From contig NZ_WQNH01000018.1 of NCBI RefSeq assembly GCF_009812055.1, positions 1 to 64,000 on the forward strand: a stretch of DNA of 64,000 nucleotides. The letters run 5' to 3'. The notes beneath the pieces were generated by a model, which saw nothing but the letters and a program-made list of their open reading frames with translations, made no database searches and was not told the DNA's origin. Positions 1 to 64,000 of this stretch are shown here, piece by piece (the first letter of the stretch is position 1; the number at the start of each line of letters is the position of its first letter). A program made the position numbers and the translations under genes. This DNA is from Chelativorans xinjiangensis. GTDB lineage: Bacteria > Pseudomonadota > Alphaproteobacteria > Rhizobiales > Rhizobiaceae.

Positions 1-1
1 C

Positions 2-88
2 TACGAATACATCTGCAAATGCTGGACAAAGGAGCCCGAACGCTTCAGGCTCGATCCAATCTATCAAATGCCGGGACTAAACAGTTAG
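2..88 (+). CDS. IS481-type transposase, C-terminal end only (cut by window edge)
   Basis: The reading frame from base 2 runs 28 codons to a TAG at 86-88. The peptide has the Tyr-Glu-Tyr-Ile-Cys start and the Pro-Ile-x-Gln-Met-Pro-Gly-Leu-Asn ending that I know from the C-terminus of IS481-family DDE transposases. The catalytic part lies outside the window, so I cannot say whether the gene is intact. It ends 39 bases from the stop of the rlmE gene on the other strand. Identification rests on the tail motif only. Confidence 0.6.
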   Translation, partial: YEYICKCWTKEPERFRLDPIYQMPGLNS

Positions 89-127
89 GGGTGGGGTTCG
101 GCGAAGCCGGCCGCAGTGTCGCGGCGA

Positions 128-838
128 TCAGCCCTCGTCTGCGCCCTTGAAGCCCTTGGCGAGCAGATAGAGCTCCACGGATTCGCCGCGCGAGGCAGGC
201 GGCTTGACGTGGTGGACGGAGCGGAAGTTGCGCTTCAGCATGGTGAGAAGCTCGGCCTCGGCGCCGCCCTGGAAGGTCTTGGCCAGGAAGTGGCCACCGG
301 GCCTCAAAACGTTCACCGCGAAATCCGCCGCCGCCTCGCACAGGTGCATGGTGCGCAGATGGTCGGTGCGGCGGTGGCCGGTCGTGGGGGCGGCCATATC
401 GGACAGCACCACGTCGGGCGGGCCGCCCAGCACGTCGATGAGGCGGTCCGGCGCATCGTCGTCGAGGAAATCGGTCTTAAGGATCGCCGCGCCCGGCACC
501 GGGTCCATCTCCAGATAGTCGATGCCGACGACACTGGGGTGCTCGGGGTCCGACTTCACGCGGCCCGCCGCCACCTGGCACCAGCCGCCGGGGGCGGCGC
601 CGAGGTCGATGACCTTCATCCCCGGCGCCAGGATGTGGTGCTTGTCGTCGATCTCCGTGAGCTTGTAGGCGGCGCGCGAGCGCATGCCTTCCTGCGTGGC
701 GCGCTGCACGTAGGGGTCGTTCAGATGCCGCTCCAGCCAGCGGCGCGAGGAGTTCTTCAGGCCGCGCTTCTTCTTCACCCGCGTCTTCAGCGCGCGGGCG
801 CCGCTGCCGGGCTTGCCGTCCTTCTTCACGCCGGCCAT
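128..838 (-). CDS. rlmE: RlmE (FtsJ) 23S rRNA 2'-O-methyltransferase
   Basis: Predicted to methylate the 2'-O of a uridine in domain V of 23S rRNA late in 50S assembly, using S-adenosylmethionine. The protein (about 236 residues) has a basic N-terminus, then a Rossmann SAM-binding loop ([11 protein letters not shown]), and the four K-D-K-E catalytic positions typical of the family: Lys in AAYKL, Asp in LSDMAAP, Lys in AKTFQGG and Glu in GESVELY. I chose the ATG at 838, which gives the peptide start MAGVKKDG; an ATG at 865 adds nine residues and reaches further into the upstream gene. With either start the gene overlaps the end of ppx/gppA (stop at 826), so the two are probably translationally coupled. 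Confidence 0.93.
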
Positions 839-2211
839 GCCCCGGCGCGCTTGCGGCGGCGCCACACCCCGTCGCGCGCCATCATCTCGCTGAGCATGCC
901 TTCGCGCAGGCCCCGGTCGGCGACGCGCAGGCGCTCGGCCGGCCAGTGGCGGCGGATCGCCTCGAGGATGGCGCAGCCGGCAAGCACGAGGTCCGCCCGC
1001 TCGGAACCGATGCAGGGGTTGGCCTTGCGCTCATCGAAACTCCAGCCGAGGATGGTCCCGATCATGCGGTCGACGCTGTCGCGCTCCATCCACAGCCCGT
1101 CGACGCGGCGGCGGTCGTAGCGCTTCAGCCCGAGATGGACGCCGGCCAGCGTGGTGACCGTGCCGGAGGTGCCGAGCAAGTGGAAACGGGCGGTCGAGGC
1201 GATATGCGCCAGCCGGCCGCCGCCGTCGAAGCGCGACAGCATGATCGTCACCTCCTCCACCATGGCCTCGAAGCTTTCGGGCGTGACGACGCGGCCGCCG
1301 AAGCGCTCGGCGAGCGAGACGACGCCGACGGGCAGCGAGGTCCAGGAGACGATGTGGTCGGCGAGCCGCGGCGTGCGGTGGCGCGACAGATCGATGAGGG
1401 CGATTTCGGAGGAGCCGCCGCCGATGTCGAACAGCACGAGGCCGTCGGTCTCGCGCGTCACCAGCGAGCTGCAGCCGGAGACGGCGAGCCTTGCTTCCGT
1501 GCGGCGGTCGATCATCTCGAGGGCAAGCCCCGTCTCACGCCGCACGCGGTCGAGGAAGTGTCCGCCGTTCTCGGCCGAGCGGCAGGCCTCGGTGGCGATC
1601 ATGCGCACGCCGCTGAGCCGCCAGCCGGCGAGCTTTTCCGCGCACACGGCGAGCGCGTCCACGGCGCGGTCCATGGCCGGCTGGCTCAACCGCCCGCTCG
1701 CCGTCAGCCCCTCGCCCAGCCGGACGATGCGCGAGAAGGCATCGACGACGCGGAAGCGACCGGGCCGGCCGGGCGTCGCCACCAAGAGGCGGCAATTGTT
1801 GGTGCCGAGATCGAGCGCCGCATAGAGCGTCTGCGAAGCGCCATTGAAGCCGTTGATGCCGTTCGGCGGGGCATAGGCCCTGGCACGCGTCTGCCGCGGC
1901 TCTTCGGGAGCCCCGACCGGCGCCTTGGCACCCGGTTCCGGAGCGATCGGGGCTTGCTGGGCGGGGCGTGCTTCGCCATCGCGCACGAAAACGCGGCGCC
2001 CACGCTTTCTCCTGCGCTTGCGCTTCGGCTTCCTCGGCCCGTCGCCCGCGAAGCCCGCGGCAGGAACCAACGCCGGCTCCCGCCCGTTCACAGTCACGCC
2101 GTCCCCCACCGAGACGTGATCGCCAACACACTCCGCGACCGGTGGCGCGTCACCTTCCTCGTGGTCGTCCACCGCATTTCCTTCCGCGCCGCGCGCACCG
2201 AAAGGGCGCAC
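826..2211 (-). CDS. Ppx/GppA family exopolyphosphatase or pppGpp phosphatase
   Basis: Actin-like ATPase-fold phosphatase that removes phosphate from polyphosphate or pppGpp. The core starts near residue 130 with the phosphate-1 motif ([12 protein letters not shown]) and has the phosphate-2 motif [13 protein letters not shown] near residue 260. Family members of this alphaproteobacterial type are about 330-360 residues; here about 130 extra N-terminal residues are low complexity and carry a strongly basic patch ([13 protein letters not shown]), possibly nucleic-acid or polyphosphate binding (inference). The start could be internal, which would remove part of this tail. It overlaps rlmE by a few codons, the usual pairing in Rhizobiales. 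The specific substrate cannot be told from sequence alone. Confidence 0.88.
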
Positions 2212-2371
2212 CAGCAGGCGCTCGATACTTATGTTGGCGACAGACTAGCAGCGGCGCGACCATTGACCAAGAGCCGGCCGCGAAGAAATGGCGGCCGTGC
2301 TTCCGCTGCAACTGTGGCGCGGGCGCGGCCGCGAAGAGGGAAACAATCGCGATTTGAAAACGCCGGCGGGG

Positions 2372-2399
2372 TTGACTATTAAGGGGGCATGGCTAAATA
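2372..2399 (+). promoter_or_regulatory. Likely sigma-70 promoter of the tRNA-Gln gene
   Basis: TTGACT at 2372-2377 and TAAATA at 2394-2399 are separated by 16 bases and lie 39 bases before the first base of the tRNA. Spacing and position fit a housekeeping promoter; no experimental evidence. Confidence 0.5.
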
Positions 2400-2438
2400 G
2401 CTTGGCCCGCGCAACCGCCACGCGGCGAAGCGGCATGC

Positions 2439-2512
2439 TGGGGAATAGTTTAACGGTAGAACAGCGGACTCTGACTCCGTCAGTCCTGGTTCGAATCCAG
2501 GTTCCCCAGCCA
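2439..2512 (+). tRNA. tRNA-Gln (anticodon CTG), CCA encoded
   Basis: A 74-base cloverleaf: the acceptor stem TGGGGAA (2439-2445) pairs with TTCCCCA (2502-2508), followed by discriminator G and an encoded CCA (2510-2512). The anticodon loop reads CTCTGAC, giving anticodon CTG, which reads CAG (Gln). The T arm has the standard GGTTCGAATCC. The 3' half is followed at once by remnants of an integrative element, so this gene is a probable past attachment site. Confidence 0.97.
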
Positions 2513-2559
2513 CTTGATTTTACTACGCTTTTCCTCTTTGTACGCCAGAATATTTCGTG

Positions 2560-2814
2560 TCAGTCGGGTGTGCGGTCGGGAAATTTTGTTCCTGTTTCGA
2601 TCTTCCGAATGGCCGATTCCCCAAGTGCGGGATCGCGATGCAGGCAATGCGCATCGAGGATGGACCGTACATCGCGGAGGCTGTGTCCCGTTATTGTCAC
2701 GATCTCTGCCTCCGTACACCCGGCAAGGGCAAGGCGAGTGACGGCCGTACCGCGAAGATCGTTGAAGGTGACACCGACAACGCAGGCGGCGGTGTCGAAG
2801 GTGCTGTGCGCCAC
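2560..2814 (-). pseudogene. Tyrosine recombinase (phage/ICE integrase), C-terminal relic with Tyr to Cys
   Basis: Only the last part of the catalytic domain remains, from about the box II region: the second catalytic Arg lies in FNDLRGTAVTRL (residue 21), box III is ITGHSL (His 44), and the position of the nucleophilic Tyr in the usual DAHYL motif is Cys 57 (codon TGC at 2646-2644). The residue before the Arg motif, normally His, is Asn. Everything upstream of about 2770 is missing and replaced by IS256-type transposase sequence on the other strand. Both truncation and loss of the nucleophile make it non-functional. It lies 48 bases behind the tRNA-Gln, the normal place for an integrase of a tRNA-integrated island. 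Confidence 0.8.
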
Positions 2815-3279
2815 CTGGCAAAGATGCCGCGTTCATTTTTCCCGCAACGTATTGGCGCATGCCGGCAAGAGCGGCCGCCGCGTCGTCTCCGCCTTCATCG
2901 CCACCGCCTTTGCCCAGGAGACGGCGGAAGCGGCAAGCGTGCAGTGGCGAGCCGTTGCCGACCAGATCCGGCCCAAGGTGCCGAAGCTCGCCGCCATCAT
3001 GGATGAGGCCGAACACGACGTGCTCGCCTACATGAGCTTTCCCAAGGAGCATCGGACCAAGCTGCACTCGACCAACCCGATCGAACGGCTCAACGGCGAG
3101 ATCAAGCGGCGCACCGAGGTCGTCGGCATCTTCCCCAACGACGACGCCATCGTCCGCCTCGTCGGCGCCTTGCTGCTCGAACAGAACGACGAATGGGCCG
3201 TGCAGCGCTCCCGCTACATGAGACCATCAGCCAGATGAGCGATGATCCACTCATCAGCCTGCCAGCAGTGGCGCGCTGA
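2785..3279 (+). pseudogene. IS256-family transposase remnant (C-terminal third, frameshifted)
   Basis: The translation from about 2785 matches the C-terminal part of the Rhizobiales IS256-type transposase: a Trp-Gln-Arg-Cys-Arg-Val-His-Phe stretch, FIATAFAQ, then LHSTNPIERLNGEIKRR with the catalytic Glu, and the end EQNDEWAVQRSRYM. After that Met a one-base change shifts the frame; the natural tail (Thr-Ile-Ser-Gln-Met...Pro-Ala-Val-Ala-Arg) continues in another frame to TGA at 3277-3279. The first two thirds, including two of the catalytic Asp residues, are absent. It abuts the integrase relic, so insertion or recombination here probably destroyed the integrase. Confidence 0.8.
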
Positions 3280-3340
3280 TCAGCCCGGCCCATGCCGGAG
3301 AGCACGGCCACCAATGCCGTCACCTACACCACGCCTGGGG

Positions 3341-3658
3341 GCACGATCCTATGCCATCACCGGCGACAATCCGCCCTGGAAGCCGGTGCGCGCCTTCGAC
3401 GACGGGCACAAGGTCTGTATCGAGTTCCCGCGCCGCATCGATCAGGGCGAGGCCCCGCCGCTCTTCGTGGTCGGCGCCGACGGGGGCAGTGAACTCGTCA
3501 ATTACCGCATGCGTGGTAATTACTACATCGTCGACCGCCTCTTCGCCGCCGCCGAACTTCGGCTTGGCACCAAACCTCAACAGGTCGTGCGCATCACTCG
3601 CACCGACGGGACGCCACGGCGAACCAGTCTCCTGGGCAATGCGAGGAGCACGCGATGA
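3341..3658 (+). pseudogene. trbG: TrbG/VirB9-like conjugal transfer protein, C-terminal remnant
   Basis: About 105 residues match the C-terminal domain of TrbG (VirB9/CagX family), the outer-membrane-complex component of a type IV secretion conjugation channel: a Tyr-Ala-Ile-Thr-Gly-Asp-Asn start, KVCIEFPRRIDQGEAPPLFV, then GGSELVNYRMRGNYYIVDRLF and a closing RIxRTDG. The signal peptide and the N-terminal half are missing because the IS256 relic precedes it. The last codons overlap the start of the trbI remnant (ATGA at 3655-3658), the normal trb operon junction. It has no plausible start of its own and is taken as dead. Confidence 0.8.
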
Positions 3659-4832
3659 CGGCGAAGCAGGAGGAAAAGCTCGACCTTCGCGCCGCACCGA
3701 AGCGCAAGCTGGTGCGGTTCAGGAAAGGCGTGGTGATCGGCGGGACCGCCATCGCATCGGCTGGACTGCTGGGCGTCACCATGCTCGCGCTGCAAGGTCC
3801 GTCGCTGCACGTAGGCCAGCCCGCCGAGGAACTCTACAATACCGAGAAAAAGCCGACGCCCGACGGTCTTGCCGCGCTTCCGGGGGATTATTCGCAGATC
3901 CAGCCCTCAACATCTGAACTGGGGCCGCCGCTGCCCGGCGATCTTGGGCGGCCGATCCTTGAACGCCAGCGCCAACTTGGCATCGTGCCGGGAGGGACGG
4001 AATTATCCGCTGCCGAACAGCGTCTCGCAAGCCAAGCCATTCAGGCCAAGGAATCCGGTGTGTTTTTCCGCATCGAAAACCGGCCGCAGCAGAATGTACC
4101 AGCGGCGACCGCGCAACCGATGCAAATGGCAGCGGCAACCGTTTCACCTGACGCCGACCGCCTGACGCTCGACCCCGAGCGCGACCAGAACAATCAGCAG
4201 CGCAAGCTCGATTTTCTGGACCGGCGTGACACGAGCGGCATCTACAACCCCCTGCCCTGCAAACCCCGGCCTCGCCGTATCAGGTGATGGCAGGCAGCGT
4301 CATTGCCGCCAGCCTCATCACCGGGGATCAATTCCGACCTGCCGGGTCTCGTTACTGCGCAGGTCACCGAGAGCGTCTACGACACCGTGACCGGCTCGGC
4401 GCTCCTCATCCCGCAGGGGTCGCGGCTGATCGGCACATACGACAGCGTCGTCGCATTCGGCCAGTCCCGTGCGCTGCTGGTCTGGCAGCGCATCATCCTG
4501 CCTGACAGCTCGTCCATCGAGATTGACAATCTGCCCGCTACCGACACCGCCGGCTATGCCGGACTGGAAGATGAAGTCGATTACCACACCTGGCGGCTCC
4601 TGAAGGGCATTGCCATGGCGACGCTGCTCGGTGTGGGCACCGAATTGAGCTTTGGCAGCAATGAGAGCGATCTCGTCCGCGCCATCCGTGAAACGACACA
4701 GCAGAACGTTGCTCAGGCAGGCCAGCGCATCACCGAGAAGAAAACATCCAACCCACCATCACCATCCGCCCTGGCTGGCCGCTGCGCATTGTCGTTCAAA
4801 AGGACATCGTATTGCGGCCATACCGAGGCTGA
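3655..4832 (+). pseudogene. trbI: TrbI/VirB10-like conjugal transfer protein with three frameshifts
   Basis: The N-terminal part has a cytosolic basic stretch followed by one membrane helix (about residues 24-46) and a Pro-rich periplasmic section, as in TrbI/VirB10. The C-terminal beta-barrel region (ITGxNSDLPGLVTAQV, SALLIPQGSRLIGTYDS, TDTAGYAGLEDEVD, ending in a Pro-Gly-Trp-Pro-Leu-Arg stretch) is complete, but the frame changes near 4255, near 4323 and near 4741. Joining the pieces gives a continuous protein ending at TGA 4830-4832. Each shift lies at a short run of C, G or A, so sequencing or assembly error cannot be excluded, but the surrounding relics favour real decay. It is followed directly by the DUF2274 gene. 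Confidence 0.85.
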
Positions 4833-4844
4833 GGAGGAATCACT

Positions 4845-5279
4845 ATGGCTAACCTGAAACTCGCAAAACTCCCCGACCGCACGCCGACCAGGATCACCAT
4901 CACCGTAAACGCCGATCTTAGCCAGGCGCTCTGCGATTATCAGAGGCTTTATACCGCCACCTATGGCGCGTCAGAAAAAGTCGCCGATCTGATCCCCTTC
5001 ATGCTGGAAGCCTTCCTCGACAGCGACCGCACCTTCGCCAAGGCCCGGAAGAGTGAGGGCCGACCGACCGCAGGGCGGGGAAAACATGCCGGTGACATGT
5101 TTTCAGGACCGAACGCCCTGAGCGAAAGCGAAGGGCTAATGCCGGAGTCCGAGCCAGAACGGCCCGCGCGCCGGAGCCGCATGTCCAGAACAAGCGGACC
5201 GGAGACGGAGGCAAGCGACGCAGACGGATCTTTCGCATCGTCCTTTGCCTCCCCCACATCACCAAACCAGGAGGACTGA
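4845..5279 (+). CDS. DUF2274 protein of conjugative elements, with extended C-terminus
   Basis: The first 70 residues match DUF2274, a small protein encoded right after trbI in alphaproteobacterial conjugative elements; its function is not known. A good ribosome site (AGGAGGA) precedes the ATG, 12 bases after the trbI stop. Usual members end shortly after a FAKAR motif at about residue 70; here the frame runs on for about 70 polar, low-complexity residues, probably reading through former intergenic DNA. The tail region also contains a perfect inverted repeat (5080-5104). The stop is three bases before the next ATG. Whether it is still expressed is unknown. Confidence 0.7.
   Translation: MANLKLAKLPDRTPTRITITVNADLSQALCDYQRLYTATYGASEKVADLIPFMLEAFLDSDRTFAKARKSEGRPTAGRGKHAGDMFSGPNALSESEGLMPESEPERPARRSRMSRTSGPETEASDADGSFASSFASPTSPNQED
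5080..5104. repeat. Perfect 9-bp inverted repeat inside the DUF2274 tail
   Basis: GAAAACATG and CATGTTTTC are separated by seven bases. The symmetry and AT-rich ends look more like an operator than a terminator. It lies about 180 bases upstream of the DUF736 gene, so it may mark the old promoter region of that gene. Confidence 0.5.
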
Positions 5280-5282
5280 GCC

Positions 5283-5600
5283 ATGCAGATCGGGCATTTC
5301 ACCCTCGCCAAGGATGGCGGCTGGACCGGCGCCATCCGTACCCTGACCATCGACGCCAAGGTCCGCCTCGTCCCCAACGACGACCGCAATAGCGACAACG
5401 CCCCGGCTTTCCGTGTGCTTGTCGGCAGCGCCCGCATTGGCGACGCTTGGGATGCCCGGAGCTCTGGAGACAATCCGAGATATTACTTGCGTCTCCACCT
5501 CGACGATCCGAGCCTGCCCGCCCCGCATACTGCTGCACTGTTCCTTTCTGACGAAGCCGATAAGGCCCGGCTGGTGTGGAACAGAAGGCGGAAACAATAG
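5283..5600 (+). CDS. DUF736 family protein
   Basis: A 105-residue protein matching DUF736: start Ile-Gly-x-Phe-Thr, a central GWTGAIRTLTIDAK, FRVLVGSARIGDAW, YYLRLHLDDPSLPAP and a closing Trp-Asn-Arg. DUF736 genes are common on rhizobial plasmids and conjugative islands, usually near transfer or partition genes; biochemical function is unknown. A ribosome site AGGAGG ends seven bases before the ATG. It looks full length (family about 100-110 residues) and is the only apparently intact ordinary-length gene left in the transfer remnant. Confidence 0.8.
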   Translation: MQIGHFTLAKDGGWTGAIRTLTIDAKVRLVPNDDRNSDNAPAFRVLVGSARIGDAWDARSSGDNPRYYLRLHLDDPSLPAPHTAALFLSDEADKARLVWNRRRKQ

Positions 5601-5707
5601 CATATGAGCGCCACACTCATAGTCGAGCTGCCCGGTTCCGGTTGCAGGGCACCGCTGGTCATGATTCAAAGTCTCGGCATTTATATATTATTGCCGAGCA
5701 TAGGAAC

Positions 5708-6044
5708 ATGGGAGCGACCCAGGGAACGCTGAAGGATCGCGCGCTCACCATCGCCAAGGAGCGCGGCATCGCGCGCGTGCGCGACTTCGATGCGGCGGGC
5801 GTCCCGCGTGCCTATCTGCGGCGGCTGCAGGACCAGGGCCTTCTGGTACGCCCGGGCGCGGTCTCTCTCAGCCTGCCGATGGGAATGGTCCGAATCCCAT
5901 AGCCTGGCCGAAGTCGCCCGGGCCGTGCCGCATGGTGTCATCCGCCTGCTCTCCGCGCTCAGATTCCACGAACTCACGACCCAGCTGCCGCATCAGGTCT
6001 GGATGCTGATCGGTCACAAGAAATGGGCGCCGAAAAACCCGCCG
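5708..6044 (+). pseudogene. AbiEi-type antitoxin/transcriptional regulator, frameshifted and truncated
   Basis: From the ATG at 5708 the translation (LKDRALTIAKERGIARVRDFDAAG split over the first helix) matches the winged-helix N-terminus of AbiEi-like antitoxins of type IV toxin-antitoxin systems, followed by GVPRAYLRRLQDQGLL. Near 5880 the frame breaks; the continuation (SLAEVARAVPHGVI, LLSALRFHELTTQ, VWMLIGHKKWAPKNPP) is found in another frame up to about 6044, where similarity stops. The C-terminal half and the partner nucleotidyltransferase toxin (AbiEii) are absent. It is another relic of the transfer island. Confidence 0.75.
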
Positions 6045-6579
6045 AGGGGGCGTGGGGCGTGCGAAACAGATCAGCGGCGGCTGCTTCCGGCGAATACCGT
6101 GCGGTCCGCGGTTCTTTCCTTTCAGGTGATGAGTTTAGTAACGCGTCGTTACGCAACGTGAATTGGGATCAGCAGGCGAATCCGTCACCAAGGCGGTGCG
6201 GCGGACTGCCAAGGGCAAACCGCAGGGGCGGGCATCTCAGGCAATGCCTCCGATGATTCCCGGAGGCGCCGGCCCGATCGCTGCATAGGTTGACGCCTTT
6301 CGCCGGTGAGGCGGATTGAAATGGTGCCCATCGAAGCAGATCAGCGGCTCCTTGAGATCGTTAACGGTGGCAGGTGCCCGGCCACCACTTTCCGTCTCCG
6401 TGGCGACCAGCCAAGCATAGAACTCGGACTTCCGTACGCACAGCATTGCGCCCAACCACTAACGACCGGTTCGTCGAACGTGGTCTTTCTTTCGAGATTT
6501 CAGGGGACCTTTCTGGCGCCTCAGGGTCAAAAGGACTACGTTCGCCCCGCGGTGATGGGTTTCGACACGGGAGGCACTT
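6045..6579. other. No convincing gene; rearranged intergenic DNA at island end
   Basis: Both strands contain only short frames without recognisable motifs. A minus-strand frame near 6237-6455 translates to an ordinary-looking peptide that I cannot place. The stretch probably marks the border between the decayed transfer island and the polysaccharide region. Confidence 0.5.
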
Positions 6580-7371
6580 TTGGACGAGTTCTGTTTGCCA
6601 GATGACTACCTTGCGCGCCGTGAGGCGCACTATTTCGATGATTCTCCATATTTCGATAGCGACATTATCCATCAGCCTAAGGTATATGACGCCGCAGATT
6701 ACTTCTGCCGCGTCGCGCGCAGGTCCACAATTATCGATATCGGGTGCGGAAATGGGCGGAAGCTGCAGGGCGTCGGGGCTGATATAAAAGTCGGCATCGA
6801 TTTTGGTATCAACATAGCGTCTTGCCGGCATAGATATCCCACCGGAGTGAAATGGATCGAGGCCGATCTCTCCAAGCCCGAATGCATCAGCCTGGCAAGC
6901 CACTCAGACAATCAATCGGTTGTGGTGTGCGCCGACGTCGTGGAGCACCTCGTCGATCCCAGGCCGCTCGTAGCCTTGCTCGCGGAATGCTACCGAAACG
7001 GAGCGATCGTCCTCACAAGCACGCCGGACCGGATTCGTGTCCGCGGTGAGGATCATCGCGGCCCCCCGCCAAATCAATCACATATCCGCGAATGGGCAAA
7101 AGATGAGTATAAGCAGTTTCTTCTGCGTCATGGCCTGCCGGCTGCGTTCGCCGGATACACAATCAACAACAACCAGGCCCGGGAACTGAAAACAATTGCC
7201 ACTCTGCACGATCGGGCAGTCTCCGGCCATGGGGCACCGGACACGCGAGCCGTCGCTATCCTCTCAGCCATCGACGAAGGCGATGTTATCGGCGATGCCG
7301 TTGGATCTGATCAAGTGAAAGCACCCAGGGCGACCCTGCTTAGCTGGATGTCTTCCTTGTTTCGTGATTAG
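6580..7371 (+). CDS. Class I SAM-dependent methyltransferase with short glycosyltransferase-like tail
   Basis: The 263-residue protein has a methyltransferase Rossmann core: motif I IIDIGCGNGRKL near residues 50-61 and a later VVVCADVVEHLVDPRPL. The start is a TTG at 6580 preceded at a good distance by GGGAGG; no suitable ATG is nearby. The last 40 residues (RAVAILSAIDEGDVI) resemble the beginning of a GT2 domain. The same order, methyltransferase then GT2, occurs at full length in the gene at 8552-9982, so this one may be a truncated relative. Likely target is a sugar in a surface glycan (inference from context). Confidence 0.72.
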   Translation: MDEFCLPDDYLARREAHYFDDSPYFDSDIIHQPKVYDAADYFCRVARRSTIIDIGCGNGRKLQGVGADIKVGIDFGINIASCRHRYPTGVKWIEADLSKPECISLASHSDNQSVVVCADVVEHLVDPRPLVALLAECYRNGAIVLTSTPDRIRVRGEDHRGPPPNQSHIREWAKDEYKQFLLRHGLPAAFAGYTINNNQARELKTIATLHDRAVSGHGAPDTRAVAILSAIDEGDVIGDAVGSDQVKAPRATLLSWMSSLFRD

Positions 7372-7729
7372 GCCATCCAGAGGTAGCCATTCTTCTCCAG
7401 TAGTTGAGGATACCGAGGCCGGTACAGCCGGAAGCGGCGGAGCTGCCCTCTCAGTTTACGCTACATCCAAACGGGAAGAAAGGGACGACTGCGCCGAAGT
7501 CGGCATAGCTCAGCGCTTTGAGACGGCGGGCGATCTGCGCCAATCCGCCATTAGCCTTGATTGCATTCACAGCCGCCGCCGACCAGCGATCTATGGTACG
7601 GCAACAACCGCTTTCGCACTATAGCCATCGGCGTCGTACACAACGCTCAACGAAAGGCACCCAACCACAGAGTGGCTAGCGTGATGGTCGGCGCACTCGA
7701 AGTCAAATACACAAAATGCCCTCAGATAC
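7372..7729. other. No recognised gene
   Basis: The plus strand has an 86-codon frame (7364-7624) without recognisable motifs. Read on the minus strand, about 7460-7610 gives a protein-like stretch beginning near IDRWSAAAVNAIKANGG that I cannot identify and that is interrupted by stops. Possibly a dead gene fragment. Confidence 0.4.
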
Positions 7730-7767
7730 CCTAAGGGCGATCGATGAACACATCGATCGCCCTTAGG
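7730..7767 (-). terminator. Perfect 17-bp hairpin behind the Gly/Leu-rich gene
   Basis: CCTAAGGGCGATCGATG (7730-7746) and its exact reverse complement (7751-7767) enclose a four-base loop. It starts 15 bases past the stop codon of the minus-strand gene that ends at 7782. On that strand only a weak T-rich stretch follows, so it may act partly by RNA stabilisation. Confidence 0.7.
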
Positions 7768-7781
7768 ACAAATGCTTGCGA

Positions 7782-8165
7782 CTAGCCCAGAAGACCGTCG
7801 AGCAATCCACCACCGGGACCGGTCACGCCGTCGACCGTGCCGAGAGCGGTGCCGAGCAGGCCCTCAACACCCAGCCCATGACCATCGGCGAGATTGTTAA
7901 TCACGCCACCGAGGGCGAAGACGTCGGCATAGCCCTCCGCAACGGCTCCGGTCAGGTCGCCTTCGCCGAGATTGTTGATCAAGTCATCGACGATGCCGCT
8001 CTCACCGAGAACGTTGCCGGTCAGCGAAAGGGCGCTACCGAAATTGGAAGAAAGGCCATTGCCGGTGTCAACCACAGCTTCACGGACGTCGTCCACTGTG
8101 CCCGTGACAGTTCCGAGCACTCCACCAAGGCCACCAAGGCCACCACCTAAAAGTCCACCCAACAT
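7782..8165 (-). CDS. Small Gly/Leu/Val/Asp-rich repetitive protein, possible type I secretion substrate
   Basis: A 127-residue protein made almost wholly of Gly, Leu, Val, Asp, Thr and Asn. It opens with LGGLLGGGLGGLGGVLGTV, continues with TVDDVREAVVDTGNGL and closes with GPGGGLLDGLLG. It has no signal peptide, no membrane helix and no Cys. The TVDD/VVDT/GGLL vocabulary is the same as in the larger protein at 15517-16941, which sits next to a type I exporter; I infer that both are exported by that system or are related surface proteins. AGGAG precedes the ATG by about seven bases and a strong hairpin follows the stop, so it is a single-gene transcript. Function unknown. Confidence 0.65.
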   Translation of the reverse strand: MLGGLLGGGLGGLGGVLGTVTGTVDDVREAVVDTGNGLSSNFGSALSLTGNVLGESGIVDDLINNLGEGDLTGAVAEGYADVFALGGVINNLADGHGLGVEGLLGTALGTVDGVTGPGGGLLDGLLG

Positions 8166-8551
8166 TTTTTGCTCCTAAAGTTAATTGCCTCAGCGCGCCC
8201 AATCTCAGGTTGCGCTGCGAAAGAGTATACGCTGGCAACTTCTAAGTGCAACGCCCAATCTGCTGTTCAGTCGAGGAGGGTTAAAGTTTCACCAAGAAGG
8301 TCCGATATAAAATGAAAGGCCCGACATAAAATGAAACGGAATCACTACGAATGGAAGAAGATTGCCAGCTAATTTCCGTCGTTTAAAAATTGATTTTTAC
8401 TTTCAGATCGTTGCGGAACATGGGTTGTGGATTTCGCTATCCGGCGCCCACCTTGGACACTTCGGGTGAGGCCGCCAGAATATGAGCCTCGCAACCGCGA
8501 GCGGTGCCCACGATATATCGACGCCTGACTGAGAATGTCTTTCGGAGCTGT
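8166..8551. other. Intergenic region upstream of the Gly/Leu-rich gene
   Basis: No gene is seen in these 386 bases. The region is AT-richer than its surroundings, holds a 19-bp tandem repeat at 8301-8338, and must carry the promoter of the minus-strand gene starting at 8165. I could not pick a convincing -35/-10 pair. Confidence 0.5.
8301..8338. repeat. 19-bp tandem repeat, two copies
   Basis: Two adjacent 19-base units share ATAAAATGAAA and differ at four positions (first begins TCCGATATAAA, second CCCGACATAAA). They lie in the leader region of the Gly/Leu-rich gene, about 140 bases before its start. Confidence 0.6.
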
Positions 8552-9982
8552 TTATCCAGCGACTCGCACCGTCTTTTGCAACAGGTCGGTGATTATATGG
8601 AGCCCGTGATTCTCCCAAAAATCTTCATTGAACGGTATCAACACGGTCTTTGGCCAGGTGAAGTCGGATCCTTCGGAAAAGCCATCGTAGTGGTTATGCC
8701 ACCCAAGCGTATTCTTCTCGTACGGAGACCACCGGGAGCATCGGTCCACAAATACCTTTCTCGCTCCATGCTCCTTGGAACGGATCGGATAGTGCCGAAG
8801 CAGGAACCGGTAGGGGAAATCGCGCGCGCCCGTGAATTTGGCCATATGCCCCCCGCTGGCTGCAAGGCTGACCTTCTCGTCTCCTTGGAGCCAGGCCTTG
8901 GCTTGTGCAAAATGCCCCGGACGTGTTCCGAATTCGAAATGCGTGAAGCTGGTGCTGAGCGAGCCCGGGGAAAATGGCCTGTCGTCGACCGGCCGAAAGT
9001 TGATCAAATTGAAGTTCACACGATTGGCGCCGGTTATCGATGCGATCTCCAATCCCTGAGCAAGCGTCAGGCCCGGGAATGGCGATCGGCGGAGCTCGTC
9101 GGCATCGGTATGGATGACCCAGCGACCGGGACACGTGGCAGCGATCTCCTCCTTCCGGCGGAGGATTTTTTGCCATTCATAGTTCTCGGCAGATCCGCTG
9201 AATGGAAAGCGTTCGCTCTCGACCCGGTCGGGGTGGCTTCGCTCGAACTGCTGGATGAGCTCCCATGTCCCATCTGTCGACCAGTTGTCGATGACGACTA
9301 GATCGCACCCCTGCTCGACCAGATCCTGCATAACCTCGGTGATGACATCGCTTTCATTATATGTCGAAAGGATCGCCAGCGGGCGGCACCCTCCTTCGGT
9401 CAGCTGCGACTTGGCTTGCTCGACCGATGGATCGTGGAGCGAGATTATCCTTGAGAGCGATTGACCGGAGCTTCGGTTCGGCGTGCGACCTACATAGATC
9501 GGAGGCAGGTTCTTGGCGTCGAGAAGATCTCTGTACTTTTGGAGCGACCCATCTGCATCGGGGGAACCCGGACGTGTCTGGCTGGGGAGCGAAAACATGG
9601 TGCCATCGGGAGCGCTAGTCAGTATCAGCGCGCCGCGTGCCCAGCATATGGATAACAGGCCAAACAGGCCCGCCAGATCGGTCCGTTGCGTAATCGCACA
9701 GACGACGATGGAATCGTTGTCGGGAAGGGCAACGCATTGTTGCCGAGCAGCCTCCAACTCATACCACTCGGCTTTCCCTTCGTGCTCCTGCCTGCACTTC
9801 TCGATATTGTCGGCGTGGTCGATCCCTAGGCGTCTCGCCGCGTCCACCTGCAACAATTGATTGCCGGTTCCACACCCGATGTCGACAATCGTCGATCGTC
9901 CCGTAGCACGCAGAAAATAGCCCGCCACGTCGTAGACGCAGTTCGGCTGCGCTTCCCAAATTGACACCGTGGATGCCCCCAC
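8552..9982 (-). CDS. Fusion of SAM methyltransferase and family 2 glycosyltransferase
   Basis: A 476-residue protein. Residues about 1-170 are a methyltransferase with motif I TIVDIGCGTGNQLL; residues about 190-476 are a GT-A glycosyltransferase starting LAILSTYNESDVI, with VVIDNWSTDGTW and the metal-binding HTDADE near residue 295. The start is a GTG at 9982. Compared with the relative at 6580 it lacks about 25 N-terminal residues, so the methyltransferase may be slightly truncated. It probably adds and methylates a sugar of a surface polysaccharide; the order of action is not known. It is transcribed away from the GT29-like gene. Confidence 0.75.
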   Translation of the reverse strand: MGASTVSIWEAQPNCVYDVAGYFLRATGRSTIVDIGCGTGNQLLQVDAARRLGIDHADNIEKCRQEHEGKAEWYELEAARQQCVALPDNDSIVVCAITQRTDLAGLFGLLSICWARGALILTSAPDGTMFSLPSQTRPGSPDADGSLQKYRDLLDAKNLPPIYVGRTPNRSSGQSLSRIISLHDPSVEQAKSQLTEGGCRPLAILSTYNESDVITEVMQDLVEQGCDLVVIDNWSTDGTWELIQQFERSHPDRVESERFPFSGSAENYEWQKILRRKEEIAATCPGRWVIHTDADELRRSPFPGLTLAQGLEIASITGANRVNFNLINFRPVDDRPFSPGSLSTSFTHFEFGTRPGHFAQAKAWLQGDEKVSLAASGGHMAKFTGARDFPYRFLLRHYPIRSKEHGARKVFVDRCSRWSPYEKNTLGWHNHYDGFSEGSDFTWPKTVLIPFNEDFWENHGLHIITDLLQKTVRVAG

Positions 9983-10108
9983 TGCCCGAGAATGGTGTTG
10001 ACGGCCGAGCGACTACGTCCCGGCTCACAGTGACACTAGTAGGTTGAAATGGTAATGGAAAGACAATCTCAAATGATCGCGTGATTGCTTCTCGTGGTTG
10101 CAAGCCGG

Positions 10109-10146
10109 TCACGATCACTCAGGATGATCACGATCAATCAGGATGA
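10109..10146. repeat. 19-bp tandem repeat overlapping the start of the GT29-like gene
   Basis: TCACGATCACTCAGGATGA (10109-10127) is repeated at 10128-10146 with one change. The second copy supplies the CAGGATGA that holds the start codon at 10143. The first copy creates a second ATG at 10124 in another frame, opening a 17-codon leader frame that overlaps the gene start. Confidence 0.75.
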
Positions 10147-11123
10147 TGAAGAACCTTTTCGCTCTGCTTCGGGGTAAGGTCAGACCGGCCAGACTTTTAT
10201 CTCCCGTGGAACATGCTGGACAGAAACACATCGGAGCGCCTCGCACTGGCGTGGTCAACGATTTGCCGCGGCCAGACGCTCGGGAAAAAGATTTTCGGCT
10301 TGGACCGATCGGCCTTGCCAGTTATCAACGGTCGTTCGGGCTCCGTTTCGTAGAGGAGACGCCCTCTCTGGCGGAGGCTGATTACGACAGTGATGTCAGG
10401 GTACTGATGTCCGACCATCGCTACGGAATGCGTTGGGATCTCTCCGGAAAGAAGGTGGCCGTTGTCGGGAATGGGCCCATTCTGAACTGCGGCGCACTTA
10501 TCGACAGCTGCGACGAGGTCATTCGTATCTCGACGATGCGGAATTGGCAGAAGAATCCGGTTCACGACGGAACCCGCGTGACGACTTGGTCAGGCCATCC
10601 CTGGTTGGTCGTCCACCGAAACAACAGGGGAGAGCTTGAAGCGAACGACAAGTTCGCGGAGCTGTTGGAAAATGGAGCGGGATTGTGGGCGTCTTCGCCA
10701 TTCCACATCTCCCTTGACGCCTATTGGTGGCTGAGCCATCGAGGCCTTCTTGATCGCCTCCTCGTCGTGCCTCCTTCCGCCAATATTTACGAGATCGCCT
10801 GCTCGCATATGGATGCGGAGGATCTCAGGAAGATATTTTCCATATCGGCTCAGATAAACAACATCGTTGGACTGCCCCATTTCGATCTTCTCCTGACCGG
10901 AACAAGGATGATATTGCTGATTGAGCTCTGTGGGGCAAAAGATATAGCGATATTCGGCACCAACTTGTTCAACTTCTCACGGGACGGGGTGTGGTTCGGT
11001 CACGATCTTCAATTTGACTATGAGGTCCTGATGGGTGTGAAGCAGCGGATTTTGGCGAAGGGCGGGACATTCTATTGGAACGAAGAGCAGCAAGTTCAGC
11101 AAACGTGGCGAAGCATTAAATGA
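10143..11123 (+). CDS. GT29 (sialyltransferase)-like protein
   Basis: A 326-residue protein whose middle matches the CMP-binding sialyl motif L of GT29 enzymes: VAVVGNGPILNCGALIDSCD followed by EVIRIST (about residues 104-130). A later IAIFGTNLFNF resembles the sialyl motif S area. Bacterial relatives of this type occur in polysaccharide clusters, but the donor is uncertain: no CMP-sialic acid or CMP-Kdo synthesis gene is in the window. The start lies in a 19-bp tandem repeat. The gene is joined by ATGA (11120-11123) to the pyruvyltransferase-like gene, so the two products probably act on the same glycan. Confidence 0.68.
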   Translation: MMKNLFALLRGKVRPARLLSPVEHAGQKHIGAPRTGVVNDLPRPDAREKDFRLGPIGLASYQRSFGLRFVEETPSLAEADYDSDVRVLMSDHRYGMRWDLSGKKVAVVGNGPILNCGALIDSCDEVIRISTMRNWQKNPVHDGTRVTTWSGHPWLVVHRNNRGELEANDKFAELLENGAGLWASSPFHISLDAYWWLSHRGLLDRLLVVPPSANIYEIACSHMDAEDLRKIFSISAQINNIVGLPHFDLLLTGTRMILLIELCGAKDIAIFGTNLFNFSRDGVWFGHDLQFDYEVLMGVKQRILAKGGTFYWNEEQQVQQTWRSIK

Positions 11124-12028
11124 AATTTGGGGTCCTTACGTTTGGCTACGACAGCTTCACCAGCTTTGCCGATCAACTTGCGAATCACGGCTTCTATGAA
11201 GCGAATTTAGGCGACAACGCCCAATCTATAGCGATCCGCCATATTTACCGGCATTTCGGCGTCCGCGATGATCAGATGATCGACATCAATCGCGATGCGC
11301 TGCCGCAATATGATGGAGAGCCCGCCCTTCTGCTAATGAACGGGGTCTTCTACCAATCGGCGTTTCCCTTACCTGCAGCGATCACTCCAGTTTTCGTAGG
11401 CTTTCATGCTCCCGAGCACGTGATCAAAGAGCAGCAGGATTTTCTCAGAAAGCACCAGCCCATTGGCTGTCGGGATGAAGGGACGACGGTGCGAATGAGA
11501 AATCTCGGCATCGAGGCCTTTACGACAGGCTGCCTAACCCTGGCTCTTCCTCGCCGCGAGCAAGAGCCCAAAAATCCAAAGCTCCTGATTGTCTATGGCA
11601 GTGGTGCGGGACGGCTGCCGCCGATCGTGTTCCGAAGCATTCCGGAAAATATTCTCAGCAAGGCCGAGCTGATCTACCACCGTTTCCATGCCAGCAGATT
11701 TCCCTTCGATCTGGAGATGCGCCGGGAAGCCGAGCTTTATGAAGAAGCATTGTTTGCCCGGTATCGCCGGGAGGCGACGTTGGTTCTGACGCCACTCCAT
11801 CACGTCGCAGCACCCTGTATGGCGTTCGGCATCCCAACCATCATCTGCAGGGATGGGAATGACGTACGGTTCAGTTTCGTGGAAAAGCTGTTGCCGATCT
11901 ACACGCCCGATAAATTCGATCAGATCAACTGGAATCCGCCAATGATCGATGTAGGCGTAGTGCGAGCCGACCTGCTTCGCGTGGTGGGAAACAAACTTAT
12001 TGCAGCATTACACCGCGCGACGAGTTGA
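11120..12028 (+). CDS. Polysaccharide pyruvyltransferase-like protein (CsaB/WcaK family)
   Basis: A 302-residue protein with the family's N-terminal feature NLGDNAQSIAIRHIYRHFG near residue 31, a central IGCRDEGTTVRMRNLGI and a TGCLTLAL segment, all typical for enzymes that place ketal-linked pyruvate on polysaccharide sugars from phosphoenolpyruvate. The start overlaps the GT29-like stop by four bases. The C-terminal HHVAAPCMAFGIPTI resembles the second Rossmann domain of this fold. Substrate sugar unknown. Confidence is limited because I judged the family from motifs only. Confidence 0.72.
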   Translation: MKFGVLTFGYDSFTSFADQLANHGFYEANLGDNAQSIAIRHIYRHFGVRDDQMIDINRDALPQYDGEPALLLMNGVFYQSAFPLPAAITPVFVGFHAPEHVIKEQQDFLRKHQPIGCRDEGTTVRMRNLGIEAFTTGCLTLALPRREQEPKNPKLLIVYGSGAGRLPPIVFRSIPENILSKAELIYHRFHASRFPFDLEMRREAELYEEALFARYRREATLVLTPLHHVAAPCMAFGIPTIICRDGNDVRFSFVEKLLPIYTPDKFDQINWNPPMIDVGVVRADLLRVVGNKLIAALHRATS

Positions 12029-12468
12029 AACGGCAGGTTTAAGATCGTCGGCAGCGGTTGCACCTCGATTGTAACGGCCGGCCCGCGGTGACCGGCACTG
12101 AATACAGTTGCACCCGCCGCTTGACGCAGGAAGCCGCACGCTCAAAACCTCTTCCTTTTCATGATTTTACGGTTATTTTTGAGTTGACACATTCATGAAG
12201 GATAGACTCATTATGGTCAATGAATCGAAGGCACGTTATAAGCAAAGCTCGTTAATTTGTTGATGCAATCTCATCTATTGCTACCATAAGCTGCACTTTC
12301 AGCTATCTTCTCGGGGTGGCCATCGCGGTGACAGGGGGAGTTGTGATGCTTTTCGGTCAGTTTATCGGGATTTTCTCACACGTTGCGCCGGGTGGCGTGA
12401 GTTTCGTCCCGGTCGTCAAGCGCTGTTATGGCTGGTTATCAATCGAATGATTCTGTTTAGGCTGACTG
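12029..12468. other. 440-bp intergenic region before the type I secretion genes
   Basis: AT-rich centre with TTGACA at 12184-12189 and CATTAT at 12209-12214 (19-base spacing, a weak promoter candidate). The right part holds a 34-codon small frame with a strong ribosome site (listed separately). Nothing else recognised. Confidence 0.5.
12346..12450 (+). CDS. Possible 34-residue small protein before the type I exporter
   Basis: An ATG at 12346 is preceded by AGGGGGAG at ideal distance and opens 34 codons to TGA at 12448-12450, ending 18 bases before the exporter ATPase gene. The peptide starts MLFGQFIGIFSHVAPGG and is hydrophobic at its N-terminus. It may be a leader peptide or a small membrane protein of the secretion operon. 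It is supported only by the ribosome site and position. Confidence 0.35.
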   Translation: MLFGQFIGIFSHVAPGGVSFVPVVKRCYGWLSIE

Positions 12469-14193
12469 ATGTCCCTGGCTGATACGACCGCAGTACCCAG
12501 GCTTGCCGAAGGGCAAGCAGGCAACGAAATCGATGCGGCGCTAAGGTCGCTTCGCCTGCATTTTGTCATCGTGGGCGTCTTCTCGAGCATGATCAACGTG
12601 CTCTATCTCAGCTCGCCACTTTACCTCATGCAGGTCTATAACCGTGTCCTGGTAAGCGAAAGCATGCCGACGCTGGCGTTGCTTACCGTGATGCTGGTCA
12701 TTGCACTGATCGTGATGGCCGTATTGGACGCGGCGCGTGCGCAGGTGCTGGTAAGATCGGGAATTCTGCTTGATCAGAAGTTGGCGGGGCGCCTGTTCTC
12801 CGCACTCATTCAGAAGTCTTCGAGGCAAGGTTTCTCTCTGGGTGCCCAGCCTCTGCGGGAACTCGATGATTTCCGCACCTTTGTCACAGGGCCGGGCATT
12901 TATTTCGCGTTCGACCTGCCCTGGATCCCGCTTTATCTTGGGCTCCTCTACCTCATCCACCCAATTCTGGGCGTGGTCGCAACCGTGGGTGCCGTGCTCC
13001 TGCTGGGATTGGCGTTCGTGAACGAATCCGTCACCAAGAAGCCAATGGAGGATGCACGGAACGCTGCACGACGCTCATTCTCCTTTACCGAAAACATTAT
13101 GCAGCACGCCGACGTCATTCGAGCGATGGGAATGCAGTCTGCAGTGGAGCGCCATTGGCAAGGCAGCCGCGCCGGCATGCTTCTGCAGCAAGCCTTTGCG
13201 AGCGATCGGAACGCGCTGATTTCGGCCACCATCAGATTTGCAAGATTGTTGCTTCAGGCGCTGATGCTGGGCACGGGTGCCTGGCTTGCCATCGACCATA
13301 CGATCATGCCTGCAACGATCTTCGCCGCCAGTATCATCATGGGCCGGGCCCTGGTGCCCGTCGAGCAGTCTGTCGCGGCGTGGAAGCAGGCGTCTGCGGC
13401 GCGGAGCGGGTACAGGCGGGTAAGAGATATCCTGAAGGAGAACCCGGTCGCCAATCTCAAGACCATCGTCCCCACAAACGAGACCGCGCTGGAGGTGAAG
13501 GAACTTACATACCGTGTAGCCAGGCGGTCGACGCCGGTGCTCGACGCGCTGTCCTTCAAGATCGGAGAAGGCGAGGCCCTTGGAATTGTCGGCCCGAGCG
13601 GCTCCGGCAAGAGCACGCTTGCCAAGCTGCTGATCGGTGCCCTCCAGCCGTCCGGTGGCGAGATTTGGTTCGGTGGGCTGAACTACGCGCATTGGGACGC
13701 CACCGAGTTCGGCCGCATCACGGGATATCTGCCCCAGGATGTCGGTTTGTTTGCCGGCACCGTCCGGGAGAACATTTCACGCTTCAGCGATACGTCCGTC
13801 GACCAGGTGATCGAAGCGGCAACCCTTGCCGGCATCCACGAAATGATACTGGACCTGCCGCAGCAATACGACACGATGCTGGGGCCGGGAGGGCTCGGCC
13901 TTTCAGGCGGACAGCGCCAGCGCATCGGCTTGGCAAGGGCGTTGCTGGCCCGGCCCAGGCTGCTCGTACTGGACGAGCCGAACGCCCATCTGGACGTCGC
14001 CGGCGAAACCGCGCTCAGCAAGGCCTTGTTCGTCATGAAGGCGCAGGGCACGGCCATTGTTGTGATCACGCATCAGCCTGCGATTCTCGATGTCGTCGAC
14101 ACCGTGCTTGTCCTGAAATCCGGAAAGATCGACAGGATGGGCCCGCCTGAGACGTTGGGGACCCAGACAACGGCGCAGCTATCGGTGCACTGA
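12469..14193 (+). CDS. Type I secretion ABC exporter, permease-ATPase (PrtD-like)
   Basis: Inner-membrane ABC exporter half-transporter of 574 residues that would drive export of an unfolded substrate through a HlyD-TolC channel. The N-terminal membrane domain (about residues 30-310) has several helices; the ATPase domain follows with Walker A GPSGSGKST near residue 375, signature LSGGQRQR near 478 and Walker B LLVLDEP near 498. There is no N-terminal C39 peptidase or C39-like domain, which points to the PrtD subfamily that handles proteins with uncleaved C-terminal signals. The stop overlaps the start of the adaptor gene at base 14193. The repetitive protein at 15517 is the likely cargo. Confidence 0.9.
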   Translation: MSLADTTAVPRLAEGQAGNEIDAALRSLRLHFVIVGVFSSMINVLYLSSPLYLMQVYNRVLVSESMPTLALLTVMLVIALIVMAVLDAARAQVLVRSGILLDQKLAGRLFSALIQKSSRQGFSLGAQPLRELDDFRTFVTGPGIYFAFDLPWIPLYLGLLYLIHPILGVVATVGAVLLLGLAFVNESVTKKPMEDARNAARRSFSFTENIMQHADVIRAMGMQSAVERHWQGSRAGMLLQQAFASDRNALISATIRFARLLLQALMLGTGAWLAIDHTIMPATIFAASIIMGRALVPVEQSVAAWKQASAARSGYRRVRDILKENPVANLKTIVPTNETALEVKELTYRVARRSTPVLDALSFKIGEGEALGIVGPSGSGKSTLAKLLIGALQPSGGEIWFGGLNYAHWDATEFGRITGYLPQDVGLFAGTVRENISRFSDTSVDQVIEAATLAGIHEMILDLPQQYDTMLGPGGLGLSGGQRQRIGLARALLARPRLLVLDEPNAHLDVAGETALSKALFVMKAQGTAIVVITHQPAILDVVDTVLVLKSGKIDRMGPPETLGTQTTAQLSVH

Positions 14194-15506
14194 TGACCAC
14201 GGCTCCCACTCTCGACAACGCCGCCTACCGCGATCCACTCAGGCCCGCCCTGTGGGGGCTTGTCGCGATCCTCGCGTTCGTGCTGCTGTTCGTCGTCTGG
14301 GGCTACGTGGCACCCTTGTCGAGCGCCGCAATCGCCGAAGGCAGCCTTCAGGTGCAGGGGCAGAGGCAGTCGGTGCAGCATCCTTACGGAGGCGTGATCT
14401 CAGAGCTTCTAGTCGTGGAAGGGCAGCACGTTGAGCGCGGCCAGCCCCTGGTGGAACTTGACGTGGCGGAGGTGCGTGCGAAGCTGGACATTGCCAATGC
14501 CGAAGTCGTGTCTCTTCTGGCGCAGCAGGCTCGACTGATCTGCGAGCGCGACAATGCCGGGCCTGAGTGCCTCGATGATTTCAAGGCGGAGAACCGTTCG
14601 CGCCCTGGCCTGGCGGAGGCTGTTGCGAATGAACGTGCGGTCATGCTTGCGCGAGCGGAGCATTACGAAGCCGAGAAGGGGATGCTCACCTCGAAGGCGG
14701 CACAGCTCCAGGAGCGAATTGCCGGACTGACGGCCCAAATCGAAGGGCTCACAAAGCAGAGCATCTCGTTGCAAGGGGAGATCGAGGGTGCCCAGAAATT
14801 GCTTGCCTCGGGTTACACTCCGAAAACGCGCGTACTGCAACTGGAAAGAACCTCTGCAGGACTGCTTGCCGACAAAGGCTCGCGGTTAGCGGACATGGCC
14901 GAGGCGAAGCAAGAGATCAGTGAGGCCGAGCTGGCAGTCGCCAGGCTGGGCCGCGAGCGGATAAGCGACATCACCGACCAGATCCGAAAGACACAATCCT
15001 CACTGGCGGAGGCTCTGCCGAAACTCGATGCCGCCCGGGACGTCATGAACCGGACGGTGATCAGAGCCCCCGTAAGCGGATCGATCGTGGGCCTGTCCGT
15101 TTTCACCGAGGGCGGTGTCATCCAGGCCGGTGCGCAATTGATGGATATCGTGCCTGAGGACAGTCCTATCGTCGTCGACGCGAGACTGCCCTTGTCCGAT
15201 ATCAACTATGTAAGGCCGGGTATCGAGGCAGACGTGCGGTTGACGGGTGTCACAAGGAACGACCGTCCGCAGTTGCGGGGCGAGATCATCAGCGTATCGG
15301 CGGACAAGTTCACCGATTCCCAGTCCGGAGCTGAATACTTCGCCGTGCGGGTAAAGCTCAATCCGGAGGATATGAAAAATTCGACAGTGAGATTACAGCC
15401 GGGAATGCCGGCGGAGGTGGTGGTCACGGCGAAGTCGCGAACTCTGGCAGGTTATCTTCTGGGGCCGCTACTCGACGAGATCGGATACGCATTTCGAGAA
15501 CAGTGA
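14193..15506 (+). CDS. HlyD-family type I secretion adaptor (PrtE-like)
   Basis: Periplasmic membrane-fusion protein of 437 residues that links the ABC exporter to an outer-membrane channel. It has a short cytosolic N-terminus, one membrane helix (about residues 18-40), a lipoyl half (QSVQHPYGGVISELLV near residue 63), a long coiled-coil hairpin (about 90-285), the second lipoyl half (TVIRAPVSGSIVGLSVFTEG) and a beta-barrel end. The length is normal for the family. Its ATG overlaps the exporter TGA (ATGA-type coupling). No TolC gene is nearby, as is common in Rhizobiales where TolC is encoded elsewhere. Confidence 0.92.
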   Translation: MTTAPTLDNAAYRDPLRPALWGLVAILAFVLLFVVWGYVAPLSSAAIAEGSLQVQGQRQSVQHPYGGVISELLVVEGQHVERGQPLVELDVAEVRAKLDIANAEVVSLLAQQARLICERDNAGPECLDDFKAENRSRPGLAEAVANERAVMLARAEHYEAEKGMLTSKAAQLQERIAGLTAQIEGLTKQSISLQGEIEGAQKLLASGYTPKTRVLQLERTSAGLLADKGSRLADMAEAKQEISEAELAVARLGRERISDITDQIRKTQSSLAEALPKLDAARDVMNRTVIRAPVSGSIVGLSVFTEGGVIQAGAQLMDIVPEDSPIVVDARLPLSDINYVRPGIEADVRLTGVTRNDRPQLRGEIISVSADKFTDSQSGAEYFAVRVKLNPEDMKNSTVRLQPGMPAEVVVTAKSRTLAGYLLGPLLDEIGYAFREQ

Positions 15507-15516
15507 GGATCATCAA

Positions 15517-16941
15517 ATGTCTCGCGCAGTAAAAAAGATGAGCGCCCACAAGGGGCGGCAATCGGACTCCAAGACAGAGGCCGGGAAATCGACCGCCACC
15601 AAGTCGGAAGGCAATCTGTCCCTTGCGGTTACGGCGGGTGCGCTGGGGCTTGGGATAACGCTGCTCGAGCAGGAACAGGCGGCAGCGGCAGCCGCAACCG
15701 ACGCGGACGGCTCCAACATCGACTACACCCATACTTCAAGTATTTCCGAGACGGCGGGTCAGGTCACTGCAAACTTCGATTATTCGGAGATCGGCGATCC
15801 TGCTACATCTGACGGGCAAAGCGTGCCCGTCACCGTAGCTACAGCAACCCCTGGCCCGTCGCTCGATCTGCAGGGACTTCTCCAGCAGATCAAGACCCTG
15901 GCTGTAGAGAGCGGCGCTCAGGAGACCGCCCTTTCTGCCCACCCGGAAGGCGCGCCTGCTGAAGCAGAAGGCCCCGTGCAGTACGCTTCCTACGACTCAG
16001 GAACAGTGACCGAAGCACTCGGCTCCAGTTCCGGGTCCGGCTCCGGGTCCAGTGTGGCCAACGTCATTTCGGGCGGTGGCAGCGTACGTCCTTCGGGCTC
16101 GACGATTACAGACCCGCTTGCGCCGGTATCCGATATCCTGGACGACCTTCTGCCGGGCAGCAGTGGCTCGGGCAACATTCCTATCGTGGGATCGATAGTC
16201 CCGGTAGGCGAGTTCATCGAAGATGTCCTGGGCGGCGAGAACGGCTCCGGCATCGTCCCCGACGTGGTCGAGGTCGTGGATGATGTGGTGGACACGGTTG
16301 GCGACCTCGTCGGAGGCCTCGTGGGGAATGGCGACGGCTCCGGCCTCGTTCCCGAAGTGGTTGAAACCGTATCGGACACGGTCGGCGATGTGGTCGAAGT
16401 CGTGGATGACGTGGTGGACACGGTCGGCGACCTCGTCGGAGGCCTCCTTGGTGGAGGAAGCGGTTCTGGCCTTCTGGGTGGGACGGGAACTACTGTAGCG
16501 GGTACGCTTGGAGCGGCAACCGATGTCGCGGGAGACCTCTTGGGCGGTGGCGGCGAATCCGGCGGCGCGCCCGATGCCGTTGAAACCGCAACAGACGCGG
16601 TTGGTGATGTGGCCGACACACTGGCCGGCACCGTCTCGGGCGTCGGCGACCTTGTCGGAAGCCTTCTGGGCGGCGGATCAGGTTCGGTTGCCAACGCTGG
16701 GTCGACCGCGCCGGGCGCGGCCGATGCCGTAGATACGGCCTCCTCATCTACCACAGATGACGCGCAGGCATCTGGTCAAAATCAGCCGAATATCTTCGAG
16801 GCCGCCAACGATGCATTGCAGGTCTCCGACGGGCTTCTCAGCATCCTCATTCCAGATATAGGCTTCATGGGGCAATCTATAGCGGATTCCGGGGCTGAGG
16901 CGGCACACCCGAACGGTTCTCTTTTTCACCTTTGGGGCTGA
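15517..16941 (+). CDS. Repetitive Gly/Ser/Val/Asp-rich protein, probable type I secreted substrate
   Basis: A 474-residue protein 10 bases after the adaptor gene, with its own GAGGA ribosome site. The N-terminus is basic and polar, then comes one short hydrophobic stretch (LSLAVTAGALGLGITLL, about residues 34-50) and an Ala-rich run. From about residue 170 it consists of units of the type VVEVVDDVVDTVGDLVGGL followed by a GSGSG linker, repeated with variation to about residue 400. It has no Cys and no RTX (GGxGxD) nonapeptides, unlike classical type I substrates. The C-terminal about 60 residues are non-repetitive and could carry the export signal. Position and composition suggest a surface or matrix protein; function unknown. 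A smaller relative lies at 7782-8165. Confidence 0.72.
   Translation: MSRAVKKMSAHKGRQSDSKTEAGKSTATKSEGNLSLAVTAGALGLGITLLEQEQAAAAAATDADGSNIDYTHTSSISETAGQVTANFDYSEIGDPATSDGQSVPVTVATATPGPSLDLQGLLQQIKTLAVESGAQETALSAHPEGAPAEAEGPVQYASYDSGTVTEALGSSSGSGSGSSVANVISGGGSVRPSGSTITDPLAPVSDILDDLLPGSSGSGNIPIVGSIVPVGEFIEDVLGGENGSGIVPDVVEVVDDVVDTVGDLVGGLVGNGDGSGLVPEVVETVSDTVGDVVEVVDDVVDTVGDLVGGLLGGGSGSGLLGGTGTTVAGTLGAATDVAGDLLGGGGESGGAPDAVETATDAVGDVADTLAGTVSGVGDLVGSLLGGGSGSVANAGSTAPGAADAVDTASSSTTDDAQASGQNQPNIFEAANDALQVSDGLLSILIPDIGFMGQSIADSGAEAAHPNGSLFHLWG
16267..16446 (+). repeat. Two near-identical 54-bp coding repeats, 126 bp apart
   Basis: Bases 16267-16320 and 16393-16446 differ at only three silent-type positions and encode the same VEVVDDVVDTVGDLVGGL unit. 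Such closeness suggests recent duplication or gene conversion and allows copy-number change by recombination. Confidence 0.85.
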
Positions 16942-17064
16942 ACAACGACCGATCTGATCGAGAGGCGTGCCGGCAGCTACGTAGGTTTGGGACGTGGCGT
17001 CGGCCTCGGTACTTGCCTATTGCCCACCGGCGAGCGACCTCAGGGCGTCTGTTCGCCGGCCGTG

Positions 17065-18262
17065 GGACTGTCCGGAATTTCGTGTCTGAGGCCATGATGA
17101 TGGAAAGGAGAATCATCACATGGCCATTGAGAAAGAACTTTTGGACCAATTGCTTTGCGGACGCGATCCGAACGAGGTGTTTGCCAAGGAGGGACTGCTC
17201 GACGAGTTGAAGAAGGCGCTTTCTGAGCGCATTCTGAACGCCGAGCTGGATGAGCATCTGGATGATGAGCGTGGGGCCGGCGGCCCTGCGAACCGGCGTA
17301 ACGGCGTGTCGAAGAAGTCGGTCCTGACCGGCACGTCGAGGATGACGCTTGCGATCCCGCGCGACCGGGCTGGTACCTTCGATCCGAAGCTGATCGCCAA
17401 ATACCAGCGCCGCTTCCCCCGATTTTGATGAGAAGATCATCTCCATGTATGCGCGCGGCATGACGGTTCGCGAGATCCGCGGCCATCTAGAAGAGCTCTA
17501 CGGCATCGACGTGTCGCCCGACCTGATCTCGGCGGTGACCGATGCCGTGCGGGAGGAGGTCGGTGAATGGCAGAACAGGCCGCTCGACGCCGTCTATACG
17601 CTCGTCTTCTTCGACGCCATGCGGGTCAAGATCAGGGACGAAGGCTTCGTCCGGAACAAGGCCGTCTACATCGCGCTCGGCATCCTCCCCGACGGCACCA
17701 AGGAGATTTTGGGCCTCTGGATCGAGCAGACGGAAGGCGCCAAGTTCTGGCTCAGGGTTATGAACGAGCTCAAAAACCGCGGCGTCGGCGACATCTTGAT
17801 CGCCGTCGTCGACGGCCTGAAGGGCTTCCCCGAGGCCATCAACGCCGTCTTTCCGCAGACCGTCGTGCAGACCTGCATCGTGCATCTCATCCGCCATTCG
17901 CTGGAGTTCGTGTCCTGGAAGGACCGCAAGACGGTGATGCCGGCGCTCAGAGCCATCTACCGGGCCAGTGACGCCGAAGCGGGCATGAAGGCTCTGGAGG
18001 AATTCGAGGCCGGTTATTGGGGGCAGCGCTATCCGGCGATCGCGCAGAGTTGGCGGCGCAACTGCGAACATGTGGTGCCCTTCTTCGCCTTCCCCGAGAG
18101 CGTGCGCCGGATCATCTACACCACGAATGCCATCGAAGCGCTGAACTCAAAGCTGCGCCGCGCGAGTGGTTCGAGCCAAGACCCAGTTCGCCGTCGTATT
18201 CGGCGAAAGGTTCGTCAGCCAATGACGAAAACAGGCCTCAGGCACAAAATATCCGACAGTCC
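17065..18262 (+). mobile_element. Decayed IS256-family insertion element with terminal inverted repeats
   Basis: The left end begins GGACTGTCCGGAATTTCGTG (17065) and the right end, read in reverse, begins GGACTGTCGGATATTTTGTG (ending at 18262); over 29 bases the two differ at about five positions. The length is 1198 bp, shorter than the usual about 1.3 kb because of an internal deletion in the transposase. I see no 8-9 bp target duplication at the borders. It separates the type I secretion genes from the Wzm/Wzt exporter. Confidence 0.85.
17120..18225 (+). pseudogene. IS256-family transposase, frameshift plus internal deletion
   Basis: The first frame (17120-17428) carries the N-terminus (MAIEKELLDQLL, ANRRNGVSKKSVLT). 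A run of five C at about 17415 shifts the frame; the rest (MYARGMTVREIRGHLEELYG, then DAVYTLVFFDAMRVK with the first catalytic Asp, DGLKGFP with the second, and RIIYTTNAIEALNSKLRRA with the Glu) follows in another frame. After that motif about 30 residues are deleted, and the true end (a Phe-Ala-Val-Val-Phe-Gly-Glu-Arg stretch) resumes in a further frame to TGA at 18223-18225. It cannot make an active transposase. Confidence 0.88.
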
Positions 18263-18621
18263 CCCCGGCAGTCGGCATTTTTGAAAAGCTGCCCACTCCC
18301 ACGCGTGGACGAGCTCCCACGCTGTGCGGTAGTCAACGACGATCAAGCAGCGCTCATCGGCCAGTTCCTTCACAAGACGGCACAAAGCGAAGAATTTTTC
18401 CCCACAACACGTTGGCGCAGCCGGCGCGGGTGCACGCCCATTCACTCCAAGTTGCTTCACCCAGTTGATCGCCGTGCGATCGCAACGCCAAACCGGACGT
18501 CACCTGGTGCCGCGCTTCCAGGCAAGCGGAGCCAAGAAGCGCTGGAATGCCGCAGTTGCAGAACTGAAGCCTGTTTGCATTCGTGTCCGCACATGTTAAC
18601 AGCCAGCGACTTGGAAGGTCG
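18263..18621. other. No recognised gene
   Basis: After the IS right end there are 359 bases with only short frames on both strands. A minus-strand frame (18215-18460) contains LVKELADERCLIVVDYRTAW, which I cannot assign. It must hold the promoter for the Wzm/Wzt genes. Confidence 0.4.
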
Positions 18622-19416
18622 ATGATGCTTGCCACAATCGAGAGCGCTCTGGACGACATACATTCCGGCCTGCGTATGCGGCGGGTCTGGATTGCGCTGG
18701 CTCAAGAGGATATCGGAGACCAGCATCGGCGAACCGCACTGGGACCACTGTGGTTGCTGATCAATTATTTTGCCTTCGCCGGCACGTTCATCTTCGTCAT
18801 CCATCGTGGCGATACGAGCACGGGGAGCTATGCTGCCTACGTGGCGACCGGACTGCTTGTATGGTTTTACATCATGGAGACGCTGTCGCAGAGCGTTTCG
18901 CTGTTTGTGCGCGAAGAAGGCTTCATCAAGGGAACGACACTTCCGCTATCCGTCTACGTGATGCGGCTTCTCATGCAGTCGGCCATTCGTGCAGCCTATG
19001 CGCTGGTTGGGTGTATCGTGATTCTTCTCCTGAGCGGAACCGCCCTTTCGACCGCCTGGCTGTGGTCGGCTCTGGGCGTGCTTCTCATTCTTGCAACAAC
19101 CCCGGCGGCGATCATTCTTTTTGCTTTTCTGGGAGCCTATTTCCCCGACAGCCAGTTTATCGTGTCCAACATCATGCGGATCGGCATGTTCTTGACGCCG
19201 GTGTTCTGGTCCTATGAGGGCTCGGGCGGAGTGCGGCATCTTCTCTACTACTGGAACCCCTTTACCTATTTTCTAGAGATCGTACGTGTGCCTATCCTGA
19301 CCGGCGGGCCGCCGATCGACTCCCTTCTGCTGTGTGGGGCAATCGGCCTGGTACTGTGGACAGCGGCGCTTATGGTGCTTGGTCTATTCCGCAAACGGGT
19401 GGTCTTCGTCATCTGA
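18622..19416 (+). CDS. ABC-2 polysaccharide export permease (Wzm/KpsM type)
   Basis: Inner-membrane permease that, with the following ATPase, exports a lipid-linked O-antigen or capsule polysaccharide. It has six predicted helices after an amphipathic N-terminus. The segment ALAQEDIGDQHRRTALGPLW near residue 25 is typical of Wzm/KpsM proteins (cytosolic gate region), and the C-terminal YYWNPFTYFLEIVRVPIL is a family hallmark. I chose the ATG at 18622 because GGAAGG precedes it closely; a GTG at 18583 would add 13 residues. The stop TGA shares bases with the ATG of the ATPase gene (19414-19418). Confidence 0.88.
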   Translation: MMLATIESALDDIHSGLRMRRVWIALAQEDIGDQHRRTALGPLWLLINYFAFAGTFIFVIHRGDTSTGSYAAYVATGLLVWFYIMETLSQSVSLFVREEGFIKGTTLPLSVYVMRLLMQSAIRAAYALVGCIVILLLSGTALSTAWLWSALGVLLILATTPAAIILFAFLGAYFPDSQFIVSNIMRIGMFLTPVFWSYEGSGGVRHLLYYWNPFTYFLEIVRVPILTGGPPIDSLLLCGAIGLVLWTAALMVLGLFRKRVVFVI

Positions 19417-20141
19417 TGGTCTCGATCCGTGTCAGCAATCTTGGCTTGGTCTATCGCCTGCGCAAAAAACTGACGCTTGCCGCGCGCGACCGACGCCTCC
19501 CCACCGGGGGCCGGTTGGAAGGCAAAGGCCGTACCCAGTACGTTACCGCGCTCGATGGCGTGAATTTCGAGCTTACGGCCGGTGATCGGCTGGGCCTTGT
19601 GGGCGCGAATGGCGCGGGCAAGACGACGCTGCTCAAAGTCCTCTACGGCATCTATGCGCCAACCTCGGGCAGCGTCGAGGTGGAGGGCCGGGTGGATGCT
19701 CTGTTCAACATCAGCCTCGGCTTCCGTCGGGAGGCGACCGGCCGCCGCAATATCGTGCTGCGCGGTCTCATGAACGGCTGGAACATGGACGAAATCGAAG
19801 CCCGCATGGAGGATGTCATCGAGTTCAGCGAGCTCGGCGACTTCATCGATCTCCCCTTCAAGACATACAGCCAGGGCATGGCCGCCCGCCTCGCCTTCTC
19901 CGTTGCCACCAGTCTGGACCCGGAGATCCTGCTGATGGACGAATGGATCGGCGCCGGCGATCCCAAGTTTCAGGACAAGGCACGCGACCGCATGTCGGAA
20001 CTGGCGGAGAAGGCGGGCATCATCGTGCTCGCCAGCCACAACCACGCTCTGCTCAAGAAGACATGCAACAAGATATTGGAGCTTGAGAACGGCGGCGTAA
20101 AAAGCCTCCATCTGGCAGAGGAATGGGCTGCATCGGCGTGA
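19416..20141 (+). CDS. ABC polysaccharide export ATPase (Wzt/KpsT type, no glycan-binding domain)
   Basis: The nucleotide-binding subunit of the Wzm/Wzt exporter, 241 residues. Walker A is GANGAGKTTLL near residue 67; the signature is the relaxed TYSQGMAARLAF used by polysaccharide exporters instead of LSGGQ; Walker B is EILLMDEWIGAGD. It ends soon after the ATPase domain, so it lacks the C-terminal carbohydrate-binding domain of O-antigen Wzt proteins and is closer to KpsT. The start is the ATG overlapping the permease stop. Confidence 0.9.
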   Translation: MVSIRVSNLGLVYRLRKKLTLAARDRRLPTGGRLEGKGRTQYVTALDGVNFELTAGDRLGLVGANGAGKTTLLKVLYGIYAPTSGSVEVEGRVDALFNISLGFRREATGRRNIVLRGLMNGWNMDEIEARMEDVIEFSELGDFIDLPFKTYSQGMAARLAFSVATSLDPEILLMDEWIGAGDPKFQDKARDRMSELAEKAGIIVLASHNHALLKKTCNKILELENGGVKSLHLAEEWAASA

Positions 20142-20213
20142 CGGCGATGTTGTTGCCTCCGCCATGGGACGAACGCTTTGCCAAGGCATTTTTCGGTAAT
20201 AGGGGTCAATCCG

Positions 20214-21554
20214 TTGCAGATTACGATTTTTGGGACCGGCTATGTGGGCCTAGTGCAGGCCGCGGTCTTCGCGGAGGCCGGCTATGACGTCGTGTGCGTC
20301 GACATCGATGACGGAAAGGTCGAGCAGCTCAAGCGGGGCGAAGTTCCGATCTATGAGCCGGGCCTGGAGCATCTGGTCAGGGAAAACGGCGCATCGAGGC
20401 GTCTTCGTTTCACCACCGATGCGGCGGAAGGCGTCCGTCACGGTCTCGTGCAGTTCATCGCCGTCGGCACGCCGCCGGACGAGGACGGCTCCGCCGATCT
20501 GAAGCACGTGCTTGCCGTCGCCGACAGCATCGCCGCCCATATGGACCAGCAAAGGCTTGTCGTCGTGAAATCGACGGTGCCCGTGGGCACATCCGACCGG
20601 GTCCGAGCCGCGATGAAGGCGCGGCTTGCGCAGCGCGGACGGACGGAGATCCCCTTCGATGTGGCATCGAACCCCGAGTTCCTCAAGGAGGGCTCCGCGG
20701 TGGCCGACTGCACCAAGCCCGATCGTATCATCATCGGCACGGAAAGCGCCGAGACCGAGCGCATGCTGCGCGAGCTATACGCGCCCTTCAACCGCAACCA
20801 CGAAAAAATCATCGCCATGGATGTGCGCAGCGCCGAGCTCACCAAATATGCGGCCAACTGCATGCTGGCCACGAAGATCAGCTTCATGAACGAGATGGCC
20901 AACCTCGCCGGCACACTCGGCGCGGACATCGAGAAGGTGCGGCTGGGCATAGGCGCCGACCCGCGCATCGGCTATCACTTCATCTATCCGGGCGTAGGCT
21001 ATGGCGGCTCCTGCTTCCCGAAGGACGTGCGGGCCATGATCCACACGGCCGAGACGCTCGATTTCGACGCGATGGTACTGAAGGCCGTGGAGCGCCGCAA
21101 CGAGGCGCAGAAGGAATTCCTGTTCGCCAGGATAGACAGCCACTTCAAGGGCGACCTGCGCGGGCGCACATTCGCCCTGTGGGGCCTCGCCTTCAAGCCC
21201 AACACCAACGACATGCGCGAAGCCCCCTCCCGCGTGCTCATGGAGGCCCTGTGGCAGGCCGGCGCAAGCGTGCGCGCCTATGACCCCGAAGCGATGGAAG
21301 AATGCCAGCGCATCTATGGTGCGCGAGAGGACCTGACCCTGTGCGAAACCAAGGAGGAGGCGCTGGCCGGGGCCGATGCCCTGGTGGTGGTCACCGAATG
21401 GAAGAGCTTCCAGGCCCCCGACTTTCCTTCACTCAAGGCCACGCTCAAGGAGCCGGTTATCTTTGACGGGCGGAATATTTATGATCCCAAGGTTGCGGGG
21501 AGGCATGGCTTTAAGATCTACGGCGTCGGGAGGAGAACAGGTTTAAATACTTAA
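20214..21554 (+). CDS. ugd: UDP-glucose 6-dehydrogenase
   Basis: Oxidises UDP-glucose to UDP-glucuronate with NAD, giving a precursor for acidic polysaccharides. It has 446 residues: N-terminal NAD fold [11 protein letters not shown], the central [13 protein letters not shown], the [10 protein letters not shown] loop, the catalytic Cys in [10 protein letters not shown] near residue 267, and C-terminal UDP-binding [14 protein letters not shown] prefer the TTG at 20214, giving [12 protein letters not shown] as in other family members, because AGGGG precedes it; a TTG at 20178 is also possible. It is 72 bases behind the Wzt gene and probably in the same transcript. Confidence 0.93.
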
Positions 21555-21841
21555 AATTGCTTCACTAGGAAGAACTATGCCGACCACTATAAATATAAAA
21601 ATCTTTTCGAACAAATCGCCATTAGTTGTTCCTACTCAGTAGACGCTTGACTGTCGTCTATACCTTCAGAGGCTCATCCAGCGGTCGGCGGCATCACTTC
21701 AGTACCAGATGCCGTCCTGGAAGCTCTTGGGAGATGATAGCTGTTACGCTGCCAGAAATTCGGCAGTTGCACGGTATGTCGCATGTCTAGCCTTCTCAAG
21801 GCATCCCTGCTAAAAGCTTTCCTCAAAAGGGAAGGTCCTTT

Positions 21842-23755
21842 TTGCGATCGGATATGGAATTGCCAATATCGACCTCTGATGCAGCTCTGCTTCGCTCTTC
21901 CAATTTATTTGATATCGATTGGTATAAGAAGATGTACCTCGATGTCGATATGTTGGGTATGGACCCAGTTGAACATTACTTGTGGCTGGGCATTAGGTTG
22001 GGGCGAAATCCATCCCTGAAATTTTGCTCACGCAGCTACTTGGAAGCTAATCCAGACGTCAAGCGCATGGGTATAAATCCTCTCGTGCATTACCTTAGGT
22101 GCGGTCAGAAAGAGAATCGCCCTGTTTACCCGGTTCTTACTCAAGAAGATAAGCATGCAAGGATAACCGCGAAACGCATTGTAAAGAGGCGTCACATCGA
22201 CTGGAATGATAAAATCGAGCAGCGCGCAATCTATGACCTATCTATACTAGAGTATCAGGAAGACTCTAATCTGGTCTCTATTATCATGCCTACCAGAAAC
22301 CGGGCTTATTGCATAGGACATGCCATCGAGTCTGTCATTTCCCAAACTCATAGCAACTTTGAATTGATTGTGGTGGACGACGGCAGCACCGACAATACTG
22401 AGAAGGTAATCACGTCAATCAACGATCCACGCATTCGGTATATCAAGAATACAGAAAGTGGGGGCCCCTCAAAGGCCAGAAACATTGGGCTCCGGACTGC
22501 GCGCGGGGAATGGGTATTTTTCCTCGACTCAGATAATGCTTGGCGCTGCAACATGATCGAATTCATGCTGAAGCACGCAAGACGATCGCAGATTTCAGCT
22601 GGCTATTGTGCGGCCAATTTGCAGGACGACAGGGGCCAGAGAAAAGCTGTTCTCTATGCTGATTTCGACTATGAATCGTGTCTTAAAGAGAATTTCATTG
22701 ACCTTAACTGCTTCTTTCTAAGACGAGAAGGGCGTTTCCGCGACATCTTTTTCGATGAGAATCTCAGACGGTTGGTGGATTGGGATTTCATTCTCCGGAT
22801 CGGCGCCCATACTAGGATTGTGGGGCTGCCGTATATTGGGGTCGACTACTACGACGGCGCGAATGATCGAGTTAGCAATCGCGAGCATACGCAGGCTGGC
22901 GAATTGGGTGATTTGGTTACCAGTATAAGGGCTCGGGCTAAATCCTATCTCACCGAGGCAGCGCCGATAAGAGACTTGGCGAGTTACCGAGTGGCCGTGG
23001 TGCTGCATGTATTTCACCCCGAAAGGGTTGAGGAGTGCATCAGATATTTAAAGAATATAGATTTTGAATTTGATCTATTTGTTACTACTCCGCTTAAAGA
23101 AAGCGAGCCATGCATCGCCTCAATAATCGACGTGTTCCCGAGAGCGTTTTTGTTCAGATATCCAAATGCAGGAGCCGATATCGCTCCTTTCTTGGAATTG
23201 ATGTCGACACTCAAAAATTACTGGCTAGTTTGCAAAATTCATACCAAGCGCGATGTCGGCCGCTGGGGTGATACTTGGCGCTCGGTGCTGTTGCGGTCCG
23301 TCTTAAATTCCACCGATTTAATAAATGAGATCGTCACAAGCTTTAAACTTAATCCGCAGCTAAAACTGGTCTGTTCGAAGGACTTCTATAAACACGGAGT
23401 GAAGAACTCCATTCCTGAGACATTGAATCAAGTGAAGAAGCTAGCAGCAGATATGGGAATGGCGGACCTTTTGTCACGTGAGTGGGCCTTTGTTGCTGGG
23501 ACGATGTTTTGGGTCAGGCCACAGGAATATTTCCGCTTGGGCCGATACATGTGCGATTCCCAAGGATATAGCACCATATTTCGGCAGGACGGCGCTCTAG
23601 AACACGGCCTCGAACGAATGTTCGGTCTCTGTATCTCGGCTCAAGAGCGCTCGCGGGTTGGACTTGTAACTGATGGAACGGTCGAGGAATTTCCCGTTGG
23701 TGTTGGCCATACGAACGAGGGAGTTTCAGTCACACTTACTCGATTGGCGGCCTGA
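21842..23755 (+). CDS. Glycosyltransferase: PDV-type repeats, GT2 domain and RgpF-like domain
   Basis: A 637-residue multi-domain protein. Residues about 20-95 hold two repeats of a Phe/Ser-x-x-x-Tyr...Asp-Val...HYL...G motif (FDIDWYKKMYLDVDMLG and SYLEANPDVKRMGINPLVHY). A GT2 domain follows (about 145-370; VSIIMPTRNRAYCIGHAIES, LIVVDDGSTDNT, FFLDSDN). Residues about 385-620 resemble rhamnan synthesis protein F (FRYPNAGADIAPFLELMSTL, LVCKIHTKRD). The start is uncertain: TTG at 21842 or ATG at 21854. Base composition is clearly AT-richer than the neighbours, which suggests transfer. It probably builds a rhamnose-containing chain, which fits the rml genes nearby. Confidence 0.8.
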   Translation: MRSDMELPISTSDAALLRSSNLFDIDWYKKMYLDVDMLGMDPVEHYLWLGIRLGRNPSLKFCSRSYLEANPDVKRMGINPLVHYLRCGQKENRPVYPVLTQEDKHARITAKRIVKRRHIDWNDKIEQRAIYDLSILEYQEDSNLVSIIMPTRNRAYCIGHAIESVISQTHSNFELIVVDDGSTDNTEKVITSINDPRIRYIKNTESGGPSKARNIGLRTARGEWVFFLDSDNAWRCNMIEFMLKHARRSQISAGYCAANLQDDRGQRKAVLYADFDYESCLKENFIDLNCFFLRREGRFRDIFFDENLRRLVDWDFILRIGAHTRIVGLPYIGVDYYDGANDRVSNREHTQAGELGDLVTSIRARAKSYLTEAAPIRDLASYRVAVVLHVFHPERVEECIRYLKNIDFEFDLFVTTPLKESEPCIASIIDVFPRAFLFRYPNAGADIAPFLELMSTLKNYWLVCKIHTKRDVGRWGDTWRSVLLRSVLNSTDLINEIVTSFKLNPQLKLVCSKDFYKHGVKNSIPETLNQVKKLAADMGMADLLSREWAFVAGTMFWVRPQEYFRLGRYMCDSQGYSTIFRQDGALEHGLERMFGLCISAQERSRVGLVTDGTVEEFPVGVGHTNEGVSVTLTRLAA

Positions 23756-23760
23756 GCAGC

Positions 23761-24591
23761 ATGATTGCACTCCCGAGAATTTCAACTGTCATACCGACCT
23801 ACAATCAGGAGGAATATATCGTCGCGGCAGTCGAGAGCGCCGTGATGCAGATTGGCGATTTTGATCACGAGGTTATCGTCTCAAGCGATGGCTCAACGGA
23901 TGGCACCCGCCAAAAGGTCGACGCACTACGTCGCCGCTTCCCTGGCCTGATCCGTGACATCAGCGATGATAGCAACGTCGGAATCTCTGGCAACTTCAAG
24001 CGGCTTTTCGATGCAGCAACTGGTGACTACGTTGCGATCCTTGAAGGAGACGACATCTGGAGCGATCACCTGAAACTAGCGAAACAACTAGCATTTTTGA
24101 TGGGAAACGCTGATTGCTCGATGGTGTTTTCTAAAATTCTTGTGAAAAAACTTCCGTCTGGAGAGGAAAGCTATCTCCCAAGACAGACAGCCATTGCAAA
24201 GAGCAAGCTGGATGGATCGGACTTTTTAGCCGAACCCACTATGAATCTAATCGCGAACCTCTCCTCTTGCATGTTGAGAGCAGATATCGTGAAGACGCTA
24301 CCAATCAAATTGTTCGAGGGACGGTTCAACGAGATAGCGATGGCCTTCTATTTCGAGCGGCATGGTAAGCTTGGCTTCATGAACGAGCCGATGAGCATAT
24401 ATCACCTACATGAGAAGGGTGTTTGGAGCGGTGCGCCGCGGATCGATCAACTTCGCAGTGGGTTGATGACACGAGAGATGGTTCTCGACGTGTCATCCCC
24501 TGTCTACCATGACCAAATTAGGCGTGTGATTGAGGAGAAATACCAAAAGCCCCTAGCCGATTTAACCCAGGGGAGCAATGCGTCTGCCTGA
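23761..24591 (+). CDS. Family 2 glycosyltransferase
   Basis: A 276-residue GT-A enzyme with ISTVIPTYNQEEYIVAAVES at residue 7, a SSDGSTDGT motif and the metal-binding LEGDDIWSD at about residue 98. It begins five bases after the previous glycosyltransferase and shares its lower GC, so the two form a pair. Its stop TGA is directly against the stop of the convergent minus-strand gene (24592), leaving no room for a terminator between them. The acceptor and donor are unknown. Confidence 0.85.
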   Translation: MIALPRISTVIPTYNQEEYIVAAVESAVMQIGDFDHEVIVSSDGSTDGTRQKVDALRRRFPGLIRDISDDSNVGISGNFKRLFDAATGDYVAILEGDDIWSDHLKLAKQLAFLMGNADCSMVFSKILVKKLPSGEESYLPRQTAIAKSKLDGSDFLAEPTMNLIANLSSCMLRADIVKTLPIKLFEGRFNEIAMAFYFERHGKLGFMNEPMSIYHLHEKGVWSGAPRIDQLRSGLMTREMVLDVSSPVYHDQIRRVIEEKYQKPLADLTQGSNASA

Positions 24592-25155
24592 CTAGGCCCA
24601 GTTCAGGCGATGAGCCTCCAAAGCATCCTTTAGTCCCATCTCGTTCCAATCAGTACGGCGCACAAAGAACTTTAGCTGTTGTCGAGATGCTATCGGGCGA
24701 GCAAAATCCTCAACAATCTTATAGGCTGGACGCATTACATAATCGTGGATGCCAATGATCGCACCAGGTCTAAGAAATTGCAGCGCCTGAAGAAAGCAGG
24801 CAACCCGGAAACGCCCATCTACAAGGCAGAGATCAAAATCGCGAAAGCCAGTTTCTACGATTGACCCGGAATAACTTCTGAACAGATGTTCGTTCTCGCG
24901 CGAGACGGGCGTTCCCCACGCCCCAGTTGGTCCGATATCCACATGTCTCAAATCGACATGCTTGGTCGAGTTCCCTATCTCTCCTCTAACTTTTGAAACC
25001 CACACTCTATCGCTATCAACTGCGCTTATTCTTTTCTTTACCAAAGTGGCTGCTAGGCAGGTGCTCCCTCCCATGCCGAATTCAAAATAGGCATCGGCTT
25101 CAGAGAGAAATGCCTTAAATAGTTCCAGCTCTTCCGGCTGCATGATAACTTTCAT
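24592..25155 (-). CDS. SAM-methyltransferase-like protein
   Basis: A 187-residue Rossmann-like protein with AYFEFGMGGSTCLAATLV near residue 22 and DFDLCLVDGRFRVACFLQAL near 107. The pattern fits small class I methyltransferases found in polysaccharide clusters, but the acidic end of motif I is atypical. The ATG at 25155 has AAGGAG at the right distance; a longer frame to 25296 lacks such a site. It is the last gene of the minus-strand half of the polysaccharide region. Confidence 0.6.
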   Translation of the reverse strand: MKVIMQPEELELFKAFLSEADAYFEFGMGGSTCLAATLVKKRISAVDSDRVWVSKVRGEIGNSTKHVDLRHVDIGPTGAWGTPVSRENEHLFRSYSGSIVETGFRDFDLCLVDGRFRVACFLQALQFLRPGAIIGIHDYVMRPAYKIVEDFARPIASRQQLKFFVRRTDWNEMGLKDALEAHRLNWA

Positions 25156-25313
25156 TGTCTGCTCCTTCTTTAAAGAGGGGCTATAGCAACTCTTAGGCAA
25201 AAAGAAAGCACCTCTTGTGTATACTTCCGGGATTAGCCCGGCAGCCCCAAAAGTGCGTTCCGTCCGACCAATGTTGCAGATCAGTGCAAAGAACAAGGCG
25301 TTCCTTACCAGCC

Positions 25314-26882
25314 TTAGCCGCGCACGCGCTCTTCCCTTATTCCGTGGCTGAGATAATGGCGCAATGGGTCAACCCGGTCACGCGCCACATCGGGATGAGC
25401 GCGCAGATAAGCTTGTCCGTCGAACAGGCCCCGGCGCTTCAACTGGATCTTGCGCAGGGCGAGGGCCAGAGGGCCGGGCAGCAGGCCGGCGAGTCGGCCG
25501 CTCCGGCTGTCGCCGATCAAGGTTGACGCGACCTGCCGCAGCCATTCCGCCTGCTCTTCCTTCACGCGCAGGAGCTGCGTCAGCGTGGCGATCTCCGAGA
25601 AACGCTCCTGCAAGCGGCGTTCGATCTGCTGCTTTTCGGCAAGGTGGTCATTTGCCGGTTCCCTGGTCTTCACCAACGCGGCTTCCGTTTGCGTTTTCAG
25701 ATCGCCCAGCAGCAGTTCGACTTGTTCCTTGTAGCTCGCCACAAGCGCCTCTTGCCTGGCATAGGCCTCCGCCATCCGGTCGGCCTCCTGGCGAGCCTTA
25801 GCGAGTGCGCTGTCGGTCTCGGAGAGTTTATCTTGCGCGGCAGCGAGCGCCTCTTCCGCTTCGGCGGCCGCATGAGCCCGGCTCTCCAGCTCGGCCTCGA
25901 GGCGCTCAGCCTTCTCCGCCCGCTCCGCCAGTGCGAGTTCGGCCTCGTGGAGTTTCTGCTCCATATCCCGCGATTTTTTTGCGGCCTTCCGCCCCGCCAC
26001 GATCAGGCGCCCAAAGGCAGGCCCCGCAGTGCCGAGTTCGGCCCGGATACGGTCGAGAACGGGGAAATCCTCCTGTCTTTCACCCTCTGCCGTCCAAGCG
26101 CTGAAAATCTGGAAGGTATCGCGCAGCCAGCCGGACAGCATCGGGTTGTCTGCGACACGTTCCGGCGCCTCCTTGTGGTGCCTGTATCGCTCCGACAGGA
26201 AACCGTCGATCTCCGCCGCATTGCCGGACAGCCGCGGCCAACCAATGCCCAGGGCGGTTTCTGCCCCCGTCAACACACGGTTCCAATCTTTCATCAGCTG
26301 GTCGTAACCGGCGAAAAAGCGCGGCAACCCGCGCGAAGCGACCTCGGCATCAAGCACGTGGCGCAGCCACAAGAGATGGCCGAAGTCCGGCTCGAAGCCG
26401 TTGCGCTTTTCCAGCGACGCGCCTACTTCCAGCGGATTGCGGATTGGGGAAATTACCAGTGGCGCAACGCCGGCCCCCTCCAGAACGTCCAGCCAGAAGG
26501 GGGCCATGCGGCAGATTCGAGGATCTTTAAGCACCAATAGGGAGGAGGAGCCGAACTGCTCCTGCAGCGTTACGAGCGCCTCTTCGCGAAATTCCTTCAG
26601 CTTCGGCGATCGGAGCCAGCCGGAATTGAACTCCAGCCAATCATCCCAGCTCGTGCCGGCAGATTCCAGGATCCGGTCGTTGAGATGCTGGATGCTTGTC
26701 GATTCCCAGTGCCCGGCCTCATTGGTTTTGTGGGCGCCCATCAGTGTCTTGGGCAGATCGCAGCCCGAAAGGCTCAGGACGCGCGTGAACGCGCTCGTGC
26801 CGGAACGGTGCATGCCAAGAACGAGAACCGCGTAGCGCTCAGCTGCCTTGCGAGCGCGCTGCTTTCCTGGAACTGCCTTCAC
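25314..26882 (-). CDS. Sulfotransferase-like protein with coiled coil and C-terminal PDV motif
   Basis: A 522-residue protein. Residues about 15-270 form a sulfotransferase-type P-loop domain (VLVLGMHRSGTSAFTRVLSL as the 5'-phosphosulfate loop, VLKDPRICRM and VISPIRNPLEV as the 3'-phosphate part). Residues about 300-440 are a long coiled coil rich in Ala, Glu and Lys. The end carries FDGQAYLRAHPDVARDRVDP then a HYLSHG stretch, the same motif that opens the glycosyltransferase at 21842. It could sulfate a surface glycan with PAPS as donor, the coiled coil serving assembly; this is inference. Confidence 0.75.
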   Translation of the reverse strand: MKAVPGKQRARKAAERYAVLVLGMHRSGTSAFTRVLSLSGCDLPKTLMGAHKTNEAGHWESTSIQHLNDRILESAGTSWDDWLEFNSGWLRSPKLKEFREEALVTLQEQFGSSSLLVLKDPRICRMAPFWLDVLEGAGVAPLVISPIRNPLEVGASLEKRNGFEPDFGHLLWLRHVLDAEVASRGLPRFFAGYDQLMKDWNRVLTGAETALGIGWPRLSGNAAEIDGFLSERYRHHKEAPERVADNPMLSGWLRDTFQIFSAWTAEGERQEDFPVLDRIRAELGTAGPAFGRLIVAGRKAAKKSRDMEQKLHEAELALAERAEKAERLEAELESRAHAAAEAEEALAAAQDKLSETDSALAKARQEADRMAEAYARQEALVASYKEQVELLLGDLKTQTEAALVKTREPANDHLAEKQQIERRLQERFSEIATLTQLLRVKEEQAEWLRQVASTLIGDSRSGRLAGLLPGPLALALRKIQLKRRGLFDGQAYLRAHPDVARDRVDPLRHYLSHGIREERVRG

Positions 26883-26968
26883 AAAAATCCCCCTTCAATG
26901 TTGTCGTTATCTCTTGGCGCAGCTTTTTGCATTTTCCAAGGGACTTTCGTGCACCCGCAATGTTCAGC

Positions 26969-27922
26969 TTACTGCATGGCTTTGTCAGGGCGGGCAAACG
27001 GCGTCAATTCCGATACCGTGTCATCGAGCCGAACGATCGGCTCATCGCAACCGTTCTTTCGCAACGCCGTTTTTATTTTCTCCATTTCTTCCTTTGTCGC
27101 CTCGACCAAGTGGGCAGGCATGGGATCACGCACCTCATTACGGTCGTGACCCACGAAAAAACCTTCTCCCCGCTTGTCAGCTATAGTCGTTGCTCGACCT
27201 CGCGCCGCTTTCTTCCGATCAAACTCAGCACGTGATTTGATAACGTAATGGTTTAGACGGAGGGGGCGCCAACATACGCTGGCGCTCAAGCCGATACCGT
27301 GCACTGGATGTTCGGATAGCGGCTCGCCATCTGCATAAGCATGGCGGAATTTGCGCCCAACCTTAAAATGATGAGGCGTTCCACTGTGCGACAAGTAGGC
27401 TGAAGGGCGGATCACTGACTTGTAATGGTGATTTACGCCGAAATTCTTCTCAGCCCGATGGATAAACCGCTCCACCACCAAACCGTCGGACGGCTCCGTT
27501 CGGAACGACGAGCCGTAGGTGGCCCAATTGACAACCACCGCTCCCACGTCCCTACCGAATCCATTGAACAACAACGGGATCGACAGGAAGTCATCCGCGA
27601 GATGAAAGAACTCGTCCGCATCAATGAAAGCGATCCATTCCGCGTCACGGGCATGTCGACGCATGATTTCTACATAGGCGGGAAGCTGCGGAGCCTTTCC
27701 CGGGACGTGCGGAAAGGGAATATGGTCGATCAGGCCGATGGATTGCAACGTCGCCAGCAGTTCCGTTGTGCCATCATCAGAATTGTTATCGGCGATGAAA
27801 AACCGCTCGATGCCCAGAACACGATGATACGCGACCCACTCCAGAATGTAAGGGCCTTCATTTTTGACGATCGCACCAATGGCCATTTTCGGGCCTGCTA
27901 CGGTTCCCGACCTAGACTCCAA
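26969..27922 (-). CDS. Glycosyltransferase, GT92 / Glyco_tranf_2_4-like
   Basis: A 317-residue protein with the family opening AIGAIVKNEGPYILEWVAYH, then FFIADNNSDDGTTELL, the metal-binding WIAFIDADEFF near residue 97, and a C-terminal LNHYVIKSRAEFDRK typical for this group. It overlaps the end of the upstream glycosyltransferase gene (27912-27922), so they are likely co-translated. Sugar specificity unknown. Confidence 0.82.
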   Translation of the reverse strand: MESRSGTVAGPKMAIGAIVKNEGPYILEWVAYHRVLGIERFFIADNNSDDGTTELLATLQSIGLIDHIPFPHVPGKAPQLPAYVEIMRRHARDAEWIAFIDADEFFHLADDFLSIPLLFNGFGRDVGAVVVNWATYGSSFRTEPSDGLVVERFIHRAEKNFGVNHHYKSVIRPSAYLSHSGTPHHFKVGRKFRHAYADGEPLSEHPVHGIGLSASVCWRPLRLNHYVIKSRAEFDRKKAARGRATTIADKRGEGFFVGHDRNEVRDPMPAHLVEATKEEMEKIKTALRKNGCDEPIVRLDDTVSELTPFARPDKAMQ

Positions 27923-29828
27923 GTGAAAAATCCTCCCGGTCGAGCGTCAAGTTGACCGAATAATAGGGATCCGGGATGAGGGGCCACCGCCTCTTCATAT
28001 AGGCTATTTCCGCCTGAAAGCGTCTGATCTTGTTGGGATCATCCTCTGCTCCCCGTGAGATGCTTTCGAGATGATAAAGTTCGGCGTAAGGCGTCCAAAC
28101 ATTGAGATAACCGGCCTCACGAACCTTGAGACAGAAGTCCACATCATTGAAGGCGATGGTCAGGTCTTTCTCGTTGAAGCCATCCACCTCTTCAAAGACA
28201 TTCTTGCGAACGACAAGGCATGCGGCGGTTACAGCGGAGAGATTCTGTACAACCTTCAGCCTGAAAAAATATCCTGGGTGGCTACGGGAAAAATGCTTGT
28301 GAGAGTGGCCGGCAACTCCGCCAAGACCAGTGATGACGCCACCGTGCTGAAGCGTGTCGTTACTGTAGTAGAGCTTTGCTCCTACGCAACCGACATCTGG
28401 CTGGATCGCCCACGAAACCATTTCTGTCAGCCAATCCGGTGATATTACCTCTATGTCGTTGTTGACGAGTCCGATAACCGATCCTGCAGTTTTTCTGGCA
28501 GAAAAATTATTGATAGCGGAATAGTTAAATTCATTTTTGTAATGCAGTACTTGTGTATTCTGTCCTTCACGAAGTGCATCAAGATAGGAAAGCGTTTCAG
28601 GCTCTACTGATCCGTTATCCACCACGATGATTTCATAGTTCCGGTAAGTAGTCCTTAAGCGGATCGACTCCACGCAGCCACGCAAAAGCTCAACCTTATC
28701 GCGCGTTGGAATGATCAGGCTCACAAGAGGCTCCGGCTCCGGCAGAGAGAAACGGAGGCGATAAAACGGCGTGTCGGGGGCTTGCTCAACTTTCGCTGGA
28801 AGGCCCATCCGCTCCACATGCTCCTCGAGGGCGCGCAAGCCAGCACTAAAGGCATAGCTCTTTTCAGAGCCCTCGGACGCTGTCGAGCCCTTTATTGCTC
28901 GCCAATGGTAGAGCACCTTGGGAACATGACGAATTCCCTTGGCGCCTATACGCTCGAAAATGCGCAAATTCAGATCGTAATCCTGACTTCCTTCAAAGCC
29001 CGGACGCCAGCCTCCAACGGCGCGGATATTATCCGCCCGATGGACAGTGAGGTGATTAAGATAGTTCTGCGAACGGAAGAGTTCGCGAGAGAAATCGGGC
29101 TTGAAATAAGGGTCAAAGCGCTTCCCTTGCGCGTCAATCTTATCCTCGTCACTATAGATCAGCTCAGCGTCAGAATCACGGCAGATTTCCAAGGCGACCT
29201 CAGCTAGAGCATGGGGCCGCAGGACATCGTCGTGATCAAGCATTGCCACCCATTCACCCGTGACCAGATCGAAGGCAGCATTGGAAGCACGCGAGATGTG
29301 ACCGTTCTCTCGGCAGTAAGCCACCTTTATACGGGGATCTTCGCTGTATTTTTCTAAAACCTGGCGCACATGAGGTTCAGTAGAAGCATCGTCTGAAATA
29401 CAAAGTTCCCACCTATCGTATATTTGAGATAGAACACTTTCTATTGCTTCAACTAAGTACTTCTCCGGCGTATTATTTACCGGCATTAATACGGAAATCA
29501 GCGGGCGGTGATCGAACTGTTCCAGTTGTGCCTTTAGAGCGACCCCATCCGAATTCTCTAGAGTATCATGAAGCGCGATCCATTTCTCGTAACTGACGCT
29601 TCTCCTAAGGACGGCCTCACCCCTGGCGCGAAGCACCCCAACGACGCCGCGCGCTCCCTTCTGCCTGAAAACCTGCCAAGCACGACTTATAACTCTGGCG
29701 GCAAATTGGCGATCCCGCGAAGCGTGGGCGAGGAAGCCGGCGATCAGACTGATGGACTGCTTCATTCGTGCATACTGGAGAGCGAAATTACTCAGTGAAT
29801 ACCTCTTCCCTAACGACAAGGCCGACAC
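27912..29828 (-). CDS. Large glycosyltransferase with two GT2 domains
   Basis: A 638-residue protein with two GT-A domains in tandem. The first (about 90-330) has PLISVLMPVNNTPEKYLVEA, CISDDASTEP and the metal site AMLDHDD; the second (about 350-600) has VSLIIPTRDKVELLRGCVES, IVVDNGS, GLVNNDIEV and NDVDFCLKVREAGY. This layout is common for rhamnan or O-antigen chain enzymes with two activities. The start may be the ATG at 29765 rather than 29828. It is the first of a run of minus-strand transferases ending at 26969. Confidence 0.85.
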   Translation of the reverse strand: MSALSLGKRYSLSNFALQYARMKQSISLIAGFLAHASRDRQFAARVISRAWQVFRQKGARGVVGVLRARGEAVLRRSVSYEKWIALHDTLENSDGVALKAQLEQFDHRPLISVLMPVNNTPEKYLVEAIESVLSQIYDRWELCISDDASTEPHVRQVLEKYSEDPRIKVAYCRENGHISRASNAAFDLVTGEWVAMLDHDDVLRPHALAEVALEICRDSDAELIYSDEDKIDAQGKRFDPYFKPDFSRELFRSQNYLNHLTVHRADNIRAVGGWRPGFEGSQDYDLNLRIFERIGAKGIRHVPKVLYHWRAIKGSTASEGSEKSYAFSAGLRALEEHVERMGLPAKVEQAPDTPFYRLRFSLPEPEPLVSLIIPTRDKVELLRGCVESIRLRTTYRNYEIIVVDNGSVEPETLSYLDALREGQNTQVLHYKNEFNYSAINNFSARKTAGSVIGLVNNDIEVISPDWLTEMVSWAIQPDVGCVGAKLYYSNDTLQHGGVITGLGGVAGHSHKHFSRSHPGYFFRLKVVQNLSAVTAACLVVRKNVFEEVDGFNEKDLTIAFNDVDFCLKVREAGYLNVWTPYAELYHLESISRGAEDDPNKIRRFQAEIAYMKRRWPLIPDPYYSVNLTLDREDFSLGV

Positions 29829-29893
29829 AGATGCGGCCTGCCGCTATTGTCCCGCACTTCCGCTTGCGCAAACTGTCCAAACGCAGACTACTT

Positions 29894-30787
29894 TCACTCG
29901 GACGGGCCCATGTTGCCGATTAGCCGATGAATGACAGCCTTCGTGCTTTGATGCCACTCCGGTGCGCAATAGCCGAAGTTGGAGACGAAGCGGGAACTAT
30001 CAAGCTGTGAATTGTGCGGTCGCTTAGCTTTCGTCGGGAATTCAGCCGTAGTGATGGCCCGCACCTCGGCGGTCGGTCCTCCACATGCGCGGCTGACCTC
30101 GAAGACGCGGCGCGCCACGTCGTACCAGCTTGCACTGCCGCTTGCGGCAAGATGATAGCAGCCAAAGGCGCCGGAATGGCTCGCCTGACGCTCGACAACG
30201 GCAAGTATTCCGTCAGCAATATCCAGCGCAGAGGTAGGATTTCCTGCCTGGTCGGCGACTACGCTGACTTCGTCTCGCGTTTCCGCCAACTTCAGCATGG
30301 TCTTCACAAAATTCTTTCCGAAAGGGCTGTAGACCCAGGCCGTGCGCAAAATGAAATGGCGCGGATTGGCTGCCGCCACGGCCTCTTCCCCGGCAAGCTT
30401 GGAAGCGCCGTACACGCTCTTCGGCGCCGGCGCGTCTTCTTCCAGGTAGGGGCCTTCTTTAGTACCGTCAAAGACATAGTCGGTCGAAAGGTGGATCACG
30501 GGCACGCCGAGGGCAGCCGCCGCTTCGGCCACCGCGCCCGCGCCTTTGGCATTAATGGCAAAGGCGCGCTCAGGTTCATCCTCCGCCTGGTCGACCGCTG
30601 TGTAAGCGGCAGCGGAAACAACGAGATCGGGCCGCGCAGCTTCAAGTGCGGGAGCCACGGTTTCAGAGTGGGCGAGGTCGAGCACCGGGCGGCCGACGGT
30701 TGCCACGTCAATGTCGGGGCGCCCCTGCGCCCTTTCCAGAAGACTTTGCACGACCTGGCCCTGGCTGCCGGTGACGACAATTCTCAT
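29894..30787 (-). CDS. rmlD: dTDP-4-dehydrorhamnose reductase
   Basis: Last step of dTDP-L-rhamnose synthesis: NADPH-dependent reduction of dTDP-4-dehydro-L-rhamnose. It has 297 residues in an extended SDR fold with [10 protein letters not shown] at the N-terminus, LSTDYVFDG and the catalytic Tyr-Lys pair in [10 protein letters not shown]. The ATG at 30787 overlaps the rmlB stop by four bases (ATGA), so it is last in the rmlACBD chain. Confidence 0.93.
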
Positions 30788-31854
30788 GCCGCCCCCTTTA
30801 CCGCCTCGCCGAGCCGCTCACCGCGATAATGTTCGCGCCGGATGGGTTGCCACCACCATTCGTTCTCCAAATACCAGTCGATCGTCCGGGCAAGACCGCT
30901 TTCGAAGGTCTGCTCAGCTTTCCAGCCGAGCTCGCGCTCAATTTTGGACGGATCGATGGCGTAACGCTGGTCGTGGCCCGGTCGGTCGGCAACGAAGGTG
31001 ATTAGGTCGCGATAGTTTTTACTGACCGCGCGCGGGCGCCTCTCATCCAGGAGGTCGCAGATCGCCTCAACGACCGCGAGATTGGTGCGCTCGGCACGGC
31101 CGCCGATATTGTAGCTGTGCCCGACATGTCCCTTGGTCGCCACCAGCTCCAGCGCGCGGGCGTGATCCTCGACATAGAGCCAGTCGCGGATATTGGCCCC
31201 CTTGCCGTAGACGGGCAACGGCTGCTCGTCGAGCGCGTTGAGAATGACCAGCGGGATCAGCTTCTCTGGAAAATGGAACGGGCCGTAATTGTTCGAGCAA
31301 TTGGAAAGAACGACCGGCAGACCGTAGGTCTCGTGCCAAGCTCGCACAAAATGATCCGATGCTGCCTTTGAGGCCGAATAGGGTGAGGATGGGGCATAGG
31401 GCGTATCTTCGGTGAAGACGCCCTCGTCGAAAGGCAAATCGCCAAAGACCTCGTCCGTGGAAACATGGTGGAAGCGGAACCGCTCTTGTCTTTCGGACGA
31501 CAGATCTCGCCAATATGCGAGCGATGCGTTGAGCAGCCGGAACGTGCCGACCACATTCGTCTCGATGAATGCGTCCGGGCCGTCGATTGAACGATCGACA
31601 TGGCTTTCCGCGGCCAGATGCATGATCGTGTCGATATCCTCGCGACAGAGGATCTCGAGCACCTTCGCATCGTCGCATATGTCGACAGGGTAATGCTTAT
31701 AGTTTGCGGCGTTCTCGATCGGGCGCAGAGACTGCAGATTGCCAGCGTAGGTGAGCTTGTCGAGGTTGATGACTTTGACGCCCTCTCTCCCCACAAGCAG
31801 ACGGCATACGGCAGAACCGATAAAACCTGCCCCTCCGGTTACCAGAATGTTCAT
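30784..31854 (-). CDS. rmlB: dTDP-glucose 4,6-dehydratase
   Basis: Second step of dTDP-L-rhamnose synthesis. The SDR fold starts [43 protein letters not shown] with the catalytic Asp-Glu pair, and the YSASKAASD Tyr-Lys are all present. The ATG at 31854 gives the conserved start; an upstream ATG at 31890 overlaps the rmlC stop and would add 12 residues. The length of about 356 residues is normal. Confidence 0.94.
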
Positions 31855-31886
31855 TGTCCCCACTGTCCCGGCTTTGGCGTTACGGA

Positions 31887-32438
31887 TCAAAACGTCTCGG
31901 AATCCCGAAAAAGAGGTGCTCCTGCATCTTTCTTCGAGAGCTGAACCTCAAGGCCCTTTACCGGCCAATCTATCCCTATTTGCGGATCGTCGTAGCGGAT
32001 GCCGCGATCATGCTCAGGTGAATAATAGTCACTCACTTTGTAGGCAACGACCGTATGCTCCTCCAGTGTGACGAAACCATGAGCGAAACCTTTGGGCATC
32101 AGGATCTGGTTCCATCTTTCTTCGGAAAGCTCCAGCCCTACCCAGCGGCCGAAGGTGGGGGAATCGCGCCGGATATCCACCGCCACATCGAAGATACGGC
32201 CCTTCAGCACGCGCACGAGCTTGTCCTGCGCGCGCGGCGGCAGTTGGTAGTGAAGACCGCGCAGCACGCCCTTGCGAGCGGAATAGGACTGGTTGTCCTG
32301 GACGAACTCGATGCTCACGCCCTGTTCGGAGAACTTTGCCCGATTATATGTCTCACTGAAATAGCCCCGCTCATCCCCGAACTTCTGTGGGATGATCTCG
32401 AGCACGCCATCAAGGCCGAGTGGGCGCACTTCGATCAT
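31887..32438 (-). CDS. rmlC: dTDP-4-dehydrorhamnose 3,5-epimerase
   Basis: Third step of dTDP-L-rhamnose synthesis, a cupin enzyme of 183 residues. It shows the conserved [33 protein letters not shown] (catalytic His) and [13 protein letters not shown]. Its ATG at 32438 overlaps the rmlA stop (ATGA). Full length, no oddities. Confidence 0.94.
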
Positions 32439-33316
32439 GTAGTCTCCTTCTCCGACACGCGCCGCTTCAGGTAGGCGGCATATTCCGTTTTGCCGAGGTC
32501 TTTCGCGCGTTCCAGCACCTGCTCCGCGCTGAGCCAGCCCATTTCGAAGCCGATCTCTTCAGGACAGGCGATCTTTATTCCCTGCCGATGCTCAATGGTC
32601 CGTACGAAGGAGGAAGCTTCGTGCAGGCTGTCATGGGTGCCGGTGTCGAGCCAGGCATATCCTCTACCCAGTTGCTGAACACCCAAATTGCCACGCTCGA
32701 GATATGTATTGTTGACAGTCGTGATCTCAAGTTCGCCGCGTGCCGATGGCTCAATGCTGGCAGCGATATCCACAACGTCATTATCGTAAAAATAGAGACC
32801 CGTGACAGCCCAACTGGACTTCGGCTTCTCGGGCTTTTCCTCGATCGACCGGGCCAACCCGGTTTCGCGATCGAATTCGACGACGCCGTACCGCTGCGGG
32901 TCGTCTACGTGGTAGGCGAAGACGGTGGCACCGCGCTCCAGTCTGATCGCCTCGGCACAAAGCGCCGGCAATCCAACACCATAATAGATGTTATCACCGA
33001 GGATCATCGAAACGGGGTCGGAGCCGATGAAATCGCGCCCGATGATAAAGGCTTCGGCAAGACCATTCGGTTGTGGCTGTTCCGCATAAGAGAACGTGAC
33101 ACCGAATTGCTCGCCTGTTCCCAGAAGCTGTCTAAAGGCCGGCAGGTCACGCGGTGTCGAAATGATCAGGATTTCGCGAATCCCGGCGAGCATGAGCGTG
33201 CTCAAAGGATAATATATCATTGGTTTGTCATAGACAGGCAGAATCTGTTTCGAGACGGCCAAAGTCAGTGGGTAGAGCCGTGTGCCGCTTCCCCCTGCAA
33301 GAATAATACCCTTCAA
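32435..33316 (-). CDS. rmlA: Glucose-1-phosphate thymidylyltransferase
   Basis: First step of dTDP-L-rhamnose synthesis: joins dTTP and glucose 1-phosphate. It has the nucleotide-binding start [20 protein letters not shown], the [12 protein letters not shown] segment and [21 protein letters not shown] place the start at a TTG (33316) because GGAGGG lies just upstream and the protein then has the usual 293 residues; a GTG at 33424 would add 36 unlikely residues and run into the neighbouring gene. First gene of the rmlACBD chain. Confidence 0.93.
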
Positions 33317-33345
33317 ACTACCCTCCAAAGATCGATGTATATTGA

Positions 33346-34332
33346 CTACAATCTGCCAAAAGCTGCGGCAAGATAAAGTGCCACGTCCGAGACCGGTGTT
33401 TGGCGGTGAATTCGGTGTGTCCACAGTGAACGCAGGCTCTGCAGCGAACCACTCTTGCGGGCGGCTTTAAAACCGTCCAGCGTCTGGCGCCCACTTTCGT
33501 CGAGCAGGTCTCTGCACCTGTCCAGTGCGTCGATGTTAACGACATTCCAGTCAGCGAATCTACCATACGCCAACGCTTGCAACCGCTTCATGCGAGAAAC
33601 CCAGCCCTGGTTCTCGCCTATAAGATTGCCGCCATGCTGGCGGTAGCTAATCCTTGGTATGGGATCGTAGATGATTGTGCCACCTGCCCCCGAAACAATT
33701 TGATAGCACCACCAATCGTGGCTAACGAAACTGGTCCGCAGGCAGCTCTCATGTATGAGATTGAAAGCTGCTCTGTTGAGTACGATGGTATTTCCTCCAG
33801 CTATGCTTTGGACGATTGCGTTGCCGAAGTCGGGTTGGCGGGCAAAAAGAGGAGACAGACCCCTTGCAGCGCCATTCTTCCCAATGAGCCTCGTTCGACC
33901 GCAGTACATAGCCAAGGCCTGCGGCTGAACCTCATCAAGTTTCTTTACGGCATAGGACAATTTGTTTGGGTCCCAGACATCGTCCTGATCGCTGAAAGCA
34001 ATGTACGCGCCGCCAACGGATTTCATGGCCATCATCCGACGAAAATTCTCGACGTAGCCTTGCCGGGGTCCGGCGATGACATGAAAAACGCCCTTGCTCC
34101 ATCGGGCGCGCCAAGCTTTCAATATCTCAAGGGTGCCGTCTGTCGATCCATCATCGCTCGCCCACACGTCGATGAAAGGCAAGTCCTGGCGAGCGATGGA
34201 ATCCAATTGCTCCTCCAGAAACGACGCGCCGTTATAGGTCGCCAGCAAAACCGCTACGGTTGGTTTGCCCGTCACAGGCGGCCGTCCTTCTCCACACTCT
34301 TGACCGGATTGCTTATGGAGGATTAGAAGCAA
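33346..34332 (-). CDS. Family 2 glycosyltransferase (rhamnosyltransferase-like)
   Basis: A 328-residue GT-A enzyme with [35 protein letters not shown] and the metal-binding [14 protein letters not shown] near residue 118, a form often seen in rhamnosyltransferases of the WcaA/RfbN type. A likely start is an internal codon nearer the [12 protein letters not shown] segment. It lies directly upstream of rmlA on the same strand, which makes rhamnose a plausible donor (inference). Confidence 0.83.
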
Positions 34333-34402
34333 TCAGGCAATGGAGCGGCTACACCATCCTCCGCGCCAAGATGCGTGGCAATTCATGATGTAGGTGGCGC
34401 CC

Positions 34403-34825
34403 TCAAGAGATCGCGGCATAGGCGGTGATTGCCTGATGGAGGTGATCGAATGTCAGCCGCATGCGCTGATCGCTGCGCAGGTCCTCGTGTATGGTGATCC
34501 AGGTCTCGATCGGAACCGCCACCATGTCGGGCAGCAGCCGGGCGAGTTTTGGGGTGTGGCTGGCCAGGCCCATCTGGCAGATGCTTATGCCGCATCCCGC
34601 ACGGATGGCGGCGAGCTGGGCGAGCTGGTTGTCCGTGCGGAAAGCGAACATCTCGCGTGTCAGCGGCAGGCCGCTTGCCGCAATGGCGCGGGCAGAAACG
34701 ACGTCTTGGTCGAAACCGACGATTGCGTGGCCGGCGAGTTCATCGAGCCGCTTCGGTGTCCCGTGCACGGCCAGATGTAGGGCGTGGGCGAGACCTGATG
34801 GAGAGACTGTCGCTTTGGATTCCAA
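34403..34825 (-). pseudogene. LysR-type regulator, substrate-binding domain remnant
   Basis: About 130 residues match the end of a LysR effector-binding domain: LAGHAIVGFDQD, FAFRTDNQLAQLAAIRAGCG then ISICQMGLA, and the closing Glu-Thr-Trp-Ile-Thr-Ile-His-Glu-Asp-Leu-Arg stretch. The DNA-binding helix-turn-helix and the first half of the effector domain are gone; upstream on this strand lies the start of an unrelated diguanylate cyclase in antisense. A dead fragment that marks a rearrangement border. Confidence 0.8.
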
Positions 34826-35994
34826 CGGAGTTGGTCACGCCAGGCATCATGGTTGTCTTCGCTGCCGGCTTCGTCTGGGCGTGGACGGTCGACAGGAGTA
34901 GGACATATCCGCTCTTCCTCGCGGGAGCGTGCCTTCTGTTTTCCGCCGGAATATCGTCCCAGGTTCTCCACATCCCGCGCGCACTCGGCCCAGGAACGCT
35001 GATATCCGGCGCCCTTTACACCCTTGCCGTGCTGATCGCGTGTGAGGCGATCCTGCGACGCTCCGGAGCGACCCTCGGCTGGCGTCTGCATGCGATCTCC
35101 TTCCTGGGCATCATGCTCCTGCTCTGGTACTTCTTCTACGTCGAGCGAAACCTGTTGGCTCGCGTCTACACCCAAAACTTCGGGTACGGGCTCGTTCTCC
35201 TAGTCACTGCAATCGTTATGGGTCGGACAAGGTCACGGCGAACGATCGACCGGGTGCTCGTTTGGAGCTTGTTGTTGTTTGCCGTTCATTTCTTCCCGCG
35301 AACACTCTTCACGATCGGTTTTTCGGCTCCCCAGTCGTCGCCTGAGGCGTTTGGCGCATCGGCCTTCTGGAAGATGCTCCAGCTCTCGCTCGGCGTCTTC
35401 GGTGCCGGCCTGGCGTTGACAGTCCTCGCTGCGACGTTGACGGACGCAATGGACGGTCTGCGGGACGAGCGTGACAAGGATGGGCTTACCGGCGTGCTCA
35501 ATCGCCGTGGGTTCGAGGAACGAACATCGCGCCTCCGTGGCCGCCGCAGAACGGACGATGGGGTGCTGATCCTTTGCGACCTCGATCGATTCAAGCAGAT
35601 AAACGACACCTACGGGCACAGCGCGGGAGACGCTGTCTTGAAGGCGTTTGGCTTCATCCTGCAGGGAGCCGTGCGCGAGCATGACATCGTCGGTCGCATC
35701 GGCGGAGAGGAATTTGCGCTTCTGCTTTCAGACACGGACATATTCGGGGCACGTGAACTGTCGAGCCGGCTGAGGCAAGAGATCAAAAAAGCCCGGTTCG
35801 CGTTTCTCCCGGAGGGGCGCCACATCACGGCCAGCTTCGGCATCGCCGAATGGCATCGAGGGAGCAGCTATCGCGACGCATTCAGTGTGGCCGACCGGCG
35901 CTTATATGCAGCAAAGAGGAGCGGCCGAGACAGTGTTGTCGCCACGGACGACGGCGCTGGGGCTGAAATCGACCGAGCCGATCGCGTCGGATAG
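34798..35994 (+). CDS. Membrane-bound diguanylate cyclase (GGDEF domain)
   Basis: Makes cyclic di-GMP from two GTP at the inner membrane. The N-terminal about 210 residues contain six or seven hydrophobic helices (GIMVVFAAGFVWAW, LFLAGACLLFSAG, then further segments). The GGDEF domain begins near residue 225 with DKDGLTGVLNRRGFEE and has the active-site RIGGEEFALL near residue 300. I see no RxxD inhibitory site directly before it. The ATG at 34798 starts inside the lysR relic, overlapping it by 28 bases in antisense; its promoter would lie in that relic. It may link cyclic di-GMP to polysaccharide output (inference). Confidence 0.88.
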   Translation: MERLSLWIPTELVTPGIMVVFAAGFVWAWTVDRSRTYPLFLAGACLLFSAGISSQVLHIPRALGPGTLISGALYTLAVLIACEAILRRSGATLGWRLHAISFLGIMLLLWYFFYVERNLLARVYTQNFGYGLVLLVTAIVMGRTRSRRTIDRVLVWSLLLFAVHFFPRTLFTIGFSAPQSSPEAFGASAFWKMLQLSLGVFGAGLALTVLAATLTDAMDGLRDERDKDGLTGVLNRRGFEERTSRLRGRRRTDDGVLILCDLDRFKQINDTYGHSAGDAVLKAFGFILQGAVREHDIVGRIGGEEFALLLSDTDIFGARELSSRLRQEIKKARFAFLPEGRHITASFGIAEWHRGSSYRDAFSVADRRLYAAKRSGRDSVVATDDGAGAEIDRADRVG

Positions 35995-36085
35995 CGGATA
36001 TGGGCTGAGCGGTGCGGAAGACCTTTGGACAGCCGTTGCTGCCAGCTCTAGGATAGTGTCGGCGTCGTGATTCGGGGGGACTTCC

Positions 36086-36736
36086 ATGAACGGAATCAGG
36101 CCCTTTCTCGCCGTGGCCTTGCTGGCGGTGTCGGTTGGCGTTGGCTACGCGGCTGATGGTGAGCCGTTCTTGCATTTCGCTACCGAGGACCCGTTTGTCG
36201 GCCCCGAAACACCGGCGGTGAAGAACGATATCCACGTGTTCGGCGGTGTCTTTGCCGAAAAGTCGCTCGGCGGCGTCATCCGGTTCTGGGATGCCGACTA
36301 TACCAGCAACTATATGATCGGCGGGGCCTACGGCCGTGACTTTCGTGAGCTTGGAGCGGGTTTCGTTCTCGGCGGGGTGGCGGGTGCAGCACTCCGCTTC
36401 GGCGAGGACGACGATACCAGCGGCGAGATCTGGGCGGGACTAAGGATCCGCCACCACGGTCTGGTCATCGGCGATCTGGCGATCGCGCCGGGGCTGACAC
36501 TGGGTTTCAGCGCGGTCACCGCCCCGACGGAGATCGAACGCAGGCGTGAGATCGCACATGGCGGCGACGCGACCTTGCTGGGCTTTGTCGGGCCGGAGAT
36601 TGCGTTCCGGTTGCGGCAGGCTCCGAACGTCGAACTCGTCTACCAGCTTCACCATCGGTCCGGCGCCAACGGGATATTCGGCGACCTCGGCGAGGGGGCC
36701 AACGCCAATACCATCGGCCTTCGCTATCGCTTTTAG
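36086..36736 (+). CDS. PagL-like lipid A 3-O-deacylase (acyloxyacyl hydrolase family)
   Basis: A 216-residue outer-membrane barrel candidate. A signal peptide (residues 1-22, cleavage after AYA) precedes alternating beta strands and the protein ends in Phe. The C-terminal segment QLHHRSGANGIFGDLGEG carries the His-x-Ser spacing and the following acidic residue used as catalytic triad in PagL. Family members remove the 3-O acyl chain of lipid A. The final residues GLRYRF are typical barrel ends. The stop overlaps the stop of the convergent iolB gene by three bases. Confidence 0.72.
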   Translation: MNGIRPFLAVALLAVSVGVGYAADGEPFLHFATEDPFVGPETPAVKNDIHVFGGVFAEKSLGGVIRFWDADYTSNYMIGGAYGRDFRELGAGFVLGGVAGAALRFGEDDDTSGEIWAGLRIRHHGLVIGDLAIAPGLTLGFSAVTAPTEIERRREIAHGGDATLLGFVGPEIAFRLRQAPNVELVYQLHHRSGANGIFGDLGEGANANTIGLRYRF

Positions 36737-37548
36737 CCGTTTCCACTGTCCCGCTGAAAGATCCAGTCGTGGTCGGGGTGGTTCTTGAAGCGCCAGGCGC
36801 GGCGGGGGCCGGCCATGACGTTGAGATAGTACATCTCGTAGCCATAAGGCGCACCGCAGGGGTGGTGGCCGCGCGGGACGAGGACGACGTCGTGATTTTC
36901 GACGGCGATCGCCTCGTCGAGTTCGCCGTCCTCGGTAAAGACGCGCTGGAAGCCGAATCCTTTGGCCGGGTTCAGGCGGTGGTAGTAAGTCTCCTCCAGA
37001 TAGGTCATCTCGGGCCAGTTATCCTCGTCGTGCCGGTGCGGCGGGTAGGACGACCAGTTGCCCTGGGGCGTGTAGACCTCCGTCACCAGCAGGCTGTCGG
37101 CGACGTCGCGCTCTTCCATGGCGATGGCGTGGATGTAGCGGGTGTTGGCACCCTTGCCGCGCTCGGCGAGGGAGATTCCGGCCGGGCCGATCACCTGGGC
37201 CTCGTGGCCACGCTTGCCTGGAGCCGCGCAGACGGCGAGCGTGCAATCCGTGGTCGCCGTCGCGGTCCAGTGGGAGCCGTTGGGAATGTAGACGGCATGG
37301 GGCGGCAGGCGCTCGAAGACGTTCATGCGCTCGCCCAGTTCGCCGAAGCTCTTACCCTCCGAGGCGATCTCGGCCTTGCCCTCCACCAGCACCAGGATGA
37401 CCTCGGTATCGCCCGTCTCCTCCATGGCAATCTCGCCAGCTTGCAGGCGGTAGAGGCCGAAGCCGACATAGCTCCAGCCGGCGCTTCGCGGTGTGATGTC
37501 GTGCACCTTGCCGGCGCTGCCGGCGGGCCTGACCAGAAGTTTCGACAT
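36733..37548 (-). CDS. iolB: 5-deoxy-glucuronate isomerase
   Basis: Inositol pathway enzyme that converts 5-deoxy-D-glucuronate to 2-deoxy-5-keto-D-gluconate. It has 271 residues in a double cupin: YPPHRHDEDNWPEMTYLEET and the later VLVPRGHHPCGAPYGYEMYY supply the metal-binding His and Glu residues. It is the last gene of the minus-strand iol set, ten bases behind the small membrane gene, and converges on the PagL-like gene. Confidence 0.95.
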   Translation of the reverse strand: MSKLLVRPAGSAGKVHDITPRSAGWSYVGFGLYRLQAGEIAMEETGDTEVILVLVEGKAEIASEGKSFGELGERMNVFERLPPHAVYIPNGSHWTATATTDCTLAVCAAPGKRGHEAQVIGPAGISLAERGKGANTRYIHAIAMEERDVADSLLVTEVYTPQGNWSSYPPHRHDEDNWPEMTYLEETYYHRLNPAKGFGFQRVFTEDGELDEAIAVENHDVVLVPRGHHPCGAPYGYEMYYLNVMAGPRRAWRFKNHPDHDWIFQRDSGNG

Positions 37549-37558
37549 CTATCTCTCC

Positions 37559-37771
37559 CTATTCCGTCTTGTTGTCGGTCTCGGTGCGGGGCTCGTAGTC
37601 GTACAGGAACACCCAGGCGCAATAGATGCCGAGACCAGCGAAGAGCATGCCCCAGAAGGGCGCGCCCATGATGAACTCGAAGATGCCCCAGCCGAGGCAG
37701 ACCACGATGATCGCCACCCGCCGCCAGAGCGGGGCGAAGAAAGGATGATGAAGGTCGAAGAGCTTGTGCAT
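37559..37771 (-). CDS. Small two-helix membrane protein in the iol operon
   Basis: A 70-residue protein: a His/Phe-rich start (MHKLFDLHHPFFAPLWRR), two hydrophobic helices (VAIIVVCLGWGIFEFIMGA and FWGMLFAGLGIYCAWVFLY) and a charged tail. I do not recognise a characterised family. It lies between iolE and iolB on the same strand with little spacing to iolB, so it is probably co-transcribed. Its role in inositol use, if any, is unknown. Confidence 0.7.
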   Translation of the reverse strand: MHKLFDLHHPFFAPLWRRVAIIVVCLGWGIFEFIMGAPFWGMLFAGLGIYCAWVFLYDYEPRTETDNKTE

Positions 37772-37819
37772 CCGCTGACTATAGATGGTCTATGGAGCAA
37801 GATGAATGAGGGTGGATCA

Positions 37820-37987
37820 ATCCACGCGCGTCATCCCGGAAGCCGGAGCCCGTAAGGGCGGAGGCTGTCCGGGACCCATTCTCGCCTCGCTGAGGCTCGG
37901 CGAAGCGGGCCGGAACGTCGATGTCACGGAATGGGTCCCGGACAAACCCTCGCTTCGCTCGGGCTTTCCGGGATGACGCGCGTGGAT
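37820..37987. repeat. 168-bp palindromic intergenic repeat, copy 1
   Basis: Perfect 21-bp terminal inverted repeats: ATCCACGCGCGTCATCCCGG plus one base at 37820-37840, mirrored at 37967-37987. The inside contains TGTCCGGGACCCATTCTCGC and GAATGGGTCCCGGACA as further symmetric parts. A second copy in opposite orientation lies at 42713-42862. It is of the dispersed, non-coding repeat type found in many Rhizobiales genomes. It separates iolE from the small membrane gene and could fold strongly in the iol transcript. Confidence 0.88.
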
Positions 37988-38012
37988 CGATCTGGCTAAA
38001 CCCACGTCGCCC

Positions 38013-38912
38013 TCACGCCCGGTCCAGCCCAGCGGCCCTGGCCGCGGTCTGGAGTGCCTTCAGCCCCATGGACTGGTACTTCACCGGGTCGGCCTTCAGC
38101 GGATCCTGCTCGGCCTCGATGACCAGCCAGCCGTCATAGCCGTGCTCGGCGGCGATCTTCAGCACCGGTTCGAAGTCGAGCGCCCCTTCCGGGTCGCCGG
38201 GCACGGTGAAGACGCCACGGCGTACGCCTTCAAGGAAGGAAAGGCCCTCCTCCTCCACCTGCTTCTTGATCGCGGGGCGGACGTTCTTGGCGTGGAAGTG
38301 ACGCACCCGGTCCATATAGGCACGGGCGAGCTCCACCGGGTCGGCGCCGCCGAACCAGGCGTGGCCGACGTCGAGGAGGAGCCTCGTCGCCGGCCCCGTA
38401 CCGGCCATCAGGCGGCCGATCTCCTGGCGGGTCTCAACGATCGTCCCCATGTGATGATGGTAGACGAGGTCGATCCCTTGGCTCGCGCAATATTCGGCGA
38501 CGGCTTCGACACCGGCGCAGAATTCCGGCCAATCCTCCTCGGCCAGTACCGGCTTGTCCTTGAGCGCGACGGCATCATTGCCGTGGATGGCGTTGGAGGT
38601 CTCGCAGACGATGCAGACTTGGCAAGCATTCGCCTTCAGCATGTCGAGATGCGGCTGGATGGCGCGCTTTTCCGTCTCTATGTCGTTGACGAGCAGGTTC
38701 AGGGAGTGCCAGCCGGAGATGAAGAGGAGGCCGTGGGCGGCCAGCACTTGTCTCAGCGCATCGCCGTCGGAGGGCATCTTGTGGCCCTTCTCGATGCCGG
38801 AAAAGCCGATCGCGGCGGCCTCGCGCAGGCACTGCTCCAGCGGGATGTGGGCGCCTATTTCCTGGTCGTCGTCGTTGGACCAGGCGATGGGGTTGGTGCC
38901 GTAGCGGATCAT
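38013..38912 (-). CDS. iolE: myo-Inosose-2 dehydratase
   Basis: Dehydrates 2-keto-myo-inositol to 3D-trihydroxycyclohexane-dione, second step of inositol breakdown. A 299-residue TIM barrel: start [46 protein letters not shown] and [18 protein letters not shown] with metal-binding His and Asp residues, and [15 protein letters not shown] near the end. Its start is directly behind the iolD stop (38912/38913). Normal length. Confidence 0.95.
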
Positions 38913-40736
38913 TCAGAGCCTCTCCTTGAGCGCGGCTTCGTAGCCTGCGCGGGCTTTTTTCACCTCGTCGCGTTCCGATACCTCGGGCACGGCGACATCC
39001 CACCAGTGGCCGCCGGCCTCGGTGGAAGGATAGGGGTCGGTGTCGATGACGACGACGAAGGGGCCGTCGGCCGCCCGGGCGCGCGCCAGCGCTTCTTCCA
39101 GCTCGGCTATCGAGCCCGCCTTCTCCGCATGGGCGCCCATGGAGGCGGCGTGGGCGACGAAGTCGATCTGCGAGGGGTTCACGTGCTGCGCGTGGTCGAG
39201 CAGATTGTTGAACTCGGCGCCGCCGGTCGCCATCTGCAGCCGATTGATGCAGCCGTAGCCACGGTTGTCGGTGATGACGACGGTGATCTTGACGCCCATC
39301 ATCGCCGCCGTCGCCAGCTCCGAGTTCATCATCATATAGGAGCCGTCGCCCACCATGACGACTACGTCGCGGTCAGGCTCGGCCATCTTGATGCCCATAC
39401 CCCCGGCGATCTCGTAGCCCATGCAGGAATAGCCGTATTCCATGTGGTAGGACATTGGCCGCCCGGCCTTCCACAGCTTGTGGAGCTCGCCCGGCATGGT
39501 GCCGGCGGCGCACATGACCACCGTGTTCTCGGTCGCCGCGCGCTGCACGGCGCCGATCACCTGCATGTCGGTGGGAAGCGCGTTGGTGACCTCGGGCGCC
39601 GCGGTCACGGCGTCGGCGGCGGCGAACCAGTCCGCCTTCAGCTTCGGGGCGGGTGGATCGAACCGCTTGTCGCCCAGGGCACGCGAAAGGGCTTCGAGCC
39701 CCACGCGGGCATCCGCACAAAGGGGCGTGGCGCCATGCTTGACCGCGTCATAGGCGTTGACGTTCAGGCTGATGAGCTTGCGCCCCGGCTTTGAGAAGAG
39801 CGACCACGAACCGGTGGTGAAATCCTGGAACCGGGTGCCGACGCCGATGACCACGTCCGCCTCGGCGCAGCGCTGATTGGCGCTGGACGAGCCGGTGACG
39901 CCGACCGGGCCAAGGTTATACGGGTGGTCCCAGGGCAGCACCGATTTGCCGGCCTGGGTCTCCACCACCGGGATCCGATGGGCCTCGACGAAGAATTTGA
40001 ACGCGTCGTGGGCATGGGAATAGTGGACACCGCCGCCGGCGATGATGACAGGCGCCTTCGCCGCCGCGATGATCTTCGCCGCCTCCTCGACCTCGACCGG
40101 GTCGGGCTGGATGCGGCGCTGCCGCCAGACTTGTCGCGCGAAGAAGCTCTCCGGCCAGTCGTAGGCCTCGGCCTGCACGTCCTGGCAGAAGGCGAGCGTG
40201 ACGGGGCCGCAGTCGGCCGGGTCCGTCATGGTGCGGAAGGCGCGCGGCAGGGCGGTGAGCAACTGCTCGGGCCGGGTGATGCGGTCGAAATAGCGCGAGA
40301 CGGGGCGGAAGCAGTCATTGGCACTGATGGTGCCGTCGCCAAAGTTTTCCACCTGCTGCAGGACAGGGTCCGGGCCGCGATTTGCAAAAATGTCGCCCGG
40401 CATGAAGAGCACCGGCAGGCGGTTGACGTGGGCAAGGGCGGCAGCCGTCACCATGTTGGTGGCGCCGGGGCCGATGGAAGAGGTGACGGCCATGGCGCGC
40501 TTGCGGCCGAGCTGCTTTGCATAGGCAATGGCCGCGTGCGCCATCGACTGCTCGTTATGGCCGCGATAGGTGGGCAACGTCTCGCGCACGGCATAAAGCG
40601 CCTCGCCAAGGGCGGCGACATTGCCGTGGCCGAAGATCGCCCATACGCCGGCGATGAAGGGTTCGCCGTCCTCGTTCATCTGTGCCGCCAGATAGCGTGT
40701 CGCGGCCTGGGCGGCGGTCAGTCTAACCGTCTTCAT
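38913..40736 (-). CDS. iolD: 3D-(3,5/4)-trihydroxycyclohexane-1,2-dione hydrolase
   Basis: Thiamine-diphosphate enzyme that opens the inositol ring to 5-deoxy-glucuronate. It has 607 residues with the ThDP-family layout: N-terminal Pyr domain with the Glu-bearing AHAAIAYAKQLGRKRAMAV region, middle domain, and C-terminal PP domain with the GDGSYMMMNSEL thiamine motif. I chose the ATG at 40736, which overlaps the iolC stop (ATGA) and gives MKTVRLTAAQAATRYLAAQ, the usual start; a frame to 40847 is inside iolC. Confidence 0.95.
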   Translation of the reverse strand: MKTVRLTAAQAATRYLAAQMNEDGEPFIAGVWAIFGHGNVAALGEALYAVRETLPTYRGHNEQSMAHAAIAYAKQLGRKRAMAVTSSIGPGATNMVTAAALAHVNRLPVLFMPGDIFANRGPDPVLQQVENFGDGTISANDCFRPVSRYFDRITRPEQLLTALPRAFRTMTDPADCGPVTLAFCQDVQAEAYDWPESFFARQVWRQRRIQPDPVEVEEAAKIIAAAKAPVIIAGGGVHYSHAHDAFKFFVEAHRIPVVETQAGKSVLPWDHPYNLGPVGVTGSSSANQRCAEADVVIGVGTRFQDFTTGSWSLFSKPGRKLISLNVNAYDAVKHGATPLCADARVGLEALSRALGDKRFDPPAPKLKADWFAAADAVTAAPEVTNALPTDMQVIGAVQRAATENTVVMCAAGTMPGELHKLWKAGRPMSYHMEYGYSCMGYEIAGGMGIKMAEPDRDVVVMVGDGSYMMMNSELATAAMMGVKITVVITDNRGYGCINRLQMATGGAEFNNLLDHAQHVNPSQIDFVAHAASMGAHAEKAGSIAELEEALARARAADGPFVVVIDTDPYPSTEAGGHWWDVAVPEVSERDEVKKARAGYEAALKERL

Positions 40737-42649
40737 GCGGCCCTCCCATGTTTGGCCCGCGCGCGGTCCCACACCGCGCACAGGGCCCGATATTTCTCTG
40801 TCATCGTGGCGACGGCCTCCCGGTCGCCGATCTCGCCGGCGAGCCACTGGCGCGCGGCGTCGGCGAAGATGGTGCGGCCGACGGCGAAGCCTTTCACAAG
40901 ATCGAAGCCGGCTGCAACCGCAAAACTCTCCTCAAGCTCGGCGGCCGGCGCGTCAAGCCCCAGGACGACGATGCCGCGCGTATAGGGGTCGTTGCGGGTG
41001 ATGGCGCCGCAGGCATTTTTCCACGCCTTCCCGGACGTCATCGGCTCCAGCTTCCACCAGTCGGGATAGACGCCGATCTCGTAGAAGCGTCCGATGACGG
41101 CGGCGGCGGTCTCATCGTCGACGGGGCGTACCTTGGAGGGGATGACCTCCAGAAGCATCTCCAGCCCGTTGCGGCGGCTGGCGGCGAAGAGCCTCTTGAC
41201 CACGTCCTCCTGGCGCGCCTTCACCTCCGCGCCGTCGTCGGGGTGGTAGAAGCACAGGACCTTCACCACGTGCTCCAGCGGCCATTCAACGACGCCGCCG
41301 AAATCCAGCCCGATCTCCGGCTCCAGCCTGAGCGGCCGGGAACCCGGCCATTCGACCGGCCGGCCGATCCACAGGCCGCTGCCGGCCGCCCGGTAGAGCG
41401 CCTCGCGGCCATGCCGGCCATCGCAGAGGATGCCGTAGCCGTGCTTGCCGCCGGACACCTGGCGCGCGGCCTCCAAGCATAGCACCTTGAACGCGCCGAT
41501 ACGCTCATGCGGGGCGCCGGCGCTGTCGGCCATTTCCTCGAGCTGCATGCGGTGGTCGAAGGCAAAGACGCGCATGTCCTGCCAGTCGCCCTTGCGGTTG
41601 GTCGACCAGTGGACCTGCTCCAAGTCCGCATCCTTGCGCAGGGCGCGGTCCTTTATGCCGGTGCGGAAGAAATATTGCAGCTCCTCCCAGGAGGGATAGG
41701 CCGGCGTGCAGCCGTGGCGGGAGACGGCGAAGGCGCCGCAGGCGTTGGCTATCTTCAGCGTCGTCGACCAATCCTCGCCGGTGAGCCAGCCCTTCAAGAG
41801 CCCGGCCATGAAGCCGTCACCGGCGCCCAGAACGTTGAAGACCTCGATGGGGAATCCCTCCCCCGCCTCGCCCTCGTCGAGCGTGTCGGGGATGTCGCCG
41901 GCGAAGGCGGAGGCGCCCATCGGCCCGCGCTTGCACACCAGCACGGCGTCGGTGAGGCCGCGCACGGCGCGCAGGGCTTCGATGGTGTCGGTGGAGCCGC
42001 CGGCGATGTGGAACTCTTCCTCCGTGCCGACGATCAGGTCGAAGAGCGGGAGCGTCTTCTGGAGCTTGGCGGTCACCCGCTCGGATTCGATGAAGCGGCT
42101 TTCGCCCGCGCCATGGCCGGCGAGGCCCCAGAGATTGGGGCGGTAATCGATGTCGAGCGCCGTTCTGGCGCCGCTCTCGCGCGCCAGCTCCAATGCCTTC
42201 AGGACCGCGGCCTCCGTGCGCGGGTGCGACAGGTGTGTGCCGGTAGCGCACACGCAGCCCGCCTCGGCGATGAAGGCGGCGTCGATGTCGTCCTCGTCGA
42301 GCGCCATGTCGGCGCAGTTCTCGCGGTAGAAGATGAGCGGGAACTGCTCCTGGTCGCGGATGCCCAAGAGCACGAGCGCGGTCAGCCGCTCGGGATCGGT
42401 CTTCACGCCCCGCACGTCGACGCCCTCGCGCTCCAGCTCCTCGCGGATGAAGCGGCCCATGTGCTCATCGCCGACGCGCGTGATCAGCGCCGACTTCAGC
42501 CCCAGGCGGGCCGCACCCGCGGCGATGTTGGTGGGCGAGCCACCGATATATTTGTTGAAGGAGGCCATGTCCTCCAGCCGCCCGCCGACCTGCGCTCCGT
42601 AGAGATCGACCGACGAACGGCCGATGGTGATGACGTCGAGGGGCTTCAT
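40733..42649 (-). CDS. iolC: 5-dehydro-2-deoxygluconokinase fused to DUF2090 aldolase-like domain
   Basis: A 638-residue fusion. Residues about 1-325 are a PfkB kinase (DVITIGRSSVDLYGAQVGG at the start, GAGDGFMAGLLKGW with the catalytic Asp) that phosphorylates 2-deoxy-5-keto-gluconate. Residues about 330-638 are a DUF2090 domain (MRVFAFDHRMQLEEMAD, WWKLEPM) of TIM-barrel aldolase type, often fused to IolC in proteobacteria and thought to cleave the phosphorylated product. This explains the absence of a separate iolJ. The ATG at 42649 has GGGAGGAG upstream; an upstream start at 42718 lies in repeat DNA. Confidence 0.94.
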   Translation of the reverse strand: MKPLDVITIGRSSVDLYGAQVGGRLEDMASFNKYIGGSPTNIAAGAARLGLKSALITRVGDEHMGRFIREELEREGVDVRGVKTDPERLTALVLLGIRDQEQFPLIFYRENCADMALDEDDIDAAFIAEAGCVCATGTHLSHPRTEAAVLKALELARESGARTALDIDYRPNLWGLAGHGAGESRFIESERVTAKLQKTLPLFDLIVGTEEEFHIAGGSTDTIEALRAVRGLTDAVLVCKRGPMGASAFAGDIPDTLDEGEAGEGFPIEVFNVLGAGDGFMAGLLKGWLTGEDWSTTLKIANACGAFAVSRHGCTPAYPSWEELQYFFRTGIKDRALRKDADLEQVHWSTNRKGDWQDMRVFAFDHRMQLEEMADSAGAPHERIGAFKVLCLEAARQVSGGKHGYGILCDGRHGREALYRAAGSGLWIGRPVEWPGSRPLRLEPEIGLDFGGVVEWPLEHVVKVLCFYHPDDGAEVKARQEDVVKRLFAASRRNGLEMLLEVIPSKVRPVDDETAAAVIGRFYEIGVYPDWWKLEPMTSGKAWKNACGAITRNDPYTRGIVVLGLDAPAAELEESFAVAAGFDLVKGFAVGRTIFADAARQWLAGEIGDREAVATMTEKYRALCAVWDRARAKHGRAA

Positions 42650-42712
42650 CAACTCACTCCTCCCTGATCGATGCGCGTTCCAGCGGGCCTCCGGGCGCCG
42701 CAACATACCCAC

Positions 42713-42862
42713 CGTCATCCCGGAAAGCTTGAGCGAAGCGAAGGCTTGTCCGGGATCTATTCCGTGACGTTTACGCTCCGGCCCGCTTCGCCGAAGCTTC
42801 AGCGAGGCGAGAATGGGTCCCGGACAGCCTTCGCCCTACGAGCTTCAGCTTCCGGGATGACG
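42713..42862. repeat. 150-bp palindromic intergenic repeat, copy 2 (opposite orientation)
   Basis: CGTCATCCCGGA (42713-42724) and TCCGGGATGACG (42851-42862) are the ends. Its reverse complement aligns along the whole length with the copy at 37820-37987, including the inner TGTCCGGGACCCATTCTCGC. It lies between the iolR stop and the iolC start, thus within the iolC leader. Confidence 0.88.
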
Positions 42863-42882
42863 TCCCATCTGGTTCCGGACAT

Positions 42883-42896
42883 AGAAGATATGTTCC
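42883..42896. promoter_or_regulatory. Near-match to the rhizobial IolR box upstream of iolC
   Basis: AGAA-GATATG-TTCC differs at one base from GGAA-N6-TTCC, the motif reported for the RpiR-type IolR of Sinorhizobium meliloti. It sits between iolR and iolC, upstream of the repeat. A short site, so chance is possible. Confidence 0.4.
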
Positions 42897-42915
42897 ATTT
42901 TGCGCGCAAGATCAA

Positions 42916-43749
42916 TCACGGAATTCCATTTTTCCGGGCACGGTTGGCCGTGCCCACGGCGACGACTAGCGCCACGGCGAGCGAAAGTGTTGCCGAAAGC
43001 GAGCGGAAATCGCCGAAATCGGCTTCAGAGACGGTGAGCAGGAGCGGCGTAACCGGCCGCAAGGGGCTTGCCAGCGAATCGGTGATAGCCACCACCTTGG
43101 CGCCGGCGCGCGAGCCGGCTTCCGCCAGCGCCACCGTCTCCGGCGAATAGGGGGCGAAGGTGATGGCGATCACGGCATCGCCGGCGCGGATGGCATGGCG
43201 GCTGTCGAGCTTGCCGACGCTGTCATGCAGCATGGTCGGCACGTTCATCTTCTCGAAGGCGTAGGCGAGATAGGAGGCGACGGAGAAGGCGCGGCGCATG
43301 CCGACAATGTGCACCATGTTCGCCTCCGACAGTGCCTTGATGGCCGCGTCGAGCGTGCGCGGGTCGAGCGTCTTGGCGAGATTTTCGAGCGACAGCCGCC
43401 CCGCCTCGACGAACTCGGCGAGGAGCGCCGAAGGACTGCCGGCCCCGCTCTCGCGCAGTTTCTCCAGGCGGGTCGCATAGTCGGGCCAGTTCTGCGCGTA
43501 GGAATCGCGGAACAGGCGCTGCATCTGCGAGAAGCCGGAGAAGCCCAAAACCTGGCAGAAACGCATGAAGGCCGACGGTTGGACGCCGGCCCCCTCGGAC
43601 ATCTCGGCCACGGTGGAGACGGCGACGCGGTCGGGATTGGCCGCCACATAGTCGGCGCACTGTTTGAGCCGTTTCGGCAGGCCGTCCGAAACCTCGAGGA
43701 CGCGGTCGAGCAGCTCCTCTACACTTGCCGGGGCCGAACGTGCATCCAT
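42916..43749 (-). CDS. iolR: RpiR/MurR-type regulator, IolR
   Basis: Probable repressor of inositol genes. The 277-residue protein has an N-terminal RpiR helix-turn-helix domain (about 1-80, VSTVAEMSEGAGVQPSAFMR) and a C-terminal SIS sugar-phosphate-binding domain (NMVHIVGMRRAFSVASYLAY, then AITFAPYSPETVALAEAGSR). I use the ATG at 43749, giving MDARSAPASVEELLDRV; a longer frame to 43866 would run through the palindromes upstream. Those palindromes and a GGAA-N6-TTCC box lie just before the gene, suggesting autoregulation. IolR in S. meliloti belongs to the same family. Confidence 0.9.
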   Translation of the reverse strand: MDARSAPASVEELLDRVLEVSDGLPKRLKQCADYVAANPDRVAVSTVAEMSEGAGVQPSAFMRFCQVLGFSGFSQMQRLFRDSYAQNWPDYATRLEKLRESGAGSPSALLAEFVEAGRLSLENLAKTLDPRTLDAAIKALSEANMVHIVGMRRAFSVASYLAYAFEKMNVPTMLHDSVGKLDSRHAIRAGDAVIAITFAPYSPETVALAEAGSRAGAKVVAITDSLASPLRPVTPLLLTVSEADFGDFRSLSATLSLAVALVVAVGTANRARKNGIP

Positions 43750-43765
43750 GTGTCGTCTTTCCGTC

Positions 43766-43887
43766 CTAGTGGTCTGACCCAAACAGATGATGCCCATCTG
43801 TTTGGAAAAGTCAGCCCACAAGCTATTAATCTGGTGGGGCGATTTGTCCTGACAGATGGGTACCATCTGTCAGGATCGCACCACTAG
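43766..43887. promoter_or_regulatory. iolR upstream region with two matched palindromes and outer inverted repeat
   Basis: Palindrome A (43779-43805) has arms CCAAACAGATG / CATCTGTTTGG; palindrome B (43847-43875) has arms TCCTGACAGATGG / CCATCTGTCAGGA. Both contain the core ACAGATG-N5-CATCTGT. An outer inverted repeat CTAGTGGT (43766-43773) / ACCACTAG (43880-43887) encloses them. They lie 30-126 bases before the iolR ATG and look like a double operator; the enclosed unit could alternatively be a small mobile repeat. Confidence 0.65.
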
Positions 43888-43915
43888 AGAGAATTCTCCC
43901 AACGCTATCGCGCTT

Positions 43916-43929
43916 GGAATAAAAATTCC
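43916..43929. promoter_or_regulatory. Perfect GGAA-N6-TTCC box, candidate IolR site
   Basis: TGGAATAAAAATTCCA (43915-43930) contains a perfect match to the GGAA-N6-TTCC motif described for S. meliloti IolR, in an extended palindromic form. It lies between idhA and iolR, upstream of the iolR palindromes. Confidence 0.55.
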
Positions 43930-43942
43930 ACTCTTGGCAACG

Positions 43943-44947
43943 CTACCCCAGCACCTCCGCCACCTTCACGCTCCGTCCCTCCTTCAGCGAGCGGTAGGCC
44001 GCGTCGGCCAGCGCCAGCGCCTTCAGCCCGTCCTCGCCGGAGGGAGACGCCGTCCTGCCACCCCCTATCGCATCGATGAACGCCGCCATCTCGGCCGCAT
44101 AGGCCTCGGTATAGCGGGTCATGAAGAAGTCGTGCAGCGGCGGTCTCGTGAAGCCCTCGCCCGTGGCGATCTCTATCGACACCGGCCGCTGGTTCTCCGC
44201 CGAGACCGCGCCTTTTTCACCCAGCACCTCGATGCGCTGGTCGTAGCCGTAGGTTGCACGGCGCGAGTTGGAGATGGAGCATTGCCGACCCGACGCCGTG
44301 GCGAGCACCACCGACACGCTGTCATGGTCGCCCAATTCGCCAATCTCCGGGTCGACCAGAACGGAGCCGACGGCATAGACCGTCTCCGGCTCCTCGCCCA
44401 GGAGGAACCGCGCCATGTCGAAGTCGTGGATCGTCATGTCGCGCAGGATGCCGCCCGAGGAACGGATATAGGCGGCCGGCGGCGGGCCGGGGTCGCGCGA
44501 TGTGATCTGCACCATCTCGACCTTGCCGATCCTGCCTTCGTCGATAGCCGCGCGCACGGCTGAAAAATGCGGGTCGAACCGGCGGTTGAAGCCGACCATG
44601 AGGGTAGTGCCGGTCTCCTCCACCACCTTCAGGCAGGCCTTCACGCGGGCGAGATCGAGGTCGATGGGCTTCTCGCAGAAGACCGCCTTGCCGGCGCGAG
44701 CGAAGCGCTCGATCAGGTCGGCGTGGGTGTCGGTGGGCGTGCAGATCACCACCGCGTCGATGTCGGAAGCCGCCTCGATCTCCTCTACCGTGCGCACAGC
44801 GCAACCATAGGCATCGGCTACGGCGTTGGCCGCCTCGGCAAAGGCGTCCGCCACCGCCACAAGTTGTGCATCCGCATTGCCGGAGATGGCGCGGGCGTGG
44901 ACCTTGCCGATGCGCCCGGCGCCGAGAAGACCGAATTTCACTGTCAT
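43943..44947 (-). CDS. idhA: Inositol 2-dehydrogenase (Gfo/Idh/MocA family)
   Basis: NAD-dependent oxidation of myo-inositol to 2-keto-myo-inositol, first step of the pathway. It has 334 residues: FGLLGAGRIGKVHARAI at the N-terminus, AVFCEKPIDLD with the catalytic Lys, and GGILRDMTIHDFDMARFL with the Asp-x-x-x-His pair. The ATG at 44947 gives the conserved start MTVKFGLLGAG; the frame is open further upstream but that part is antisense-like and overlaps the SDR gene. Name iolG is equally valid; idhA is the rhizobial usage. Confidence 0.94.
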   Translation of the reverse strand: MTVKFGLLGAGRIGKVHARAISGNADAQLVAVADAFAEAANAVADAYGCAVRTVEEIEAASDIDAVVICTPTDTHADLIERFARAGKAVFCEKPIDLDLARVKACLKVVEETGTTLMVGFNRRFDPHFSAVRAAIDEGRIGKVEMVQITSRDPGPPPAAYIRSSGGILRDMTIHDFDMARFLLGEEPETVYAVGSVLVDPEIGELGDHDSVSVVLATASGRQCSISNSRRATYGYDQRIEVLGEKGAVSAENQRPVSIEIATGEGFTRPPLHDFFMTRYTEAYAAEMAAFIDAIGGGRTASPSGEDGLKALALADAAYRSLKEGRSVKVAEVLG

Positions 44948-45000
44948 TTCCGTTGTCTTTCGCTGTTTGGAAGGTTGCTCTTTTCGGCTTCGCAACGGGC

Positions 45001-45780
45001 CTACTCGGGATAGGCCCCGGCCACATTCTGGTCGCAGTCGATGATGGCCCCCGTCATGACGCCCGACCGCGGCGACAGAAGATAGCTCGCAAGCGGCGCG
45101 ACTTCGGCCGGCTTGACGAGCTGGCCGAAGGGCTGTTTGGCCTCGGCCTCGGTCAGCCAGTCGTCCGAGGCTCCGTGAAACCGCTTCTGGGTGGTGTCCT
45201 CGCCGGGCGTGTCCATCCAGCCACAGGCGATCGCGTTGCAGCGGATGCGGTCGCGGCGGTGTGCCTGGGCGGTATTCCTGGTGATGTTGGCGAGCGCCGC
45301 CTTGGAGGCGGAATAGGGCGCCAGATAGGACTGCCCACAATGGATGACCATAGACACGATATTGACGATGGAGGCCGGCAGGCGATGCTCTAACGCCTGC
45401 CTGACGAAAGCCTGCATGGTGAAGAAGGGACCGCGCGCGTTGACCTCCATGAGTTTCGTCCAGATCTCGGGCGTGGTGTCGAGCAGCGAGCCCCGGTCGC
45501 AACTGGCGGCGGCGTTCACAAGGGCATTGGGCGGCCCGATCAGCCGGCCCGCCTCGGCGATTACCGCGTGGCAATCTTCGATATTGCCGAGGTCGGCGGC
45601 CACGAAATGCGCCTCACAGCCAAGGGCCGCAAGCTCCGCCGCCGCGGCCCGACCCTTTTCGCTATCGCGCCCGGAGAGAACGAGCCGCTGGCATCCCTCT
45701 TCCAGAAGTTGCCGGGCAATGGCGGAGCCAAGCCCCTGTGTGCCTCCGACGATGACGGCGCGTGTGTCTCTGTTCTGCAT
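45001..45780 (-). CDS. Short-chain dehydrogenase (SDR) in the inositol cluster
   Basis: A 259-residue classical SDR: AVIVGGTQGLGSAIARQL, ALVNAAASCDRGSL, catalytic Ser in VNIVSMVIHCGQ and Tyr-Lys in [15 protein letters not shown], and the C-terminal SPRSGVMTGAIIDCDQNV. Position between the ABC importer and idhA suggests a dehydrogenase for an inositol isomer, a methylated inositol or a derived ketone. The exact substrate is unknown. The ribosome site is weak. Confidence 0.85.
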   Translation of the reverse strand: MQNRDTRAVIVGGTQGLGSAIARQLLEEGCQRLVLSGRDSEKGRAAAAELAALGCEAHFVAADLGNIEDCHAVIAEAGRLIGPPNALVNAAASCDRGSLLDTTPEIWTKLMEVNARGPFFTMQAFVRQALEHRLPASIVNIVSMVIHCGQSYLAPYSASKAALANITRNTAQAHRRDRIRCNAIACGWMDTPGEDTTQKRFHGASDDWLTEAEAKQPFGQLVKPAEVAPLASYLLSPRSGVMTGAIIDCDQNVAGAYPE

Positions 45781-45843
45781 GGTGGGTCCGAAACGATTGC
45801 GCTTGCCCCCGCCCGCCGGCCTGCGCCGACGGAGGAGCGAAGA

Positions 45844-46623
45844 TCAGATATAGCTGGCGTTCTCGTGCACGCCGGTCTTCACGCCGGTGATCAGCGAGAC
45901 GACCTCGTTGCCGTCGGTCTTGTCGGCCTCCAGCATGCCGGCGATCTTGCCGCGGCGGAAGACCCAGATCTTGTCGACCAGGTTGAAGACCTGCCGCAGA
46001 TTGTGGCTGACGAGGATCAACGGAATGCCCTGTTTCTTCAGGCCGCGGATGATGTTCTCGACCTGCGTCGTCTCCTGCACGCCTAGGGCGGCCGTCGGCT
46101 CGTCCATGATGATGAGCTTTGAAGCGAAGCTGGCGGCGCGCGAGATGGCCACGCACTGGCGCTGGCCCCCTGACATGTTGGCGATGTTGTTGCGCAGGTT
46201 TGGGATCTTCACGCCCGTCCGCTCCAGCGCCTCCATCGATCTTTTGTACATCTTCTTCTCGTTCAGGAAGCTGAAGGGCCCGAGGTTGAAATAGGTCTCC
46301 TCGCGGCCAAGGAAGATGTTGGACGGCACGTCGAGATCATCGGCGAGCGCCAGGTTCTGGAACACCGCCTCGATGCCGACATCGCGGGCGTCGATGGGGC
46401 TGGTGAAGTGAACCTCCTTGCCGTCGAAAAAGACCTTGCCCGCCGTCGGCTGCTCGACGCCGGTGATCTGGCGCACGAAGGTGGACTTGCCGGCGCCGTT
46501 GTCGCCGACGATGGCCACGTGCTCGCCTTCGTGGAGGGTGAAATCGGCATCCTCGAGCGCGTGCACGCCGCCGTAATATTTGGTCAGACCTTCGGTCTTC
46601 AGGACAATGCCGTCATTCGCCAT
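45844..46623 (-). CDS. Sugar/inositol ABC importer, ATP-binding protein (single domain)
   Basis: A 259-residue ATPase with VAIVGDNGAGKSTFVRQITG (Walker A), NMSGGQRQCVAISRAASF (signature) and KLIIMDEPTAAL (Walker B). Related RbsA proteins have two ATPase domains in about 500 residues; this one has one, like the FrcA type of rhizobia, and would work as a homodimer. The ATG has AGGAGG at good distance. It energises uptake together with the permease (46724-47767) and binding protein (47868-48812). Confidence 0.9.
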   Translation of the reverse strand: MANDGIVLKTEGLTKYYGGVHALEDADFTLHEGEHVAIVGDNGAGKSTFVRQITGVEQPTAGKVFFDGKEVHFTSPIDARDVGIEAVFQNLALADDLDVPSNIFLGREETYFNLGPFSFLNEKKMYKRSMEALERTGVKIPNLRNNIANMSGGQRQCVAISRAASFASKLIIMDEPTAALGVQETTQVENIIRGLKKQGIPLILVSHNLRQVFNLVDKIWVFRRGKIAGMLEADKTDGNEVVSLITGVKTGVHENASYI

Positions 46624-46637
46624 TCTATCCTCCTGCC

Positions 46638-46726
46638 TAGATCACGATGCCTTTTCGTTGAATCGGCATCATGATCTATCTCTTTGTTTGAGCCTGATCT
46701 TTCCCACTTTTCGGGATCATGCTCTA
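46638..46726. repeat. Intergenic repeat with 14-bp hairpin, contains the permease stop codon
   Basis: TAGATCACGATGCC (46638-46651) pairs with GGCATCATGATCTA (46665-46678), one mismatch, followed by CCCACTTTTCGGGATCATGC and CTAG. The final CTA is the complement of the TAG stop of the permease gene. The same plan (hairpin, then a TTTCCACTTTTC-like part, then CTAG at a stop codon) is seen at 56751-56854. Confidence 0.75.
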
Positions 46727-47767
46727 GCGCGCACCTGTGCGGTATCTCTGGCGGTACACGTCGGCCACCACGGCGGCGACGATGATCGCGCCCATGATCA
46801 TCTCCTGGTAGTAGGCGCTCAGCCTCAGGAAGGTGAAGCCGGAGATGATGACGCCGAAGATTGCCGCGCCGATGACCGTGCCGACGATCGAGCCGCGGCC
46901 GCCCGAGAGCGACACGCCGCCGATGACTGCCATGGCAATCGCCTGCAATTCGTACATGACGCCCATGCCGGCCTGTGCGGTGAGGCCGCGGGAGGCGATC
47001 ACGATGCCGGCGAGCGCGGCGAGAACGCCCGCGATGGAATAGACCAGGATCAGGTGCCGCTCGACGCTGATGCCGGAAACCCTTGCCGCACTCTCGTTGG
47101 AGCCGATGGCATAGGTGTGCTTGCCGTAGACGGTGTATTTCAGCGCGACGTGGAAGAGCAGGGCAATCGCCAGGAAAATGACGACCGGCGTCATGCCTTG
47201 GCCGATGGCGGCGAAACTGTCGGTGGGGAAGGAGACCGGCTGGCCCCGCGTGTACCACTTGGCAGCTCCGCGCGCGGTGACCATCATCCCGAGTGTGGCG
47301 ATGAAGGGCGGAATCCGCGTATAGGCGATCAGCGCGCCGTTGATGAACCCCGCCGCCAGCCCGACACCCAGCCCGATAAGCACGGGAATGACGACCGGCA
47401 GGTCCGTCAGGTTGGGATAGACAGCGCGCGGATAGGTGCCGACCTGGGCGAAACTCATGGCGACCATGGCCGTCAGGCCGACGATGGAGCCCGATGAGAG
47501 GTCGATGCCGCCGGTTATGATCACCTGCGTTACCCCGATGGCGATAATGCCCACCACCGCGACCTGGAGGATGATGATGCTGAGGCGCTGGGTGTTGAAC
47601 AGGAAGCTCTGCCCCTGGAAAATCCAGCCGAGAATCTCGAAGATGAGCGCGATGCCGACAAGCCCGATGAGCGCATTCAGCTCATGAGAGCGCTGCCGTT
47701 TTCCGCCTTCAACGGTCGCCGCCGCGGCAACCGGTTCCGCCTGATTTGTCACCGTTCTTTCCGCCAT
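46724..47767 (-). CDS. Sugar/inositol ABC importer, permease (RbsC/FrcC type)
   Basis: A 347-residue membrane protein with eight to ten helices and the family segment VTQVIITGGIDLSSGSIVGL, plus ALAGIVIASRGLTAQAGMG and GGRGSIVGTVIGAAIFGV. I prefer the ATG at 47767 because the GGAGG lies at the right distance from it and too close to the ATG at 47776. Its TAG stop is part of a dispersed repeat. It partners with the single-domain ATPase and the binding protein. Confidence 0.9.
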   Translation of the reverse strand: MAERTVTNQAEPVAAAATVEGGKRQRSHELNALIGLVGIALIFEILGWIFQGQSFLFNTQRLSIIILQVAVVGIIAIGVTQVIITGGIDLSSGSIVGLTAMVAMSFAQVGTYPRAVYPNLTDLPVVIPVLIGLGVGLAAGFINGALIAYTRIPPFIATLGMMVTARGAAKWYTRGQPVSFPTDSFAAIGQGMTPVVIFLAIALLFHVALKYTVYGKHTYAIGSNESAARVSGISVERHLILVYSIAGVLAALAGIVIASRGLTAQAGMGVMYELQAIAMAVIGGVSLSGGRGSIVGTVIGAAIFGVIISGFTFLRLSAYYQEMIMGAIIVAAVVADVYRQRYRTGAR

Positions 47768-47867
47768 GACGGCCATACCTCCCTTGGCGGGCGCACCGGC
47801 CTTAAGCCGGCCGCCGTCTGGTCGTCGGGCGGGGTCAGGCCCGCCCGACGGCTCAAGCCCATGCGTG

Positions 47868-48812
47868 TCAGTTCATGCTCGTGAACTTTTCCATGTTCTC
47901 GGGCGTGACGAGCTGGAAGGGAATATACACCTTCTGGTCGACCTCTTCACCGCGCACGAGCTTCAGCGCCGTGTCGACCGCGCCCTTGCCTTGACCCGCC
48001 GCGTCCTGGAACACGGTCACGTCGAGATCGCCGGCGGCCATGGCGGCCAGCGCATCCTGGGTGGCATCGACGCCGCCGACCAGCATCTCGTCCATGGAAA
48101 TGCCGGCTGTCTTCATGGCCTGGATAGCGCCGATGGCCATCTCGTCATTGTTGGAGACGAGGGCATCGAACTCGAGCCCGGCCGACAGCCAGTTGGTCAT
48201 AAGGTCGGCGGCTTCCGTGCGCTGCCAATTGGCCGTCTGCTCCTCGACGATCTCCATGAAGGAACACTCCTCCGTGGCGATGACGTCGTGGACGTCCTGG
48301 GTGCGCTGGCGGGCGGCCTGGTTGGACAATTCGCCCATCATGACGACGATCTTGGCGCCGTCGCCCTTGCCCTGCTCCTTCAGGAGGCGGCAGATCTCCT
48401 GCGTCTCCAAGGTGCCGGACTCGCGCTCGTCGGAAGCCACGAAGGCCTGGTTCTCGGGCAGATCATCGACATTCACCGGCTCGCGGTTGACGTAGACCAG
48501 CACCACGCCGGCATCGGCCGCCGCCTTGGTCATGGCGACCGTGGCGTCGGTGTCGACCGGGTTGACGATCACCGCGTCGACGCCGGAGGCGATGAAGTTC
48601 TGGATCTGGTTGAGCTGCTTGCCGACGTCGTTCTGCGCGTCCTCGACCTGCAATTCCACATCGCCGAGCTCGTCGGCGTAGTCCTGCATGCCGTTGCGCA
48701 GCACGGTGAGGAAGTTGTCGTCGAACAGCGCCATGGTGACGCCGATCGTTTCGGCAAAGGCCGACGTCGTCATCAGCGCTGAAACGGCAACGCCCAGCAA
48801 AAGCTTTTTCAT
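47868..48812 (-). CDS. Periplasmic inositol-type substrate-binding protein (RbsB/IbpA/MocB-like)
   Basis: A 314-residue periplasmic protein with a signal peptide (MKKLLLGVAVSALMTTSAFA, cleavage before ETIGV) and the type I periplasmic-binding fold: VDAVIVNPVDTDATVAMTKA, VLVYVNREPV, VSNNDEMAIGAIQAMKTAGI and AAMAAGDLDVTVFQDA. The Asn-Arg-Glu-Pro segment is typical of inositol-binding members. Its context next to idhA and iolI supports an inositol or methyl-inositol ligand; rhizopine-binding MocB belongs to the same family. GGAGGAG precedes the ATG. Confidence 0.88.
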   Translation of the reverse strand: MKKLLLGVAVSALMTTSAFAETIGVTMALFDDNFLTVLRNGMQDYADELGDVELQVEDAQNDVGKQLNQIQNFIASGVDAVIVNPVDTDATVAMTKAAADAGVVLVYVNREPVNVDDLPENQAFVASDERESGTLETQEICRLLKEQGKGDGAKIVVMMGELSNQAARQRTQDVHDVIATEECSFMEIVEEQTANWQRTEAADLMTNWLSAGLEFDALVSNNDEMAIGAIQAMKTAGISMDEMLVGGVDATQDALAAMAAGDLDVTVFQDAAGQGKGAVDTALKLVRGEEVDQKVYIPFQLVTPENMEKFTSMN

Positions 48813-48981
48813 CAGATTGCTCCTCCACACGATGGGTGTCCGGTAGCACCCCTTTTTGGCCGGAAATCCCCTTAGCGGGAATCCTTGCGAGCATTTCCTG
48901 TGGCTTCAACCGGGAGCGCGGGGCATTCCGCGCCTCCTCCCTCCCGGAAAATAGAACATCGCCACCGTTCTTTTCTCGATA

Positions 48982-48997
48982 TAAAATATTTATTCCA
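48982..48997. promoter_or_regulatory. Degenerate IolR-like half-site upstream of the ABC importer
   Basis: Read on the minus strand, TGGAATAAATATTTTA matches 12 of 16 positions of the box at 43915-43930. It lies 170 bases before the binding-protein start, in the promoter region. Weak on its own. Confidence 0.3.
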
Positions 48998-49041
48998 TTT
49001 TCTGCCGTCACGTCAAGGCGTATTCGGTTTCCTCATTCGTT

Positions 49042-49875
49042 TCATGCCGCCTGGCGGCGCGAACGCGCCGAGACATGGGCGATGCTGCGGGCGAGCGCGG
49101 CGCCGAGGTCGGGCAGCTCGTGCACGATCTGCGAAAAGGGCTCGAAGGACAGCGGCCCGTCATACCCGGCTGAGAGAAGCGCTGCGATCTGGCCGGTATT
49201 GTCGAGCCGGTCGTGTTCATCGACGAGGACGCGGTGACCATCGCGCATCTCAGCCGTGGCAATGGCGCCGTCGGTGACGCCGGAGATGTGCACGAGGCCG
49301 GTATGGGCCGCAAAAAGCGCCGTCTCGCCGGCCAGATGGTGATGGAACGTATCATGGACGATGCGGAAGGCGCCGCTGGCGCCGAGCGCCTCGATCGCCT
49401 CCACCGCCTCGGACTTGTAGCGCAGGGAGGAGGTCTCGAAGCCGAGCGGCTCCACCAGGCCGACGATCCCGGCTTCGGCGAGGATCGGCCGCAGCGCCTT
49501 CAACGCGATGCGCAGGTTTGCCTGACGCTCGCCGTTTGCCCGGCCCGTGCCGTCATTGGCGGGCACAAGCACCAGGGCCTCCGCTCCGCACGCCTTCGCA
49601 TAAGCGACGAGCGCGCGGGCCTCTTCCTCGCGCGCCTCGCCCCAGGCGTTGAAGCGCTGCAGCGCATTGATGGAGATGACGCGCAGGCCGCGGGCGGTGG
49701 CAGCCTCGGCAATCGCCGCCGGCTCCGTGCCGTCGGCAATGGCATTGCCGTCGATATCGTTGCGGATTTCGACGCCCACCGCACCGATTGCCCTCGCCAG
49801 ATCGAAGAAGGCGGAAATGGAAAGGCCAGCTGCGCACATGTGGTTGAGCGCGAAAGCGGGGCTGTCTGCCGTCAT
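49042..49875 (-). CDS. iolI: TIM-barrel isomerase, 2-keto-myo-inositol isomerase-like (IolI type)
   Basis: A 277-residue sugar-phosphate isomerase/epimerase-family protein. It has FALNHMCAAGLSISAFFDLA at the start, GAVGVEIRNDIDGN, VGLVEPLGFETSSLR and RIVHDTFHHHLAGE with metal-binding residues, and GPLSFEPFSQIVHEL near the end. IolI interconverts keto-inositols, letting other isomers enter the pathway. MocC-type proteins of rhizopine clusters share the fold, so that role is possible. AAGGAGGA precedes the ATG. Confidence 0.75.
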   Translation of the reverse strand: MTADSPAFALNHMCAAGLSISAFFDLARAIGAVGVEIRNDIDGNAIADGTEPAAIAEAATARGLRVISINALQRFNAWGEAREEEARALVAYAKACGAEALVLVPANDGTGRANGERQANLRIALKALRPILAEAGIVGLVEPLGFETSSLRYKSEAVEAIEALGASGAFRIVHDTFHHHLAGETALFAAHTGLVHISGVTDGAIATAEMRDGHRVLVDEHDRLDNTGQIAALLSAGYDGPLSFEPFSQIVHELPDLGAALARSIAHVSARSRRQAA

Positions 49876-49984
49876 GATTGGGTCCTCCTTGGCGGGCCAA
49901 AGGGAAGGCGGCCGCCCTGGAGCAAGAGGATGAATAGCCGCCCGCGGGCGGTCAACGCAATCCTGCGGGAAAACCCATCATTTA

Positions 49985-50022
49985 TGATAGATTCTCATCT
50001 GCAACATCTCATTGAGTATCAT
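49985..50022. promoter_or_regulatory. TGATA/TATCA elements upstream of the iolI-like gene
   Basis: TGATAG at 49985-49990 and TATCA at 50017-50021 recur in the regulator-desaturase gap at 51101-51150. Shared elements in both regions suggest one regulator, most simply the LacI protein encoded between them. Confidence 0.35.
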
Positions 50023-50055
50023 GCGGCCAGCAATGGGCGACAAAGGCCGTTGGCA

Positions 50056-51087
50056 TCATATGCTTTCCGGCACATGCAACGCCGGCGTCAGGAAAAGCTG
50101 GCCCGGGGTCTCCGACGGCCCTTCGCGCACCGCGCTTGCCATGTGGTCCAGCAGCGCGCGGCAAAGGGCGGGAAGCGGCGTGGCGATGGCGGCGACGATC
50201 TGGTGATCCTGAAGGGCGGCGGCCGAATCCTGCGTCAGTTCGTTGACGACGACCGAGGGCATCGGATCCGGCGGCTCGTCGCGGAGCGCCGCGATGGCGC
50301 CCTCCATGCCGCCGCCGGCGACGTAGAAGCCGACGATGTCGGGGTACCGGTCCATAAGGTTCAGCGTCGCCTCGTAGGTGACTTGCCGGGTCTCCAGATT
50401 GACCAGCGTCTCCAGGATCTCGAATTGCGGCGCATATTCGCGAAAGTAGCTGCGGAAGCCGGTTTCACGCAGTTCGTGCCCGTGCCAGCGGTGGCTGCCG
50501 ACGAAGACCGCCACCTTGCCGGGGCGCGGCGCGGTGCGCGAGATGAGCCAGGCGGCCATGCGCCCGACCTTGAGATTGTTCAAGCCCACATAGCTTTCGC
50601 GCACTCCTTGGGCGAAATCCGACAGCAGCGAGAAGACGGGCTTGCCCTCGGCCCTCAATGCCTCCACGGCCTGCGTCACGGTGTGATGGTCAAGACTGGT
50701 GGCGGCGATCGCCTGCGCGCGCTGGCCAAGCGCCTCCAGCCGCTCCGCCACCTCCGCCGGCGTCTGGTTTTTCACATACTCGATATGCGCGTTGACGCGC
50801 ACGCCGGTTGTCGCCTCGGCCGCCTCCTGCAGGGCCTTGCCAAAGGCCTGGTAGAAAGGCTGTGCCTCCTTCTGCAGGAGGAAGGCGAAGTTCATCCTCG
50901 GCAGGTCGGCGGTGATGCGCTGGTGGATGAGGGCGGCGGCGTGATAGCCGATCTCGCTCGCCGCCTCGTAGACACGGCGCGCCGTCTCCTCGCGGACGCG
51001 GTGGCGGCCGTTCAGAACCCGGTCGACGGTGGCAACGCTGACGCCGGCCTTTCTTGCCAGATCGGCGATGGTCGGACGCCGGCCCAT
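50056..51087 (-). CDS. LacI-family regulator of the inositol/demethylase region
   Basis: A 343-residue regulator: N-terminal helix-turn-helix TIADLARKAGVSVATVDRVL and hinge, then a periplasmic-binding-type effector domain. Its VDRVLNG (instead of VSRVLN) is typical of the RbsB-like-effector branch common in rhizobial inositol clusters. It is divergent from the oxygenase gene (51224) across 136 bases of AT-rich DNA with TGATA/TATCA repeats, and upstream of iolI on its own strand. It likely senses the imported substrate (inference). Confidence 0.87.
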   Translation of the reverse strand: MGRRPTIADLARKAGVSVATVDRVLNGRHRVREETARRVYEAASEIGYHAAALIHQRITADLPRMNFAFLLQKEAQPFYQAFGKALQEAAEATTGVRVNAHIEYVKNQTPAEVAERLEALGQRAQAIAATSLDHHTVTQAVEALRAEGKPVFSLLSDFAQGVRESYVGLNNLKVGRMAAWLISRTAPRPGKVAVFVGSHRWHGHELRETGFRSYFREYAPQFEILETLVNLETRQVTYEATLNLMDRYPDIVGFYVAGGGMEGAIAALRDEPPDPMPSVVVNELTQDSAAALQDHQIVAAIATPLPALCRALLDHMASAVREGPSETPGQLFLTPALHVPESI

Positions 51088-51100
51088 CGAAACCTCCCCT

Positions 51101-51150
51101 TGATAATGATCTATCAGGAAATCTAATCATTATTTGATAGAAAATGATAG
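51101..51150. promoter_or_regulatory. Candidate operators between lacI-type gene and oxygenase operon
   Basis: TGATAATGATCTATCA (51101-51116) is a TGATA/TATCA inverted repeat; TGATAG recurs at 51135-51140 and 51145-51150, and CTATCA at 51111-51116 mirrors them. Dense clustering in a divergent promoter region. Confidence 0.45.
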
Positions 51151-51223
51151 AAAAAATTGCACGCTGCTTGAGGACTCCCAAGCCTGTGCGTAGCATCAGG
51201 GCCATCGGAGGAGGTGCATAGAG

Positions 51224-52300
51224 ATGGCCAAACGCGACTACAGCCTTATCGGACCGAATGCCAGCCGCGCCGTCGAGACCGGCCTTGCCTCGGCCGAGTG
51301 GTATCACACGGACATCTCCCGCAAGGAGATGAAGGCGCTGATGAAGCGCAGCGACGGGCCGGCCATCCGCGATACCATCGTCTGGCTCGGCGGCATGGCG
51401 GCCTTTGCCGGCGCGGCCGCATGGCTGTGGCCGTCCCTCTGGTCGATCCCCTTCTTCCTTGCCTATGGCGTGCTCTACGGCTCGGCCGGCGATTCCCGCT
51501 GGCACGAATGCGGCCACGGCACCGCGTTCAAGACGCGCTGGATGAACGACGCCGTCTACCAGATCGCCTCCTTCACCATGATGCGCAACCCGGTGACCTG
51601 GCGCTGGAGCCACGCGCGGCACCACACCGACACCATCATCGTCGGCCGCGACCCGGAGATCGTCGTCATGCGGCCGCCGGACCTTCTGCGCCTGGCGCTC
51701 AACTTCTTCGGCATTCTCGACGTTTGGCACGCCGTCATCGACATGGCGCGCAACGCCGCGGGCATCATCAGCGCCGAGGAGAAGACCTTCGTTCCAGAAC
51801 AGGAGCAGCCGAAGGCGATCTTCGTGGCCCGCATCTGGGTGGCGATCTACGCCGCAACAGCCGCGGCCGCGGTCTACACCGGGTCCATCCTGCCGTTCCT
51901 CCTCATTGGCGGTCCGCGCCTTTATGGCGCCTGGCACCATGTGATGACGGGGCTTCTGCAGCATGGCGGGCTCGCGGAGGACGTGACCGACCATCGGCTC
52001 AACAGCCGCACGGTCCATATGAACCCGGTCAGCCGCTTCATCTATTGGAACATGAACTACCACGTGGAGCACCACATGTTCCCCATGGTGCCCTATCACG
52101 CGCTGCCGAAGCTGCATGAAATGATCAAGCACGACCTGCCGGCGCCGAACACGTCGATCCTCGACGGCTACCGCGAGATGTTCCCGGCGTTCCTGCGGCA
52201 GCTGCGCTACGAGGACTACTTCATCAAGCGCGAATTGCCGCCGACGGCGAAGCCCTACCGGGCCGAATTCCACGACGTGGCGCCGCAGGCAGCCGAATAA
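51224..52300 (+). CDS. Desaturase-fold di-iron oxygenase, MocD-like
   Basis: A 358-residue integral-membrane di-iron protein of the fatty-acid-desaturase fold. The three histidine boxes are present: HECGH near residue 96, HARHH near 132 and HVEHH near 284, with four hydrophobic helices between. The order desaturase, Rieske ferredoxin, ferredoxin reductase equals mocD-mocE-mocF of Rhizobium leguminosarum, where it is needed for rhizopine (3-O-methyl-scyllo-inosamine) use and is thought to remove the methyl group. Context beside iol genes supports an O-demethylase for methylated inositols; a lipid substrate cannot be excluded. GGAGGAGG precedes the ATG. Confidence 0.82.
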   Translation: MAKRDYSLIGPNASRAVETGLASAEWYHTDISRKEMKALMKRSDGPAIRDTIVWLGGMAAFAGAAAWLWPSLWSIPFFLAYGVLYGSAGDSRWHECGHGTAFKTRWMNDAVYQIASFTMMRNPVTWRWSHARHHTDTIIVGRDPEIVVMRPPDLLRLALNFFGILDVWHAVIDMARNAAGIISAEEKTFVPEQEQPKAIFVARIWVAIYAATAAAAVYTGSILPFLLIGGPRLYGAWHHVMTGLLQHGGLAEDVTDHRLNSRTVHMNPVSRFIYWNMNYHVEHHMFPMVPYHALPKLHEMIKHDLPAPNTSILDGYREMFPAFLRQLRYEDYFIKRELPPTAKPYRAEFHDVAPQAAE

Positions 52301-52323
52301 ACCGCAACCAAGGGAGGCAAGAC

Positions 52324-52638
52324 ATGTCCGAATGGGTGGACGCGTGCGCCGTCGACGACGTGGAGGAGGAAGACCTGATCCGCTTCGACCACGACGGAAA
52401 GACCTTCGCCATCTATCGCAGCCCGGATGACGATTTCTTCGCCACGGATGGGATCTGCACGCACGAGCATGCGCTTCTCGCAGATGGGCTGGTGATGGAC
52501 TACATCATCGAGTGCCCGAAGCATAACGGCCGCTTCGACTACCGCACGGGCGAGGCCAAGGGCGCCCCGGTCTGCGTCAACCTGAAGACCTATCCCGTCA
52601 AGGTCGAGGACGGCCGCGTCTTCATCGACGTGGCGTGA
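52324..52638 (+). CDS. Rieske-type [2Fe-2S] ferredoxin, MocE-like
   Basis: A 104-residue soluble Rieske ferredoxin with the two cluster motifs CTHEH (residues about 43-47) and CPKHNGRFD (about 62-70), and the usual beta-rich end. It transfers electrons from the reductase to the oxygenase. It lies 23 bases behind the oxygenase gene with AGGGAGG before its ATG, and its stop overlaps a possible GTG start of the reductase. Length is normal for MocE/NirD-like ferredoxins. Confidence 0.9.
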   Translation: MSEWVDACAVDDVEEEDLIRFDHDGKTFAIYRSPDDDFFATDGICTHEHALLADGLVMDYIIECPKHNGRFDYRTGEAKGAPVCVNLKTYPVKVEDGRVFIDVA

Positions 52639-52643
52639 ACGCG

Positions 52644-53837
52644 ATGAGCGACATCCTCATCATCGGCGCCGGCGAATGCGGCGTGCGCGCCGCCTTCGCG
52701 CTGCGCGAGGCGGGGCACGAGGGCGGTATCGCGCTCATTGGCGCGGAGCCCCACCTGCCCTACGAGCGCCCGCCCCTTTCCAAGACCGCGCCGACGGCGC
52801 CGAAGATCATCGCCGAGGAGGCAGGCTACGTGGAGGCCGGAATCGCACTGATGCGCTGCAGCCGCGTGGAGAGCATCAACCGCGCGGAACGGCGTGTGCG
52901 GCTTTCAGACGGCAGCGCCCTCCCCTATAAAAAGCTCCTGATCGCCACCGGGGCGCGGGCGCGCCGCTTTCCGGGCATGGAGGCGGCACGCACCTTGCGC
53001 AGCCTCGATGACGCGCGCGGCATTCTTGACGCGCTCGGACCGGGCCTCAGGCTCGCCATCATCGGCGGCGGCTTCATCGGCCTCGAGCTTGCCGCCACCG
53101 CGCGCAAGCTGGGCACCGAGGTCACCCTGGTGGAGGCGGCGGAGCGGCTGATGGCGCGCATCGTGCCGGCGGAGATCGCCGAAGCGATGGCCGGGCGACA
53201 CAGGGCGGAGGGTGCCCGACTGATCCTCGGTACGGGTGTGGCCGAGGTGCGCACCAACGGCATCACCCTTGCCGACGGGCGTATTATCGAGGCGGATATG
53301 GTGGTGGCCGGCGTCGGCGCGGAGCCGGAGACGCGGCTTGCCGCTGAGGCCGGGCTCGAGGTCGCCAACGGCATCGTCGTCGACGGTCGGCTCGCCACCA
53401 GCGATCCTCACATCTTCGCCGCCGGCGACTGCTGCTCCTTCCCATTCAACGGCGCGCGCGTGCGGTTGGAAAGCTGGCGCTGTGCGCAGGACCAGGGCGC
53501 GCATGCCGCCCGCGCCATGCTCGGCTGCGAGGAGGCCTACGCCCGCGTGCCGTGGTTCTGGTCGGATCAGTACGACCTGACTTTGCAGGTGGCGGGGCTG
53601 CCCGATCCATCGCTCGGCCATGTCCGCCGCGATCTCGGCGGCGGCGCCTTCATCCTGTTCCAGCGCGACGATGCCGGCCGCCTCGTCTCGGCCAGCGGGG
53701 TGGGGAGCGGCAATGCCGTCGCCAAGGACATCAGGCTTGCCGAGATGATCATGGAAAAGGGCCTCAGGCCGGACCCCACGCAGCTGAAGGACCCGGCGGT
53801 CAATTTGAAAACGGTTTTGAAAGGGGTGCCGGCATGA
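52644..53837 (+). CDS. FAD-dependent ferredoxin reductase, MocF-like
   Basis: About 397 residues, class of bacterial-oxygenase-coupled NADH:ferredoxin reductases. The FAD motif LIIGAGECGVRAAFALREAG is at the N-terminus, the NAD motif LAIIGGGFIGLELAATARKL near 140-160, and the FAD-binding FAAGDCCSF near 260. The C-terminal dimerisation-type domain includes WFWSDQYDLTLQVAGLP. I list the ATG at 52644; a GTG at 52635 overlapping the ferredoxin stop is also possible. Its stop overlaps the next ATG (53834-53837), so the operon continues. Confidence 0.9.
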   Translation: MSDILIIGAGECGVRAAFALREAGHEGGIALIGAEPHLPYERPPLSKTAPTAPKIIAEEAGYVEAGIALMRCSRVESINRAERRVRLSDGSALPYKKLLIATGARARRFPGMEAARTLRSLDDARGILDALGPGLRLAIIGGGFIGLELAATARKLGTEVTLVEAAERLMARIVPAEIAEAMAGRHRAEGARLILGTGVAEVRTNGITLADGRIIEADMVVAGVGAEPETRLAAEAGLEVANGIVVDGRLATSDPHIFAAGDCCSFPFNGARVRLESWRCAQDQGAHAARAMLGCEEAYARVPWFWSDQYDLTLQVAGLPDPSLGHVRRDLGGGAFILFQRDDAGRLVSASGVGSGNAVAKDIRLAEMIMEKGLRPDPTQLKDPAVNLKTVLKGVPA

Positions 53838-54637
53838 AGAGGCCGAACAGAAAGACCATTGCCGACTTGCGCGCGCTGCGCGGCCGGCGCCAGCTCGCCA
53901 TGCTGCGCGTGGAAACGTTGGAAGAGGCCGAGGCCGCCGAGCGGGCGGAGATCGACATGGTGTCGGTGCCGCCTTCCCTGATGCTCGACCCCGCCTTCCG
54001 GGATGCCGCGCCCACGGTCTTCGCCGTCCCCGGCGACAACTTCTTCGAGATCGGCACGGCAGAGGATTTCATCCGTTGGGCCTTCCGCCTCTATAAGGCG
54101 GGAGCGGACGCGGTCTACTGCTCGGCCGGCACGGAGACCGTACGTCGGCTCGCCGGGGAAGGCATTCCCGTGTGCGGCCATGTCGGTCTCATCCCCTCCA
54201 AGGCCACATGGACGGGTGGCTTCAAGGCTGTGGGCAAGACGTTCGAGACGGCCCAGCTCGTCTGGAAGCAGGTCAAGGCGCTGGAGGAGGCCGGAGCGTT
54301 TGCGGCGGAGATCGAGGTGGTGCCGGAGGCGATCGCCAGCGAGATTTCCAGGCGCACCAGCCTCTTCATGATCTCGATGGGCGCCGGCGCCGGCTGCGAT
54401 GCGCAGTACCTCTTCTCCGACGATGTGCTGGGCGCCAATAGGGGCCACGTGCCGCGGCATGCCAGGACCTACCGCAACTTCGCCGCCGAGTACGCCCGCC
54501 TGCAGGCGGAGCGCATCGGCGCCTATCGCGAGTTCGCCGACGATGTGCGCTCAGGCACCTACCCGCAGGCCGGGCACAAGGTCGAGGCGGACGGGGAGAC
54601 GGTTTCCCGCTTCCGCGATTGGCTGGAGGCGCAATAG
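53834..54637 (+). CDS. PanB-like hydroxymethyltransferase-fold protein
   Basis: A 267-residue protein related to ketopantoate hydroxymethyltransferase. The C-terminal half keeps the PanB pattern: GIPVCGHVGLIPSKATWTGG, FAAEIEVVPEAIASEI with the catalytic-type Glu, and MGAGAGCDAQYLFSDDVLG. By eye the N-terminal metal and substrate residues differ: the Thr-Ala-Tyr-Asp and Lys-x-Glu-Gly motifs of true PanB are not found (ADAVYCSAGTE stands at the second). Tightly coupled to the reductase gene and followed by purU, it may bind formaldehyde released by demethylation onto a folate or another acceptor (inference) rather than make ketopantoate. Confidence 0.75.
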   Translation: MKRPNRKTIADLRALRGRRQLAMLRVETLEEAEAAERAEIDMVSVPPSLMLDPAFRDAAPTVFAVPGDNFFEIGTAEDFIRWAFRLYKAGADAVYCSAGTETVRRLAGEGIPVCGHVGLIPSKATWTGGFKAVGKTFETAQLVWKQVKALEEAGAFAAEIEVVPEAIASEISRRTSLFMISMGAGAGCDAQYLFSDDVLGANRGHVPRHARTYRNFAAEYARLQAERIGAYREFADDVRSGTYPQAGHKVEADGETVSRFRDWLEAQ

Positions 54638-54687
54638 GGGATAAATACCCTGAACCCTCATCTTCCAGCACCTGCCGAGACCAGCCC

Positions 54688-55548
54688 ATGAGCGAAAATA
54701 CCTTCGACATCAATCTCTCCTGCGAGGACCGTCCGGGCATCGTCGCCGCGGTGACCACGGAGCTTGCCGCCCTCGGCGCCAACATCGCCGAGTCCAACCA
54801 GTTCTGGGACCGGCAGACCAACCGCTTCTTCATGCGCATCTCGTTTACCGCGCCCGATGGCGTGGACCGTGATGCGATTGCCCGCGCGCTGGAGCCGGCC
54901 GTCGCCCGCTTCGACATGAAGACGGCGCTCGCCAATCGCTCGCGGCAACCGAAGATCGTCATCATGGTCTCGAAATTCGACCACGCGCTTCTCCACCTCC
55001 TCTACCAGATCCGCGTGGGCTGGCTAGACGCCGAGGTGGTTGCCATCGTCTCCAACCACGAGGATTCGCGGGCGACGGCGGAGGCGGAGGGCATCCCCTA
55101 TCACCACTGGCCCGTGACCAGGGAGAACAAGGCCGAGCAGGAGGAAAGGTTGCTTGCGCTGGTGAAGGAGACGGGCGCCGACCTCGTCATCCTCGCCCGC
55201 TATATGCAGGTGCTCTCCAACGCGCTATCGAACCGGCTCTTCGGCAAGATCATCAACATCCACCACTCCTTCCTGCCGAGCTTCAAGGGGGCGAAGCCCT
55301 ACCACCAGGCGTACGAGCGCGGGGTGAAGCTCATCGGCGCCACGGCGCACTACGTGACGCCGGACCTCGACGAGGGGCCGATCATCGAGCAGGAGACGGA
55401 ACGGGTGACGCATGCCATGAGCGCGGAGGATTTCGTGGCGGCGGGGCGGGATATCGAAAGCCGGGTGCTGGCGCGGGCGGTGAAGCTGCACCTGGAAAGC
55501 CGGGTGATGCTCAACGGGCACAAGACGGTGGTGTTTTCGAAGGGTTGA
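54688..55548 (+). CDS. purU: Formyltetrahydrofolate deformylase
   Basis: Hydrolyses 10-formyl-tetrahydrofolate to formate and tetrahydrofolate. A 286-residue protein with an N-terminal ACT domain (INLSCEDRPGIVAAVTTEL) and a C-terminal formyltransferase-type domain: IINIHHSFLPSFKGAKPYHQ with the catalytic Asn and His, and THYVTPDLDEGPII-like ATAHYVTPDLDEGP with the Asp. I chose the ATG at 54688 (MSENTFDINLS). purU copies near demethylation genes release tetrahydrofolate when methyl-derived one-carbon units accumulate. It ends the operon that begins at 51224. Confidence 0.93.
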   Translation: MSENTFDINLSCEDRPGIVAAVTTELAALGANIAESNQFWDRQTNRFFMRISFTAPDGVDRDAIARALEPAVARFDMKTALANRSRQPKIVIMVSKFDHALLHLLYQIRVGWLDAEVVAIVSNHEDSRATAEAEGIPYHHWPVTRENKAEQEERLLALVKETGADLVILARYMQVLSNALSNRLFGKIINIHHSFLPSFKGAKPYHQAYERGVKLIGATAHYVTPDLDEGPIIEQETERVTHAMSAEDFVAAGRDIESRVLARAVKLHLESRVMLNGHKTVVFSKG

Positions 55549-55558
55549 GGAGGCGGAA

Positions 55559-55707
55559 CCCTCTCTCTTGCAAATTCTAAGGACTTGGCTTCGCCAAGCC
55601 CAAGAATTCGCTTTCTCCCCCACCAGGGGGAGAAAACACGGGCATCAACCTTGCCTCCAATCGCCAACGTTCGCGGTCTGCTGAAGCGTTGACGCCGCAA
55701 GAGAGGG
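55559..55707. repeat. Intergenic repeat with CTCTCTTGC-type ends and internal hairpins
   Basis: CCTCTCTCTTGC (55560-55571) is mirrored by GCAAGAGAGGG (55697-55707). Inside are a small ACTTGGCTTCGCCAAGC hairpin and the strong hairpin listed below. Dispersed-repeat type; only one copy in this window. Confidence 0.6.
55612..55635. terminator. Hairpin between convergent purU and galM
   Basis: TTTCTCCCCC, loop ACCA, GGGGGAGAAA: a perfect 10-bp stem with T-rich and A-rich flanks, able to terminate transcription from both sides. Confidence 0.65.
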
Positions 55708-55718
55708 GGCTTTCCCCT

Positions 55719-56726
55719 CTACCCAATCTCGATCTCGCACCAGTGCCGATACGGCCGCTCCGGCGTTACCACCGGGCTTGGAAAATGCGGATTGTTGATG
55801 GCATCGGGAAAATTCTGGTCTTCCAGACAAAGCCCCCCGAAGCGCGGATAGCGCCGCCCGCCGAGACCGGGAACCGCCACGTTCATCTTATCCCCGGTAT
55901 AGACCTGCAGTCCCGGCTGGTCCGTCTTCAAGGTTAGTGTCAGCGAGCCGTCCGGTGCGGTCGCCACCGCCGCCGGTGCGGAAAGGTCGCGGCCGGTATC
56001 GAGCACGAGGTTGTTGTCGTAGGCGATCGGCTCTCCCGCCTCGTCGCTCAGACGCCGCGGCTTGCGGAAATCGAGATGCGTGCCGGTAACGGGCCGGATC
56101 TCACCGGTCGGGATCAGCCCTTCCCCCGGCACCGTGTAGGCGCTGGCGGGGGCCTGCAGCGTGTGGCTGCCGACGTTCCCCTCGCCCATCAGGTTGAAGT
56201 AGTTGTGCTGGACGATGTTGACCGGAGTCGGCGCGTCGGTCTCGGCGGAAAACTCCACGCGCAGGCAATTGCCGGAAAGCCGGTAGGTTACGGCGATGTC
56301 GAGCGTGCCCGGATAGCCCATCTGGCCGTCGGGGCTTGAAAGCGACAGGCGCACCGCCTCCTTACCCAGCGGCTCCATATCCCAGACCTGCCTGCCGATG
56401 CCTTTCGGCCCGCCATGCAGGTGGTTCGGCCCCTCGTTTGCCGGCAGCCGGTATTCCTTCCCGTTCAGCGTGAAGCACGAGCCGCCGATGCGGTTTGCGA
56501 CGCGGCCGGCGATGGCGCCGAAATAGGGGCTGTGGTCGGGATAGTCCTCGAAGCGGTCGAAACCCAGCAACACGGAACGCATGCCGCCCTCAACCGGCAC
56601 CCGCCAGTCGCGGATGACCGCGCCATAGCCGATGACGGCGATGCTGACCCCCGTCTCGCTTTCAAGCGTCGCTTCGAGCACGTCGCGCCCCTCGAACGTG
56701 CCGATCTTCTTCAATTCGTCCGTCAT
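55719..56726 (-). CDS. galM: Aldose 1-epimerase
   Basis: Interconverts alpha and beta anomers of aldoses such as glucose or galactose. A 335-residue beta-sandwich protein with AGRVANRIGGSCFTLNGKEY, NEGPNHLHGGPKGIGRQVWD with a catalytic His, VNIVQHNYFNL with the second His, and GGLCLEDQNFPDAIN with the catalytic-type Glu. It lies beside a LacI regulator and a sugar ABC operon and probably serves that sugar. Its start is 25 bases from a dispersed repeat. Confidence 0.92.
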   Translation of the reverse strand: MTDELKKIGTFEGRDVLEATLESETGVSIAVIGYGAVIRDWRVPVEGGMRSVLLGFDRFEDYPDHSPYFGAIAGRVANRIGGSCFTLNGKEYRLPANEGPNHLHGGPKGIGRQVWDMEPLGKEAVRLSLSSPDGQMGYPGTLDIAVTYRLSGNCLRVEFSAETDAPTPVNIVQHNYFNLMGEGNVGSHTLQAPASAYTVPGEGLIPTGEIRPVTGTHLDFRKPRRLSDEAGEPIAYDNNLVLDTGRDLSAPAAVATAPDGSLTLTLKTDQPGLQVYTGDKMNVAVPGLGGRRYPRFGGLCLEDQNFPDAINNPHFPSPVVTPERPYRHWCEIEIG

Positions 56727-56750
56727 GATCTCTCTACTCCAGTGAATTTT

Positions 56751-56854
56751 TAGACCAGTTCATCGTTTCATGGGATCGATGAACTGGTCTAACTCCTTGT
56801 TTTGCCGCAATTCCGGACAGAAAACCGGTTTCCACTTTTCCTGGAATTGCGCTA
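56751..56854. repeat. Intergenic repeat with perfect 15-bp hairpin, contains LacI stop codon
   Basis: TAGACCAGTTCATCG (56751-56765) is exactly mirrored at 56777-56791. It is followed by AAAACCGGTTTCCACTTTTC and ends in CTAG, whose CTA (56852-56854) is the complement of the TAG stop of the LacI gene. Same plan as 46638-46726. Confidence 0.78.
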
Positions 56855-57883
56855 GAACGGCTCGGCCGGTCCGGAACTCTCGCGGGCCACCAGTTCCACC
56901 GGCAGCACCTCCTCCACAGCGGGCGCGGCGGCCTTGCCGTTGCCGATGCGCTCGATGAGCAGCTTGGCGGCCTCGGCGCCGATGTCGTTGCGCGGCTGGT
57001 GGATCGTTGTCAGCGACGGGATGAAGCGGCGGGCGATGTCGATGTCGTCGAAGCCGACCACCGACACGTCCTGCGGCACCGAATAGCCCTCCATGCTCAG
57101 CTCCGAGATGAAGCCGCAGGCCATCTGGTCGCTGGCACAGAAGACGGCTGTCGGCCGCTCCTGAAGCGCCAGCCATGCCCGCGCCGCCTCGGCCCCCGAC
57201 TGGAGCGAGAAGTCGCCGTCGAAGAACCACTCGGGAACGATCCGAAGGTCGAGATCCTCGAGGGCCGCGCGCGTGCCCTTGAGCCGCGCGCTCGTCAGCA
57301 CATTGCCCTGCGGCCCTAGCACATGGCCGATGCGGCGGTGGCCGTGGCCGTGGAGATGGCGGACGGCCATGGCCGCGCCGGCGGCGTTGTCGATCACCAC
57401 CTTGGAGAAGAGGCCGCCGGCCATCCATTCGCAGGCGAAGACGATCGGCGGCAGGCCGTTGGAACCGTCCAGCCGCTCCAGAAGCGCGCGCGGCAGCGAG
57501 CCATCAAGCGAGATCAGGCCGTCGGCGCGCGTGTTGTGGAGGTAGGTGAAGAGCTGCCCTTCCTCGGCATGCGGCTGCTTGGTGTCGACGATCAGTACGG
57601 AAAAGCCCGCCGGAGCCGCCACGTGCTCGATGCCGGCCAGGATACGCGAGAAGAAGGGATTGCCGAGATCTGGCACCATGACGACGATGGCGCCGGTGCG
57701 CCGCCGCCTCAGATTGCGCGCCGTCAGGTTGATCTGGTAGCCGGTGCGGCGGACGGCATCGAAGACCGCCTCGCGCGTCGCCTCGGAGACTACGGAAGGG
57801 GTGCTGATCGCCCGGCTGACGGTCGCGGTCGACACGCCCGCAAGCCGGGCCACATCCTGGATATTTGGTGTTTTTCTTTCCAA
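56852..57883 (-). CDS. LacI-family regulator of the adjacent sugar ABC operon
   Basis: A 343-residue regulator with NIQDVARLAGVSTATVSRAI (helix-turn-helix), hinge NLTARNLRRRRT, and an effector domain with VMVPDLGNPFFSRILAGIEH. It is divergent from the ABC operon; two TAATCGATTA sites of the LacI-family type lie between. Its last codon is a TAG within a dispersed repeat, so the natural C-terminus may have been longer or shorter by a few residues before the repeat came in. Regulation of galM by the same protein is possible. Confidence 0.9.
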   Translation of the reverse strand: MERKTPNIQDVARLAGVSTATVSRAISTPSVVSEATREAVFDAVRRTGYQINLTARNLRRRRTGAIVVMVPDLGNPFFSRILAGIEHVAAPAGFSVLIVDTKQPHAEEGQLFTYLHNTRADGLISLDGSLPRALLERLDGSNGLPPIVFACEWMAGGLFSKVVIDNAAGAAMAVRHLHGHGHRRIGHVLGPQGNVLTSARLKGTRAALEDLDLRIVPEWFFDGDFSLQSGAEAARAWLALQERPTAVFCASDQMACGFISELSMEGYSVPQDVSVVGFDDIDIARRFIPSLTTIHQPRNDIGAEAAKLLIERIGNGKAAAPAVEEVLPVELVARESSGPAEPF

Positions 57884-57972
57884 TTTCCCTATTTCATCCG
57901 AATCACGAAAAAAATAATCTGTTCACGTGGGAAAAAGGGTTGACACCCTTGCTGCTGCAAATCAAGCTAACA

Positions 57973-58017
57973 TGTAATCGATTACAAAGCGCAGGATCAA
58001 GCGATTTTAATCGATTA
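57973..58017. promoter_or_regulatory. Two LacI-type operators upstream of the sugar ABC operon
   Basis: TGTAATCGATTACA (57973-57986) is a perfect palindrome with the central CG typical for LacI-family sites; TAATCGATTA recurs at 58008-58017, 35 bases on, about three helical turns. They sit 70-114 bases before the binding-protein ATG. Confidence 0.78.
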
Positions 58018-58086
58018 TATCGGCGTGGAGGCCGATATGTATGGTTTTCGGGTCCGGCCCTGGACATCCGAACGGGAGGAAAAGAA

Positions 58087-59319
58087 ATGAAATCTTTCAA
58101 AGCATTGCTGACCGCATCCACATTCCTGGGCGCCGCCACCGCCGCGTCCGCCGTCGATCTTGAAGTCACCCACTGGTGGACGTCCGGCGGCGAGGCCGCG
58201 GCCGTTGCCGAGTTCGCCAAGGCCTTTGACGCCACAGGCAACAAATGGGTGGACGGCGCCATCGCCGGCGGCGGCAGCACGGCCCGGCCGATCATGATCA
58301 GCCGCATTACCGGCGGCGATCCGATGGCGGCGACGCAGTTCAACCATGGCCGGCAGGCAGAGGAACTGGTCGAGGCGGGTCTCGTGCGCGACCTGACCGA
58401 CCTTGCCGAAGCCGAGGGCTGGGCCGACGTGATCGCCGCGCCGTCGCTGCTCGAGAGCTGCACGCTCGACGGCAAGATCTATTGCGTGCCGGTCAATATC
58501 CACTCCTGGCAGTGGCTCTGGCTGTCCAACAAGGCGTTCGAGGATGCAGGGATCCCGGTTCCGACCAACTGGGACGAATTCGTCGCCGCAGCGCCGAAGC
58601 TGCGCGAGGCGGGCAAGGTCCCGCTGGCGATGGGCGGACAGCCCTGGCAGCGGTCGGGTGCCTTCAACGTGTTCATGAACGCGCTGGGCGGCAAGGAACT
58701 GACCCTCAAGGTCTACGAGGAGAAGGATGCCGAGGTCGCCGCGGGGCCGGAAGTGGCCAAGATATTCGCCGCCGCTGCCCAGGCCCGGGAGATGGCCGAG
58801 GGCTCCAACGTGCAGGACTGGAACCAGGCCACGAACATGGTGATCACCGATCAGGCCGGCGGCCAGATCATGGGCGACTGGGCGCAGGGCGAATTCCAGG
58901 TCGCCGGCGAGGTCGCGGGCGAAGACTACACCTGCCTGCCCGGGCTCGGGGTCAACGAGATCATCTCGACCGACGGCGACGCGTTCTACTTCCCGGTTCT
59001 CGATGACGAGGAGCAGAGCAAGGCGCAGGAAGCGCTGGCCTCCTCCATGTTCAACGCCGAGACGCAGGTTGCCTTCAACCTCAAGAAGGGTTCGCTGCCG
59101 ATCCGCTCGGATGTCGATATCAACGCAGCCAACGACTGCATGAAAAAGGGTCTGACGATCCTTGCCGAAGGCGGCGTCGTCACCTCGGTCAACCAGCTCG
59201 TCAGCCCCGACACCAACACGCAGATCGAAGGGCTGATGACCGAGTTCTTCAGCGACAAGAGCATCACCCCCGAGGACGCGCAGGCGCGTTTCGCCGAGAT
59301 CATCGCCAGCGCCGACTGA
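58087..59319 (+). CDS. Carbohydrate ABC transporter, substrate-binding protein (family 1)
   Basis: A 410-residue periplasmic protein with signal peptide (MKSFKALLTASTFLGAATAA, cleavage after SA before VDLEV). It has the family-1 opening EVTHWWTSGGEAAAVAEFAK, PVNIHSWQWLWLSNKAFEDA and GDWAQGEF. The wording HWWTSGGE resembles glucose/mannose-type binding proteins. The ATG has GGGAGGA upstream; the frame is open further back but without a better start. It is the first gene of the operon that runs to the window end. Confidence 0.92.
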   Translation: MKSFKALLTASTFLGAATAASAVDLEVTHWWTSGGEAAAVAEFAKAFDATGNKWVDGAIAGGGSTARPIMISRITGGDPMAATQFNHGRQAEELVEAGLVRDLTDLAEAEGWADVIAAPSLLESCTLDGKIYCVPVNIHSWQWLWLSNKAFEDAGIPVPTNWDEFVAAAPKLREAGKVPLAMGGQPWQRSGAFNVFMNALGGKELTLKVYEEKDAEVAAGPEVAKIFAAAAQAREMAEGSNVQDWNQATNMVITDQAGGQIMGDWAQGEFQVAGEVAGEDYTCLPGLGVNEIISTDGDAFYFPVLDDEEQSKAQEALASSMFNAETQVAFNLKKGSLPIRSDVDINAANDCMKKGLTILAEGGVVTSVNQLVSPDTNTQIEGLMTEFFSDKSITPEDAQARFAEIIASAD

Positions 59320-59396
59320 AGACGCGGTGACCAGGCTGGCCGCCGGACACGCTCCGGCGGTCGTCCAAACAATCGGCACACCGGGGGAGACGTCGC

Positions 59397-60293
59397 ATGC
59401 CGTCCGCACGTCCGAGTCAACTTTTCCGGAACCTCAACGCGAAGATCGCATCGATCCCGATGATCCTGACCGCCGTCGTGGTCTTCCTCGGCGGCACGAT
59501 CTGGACCGTCGTTTACTCCTTCACCAATTCCAAGCTCTTGCCGCGCATGCGCTGGGTGGGCTTCGACCAGTACGAGCGGCTCTGGAGTACCAACCGCTGG
59601 CTGATCTCGATCGAGAATCTGATGATTTTCGGCGTCCTGGTGCTGATCTTCAGTCTGGTCATCGGCTTCCTGCTCGCGGCACTGCTCGACCAGAAGATCC
59701 GCTTCGAGGATACCTTCCGAACAATCTTCCTCTACCCTTTCGCGCTCTCCTTCATCGTCACGGGGCTCGTCTGGCAGTGGCTCTTGAACCCCGATTTCGG
59801 GATCCAGAGCGTCGTCCGCAGCCTTGGCTTCGAAGGCTTCAACTTCGATCCCCTCTACAACGCCGACATTGTCATCTACGGCATTCTGATCGCCGCGCTC
59901 TGGCAGGGCACCGGCCTCGTCATGTGCCTGATGCTCGCGGGGCTACGCGGCATTGACGAGGACATCTGGAAGGCTGCCCGCGTCGACGGGATTCCCATCT
60001 GGAAGACCTACCTCTTCATCGTCATCCCGATGATGCGCCCGGTCTTCATCACGACCCTGGTGATTATCACGAGCGGCATCGTAAAGGTCTACGACCTCGT
60101 GGTCGCCCAGACCGGCGGTGGCCCCGGCATCGCCTCGGAGGTGCCCGCGAAATACGTCTACGACATGATGTTCCTCAGCCAGAATCTCGGCCAGGGCTTT
60201 GCCGCCTCAACGATGATGCTCTTGACCGTCATCATCGTCATTGTGCCCTGGGCCTATCTCGAATTCGGCGGAAAGGGGAAGCGTCATGGCTGA
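59397..60293 (+). CDS. Carbohydrate ABC transporter, permease 1 (MalF/AglF type)
   Basis: A 298-residue protein with six membrane helices and the EAA loop IDEDIWKAARVDGIPIWKTY followed by IVIPMMRP, which contacts the ATPase. The first helix is VVFLGGTIWTVVYSF. Its end overlaps the start of the second permease by eight bases (60286-60293), so the two are translationally coupled. Confidence 0.92.
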   Translation: MPSARPSQLFRNLNAKIASIPMILTAVVVFLGGTIWTVVYSFTNSKLLPRMRWVGFDQYERLWSTNRWLISIENLMIFGVLVLIFSLVIGFLLAALLDQKIRFEDTFRTIFLYPFALSFIVTGLVWQWLLNPDFGIQSVVRSLGFEGFNFDPLYNADIVIYGILIAALWQGTGLVMCLMLAGLRGIDEDIWKAARVDGIPIWKTYLFIVIPMMRPVFITTLVIITSGIVKVYDLVVAQTGGGPGIASEVPAKYVYDMMFLSQNLGQGFAASTMMLLTVIIVIVPWAYLEFGGKGKRHG

Positions 60294-61227
60294 AGCGGGT
60301 TTGATCGATCATACCGATGCAGCCGCCGGTATCCGCTCCCGGGCGCTGGAAGGGCCGCGTGGCGCCCGCCCGCGCCGCGTGCTTTCTCGCCGCAACATCA
60401 TTCTTTACGGCACGCTTTTTGTCGTCGCGGTCTACTATCTGCTGCCGCTTTACGTGATGATCGTCACGTCCTTGAAAGGCATGCCGGAAATCCGCCTTGG
60501 CAATGTCTTCTCACCGCCTGTGGAGATCACCTTCGAGCCGTGGGTGAAAGCCTGGGCGACCGCCTGCACCGGGCTCAACTGCGACGGCCTGTCGCGCGGC
60601 TTCTGGAACTCGGTCAGGATCACCATTCCATCTGTTGTCCTGTCTATCGCCATCGCCTCGGTGAACGGATATGCGCTGGCCAATTGGCGCTTCAAGGGCG
60701 CAAATCTCTTCTTCACCATCCTTATCGTCGGCGCATTCATCCCCTATCAGGTGATGCTCTATCCGATCGTCATCATCCTGCGCGAGATGGGCATTTACGG
60801 CACGCTGACCGGTCTCGTTCTTGTCCATTCGATTTTCGGCATGCCGATCCTGACGCTGCTGTTCCGCAACTATTTCACTTCGGTGCCTGAAGAGTTGTTC
60901 AAGGCCGCGCGCGTCGATGGGGCCGGCTTCTGGGGCATCTACTTCAAGATCATGCTGCCGATGAGCCTGCCGATCTTCGTCGTCGCCATGATTTTGCAAG
61001 TGACCGGCATCTGGAACGACTTCCTGTTCGGTGTGGTCTACACCAAACCGGATATCTATCCGATGACTGTTCAACTCAACAACATCGTCAACTCCGTCCA
61101 GGGGGTTAAGGAGTACAACGTGAATATGGCGGCCACTCTCCTGACGGGGCTTGTCCCCCTGGTCGTCTATTTCGTCTCCGGAAAACTGTTTGTGCGCGGC
61201 ATCGCTGCCGGCGCCGTGAAGGGATAA
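60286..61227 (+). CDS. Carbohydrate ABC transporter, permease 2 (MalG/AglG type)
   Basis: A 313-residue protein with a longer cytosolic N-terminus rich in Arg, six helices and the EAA loop PEELFKAARVDGAGFWGIYF then KIMLPMSLP. The ATG at 60286 lies inside the end of permease 1 and has AAGGGGAAG before it. The ATPase gene follows after three bases. Confidence 0.92.
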   Translation: MAEAGLIDHTDAAAGIRSRALEGPRGARPRRVLSRRNIILYGTLFVVAVYYLLPLYVMIVTSLKGMPEIRLGNVFSPPVEITFEPWVKAWATACTGLNCDGLSRGFWNSVRITIPSVVLSIAIASVNGYALANWRFKGANLFFTILIVGAFIPYQVMLYPIVIILREMGIYGTLTGLVLVHSIFGMPILTLLFRNYFTSVPEELFKAARVDGAGFWGIYFKIMLPMSLPIFVVAMILQVTGIWNDFLFGVVYTKPDIYPMTVQLNNIVNSVQGVKEYNVNMAATLLTGLVPLVVYFVSGKLFVRGIAAGAVKG

Positions 61228-61230
61228 GCC

Positions 61231-62319
61231 ATGGCCAGTGTCTCGGTTAGGAATCTCGACCTCAGCTTCGGCGACGTGAAGGTTCTGCAGAACTTGAATC
61301 TCGACATCGAGAAGGGCGAGTTCCTGGTGCTCCTCGGCTCGTCGGGCTGCGGCAAGTCCACGCTGCTCAACTGCATCGCCGGCCTTCTCGACATCACCGA
61401 CGGGCAGATCTTCATCAGCGAGCACAACGTCACCTGGGAGCAGCCGAAGGACCGCGGCATCGGCATGGTATTCCAGTCCTACGCGCTCTACCCGCAGATG
61501 ACGGTGGAGGGGAACCTCGCCTTCGGCCTGAAAAACGCCCGTGTGCCGAAGGACGAGATCAAGAAACGCATCGCCCGCGCCGCCCAACTCCTGCACATCG
61601 AGCCGCTCTTGAAGCGCAAGCCCGCACAGCTTTCGGGCGGTCAGCGCCAGCGTGTGGCCATCGGCCGGGCGCTGGTGCGCGATGTGGACGTCTTCCTCTT
61701 CGACGAACCGTTGTCGAACCTCGACGCCAAGCTAAGGGCCGAACTCCGCGTGGAGATCAAGCGCCTGCACCAACAGCTCGAGAACACCACCATGATCTAT
61801 GTCACGCACGACCAGATCGAGGCCATGACGCTCGCCGACCGCATCGCCATCATGCGCGCCGGCGCCATTCAGCAGCTCGCCGATCCCGCCACCATCTACA
61901 ACAAGCCCTACAACAAATACGTCGCCGGCTTCATCGGCTCGCCCAGCATCAATTTCTTCGACGGCACACTGGAGGCGGCGAGCGATCCTGTCTTCGAGGC
62001 GGGCGAGACGAAGATCGACCTTTCCCGCTATGCCTTCTCCGGCAACGGCCCCAAGCCCGGTCCGGTCACCTTCGGCATCCGGCCGGAGCACATTTTCATG
62101 GACAAGGCTGCAGTTGACGAGCCCTTCAGGGCCGACGTGGAGGTCGACGTCGTCGAGCCCATGGGCGCCGACACGCTTGTGTGGTCGAAGCTCAACGGCC
62201 ACGAACTGCGCTTCCGCGTCGATGGCCAGACGCCGCTGAGGAAAGGCGATCGGGTGAAGGTCGGCTTCGATCCGGCGCGGGCGTCCATCTTCGACGCCGA
62301 GACGGAAATGCGGCTTTGA
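61231..62319 (+). CDS. Carbohydrate ABC transporter ATPase (UgpC/MalK type)
   Basis: A 362-residue ATPase: Walker A LLGSSGCGKSTLLNCIAGLL, Q-loop MVFQSYALYPQMTVEGNL, signature LSGGQRQRVAIGRALV, Walker B VFLFDEPLSNLDAKLR, then a C-terminal TOBE/MalK regulatory part (FGIRPEHIFMD, RKGDRVKVGFDP). Such C-terminal domains often take part in regulation or accept shared partners. The operon continues after a repeat element. Confidence 0.93.
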   Translation: MASVSVRNLDLSFGDVKVLQNLNLDIEKGEFLVLLGSSGCGKSTLLNCIAGLLDITDGQIFISEHNVTWEQPKDRGIGMVFQSYALYPQMTVEGNLAFGLKNARVPKDEIKKRIARAAQLLHIEPLLKRKPAQLSGGQRQRVAIGRALVRDVDVFLFDEPLSNLDAKLRAELRVEIKRLHQQLENTTMIYVTHDQIEAMTLADRIAIMRAGAIQQLADPATIYNKPYNKYVAGFIGSPSINFFDGTLEAASDPVFEAGETKIDLSRYAFSGNGPKPGPVTFGIRPEHIFMDKAAVDEPFRADVEVDVVEPMGADTLVWSKLNGHELRFRVDGQTPLRKGDRVKVGFDPARASIFDAETEMRL

Positions 62320-62357
62320 GGAGAGTTTCGATGGGACTGCCCATAGCCAGAGAGGCC

Positions 62358-62542
62358 GGCGCCCCTTCGCGCCCCCCTCTGCCCTGCCGGGCATCTCCCC
62401 CGCGAGGGGGGAGATTGCGCCGGCCACTTTCGACAGCGCTTCTCCTGCAACGTCGCCGATTGGCGAAAGTCGTCGTGAAGGCCGATCTCCCCACGCGTGG
62501 GGGAGATGTCCGGCAGGACAGAGGGGGGCGCGAAAGGGCGCC
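62358..62542. repeat. 185-bp intergenic repeat with about 43-bp terminal inverted repeats
   Basis: The left end starts GGCGCCCCTTCGCGCCCCCC (62358) and the right end, in reverse, starts GGCGCCCTTTCGCGCCCCCC (62542); over 43 bases they differ at about four positions. Inner hairpins of ATCTCCCC / GGGGAGAT type occur on both sides. It separates the ATPase gene from the isomerase gene inside one operon. Confidence 0.85.
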
Positions 62543-62589
62543 GACCTCTCCATCTAGCACCTCCCAAGCCCCAACCTCCGGAGAACCCC

Positions 62590-63339
62590 ATGACCAGTTT
62601 TTCCTACCAGCTGTATTCCTCCCGCGAATTCCCGCCCCTTTCCGACACACTTAAGATGCTCAAGTCCCTGGGCTACGCCCAGGTCGAAGGCTACGGCGGT
62701 GTCTACGGCGACATCCCTGCCCTCAAGTCGGCACTCTCCGAGACGGGCCTCGTCATGGCGTCCGGCCATTTCGGGCTCGACATGCTGGAGAACGAGCCGG
62801 ACAAGGCGATCGAGATCGCCCGCGCGGTGGGCATGAAGGCCGCCTACTGCCCGTTTCTCGCCCCCGACCAGCGCCCCGCGGACGCCGCCGGCTATGCCCG
62901 CTTGGGCGAGCGGCTGCAGAAGGCGGGTGAGCCGCTGGTGAAGGCCGGCCTCCTCTTCGGCTGGCACAACCACGACTTTGAGTTCCGGGCGCTGCCGGAC
63001 GGCGGCATTCCCCAAGCTGAGATATTCAAGGGCGGGCCGGACCTTTCCTGGGAGGCCGACATCGCCTGGATCGTGCGCGGCGGCGCCGACCCGCTCGCCT
63101 GGATCGACAGCCATGGCGACCGCATCTCGGCCGTCCACGTCAAGGACATCGCGCCAGCGGGCGAGAATGCCGACGAGGACGGCTGGGCCGATGTCGGCAC
63201 GGGCACCATGGACTGGAAAGCGATCATGGACGCCGTGCGGCAGAAGACCAAGGCCGGGCTCTTCATCATGGAACACGACAAGCCGAGCGACCACGAGCGC
63301 TTCGCGCGCCGATCGATCGAGAACGCGAGCAAGTTTTGA
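62590..63339 (+). CDS. TIM-barrel sugar phosphate isomerase/epimerase-like protein
   Basis: A 249-residue protein of the xylose-isomerase-like TIM-barrel group. It has YQLYSSREFPPLSDTLKML at the start, GYAQVEGYGGVYGD, LLFGWHNHDFEFRALPDG and ISAVHVKDIAPAGENADEDG with His, Glu and Asp residues of a metal centre, and GLFIMEHDKPSDHERFA near the end. It probably acts on the imported sugar or its keto form. The ATG at 62590 gives the conserved start MTSFSYQLYS. Confidence 0.85.
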   Translation: MTSFSYQLYSSREFPPLSDTLKMLKSLGYAQVEGYGGVYGDIPALKSALSETGLVMASGHFGLDMLENEPDKAIEIARAVGMKAAYCPFLAPDQRPADAAGYARLGERLQKAGEPLVKAGLLFGWHNHDFEFRALPDGGIPQAEIFKGGPDLSWEADIAWIVRGGADPLAWIDSHGDRISAVHVKDIAPAGENADEDGWADVGTGTMDWKAIMDAVRQKTKAGLFIMEHDKPSDHERFARRSIENASKF

Positions 63340-63427
63340 AGCGGTAGAAGGTGCATTTGAATTGCTGGTGGGATGGGGCCGTTCAGGCATGGATCCCACC
63401 AGCGGTCAAGTCAAAGAGGTATTGAGC

Positions 63428-64000
63428 ATGTCCAAGAAACTAGGAGTAGGCGTCATCGGCTGCGGCAACATCTCCGCGGCCTATATGCGGCTTTCGCCGC
63501 TCTTCCGCGGCATCGAAATCCGCGCCTGCGCCGACATGAACGCGGAGGCCGCGCGCCTGCGCGCCGAGGAGTTCAACCTGCGCCAGGAGACGGTGGATGG
63601 GTTGCTTCAAGCCGACGACATTGACATCGTCGTCAACCTGACGATCCCCGCCGCGCACTACGAGGTGTCGAGGAAAGCGATCGAGGCGGGCAAGCACGTC
63701 TATTCGGAAAAGCCCTTCGTGCTCTCCGTGGAGGAAGGCAAGGCGCTGGCCACGCTGGCCACCGAAAAAGGCGTGCGCGTGGGCTCTGCCCCCGACACCT
63801 TCCTGGGCGGCGCGCATCAGCTTGCCCGTCACCTCATCGACACGGGGGCCATCGGCAAGGTCGTCAGCGGCACCTGCCATGTGATGAGCCACGGGATGGA
63901 GCACTGGCATCCCAACCCGGATTTTTTCTTCAAGCCCGGCGCCGGTCCCGTGCTCGACATCGGTCCCTACTACATCACCAACCTGATCCAGCTCATCGGG
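63428..64000 (+). CDS. Gfo/Idh/MocA family dehydrogenase, 5' part (runs off window)
   Basis: The first 191 codons of an NAD(P)-dependent oxidoreductase: GVGVIGCGNISAAYMRLSPL as nucleotide-binding loop, HVYSEKPFVLSVEEGKAL with the catalytic Lys, and GPVLDIGPYYITNLIQL with the Asp motif. It follows the isomerase gene by 88 bases and completes a sugar-oxidation set with it. The 3' end is outside the window. Confidence 0.9.
   Translation, partial: MSKKLGVGVIGCGNISAAYMRLSPLFRGIEIRACADMNAEAARLRAEEFNLRQETVDGLLQADDIDIVVNLTIPAAHYEVSRKAIEAGKHVYSEKPFVLSVEEGKALATLATEKGVRVGSAPDTFLGGAHQLARHLIDTGAIGKVVSGTCHVMSHGMEHWHPNPDFFFKPGAGPVLDIGPYYITNLIQLIG

Follow-up and report, generated by a model that had tools for sequence, protein, structure and literature searches.

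What does an operon that combines an oxygenase system with one-carbon genes, close to genes of inositol catabolism, do for Chelativorans xinjiangensis? The window analyzed here, the first 64,000 nucleotides of contig NZ_WQNH01000018.1, had been predicted to hold five such genes in a tight plus-strand operon at 51224-55548; each was located at that place and on that strand, and the families were assigned by profile search (Table 1). The spacing from mocD to purU is, in order, 23 bp, a 4-bp overlap, a second 4-bp overlap, and 50 bp. The predicted neighbors, a divergent LacI gene, an iolI-like gene, a CUT2 importer, IolG, and iol genes, were all located as well, in a scan of 28 ORFs from the 33- to 64-kb part of the window. 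We consider it probable that the locus encodes a LacI-controlled pathway for O-methyl-inositols, with D-pinitol (3-O-methyl-D-chiro-inositol) as the best single guess; the genes seem to equip this soil organism to consume O-methylated inositols made by plants, such as pinitol.

Table 1. Features of the operon and its inositol neighborhood, in window coordinates
Feature	Position	Strand	Basis
IolB	36733..37548	-	TIGR04378
IolE	38013..38912	-	TIGR04379
IolD	38913..40847	-	TIGR04377
IolC fused to aldolase	40733..42718	-	NF047869
RpiR-family regulator, IolR-type by position	42916..43866	-	Weak HexR/MurR matches, none above cut-off
IolG inositol 2-dehydrogenase	43943..44950	-	TIGR04380, 434.4 vs 355 bits; 4hkt, E 3e-163
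SDR oxidoreductase	45001..45780	-	NF004847 above cut-off
CUT2-type ATPase	45844..46623	-	Profile search
CUT2-type permease	46724..47776	-	Profile search
CUT2-type periplasmic binding protein	47868..48830	-	Profile search; best solved relative 4yo7, E 1e-61
IolI-like TIM barrel (Msi119-type), proposed inosose isomerase	49042..49875	-	PF01261
LacI-family regulator	50056..51087	-	PF00356, PF13407
Proposed LacI operator TGATAATGATCTATCA	51101..51116	.	12/14 half-site positions match
MocD-type membrane diiron oxygenase (fatty-acid-desaturase fold), proposed O-demethylase	51224..52300	+	PF00487, three His motifs, relatives
MocE Rieske-type [2Fe-2S] ferredoxin	52324..52638	+	TIGR02377 'MocE family'
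MocF-type NAD(P)H:ferredoxin reductase	52635..53837	+	PF07992, PF14759; start GTG 52635 or ATG 52644
PanB-like protein	53834..54637	+	PF02548 partial, below NCBIfam PanB cut-offs, residue counts, contexts
PurU, formyltetrahydrofolate deformylase	54688..55548	+	TIGR00655

The first three genes have the makings of a MocDEF system: a MocD with three histidine boxes (HECGH at residue 97, HARHH at 133, and HVEHH at 283) that scores 123.5 bits against PF00487 (cut-off, 29.7), a MocE-family ferredoxin (180.5 bits; cut-off, 136.15), and an NAD(P)H reductase, all in a single operon. Relatives of MocD with 79 to 80% identity are located in LacI/iol loci, and no solved structure related to MocD by sequence was found at E 0.01. 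Judging from these sequences, MocDEF would remove an O-methyl group from an inositol derivative; to our knowledge, such demethylation has never been demonstrated with purified MocDEF proteins. On the minus strand, IolB, IolC, IolD, IolE, and IolG all exceed their NCBIfam cut-offs. The IolI-like protein matched no NCBIfam family; its nearest solved chains are 4hgx and 2q02 (E about 4e-38).

This arrangement recurs in related genomes. Within 7 kb of MocD in the 80 nearest loci we found LacI in 78, in each case divergent from MocD, any iol gene in 70, IolI in 60, a PanB-like gene in 55, CUT2 genes in 37, and PurU in 20, all locus counts here and below being uncorrected for kinship. Twenty control stretches of 19 kb, taken at round coordinates from the relatives' genomes, contained no moc, PanB-like, PurU, LacI, or iol marker, and one of them held a CUT2 ATPase; the gene neighborhood is conserved more than chance expects. 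The exact five-gene order is present in 19 of 159 loci and is not mostly found apart from iol genes: iol-type genes accompany it in the stretches fetched for 15 of the 19, and the remaining 4 carry the same putative LacI operator.

That putative operator is a palindrome, TGATAGA-N(1-2)-TCTATCA, found in 105 of 130 LacI-MocD gaps, the same gaps from which it was derived, with shuffles of single bases for comparison. On its own, the window's copy is weak evidence, since the window holds 2 matches where 0.79 would be expected. The same site also precedes IolI-like genes (29 sites) and CUT2 binding protein genes (7 sites); before the iolI-like gene of the window no second operator was found at up to three mismatches, and the one nearby match lies inside the gene.

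More broadly drawn MocD loci gave a weaker tie to iol genes. Of 80 neighborhoods, two were dropped (L163 and L164, MocD E above 1e-60), leaving 78, and 76 were counted, two having no MocD marker over threshold; the loci fetched run down to hits of about 1e-50, apart from the G598 place and the second piece of a split gene in G264. The five-gene order occurred in 0 of the 78, and iol genes lay within 7 kb in 24 of the 76, from 11 of 30 genera. In this broader sample, LacI (57/76) and CUT2 genes (37/76) are commoner than iol genes, and MocDE(F) is also found with other CUT2/Gfo-Idh/DUF4432 sets, one subgroup accompanying DUF4432, Gfo/Idh, and TIM-barrel genes, as would suit a substrate that is some other O-methylated polyol or sugar, with the iol genes as mere neighbors. 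We regard this as unlikely for the window, given that an iol-type gene lies within 7 kb there as in 70 of the 80 nearest loci, that the operator palindrome recurs before IolI-like and CUT2 binding protein genes, and that the best solved relative of the binding protein is 4yo7, which we take to be a structure holding myo-inositol. A lipid desaturase or hydroxylase serving membrane lipids is a far more improbable identity for MocD. Its Pfam match is named FA_desaturase, and in four related loci (L153-L156) MocDEF lies beside acyl-CoA dehydrogenase and CoA-transferase genes; against this, MocD scores only 30.5 bits with NCBIfam DesB (cut-off, 500), and most MocD loci carry sugar-type importers and regulators. 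On these grounds we rejected a lipid desaturase identity.

The closest known system is mocDEF of Rhizobium leguminosarum and Sinorhizobium meliloti, which shares the MocD, MocE, and MocF families, their order, and an inositol-type ring passed to Iol, and whose substrate is the rhizopine 3-O-methyl-scyllo-inosamine. Two MocR-type rhizopine loci, L090 and L020, show the same five-gene order as the window, which indicates that the PanB-like protein and PurU also travel with a known demethylation system. A quick tree built from 112 rows places the two MocR-type MocDs inside the same MocD group, paired with the iol-type L005 (support, 92), and both points would favor rhizopine as the substrate here too. 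The regulatory setting, however, differs. Upstream of mocD, L090 and L020 each carry a pair of moc-box-like sites spaced by 13 bp, matching the layout described in PMC10107442 (11-bp repeats 13 bp apart); the LacI-MocD gap of the window (51088-51223) contains no moc-box, and all 53 matches in the window lie elsewhere. No MocR-like or aminotransferase gene was found among the 28 ORFs scanned (33 to 64 kb), in agreement with the original prediction, and a plain methyl-inositol therefore fits better than an inosamine. Where the moc system has MocR and moc-boxes, the operon of the window has LacI and the TGATAGA palindrome, the form seen in most relatives, and the IolI-like gene and importer lie in a divergent operon. 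The rhizopine reading is made less likely by the moc-box-free gap and by the lack of a MocR-like gene among the ORFs scanned, and we hold it to be distinctly improbable for the window.

Public annotation files the family of the fourth protein as pantothenate genes. Its PF02548 match covers profile positions 91-258 only, and it missed both NCBIfam PanB models (131 bits, cut-off 272; 107.8 bits, cut-off 207.55). The Asp, Asp, Lys, and Glu of the PanB metal and substrate site (which we take to be D45, D84, K112, and E114 in the E. coli protein, Lys being the substrate residue) are present in 10 of 10 PanB sequences, in contrast to 2, 0, 1, and 0 of 120 PanB-like rows, among which the window sequence is counted twice; the window's protein has none of them. 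The invariant His and Glu of PanB are retained in 120 of 120 rows. A separate, full PanB is encoded elsewhere in the genome. Plain PanB identity is ruled out by the missing site residues and the scores under cut-off, and the missing metal site also makes hydroxymethyl transfer by this protein unlikely.

The partners of the PanB-like gene suggest another role. At 18 fetched places away from MocD (five weak ones, G007, G035, G146, G147:C1, and G314, were omitted), PF04116 hydroxylases adjoin the gene in 10, and in a single case (L194) it abuts a GbcA-like Rieske oxygenase protein; a genome tally under stricter cut-offs used 53 of 57 MocD genomes and 35 of 40 PanB-like genomes. Partnership with several oxygenase types points to a shared product, formaldehyde. 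Among the 92 MocD loci that have a PanB-like gene, 22 have PurU or FolD nearby, against 1 of the 64 that lack it (Fisher p 5e-5, kinship uncorrected). We propose from sequence that the PanB-like protein is a formaldehyde/folate enzyme, a companion that may help to clear toxic formaldehyde produced by demethylation. It could quite conceivably, at somewhat less than even chances, have no such role and instead be an aldolase-like enzyme whose substrate is the ring or some sugar acid, with formaldehyde leaving by the glutathione route: a glutathione-type formaldehyde dehydrogenase is present in the genome, in 38 of the 76 broader MocD loci both a PanB-like gene and PurU/FolD are absent from the surrounding 7 kb, no oxygenase was recognized in six PanB-like loci, and L137 is a PurU locus without a PanB-like gene. 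The enrichment of PurU/FolD argues the other way, as does the fact that three oxygenase types have a PanB-like partner in common and no obvious ring chemistry in common.

The pathway that we favor, conversion of an O-methyl-inositol, would begin with uptake by the CUT2 importer. Electrons would pass from MocF through MocE to MocD, which would hydroxylate the O-methyl group; the resulting hemiacetal would break up into free inositol and formaldehyde. IolG would oxidize the ring, the IolI-like barrel would convert the keto-inositol where needed, and IolE, IolD, IolB, and IolC would carry the ring onward. Formaldehyde would be bound to tetrahydrofolate (THF), whether or not the PanB-like protein assists; FolD would convert CH2-THF to 10-formyl-THF, and PurU would release formate and free THF. 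PurU is well identified (335.9 bits against the TIGR00655 equivalog; cut-off, 285.95) and, being near only 23 of 156 MocD loci, optional. FolD is the step between CH2-THF and PurU and is lacking from the five genes of the window; it is encoded beside PurU in eight loci, in some of them as part of the operon. The original link between O-demethylation, inositol use, and C1 disposal is supported, with the 15 of 19 exact-order loci in its favor, and is amended in two respects: PanB-type hydroxymethyl transfer is unlikely, and a FolD step would come before PurU. Counting against the proposed pathway, the genome also encodes, in addition to its glutathione-type dehydrogenase, Fhs and another PurU-like protein. 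A parallel is offered by the GbcA-type Rieske oxygenases that demethylate glycine betaine, with oxygenase demethylation followed by THF-linked C1 disposal and, in L194, a PanB-like gene; here, in contrast, the oxygenase is a desaturase-fold diiron protein in an inositol-type neighborhood. The proposed task of the PanB-like protein, loading formaldehyde onto a C1 carrier, would by analogy be that of Fae, the formaldehyde-activating enzyme, although Fae works with methanopterin and is unrelated to the PanB-like family. Formaldehyde and THF condense spontaneously very slowly in cells, according to PMC7073904, and a catalyst for CH2-THF formation would therefore fill a real gap. A testable function is now offered for a family annotated as pantothenate genes.

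Published exudate data (PMC5789663) fit an O-methyl-inositol substrate. In Mimosa root exudate pinitol leads the measured components (145 μM, against 0.73 μM inositol), and in Rhizobium mesoamericanum the mocDEF homologs rose 1.5- to 2.1-fold and a mocB-like transporter 4- to 4.7-fold, with iolB, iolC, iolA, and idhA also rising. The exudates are mixtures (fructose, 110 μM; gluconate, 114 μM), and the authors' own reading is rhizopine use. Legume nodules are rich in pinitol and ononitol (PMC8730688); this abundance and the foremost place of pinitol in Mimosa exudate are why methyl-inositol use by bacteria matters. No bacterial gene set for demethylating pinitol or ononitol was named in the literature searched, which covered few subscription papers.

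The regulator carries the argument beyond catabolism. By sequence, the window's LacI is a homolog of the mocDEF-side regulators related to FixV in PMC3538637; that paper describes FixV of Mesorhizobium loti as a member of the LacI family that activates nifA2 and is about 60% identical to LacI genes beside mocDEF, with its inducer left open, 'possibly an inositol derivative'. Unlike FixV, the LacI of the window is placed with catabolic genes. A combined and more speculative reading, which we think rather doubtful as a whole, is that the PanB-like family is the dedicated C1 enzyme of oxidative demethylases, having kept the PanB fold and the invariant His and Glu and lost the metal/keto-acid site; that it joins formaldehyde to THF for FolD and PurU as the folate counterpart of Fae, serving two or more families of diiron oxygenase and perhaps one Rieske oxygenase as well; and that the LacI of the module senses O-methyl-inositols, with FixV, its relative before nifA2, having inherited both the ligand and the operator. 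In Lotus-type symbioses, nitrogen fixation would on this reading be turned on by pinitol or ononitol in the nodule. A predicted DNA site and a ligand class are now proposed for FixV. The same palindrome occurs with nifA: in L255 and L256, which appear to be one element and were counted once, nifA accompanies a FixV-like LacI that is 54% identical to the window's LacI, and in L255 a perfect copy of the palindrome precedes nifA.

Gene-family annotation of 28 ORFs, located between 33 and 64 kb of the window in a genome of 5.69 Mb, confirmed the originally predicted operon: all five genes lie in one tight plus-strand set. MocD, a diiron oxygenase and proposed O-demethylase, has its nearest named relative in Chelativorans intermedius (90%). 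The system is a variant of the known mocDEF, placed under putative LacI control and joined to a one-carbon set that goes without mention in the available portions of published mocDEF descriptions.

Features of the window and of homologous neighbourhoods in other genomes (L-numbers; G000, source genome)
Locus	Feature	Position	Strand	Assignment
Window	Operon	51224-55548	+	five genes
Window	MocD	first operon gene	+	PF00487, three His motifs
Window	MocE (ferredoxin)	second operon gene	+	TIGR02377 above cut-off
Window	MocF (reductase)	third operon gene	+	PF07992, PF14759
Window	PanB-like protein	fourth operon gene, 53834-54637	+	PF02548 in part; under both NCBIfam PanB cut-offs
Window	PurU	fifth operon gene	+	TIGR00655 above cut-off
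Window	LacI	50056-51087	-	
Window	Candidate operator copy	51101-51116		12 of 14
Window	IolI-like TIM barrel; CUT2-type binding protein, permease, ATPase		-	
Window	SDR, IolG, RpiR regulator, IolC/aldolase, IolD, IolE, IolB		-	
Window	Another sugar locus	55719-63336		aldose epimerase, second LacI, CUT1 sugar importer, TIM-barrel protein
G000:C24	Second PurU-like gene	63199-64025		
L020	FolD frame	14658-15242		
L090	FolD frame	13548-13973		
L020	Paired moc-box-like 11-mers	9897 and 9921		
L090	Paired moc-box-like 11-mers	8902 and 8926		
L091	LacI to FolD set	8980-14269		
L194	PanB-like gene and Rieske oxygenase	8983-10991		
L255	Perfect palindrome	12132-12147		
L255	nifA frame	12431-13546		TIGR01817

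This neighbourhood is conserved, most strongly among the window's close relatives. Within 7 kb of MocD in the 80 nearest loci we counted MocE in 80, LacI and MocF in 78 each, any iol-type gene in 70, IolI in 60, the PanB-like gene in 55, any CUT2 gene in 37, IolG in 22, PurU in 20, and FolD in 7. A broader sample of 76 loci, drawn from genomes across the order and phylum, gave MocE in 60, LacI in 57, CUT2 and PanB-like genes in 37 each, MocF in 31, any iol gene in 24, and PurU in 3; by genus, iol genes occurred in 11 of 30 and the PanB-like gene in 12 of 30. None of 20 control stretches contained moc, LacI, PanB-like, PurU, or iol markers. By these counts MocDE is a larger family of loci of sugar or polyol type, of which the iol form is the one found around the window. 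Of 159 loci, 19 have the exact order MocD-MocE-MocF-PanB-like-PurU on one strand: 18 belong to the 80 nearest, none to the 78 broader ones, and one is the plasmid locus L090. Fifteen of these stretches also contain iol-type genes, and the four that do not (L027, L043, L073, and L080) carry a LacI operator matching 12 of 14 positions. With any order allowed within 7 kb, all five genes were present in 20 of 156 loci, 16 with iol genes.

PurU or FolD lies near MocD in 22 of 92 loci with the PanB-like gene versus 1 of 64 without it. FolD, its family named from the L076 gene, follows or neighbors PurU in eight loci (L017, L034, L045, L076, L091, L021, L020, and L090), the L020 and L090 copies being open frames under the usual 300 residues. 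The source genome has other one-carbon exits too: Fhs, a formaldehyde dehydrogenase of the glutathione type, and another PurU-like gene, 50% identical and broken across two frames in its assembly.

We compared 120 PanB-like rows with 10 PanB proteins, with the site residues taken from E. coli numbering. The first metal-site Asp of PanB is kept in 2 of the 120 rows and the second in none, the site Glu in none and the Lys in one; a His (window H116) and a Glu (window E161) are retained in all. These losses, with scores under the NCBIfam PanB cut-offs, rule out PanB identity, and a separate full PanB is encoded elsewhere in the genome; the original interpretation is partly supported and is made more precise by this. 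Among 347 genomes of the order (E up to 1e-45 for the PanB-like protein and about 1e-50 for MocD), 35 encode the PanB-like protein, 53 MocD, and 32 both. At 18 PanB-like places away from MocD, a PF04116-type hydroxylase (assigned by BLAST to cluster 116, with Pfam checked for L179 and L091) is present in the stretch in 10, more than 7 kb off in L190 and L191, and MocE is present in 10; L180 is a 3-kb contig with MocE, and in 6 no oxygenase was recognised. In L194 the immediate neighbour of the PanB-like gene encodes a Rieske oxygenase; NCBIfam matches it best to GbcA, at 123.5, far below the cut-off of 670. A plasmid of Rhizobium sp. AB2/73 (L091) groups LacI, PanB-like, PF04116 hydroxylase, MocE, MocF-like, PurU, and FolD genes, a set from which MocD is absent. 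The PanB-like protein is a partner common to different oxygenases, not to one ring chemistry, which hints at the product they share. Given the lost PanB site, and the very slow spontaneous joining of formaldehyde and tetrahydrofolate calculated for cells in the available part of PMC7073904, a bold reading is that it may be a folate-linked formaldehyde enzyme.

The word TCTATCA/TGATAGA occurs in 107 of 130 LacI-MocD gaps (2.2 expected), and the palindrome TGATAGA-N(1-2)-TCTATCA, the proposed LacI operator, scores at least 12 of 14 in 105 of these gaps, against 2 of 650 shuffles. Among sites of this quality, 29 also precede IolI-like genes and 7 precede genes for CUT2 binding proteins, and 10 lie near no marker. 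Passages of PMC3538637 describe activation of nifA2 in M. loti by the LacI-family FixV, possibly on an inositol derivative, and FixV homologs adjoining mocDEF. In two loci, L255 and L256, nifA (552.8 bits, against a cut-off of 528.85) occurs near an IolI-like gene and a FixV-like LacI that is 54% identical to the LacI of the window. A perfect palindrome, TGATAGAATTCTATCA, lies about 300 bp upstream of nifA in both, and a two-mismatch site separates LacI from the IolI-like gene. In these genomes the perfect 16-mer occurs only before nifA, with two or three sites in total at two mismatches; it occurs in 0 of 151 other family genomes. The LacI-nifA distance, about 7.5 kb, is unlike the published fixV-nifA2 layout.

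The iol genes, importer, and IolI-like gene favor an O-methyl-inositol as the probable substrate, and the IolI-like gene would point to pinitol, since IolI of Bacillus connects myo- and D-chiro-inososes. The rhizopine alternative has its counterpart in L090 (Rhizobium indicum plasmid), where IolE-like and Gfo/Idh genes, a binding protein, and a PLP-dependent, MocR-type regulator precede mocDEF, the PanB-like gene, and purU, and in L020 (R. bangladeshense), which has the same markers; both carry the window's five-gene block, L020 in a layout that is probably MocR-type as well. Upstream of mocD each carries two moc-box-like 11-mers 13 bp apart, matching the layout in the available text of PMC10107442. 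Because chance alone would give 14 and 16 single matches per locus, the weight lies on the pair and its place; no moc-box-like site lies in the window's LacI-MocD gap. A quick tree of 112 MocDs joins both MocR-type rows to the iol-type row L005 (support 92), nested in a wider MocD group. Excerpts of PMC5789663 report 145 uM pinitol versus 0.73 uM inositol in Mimosa exudate, a mixture, and induction in R. mesoamericanum of mocDEF homologs, a mocB-like transporter, iol genes, and idhA, from which its authors inferred rhizopine use. Nodules contain pinitol and ononitol (PMC8730688, in part). PMC6668481 names scyllo-inosamine and L-3-O-methyl-scyllo-inosamine as activators of a rhizopine biosensor that was also exposed to pinitol and ononitol, a result bearing on MocR, not LacI. 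Pine beetle bacteria grew on pinitol, with no genes given in the available text (PMC4738288).

MocD also occurs in other contexts. Eleven loci (L113-L125 and L129) have DUF4432 (PF14486), Gfo/Idh, and CUT2 genes beside it, and their MocD may demethylate some other sugar or polyol. In L153-L156, MocDEF is followed by genes for an acyl-CoA dehydrogenase and a CoA-transferase. In L086, L157, L159, L160, L172-L175, L177, and L178, a cluster 33 protein (weak PF01261 match in L172) follows MocF at the usual place of the PanB-like gene; the part of PMC5132102 available describes a xylose-isomerase-like (xylA2-like) gene beside mocDEF in P. syringae of woody hosts.
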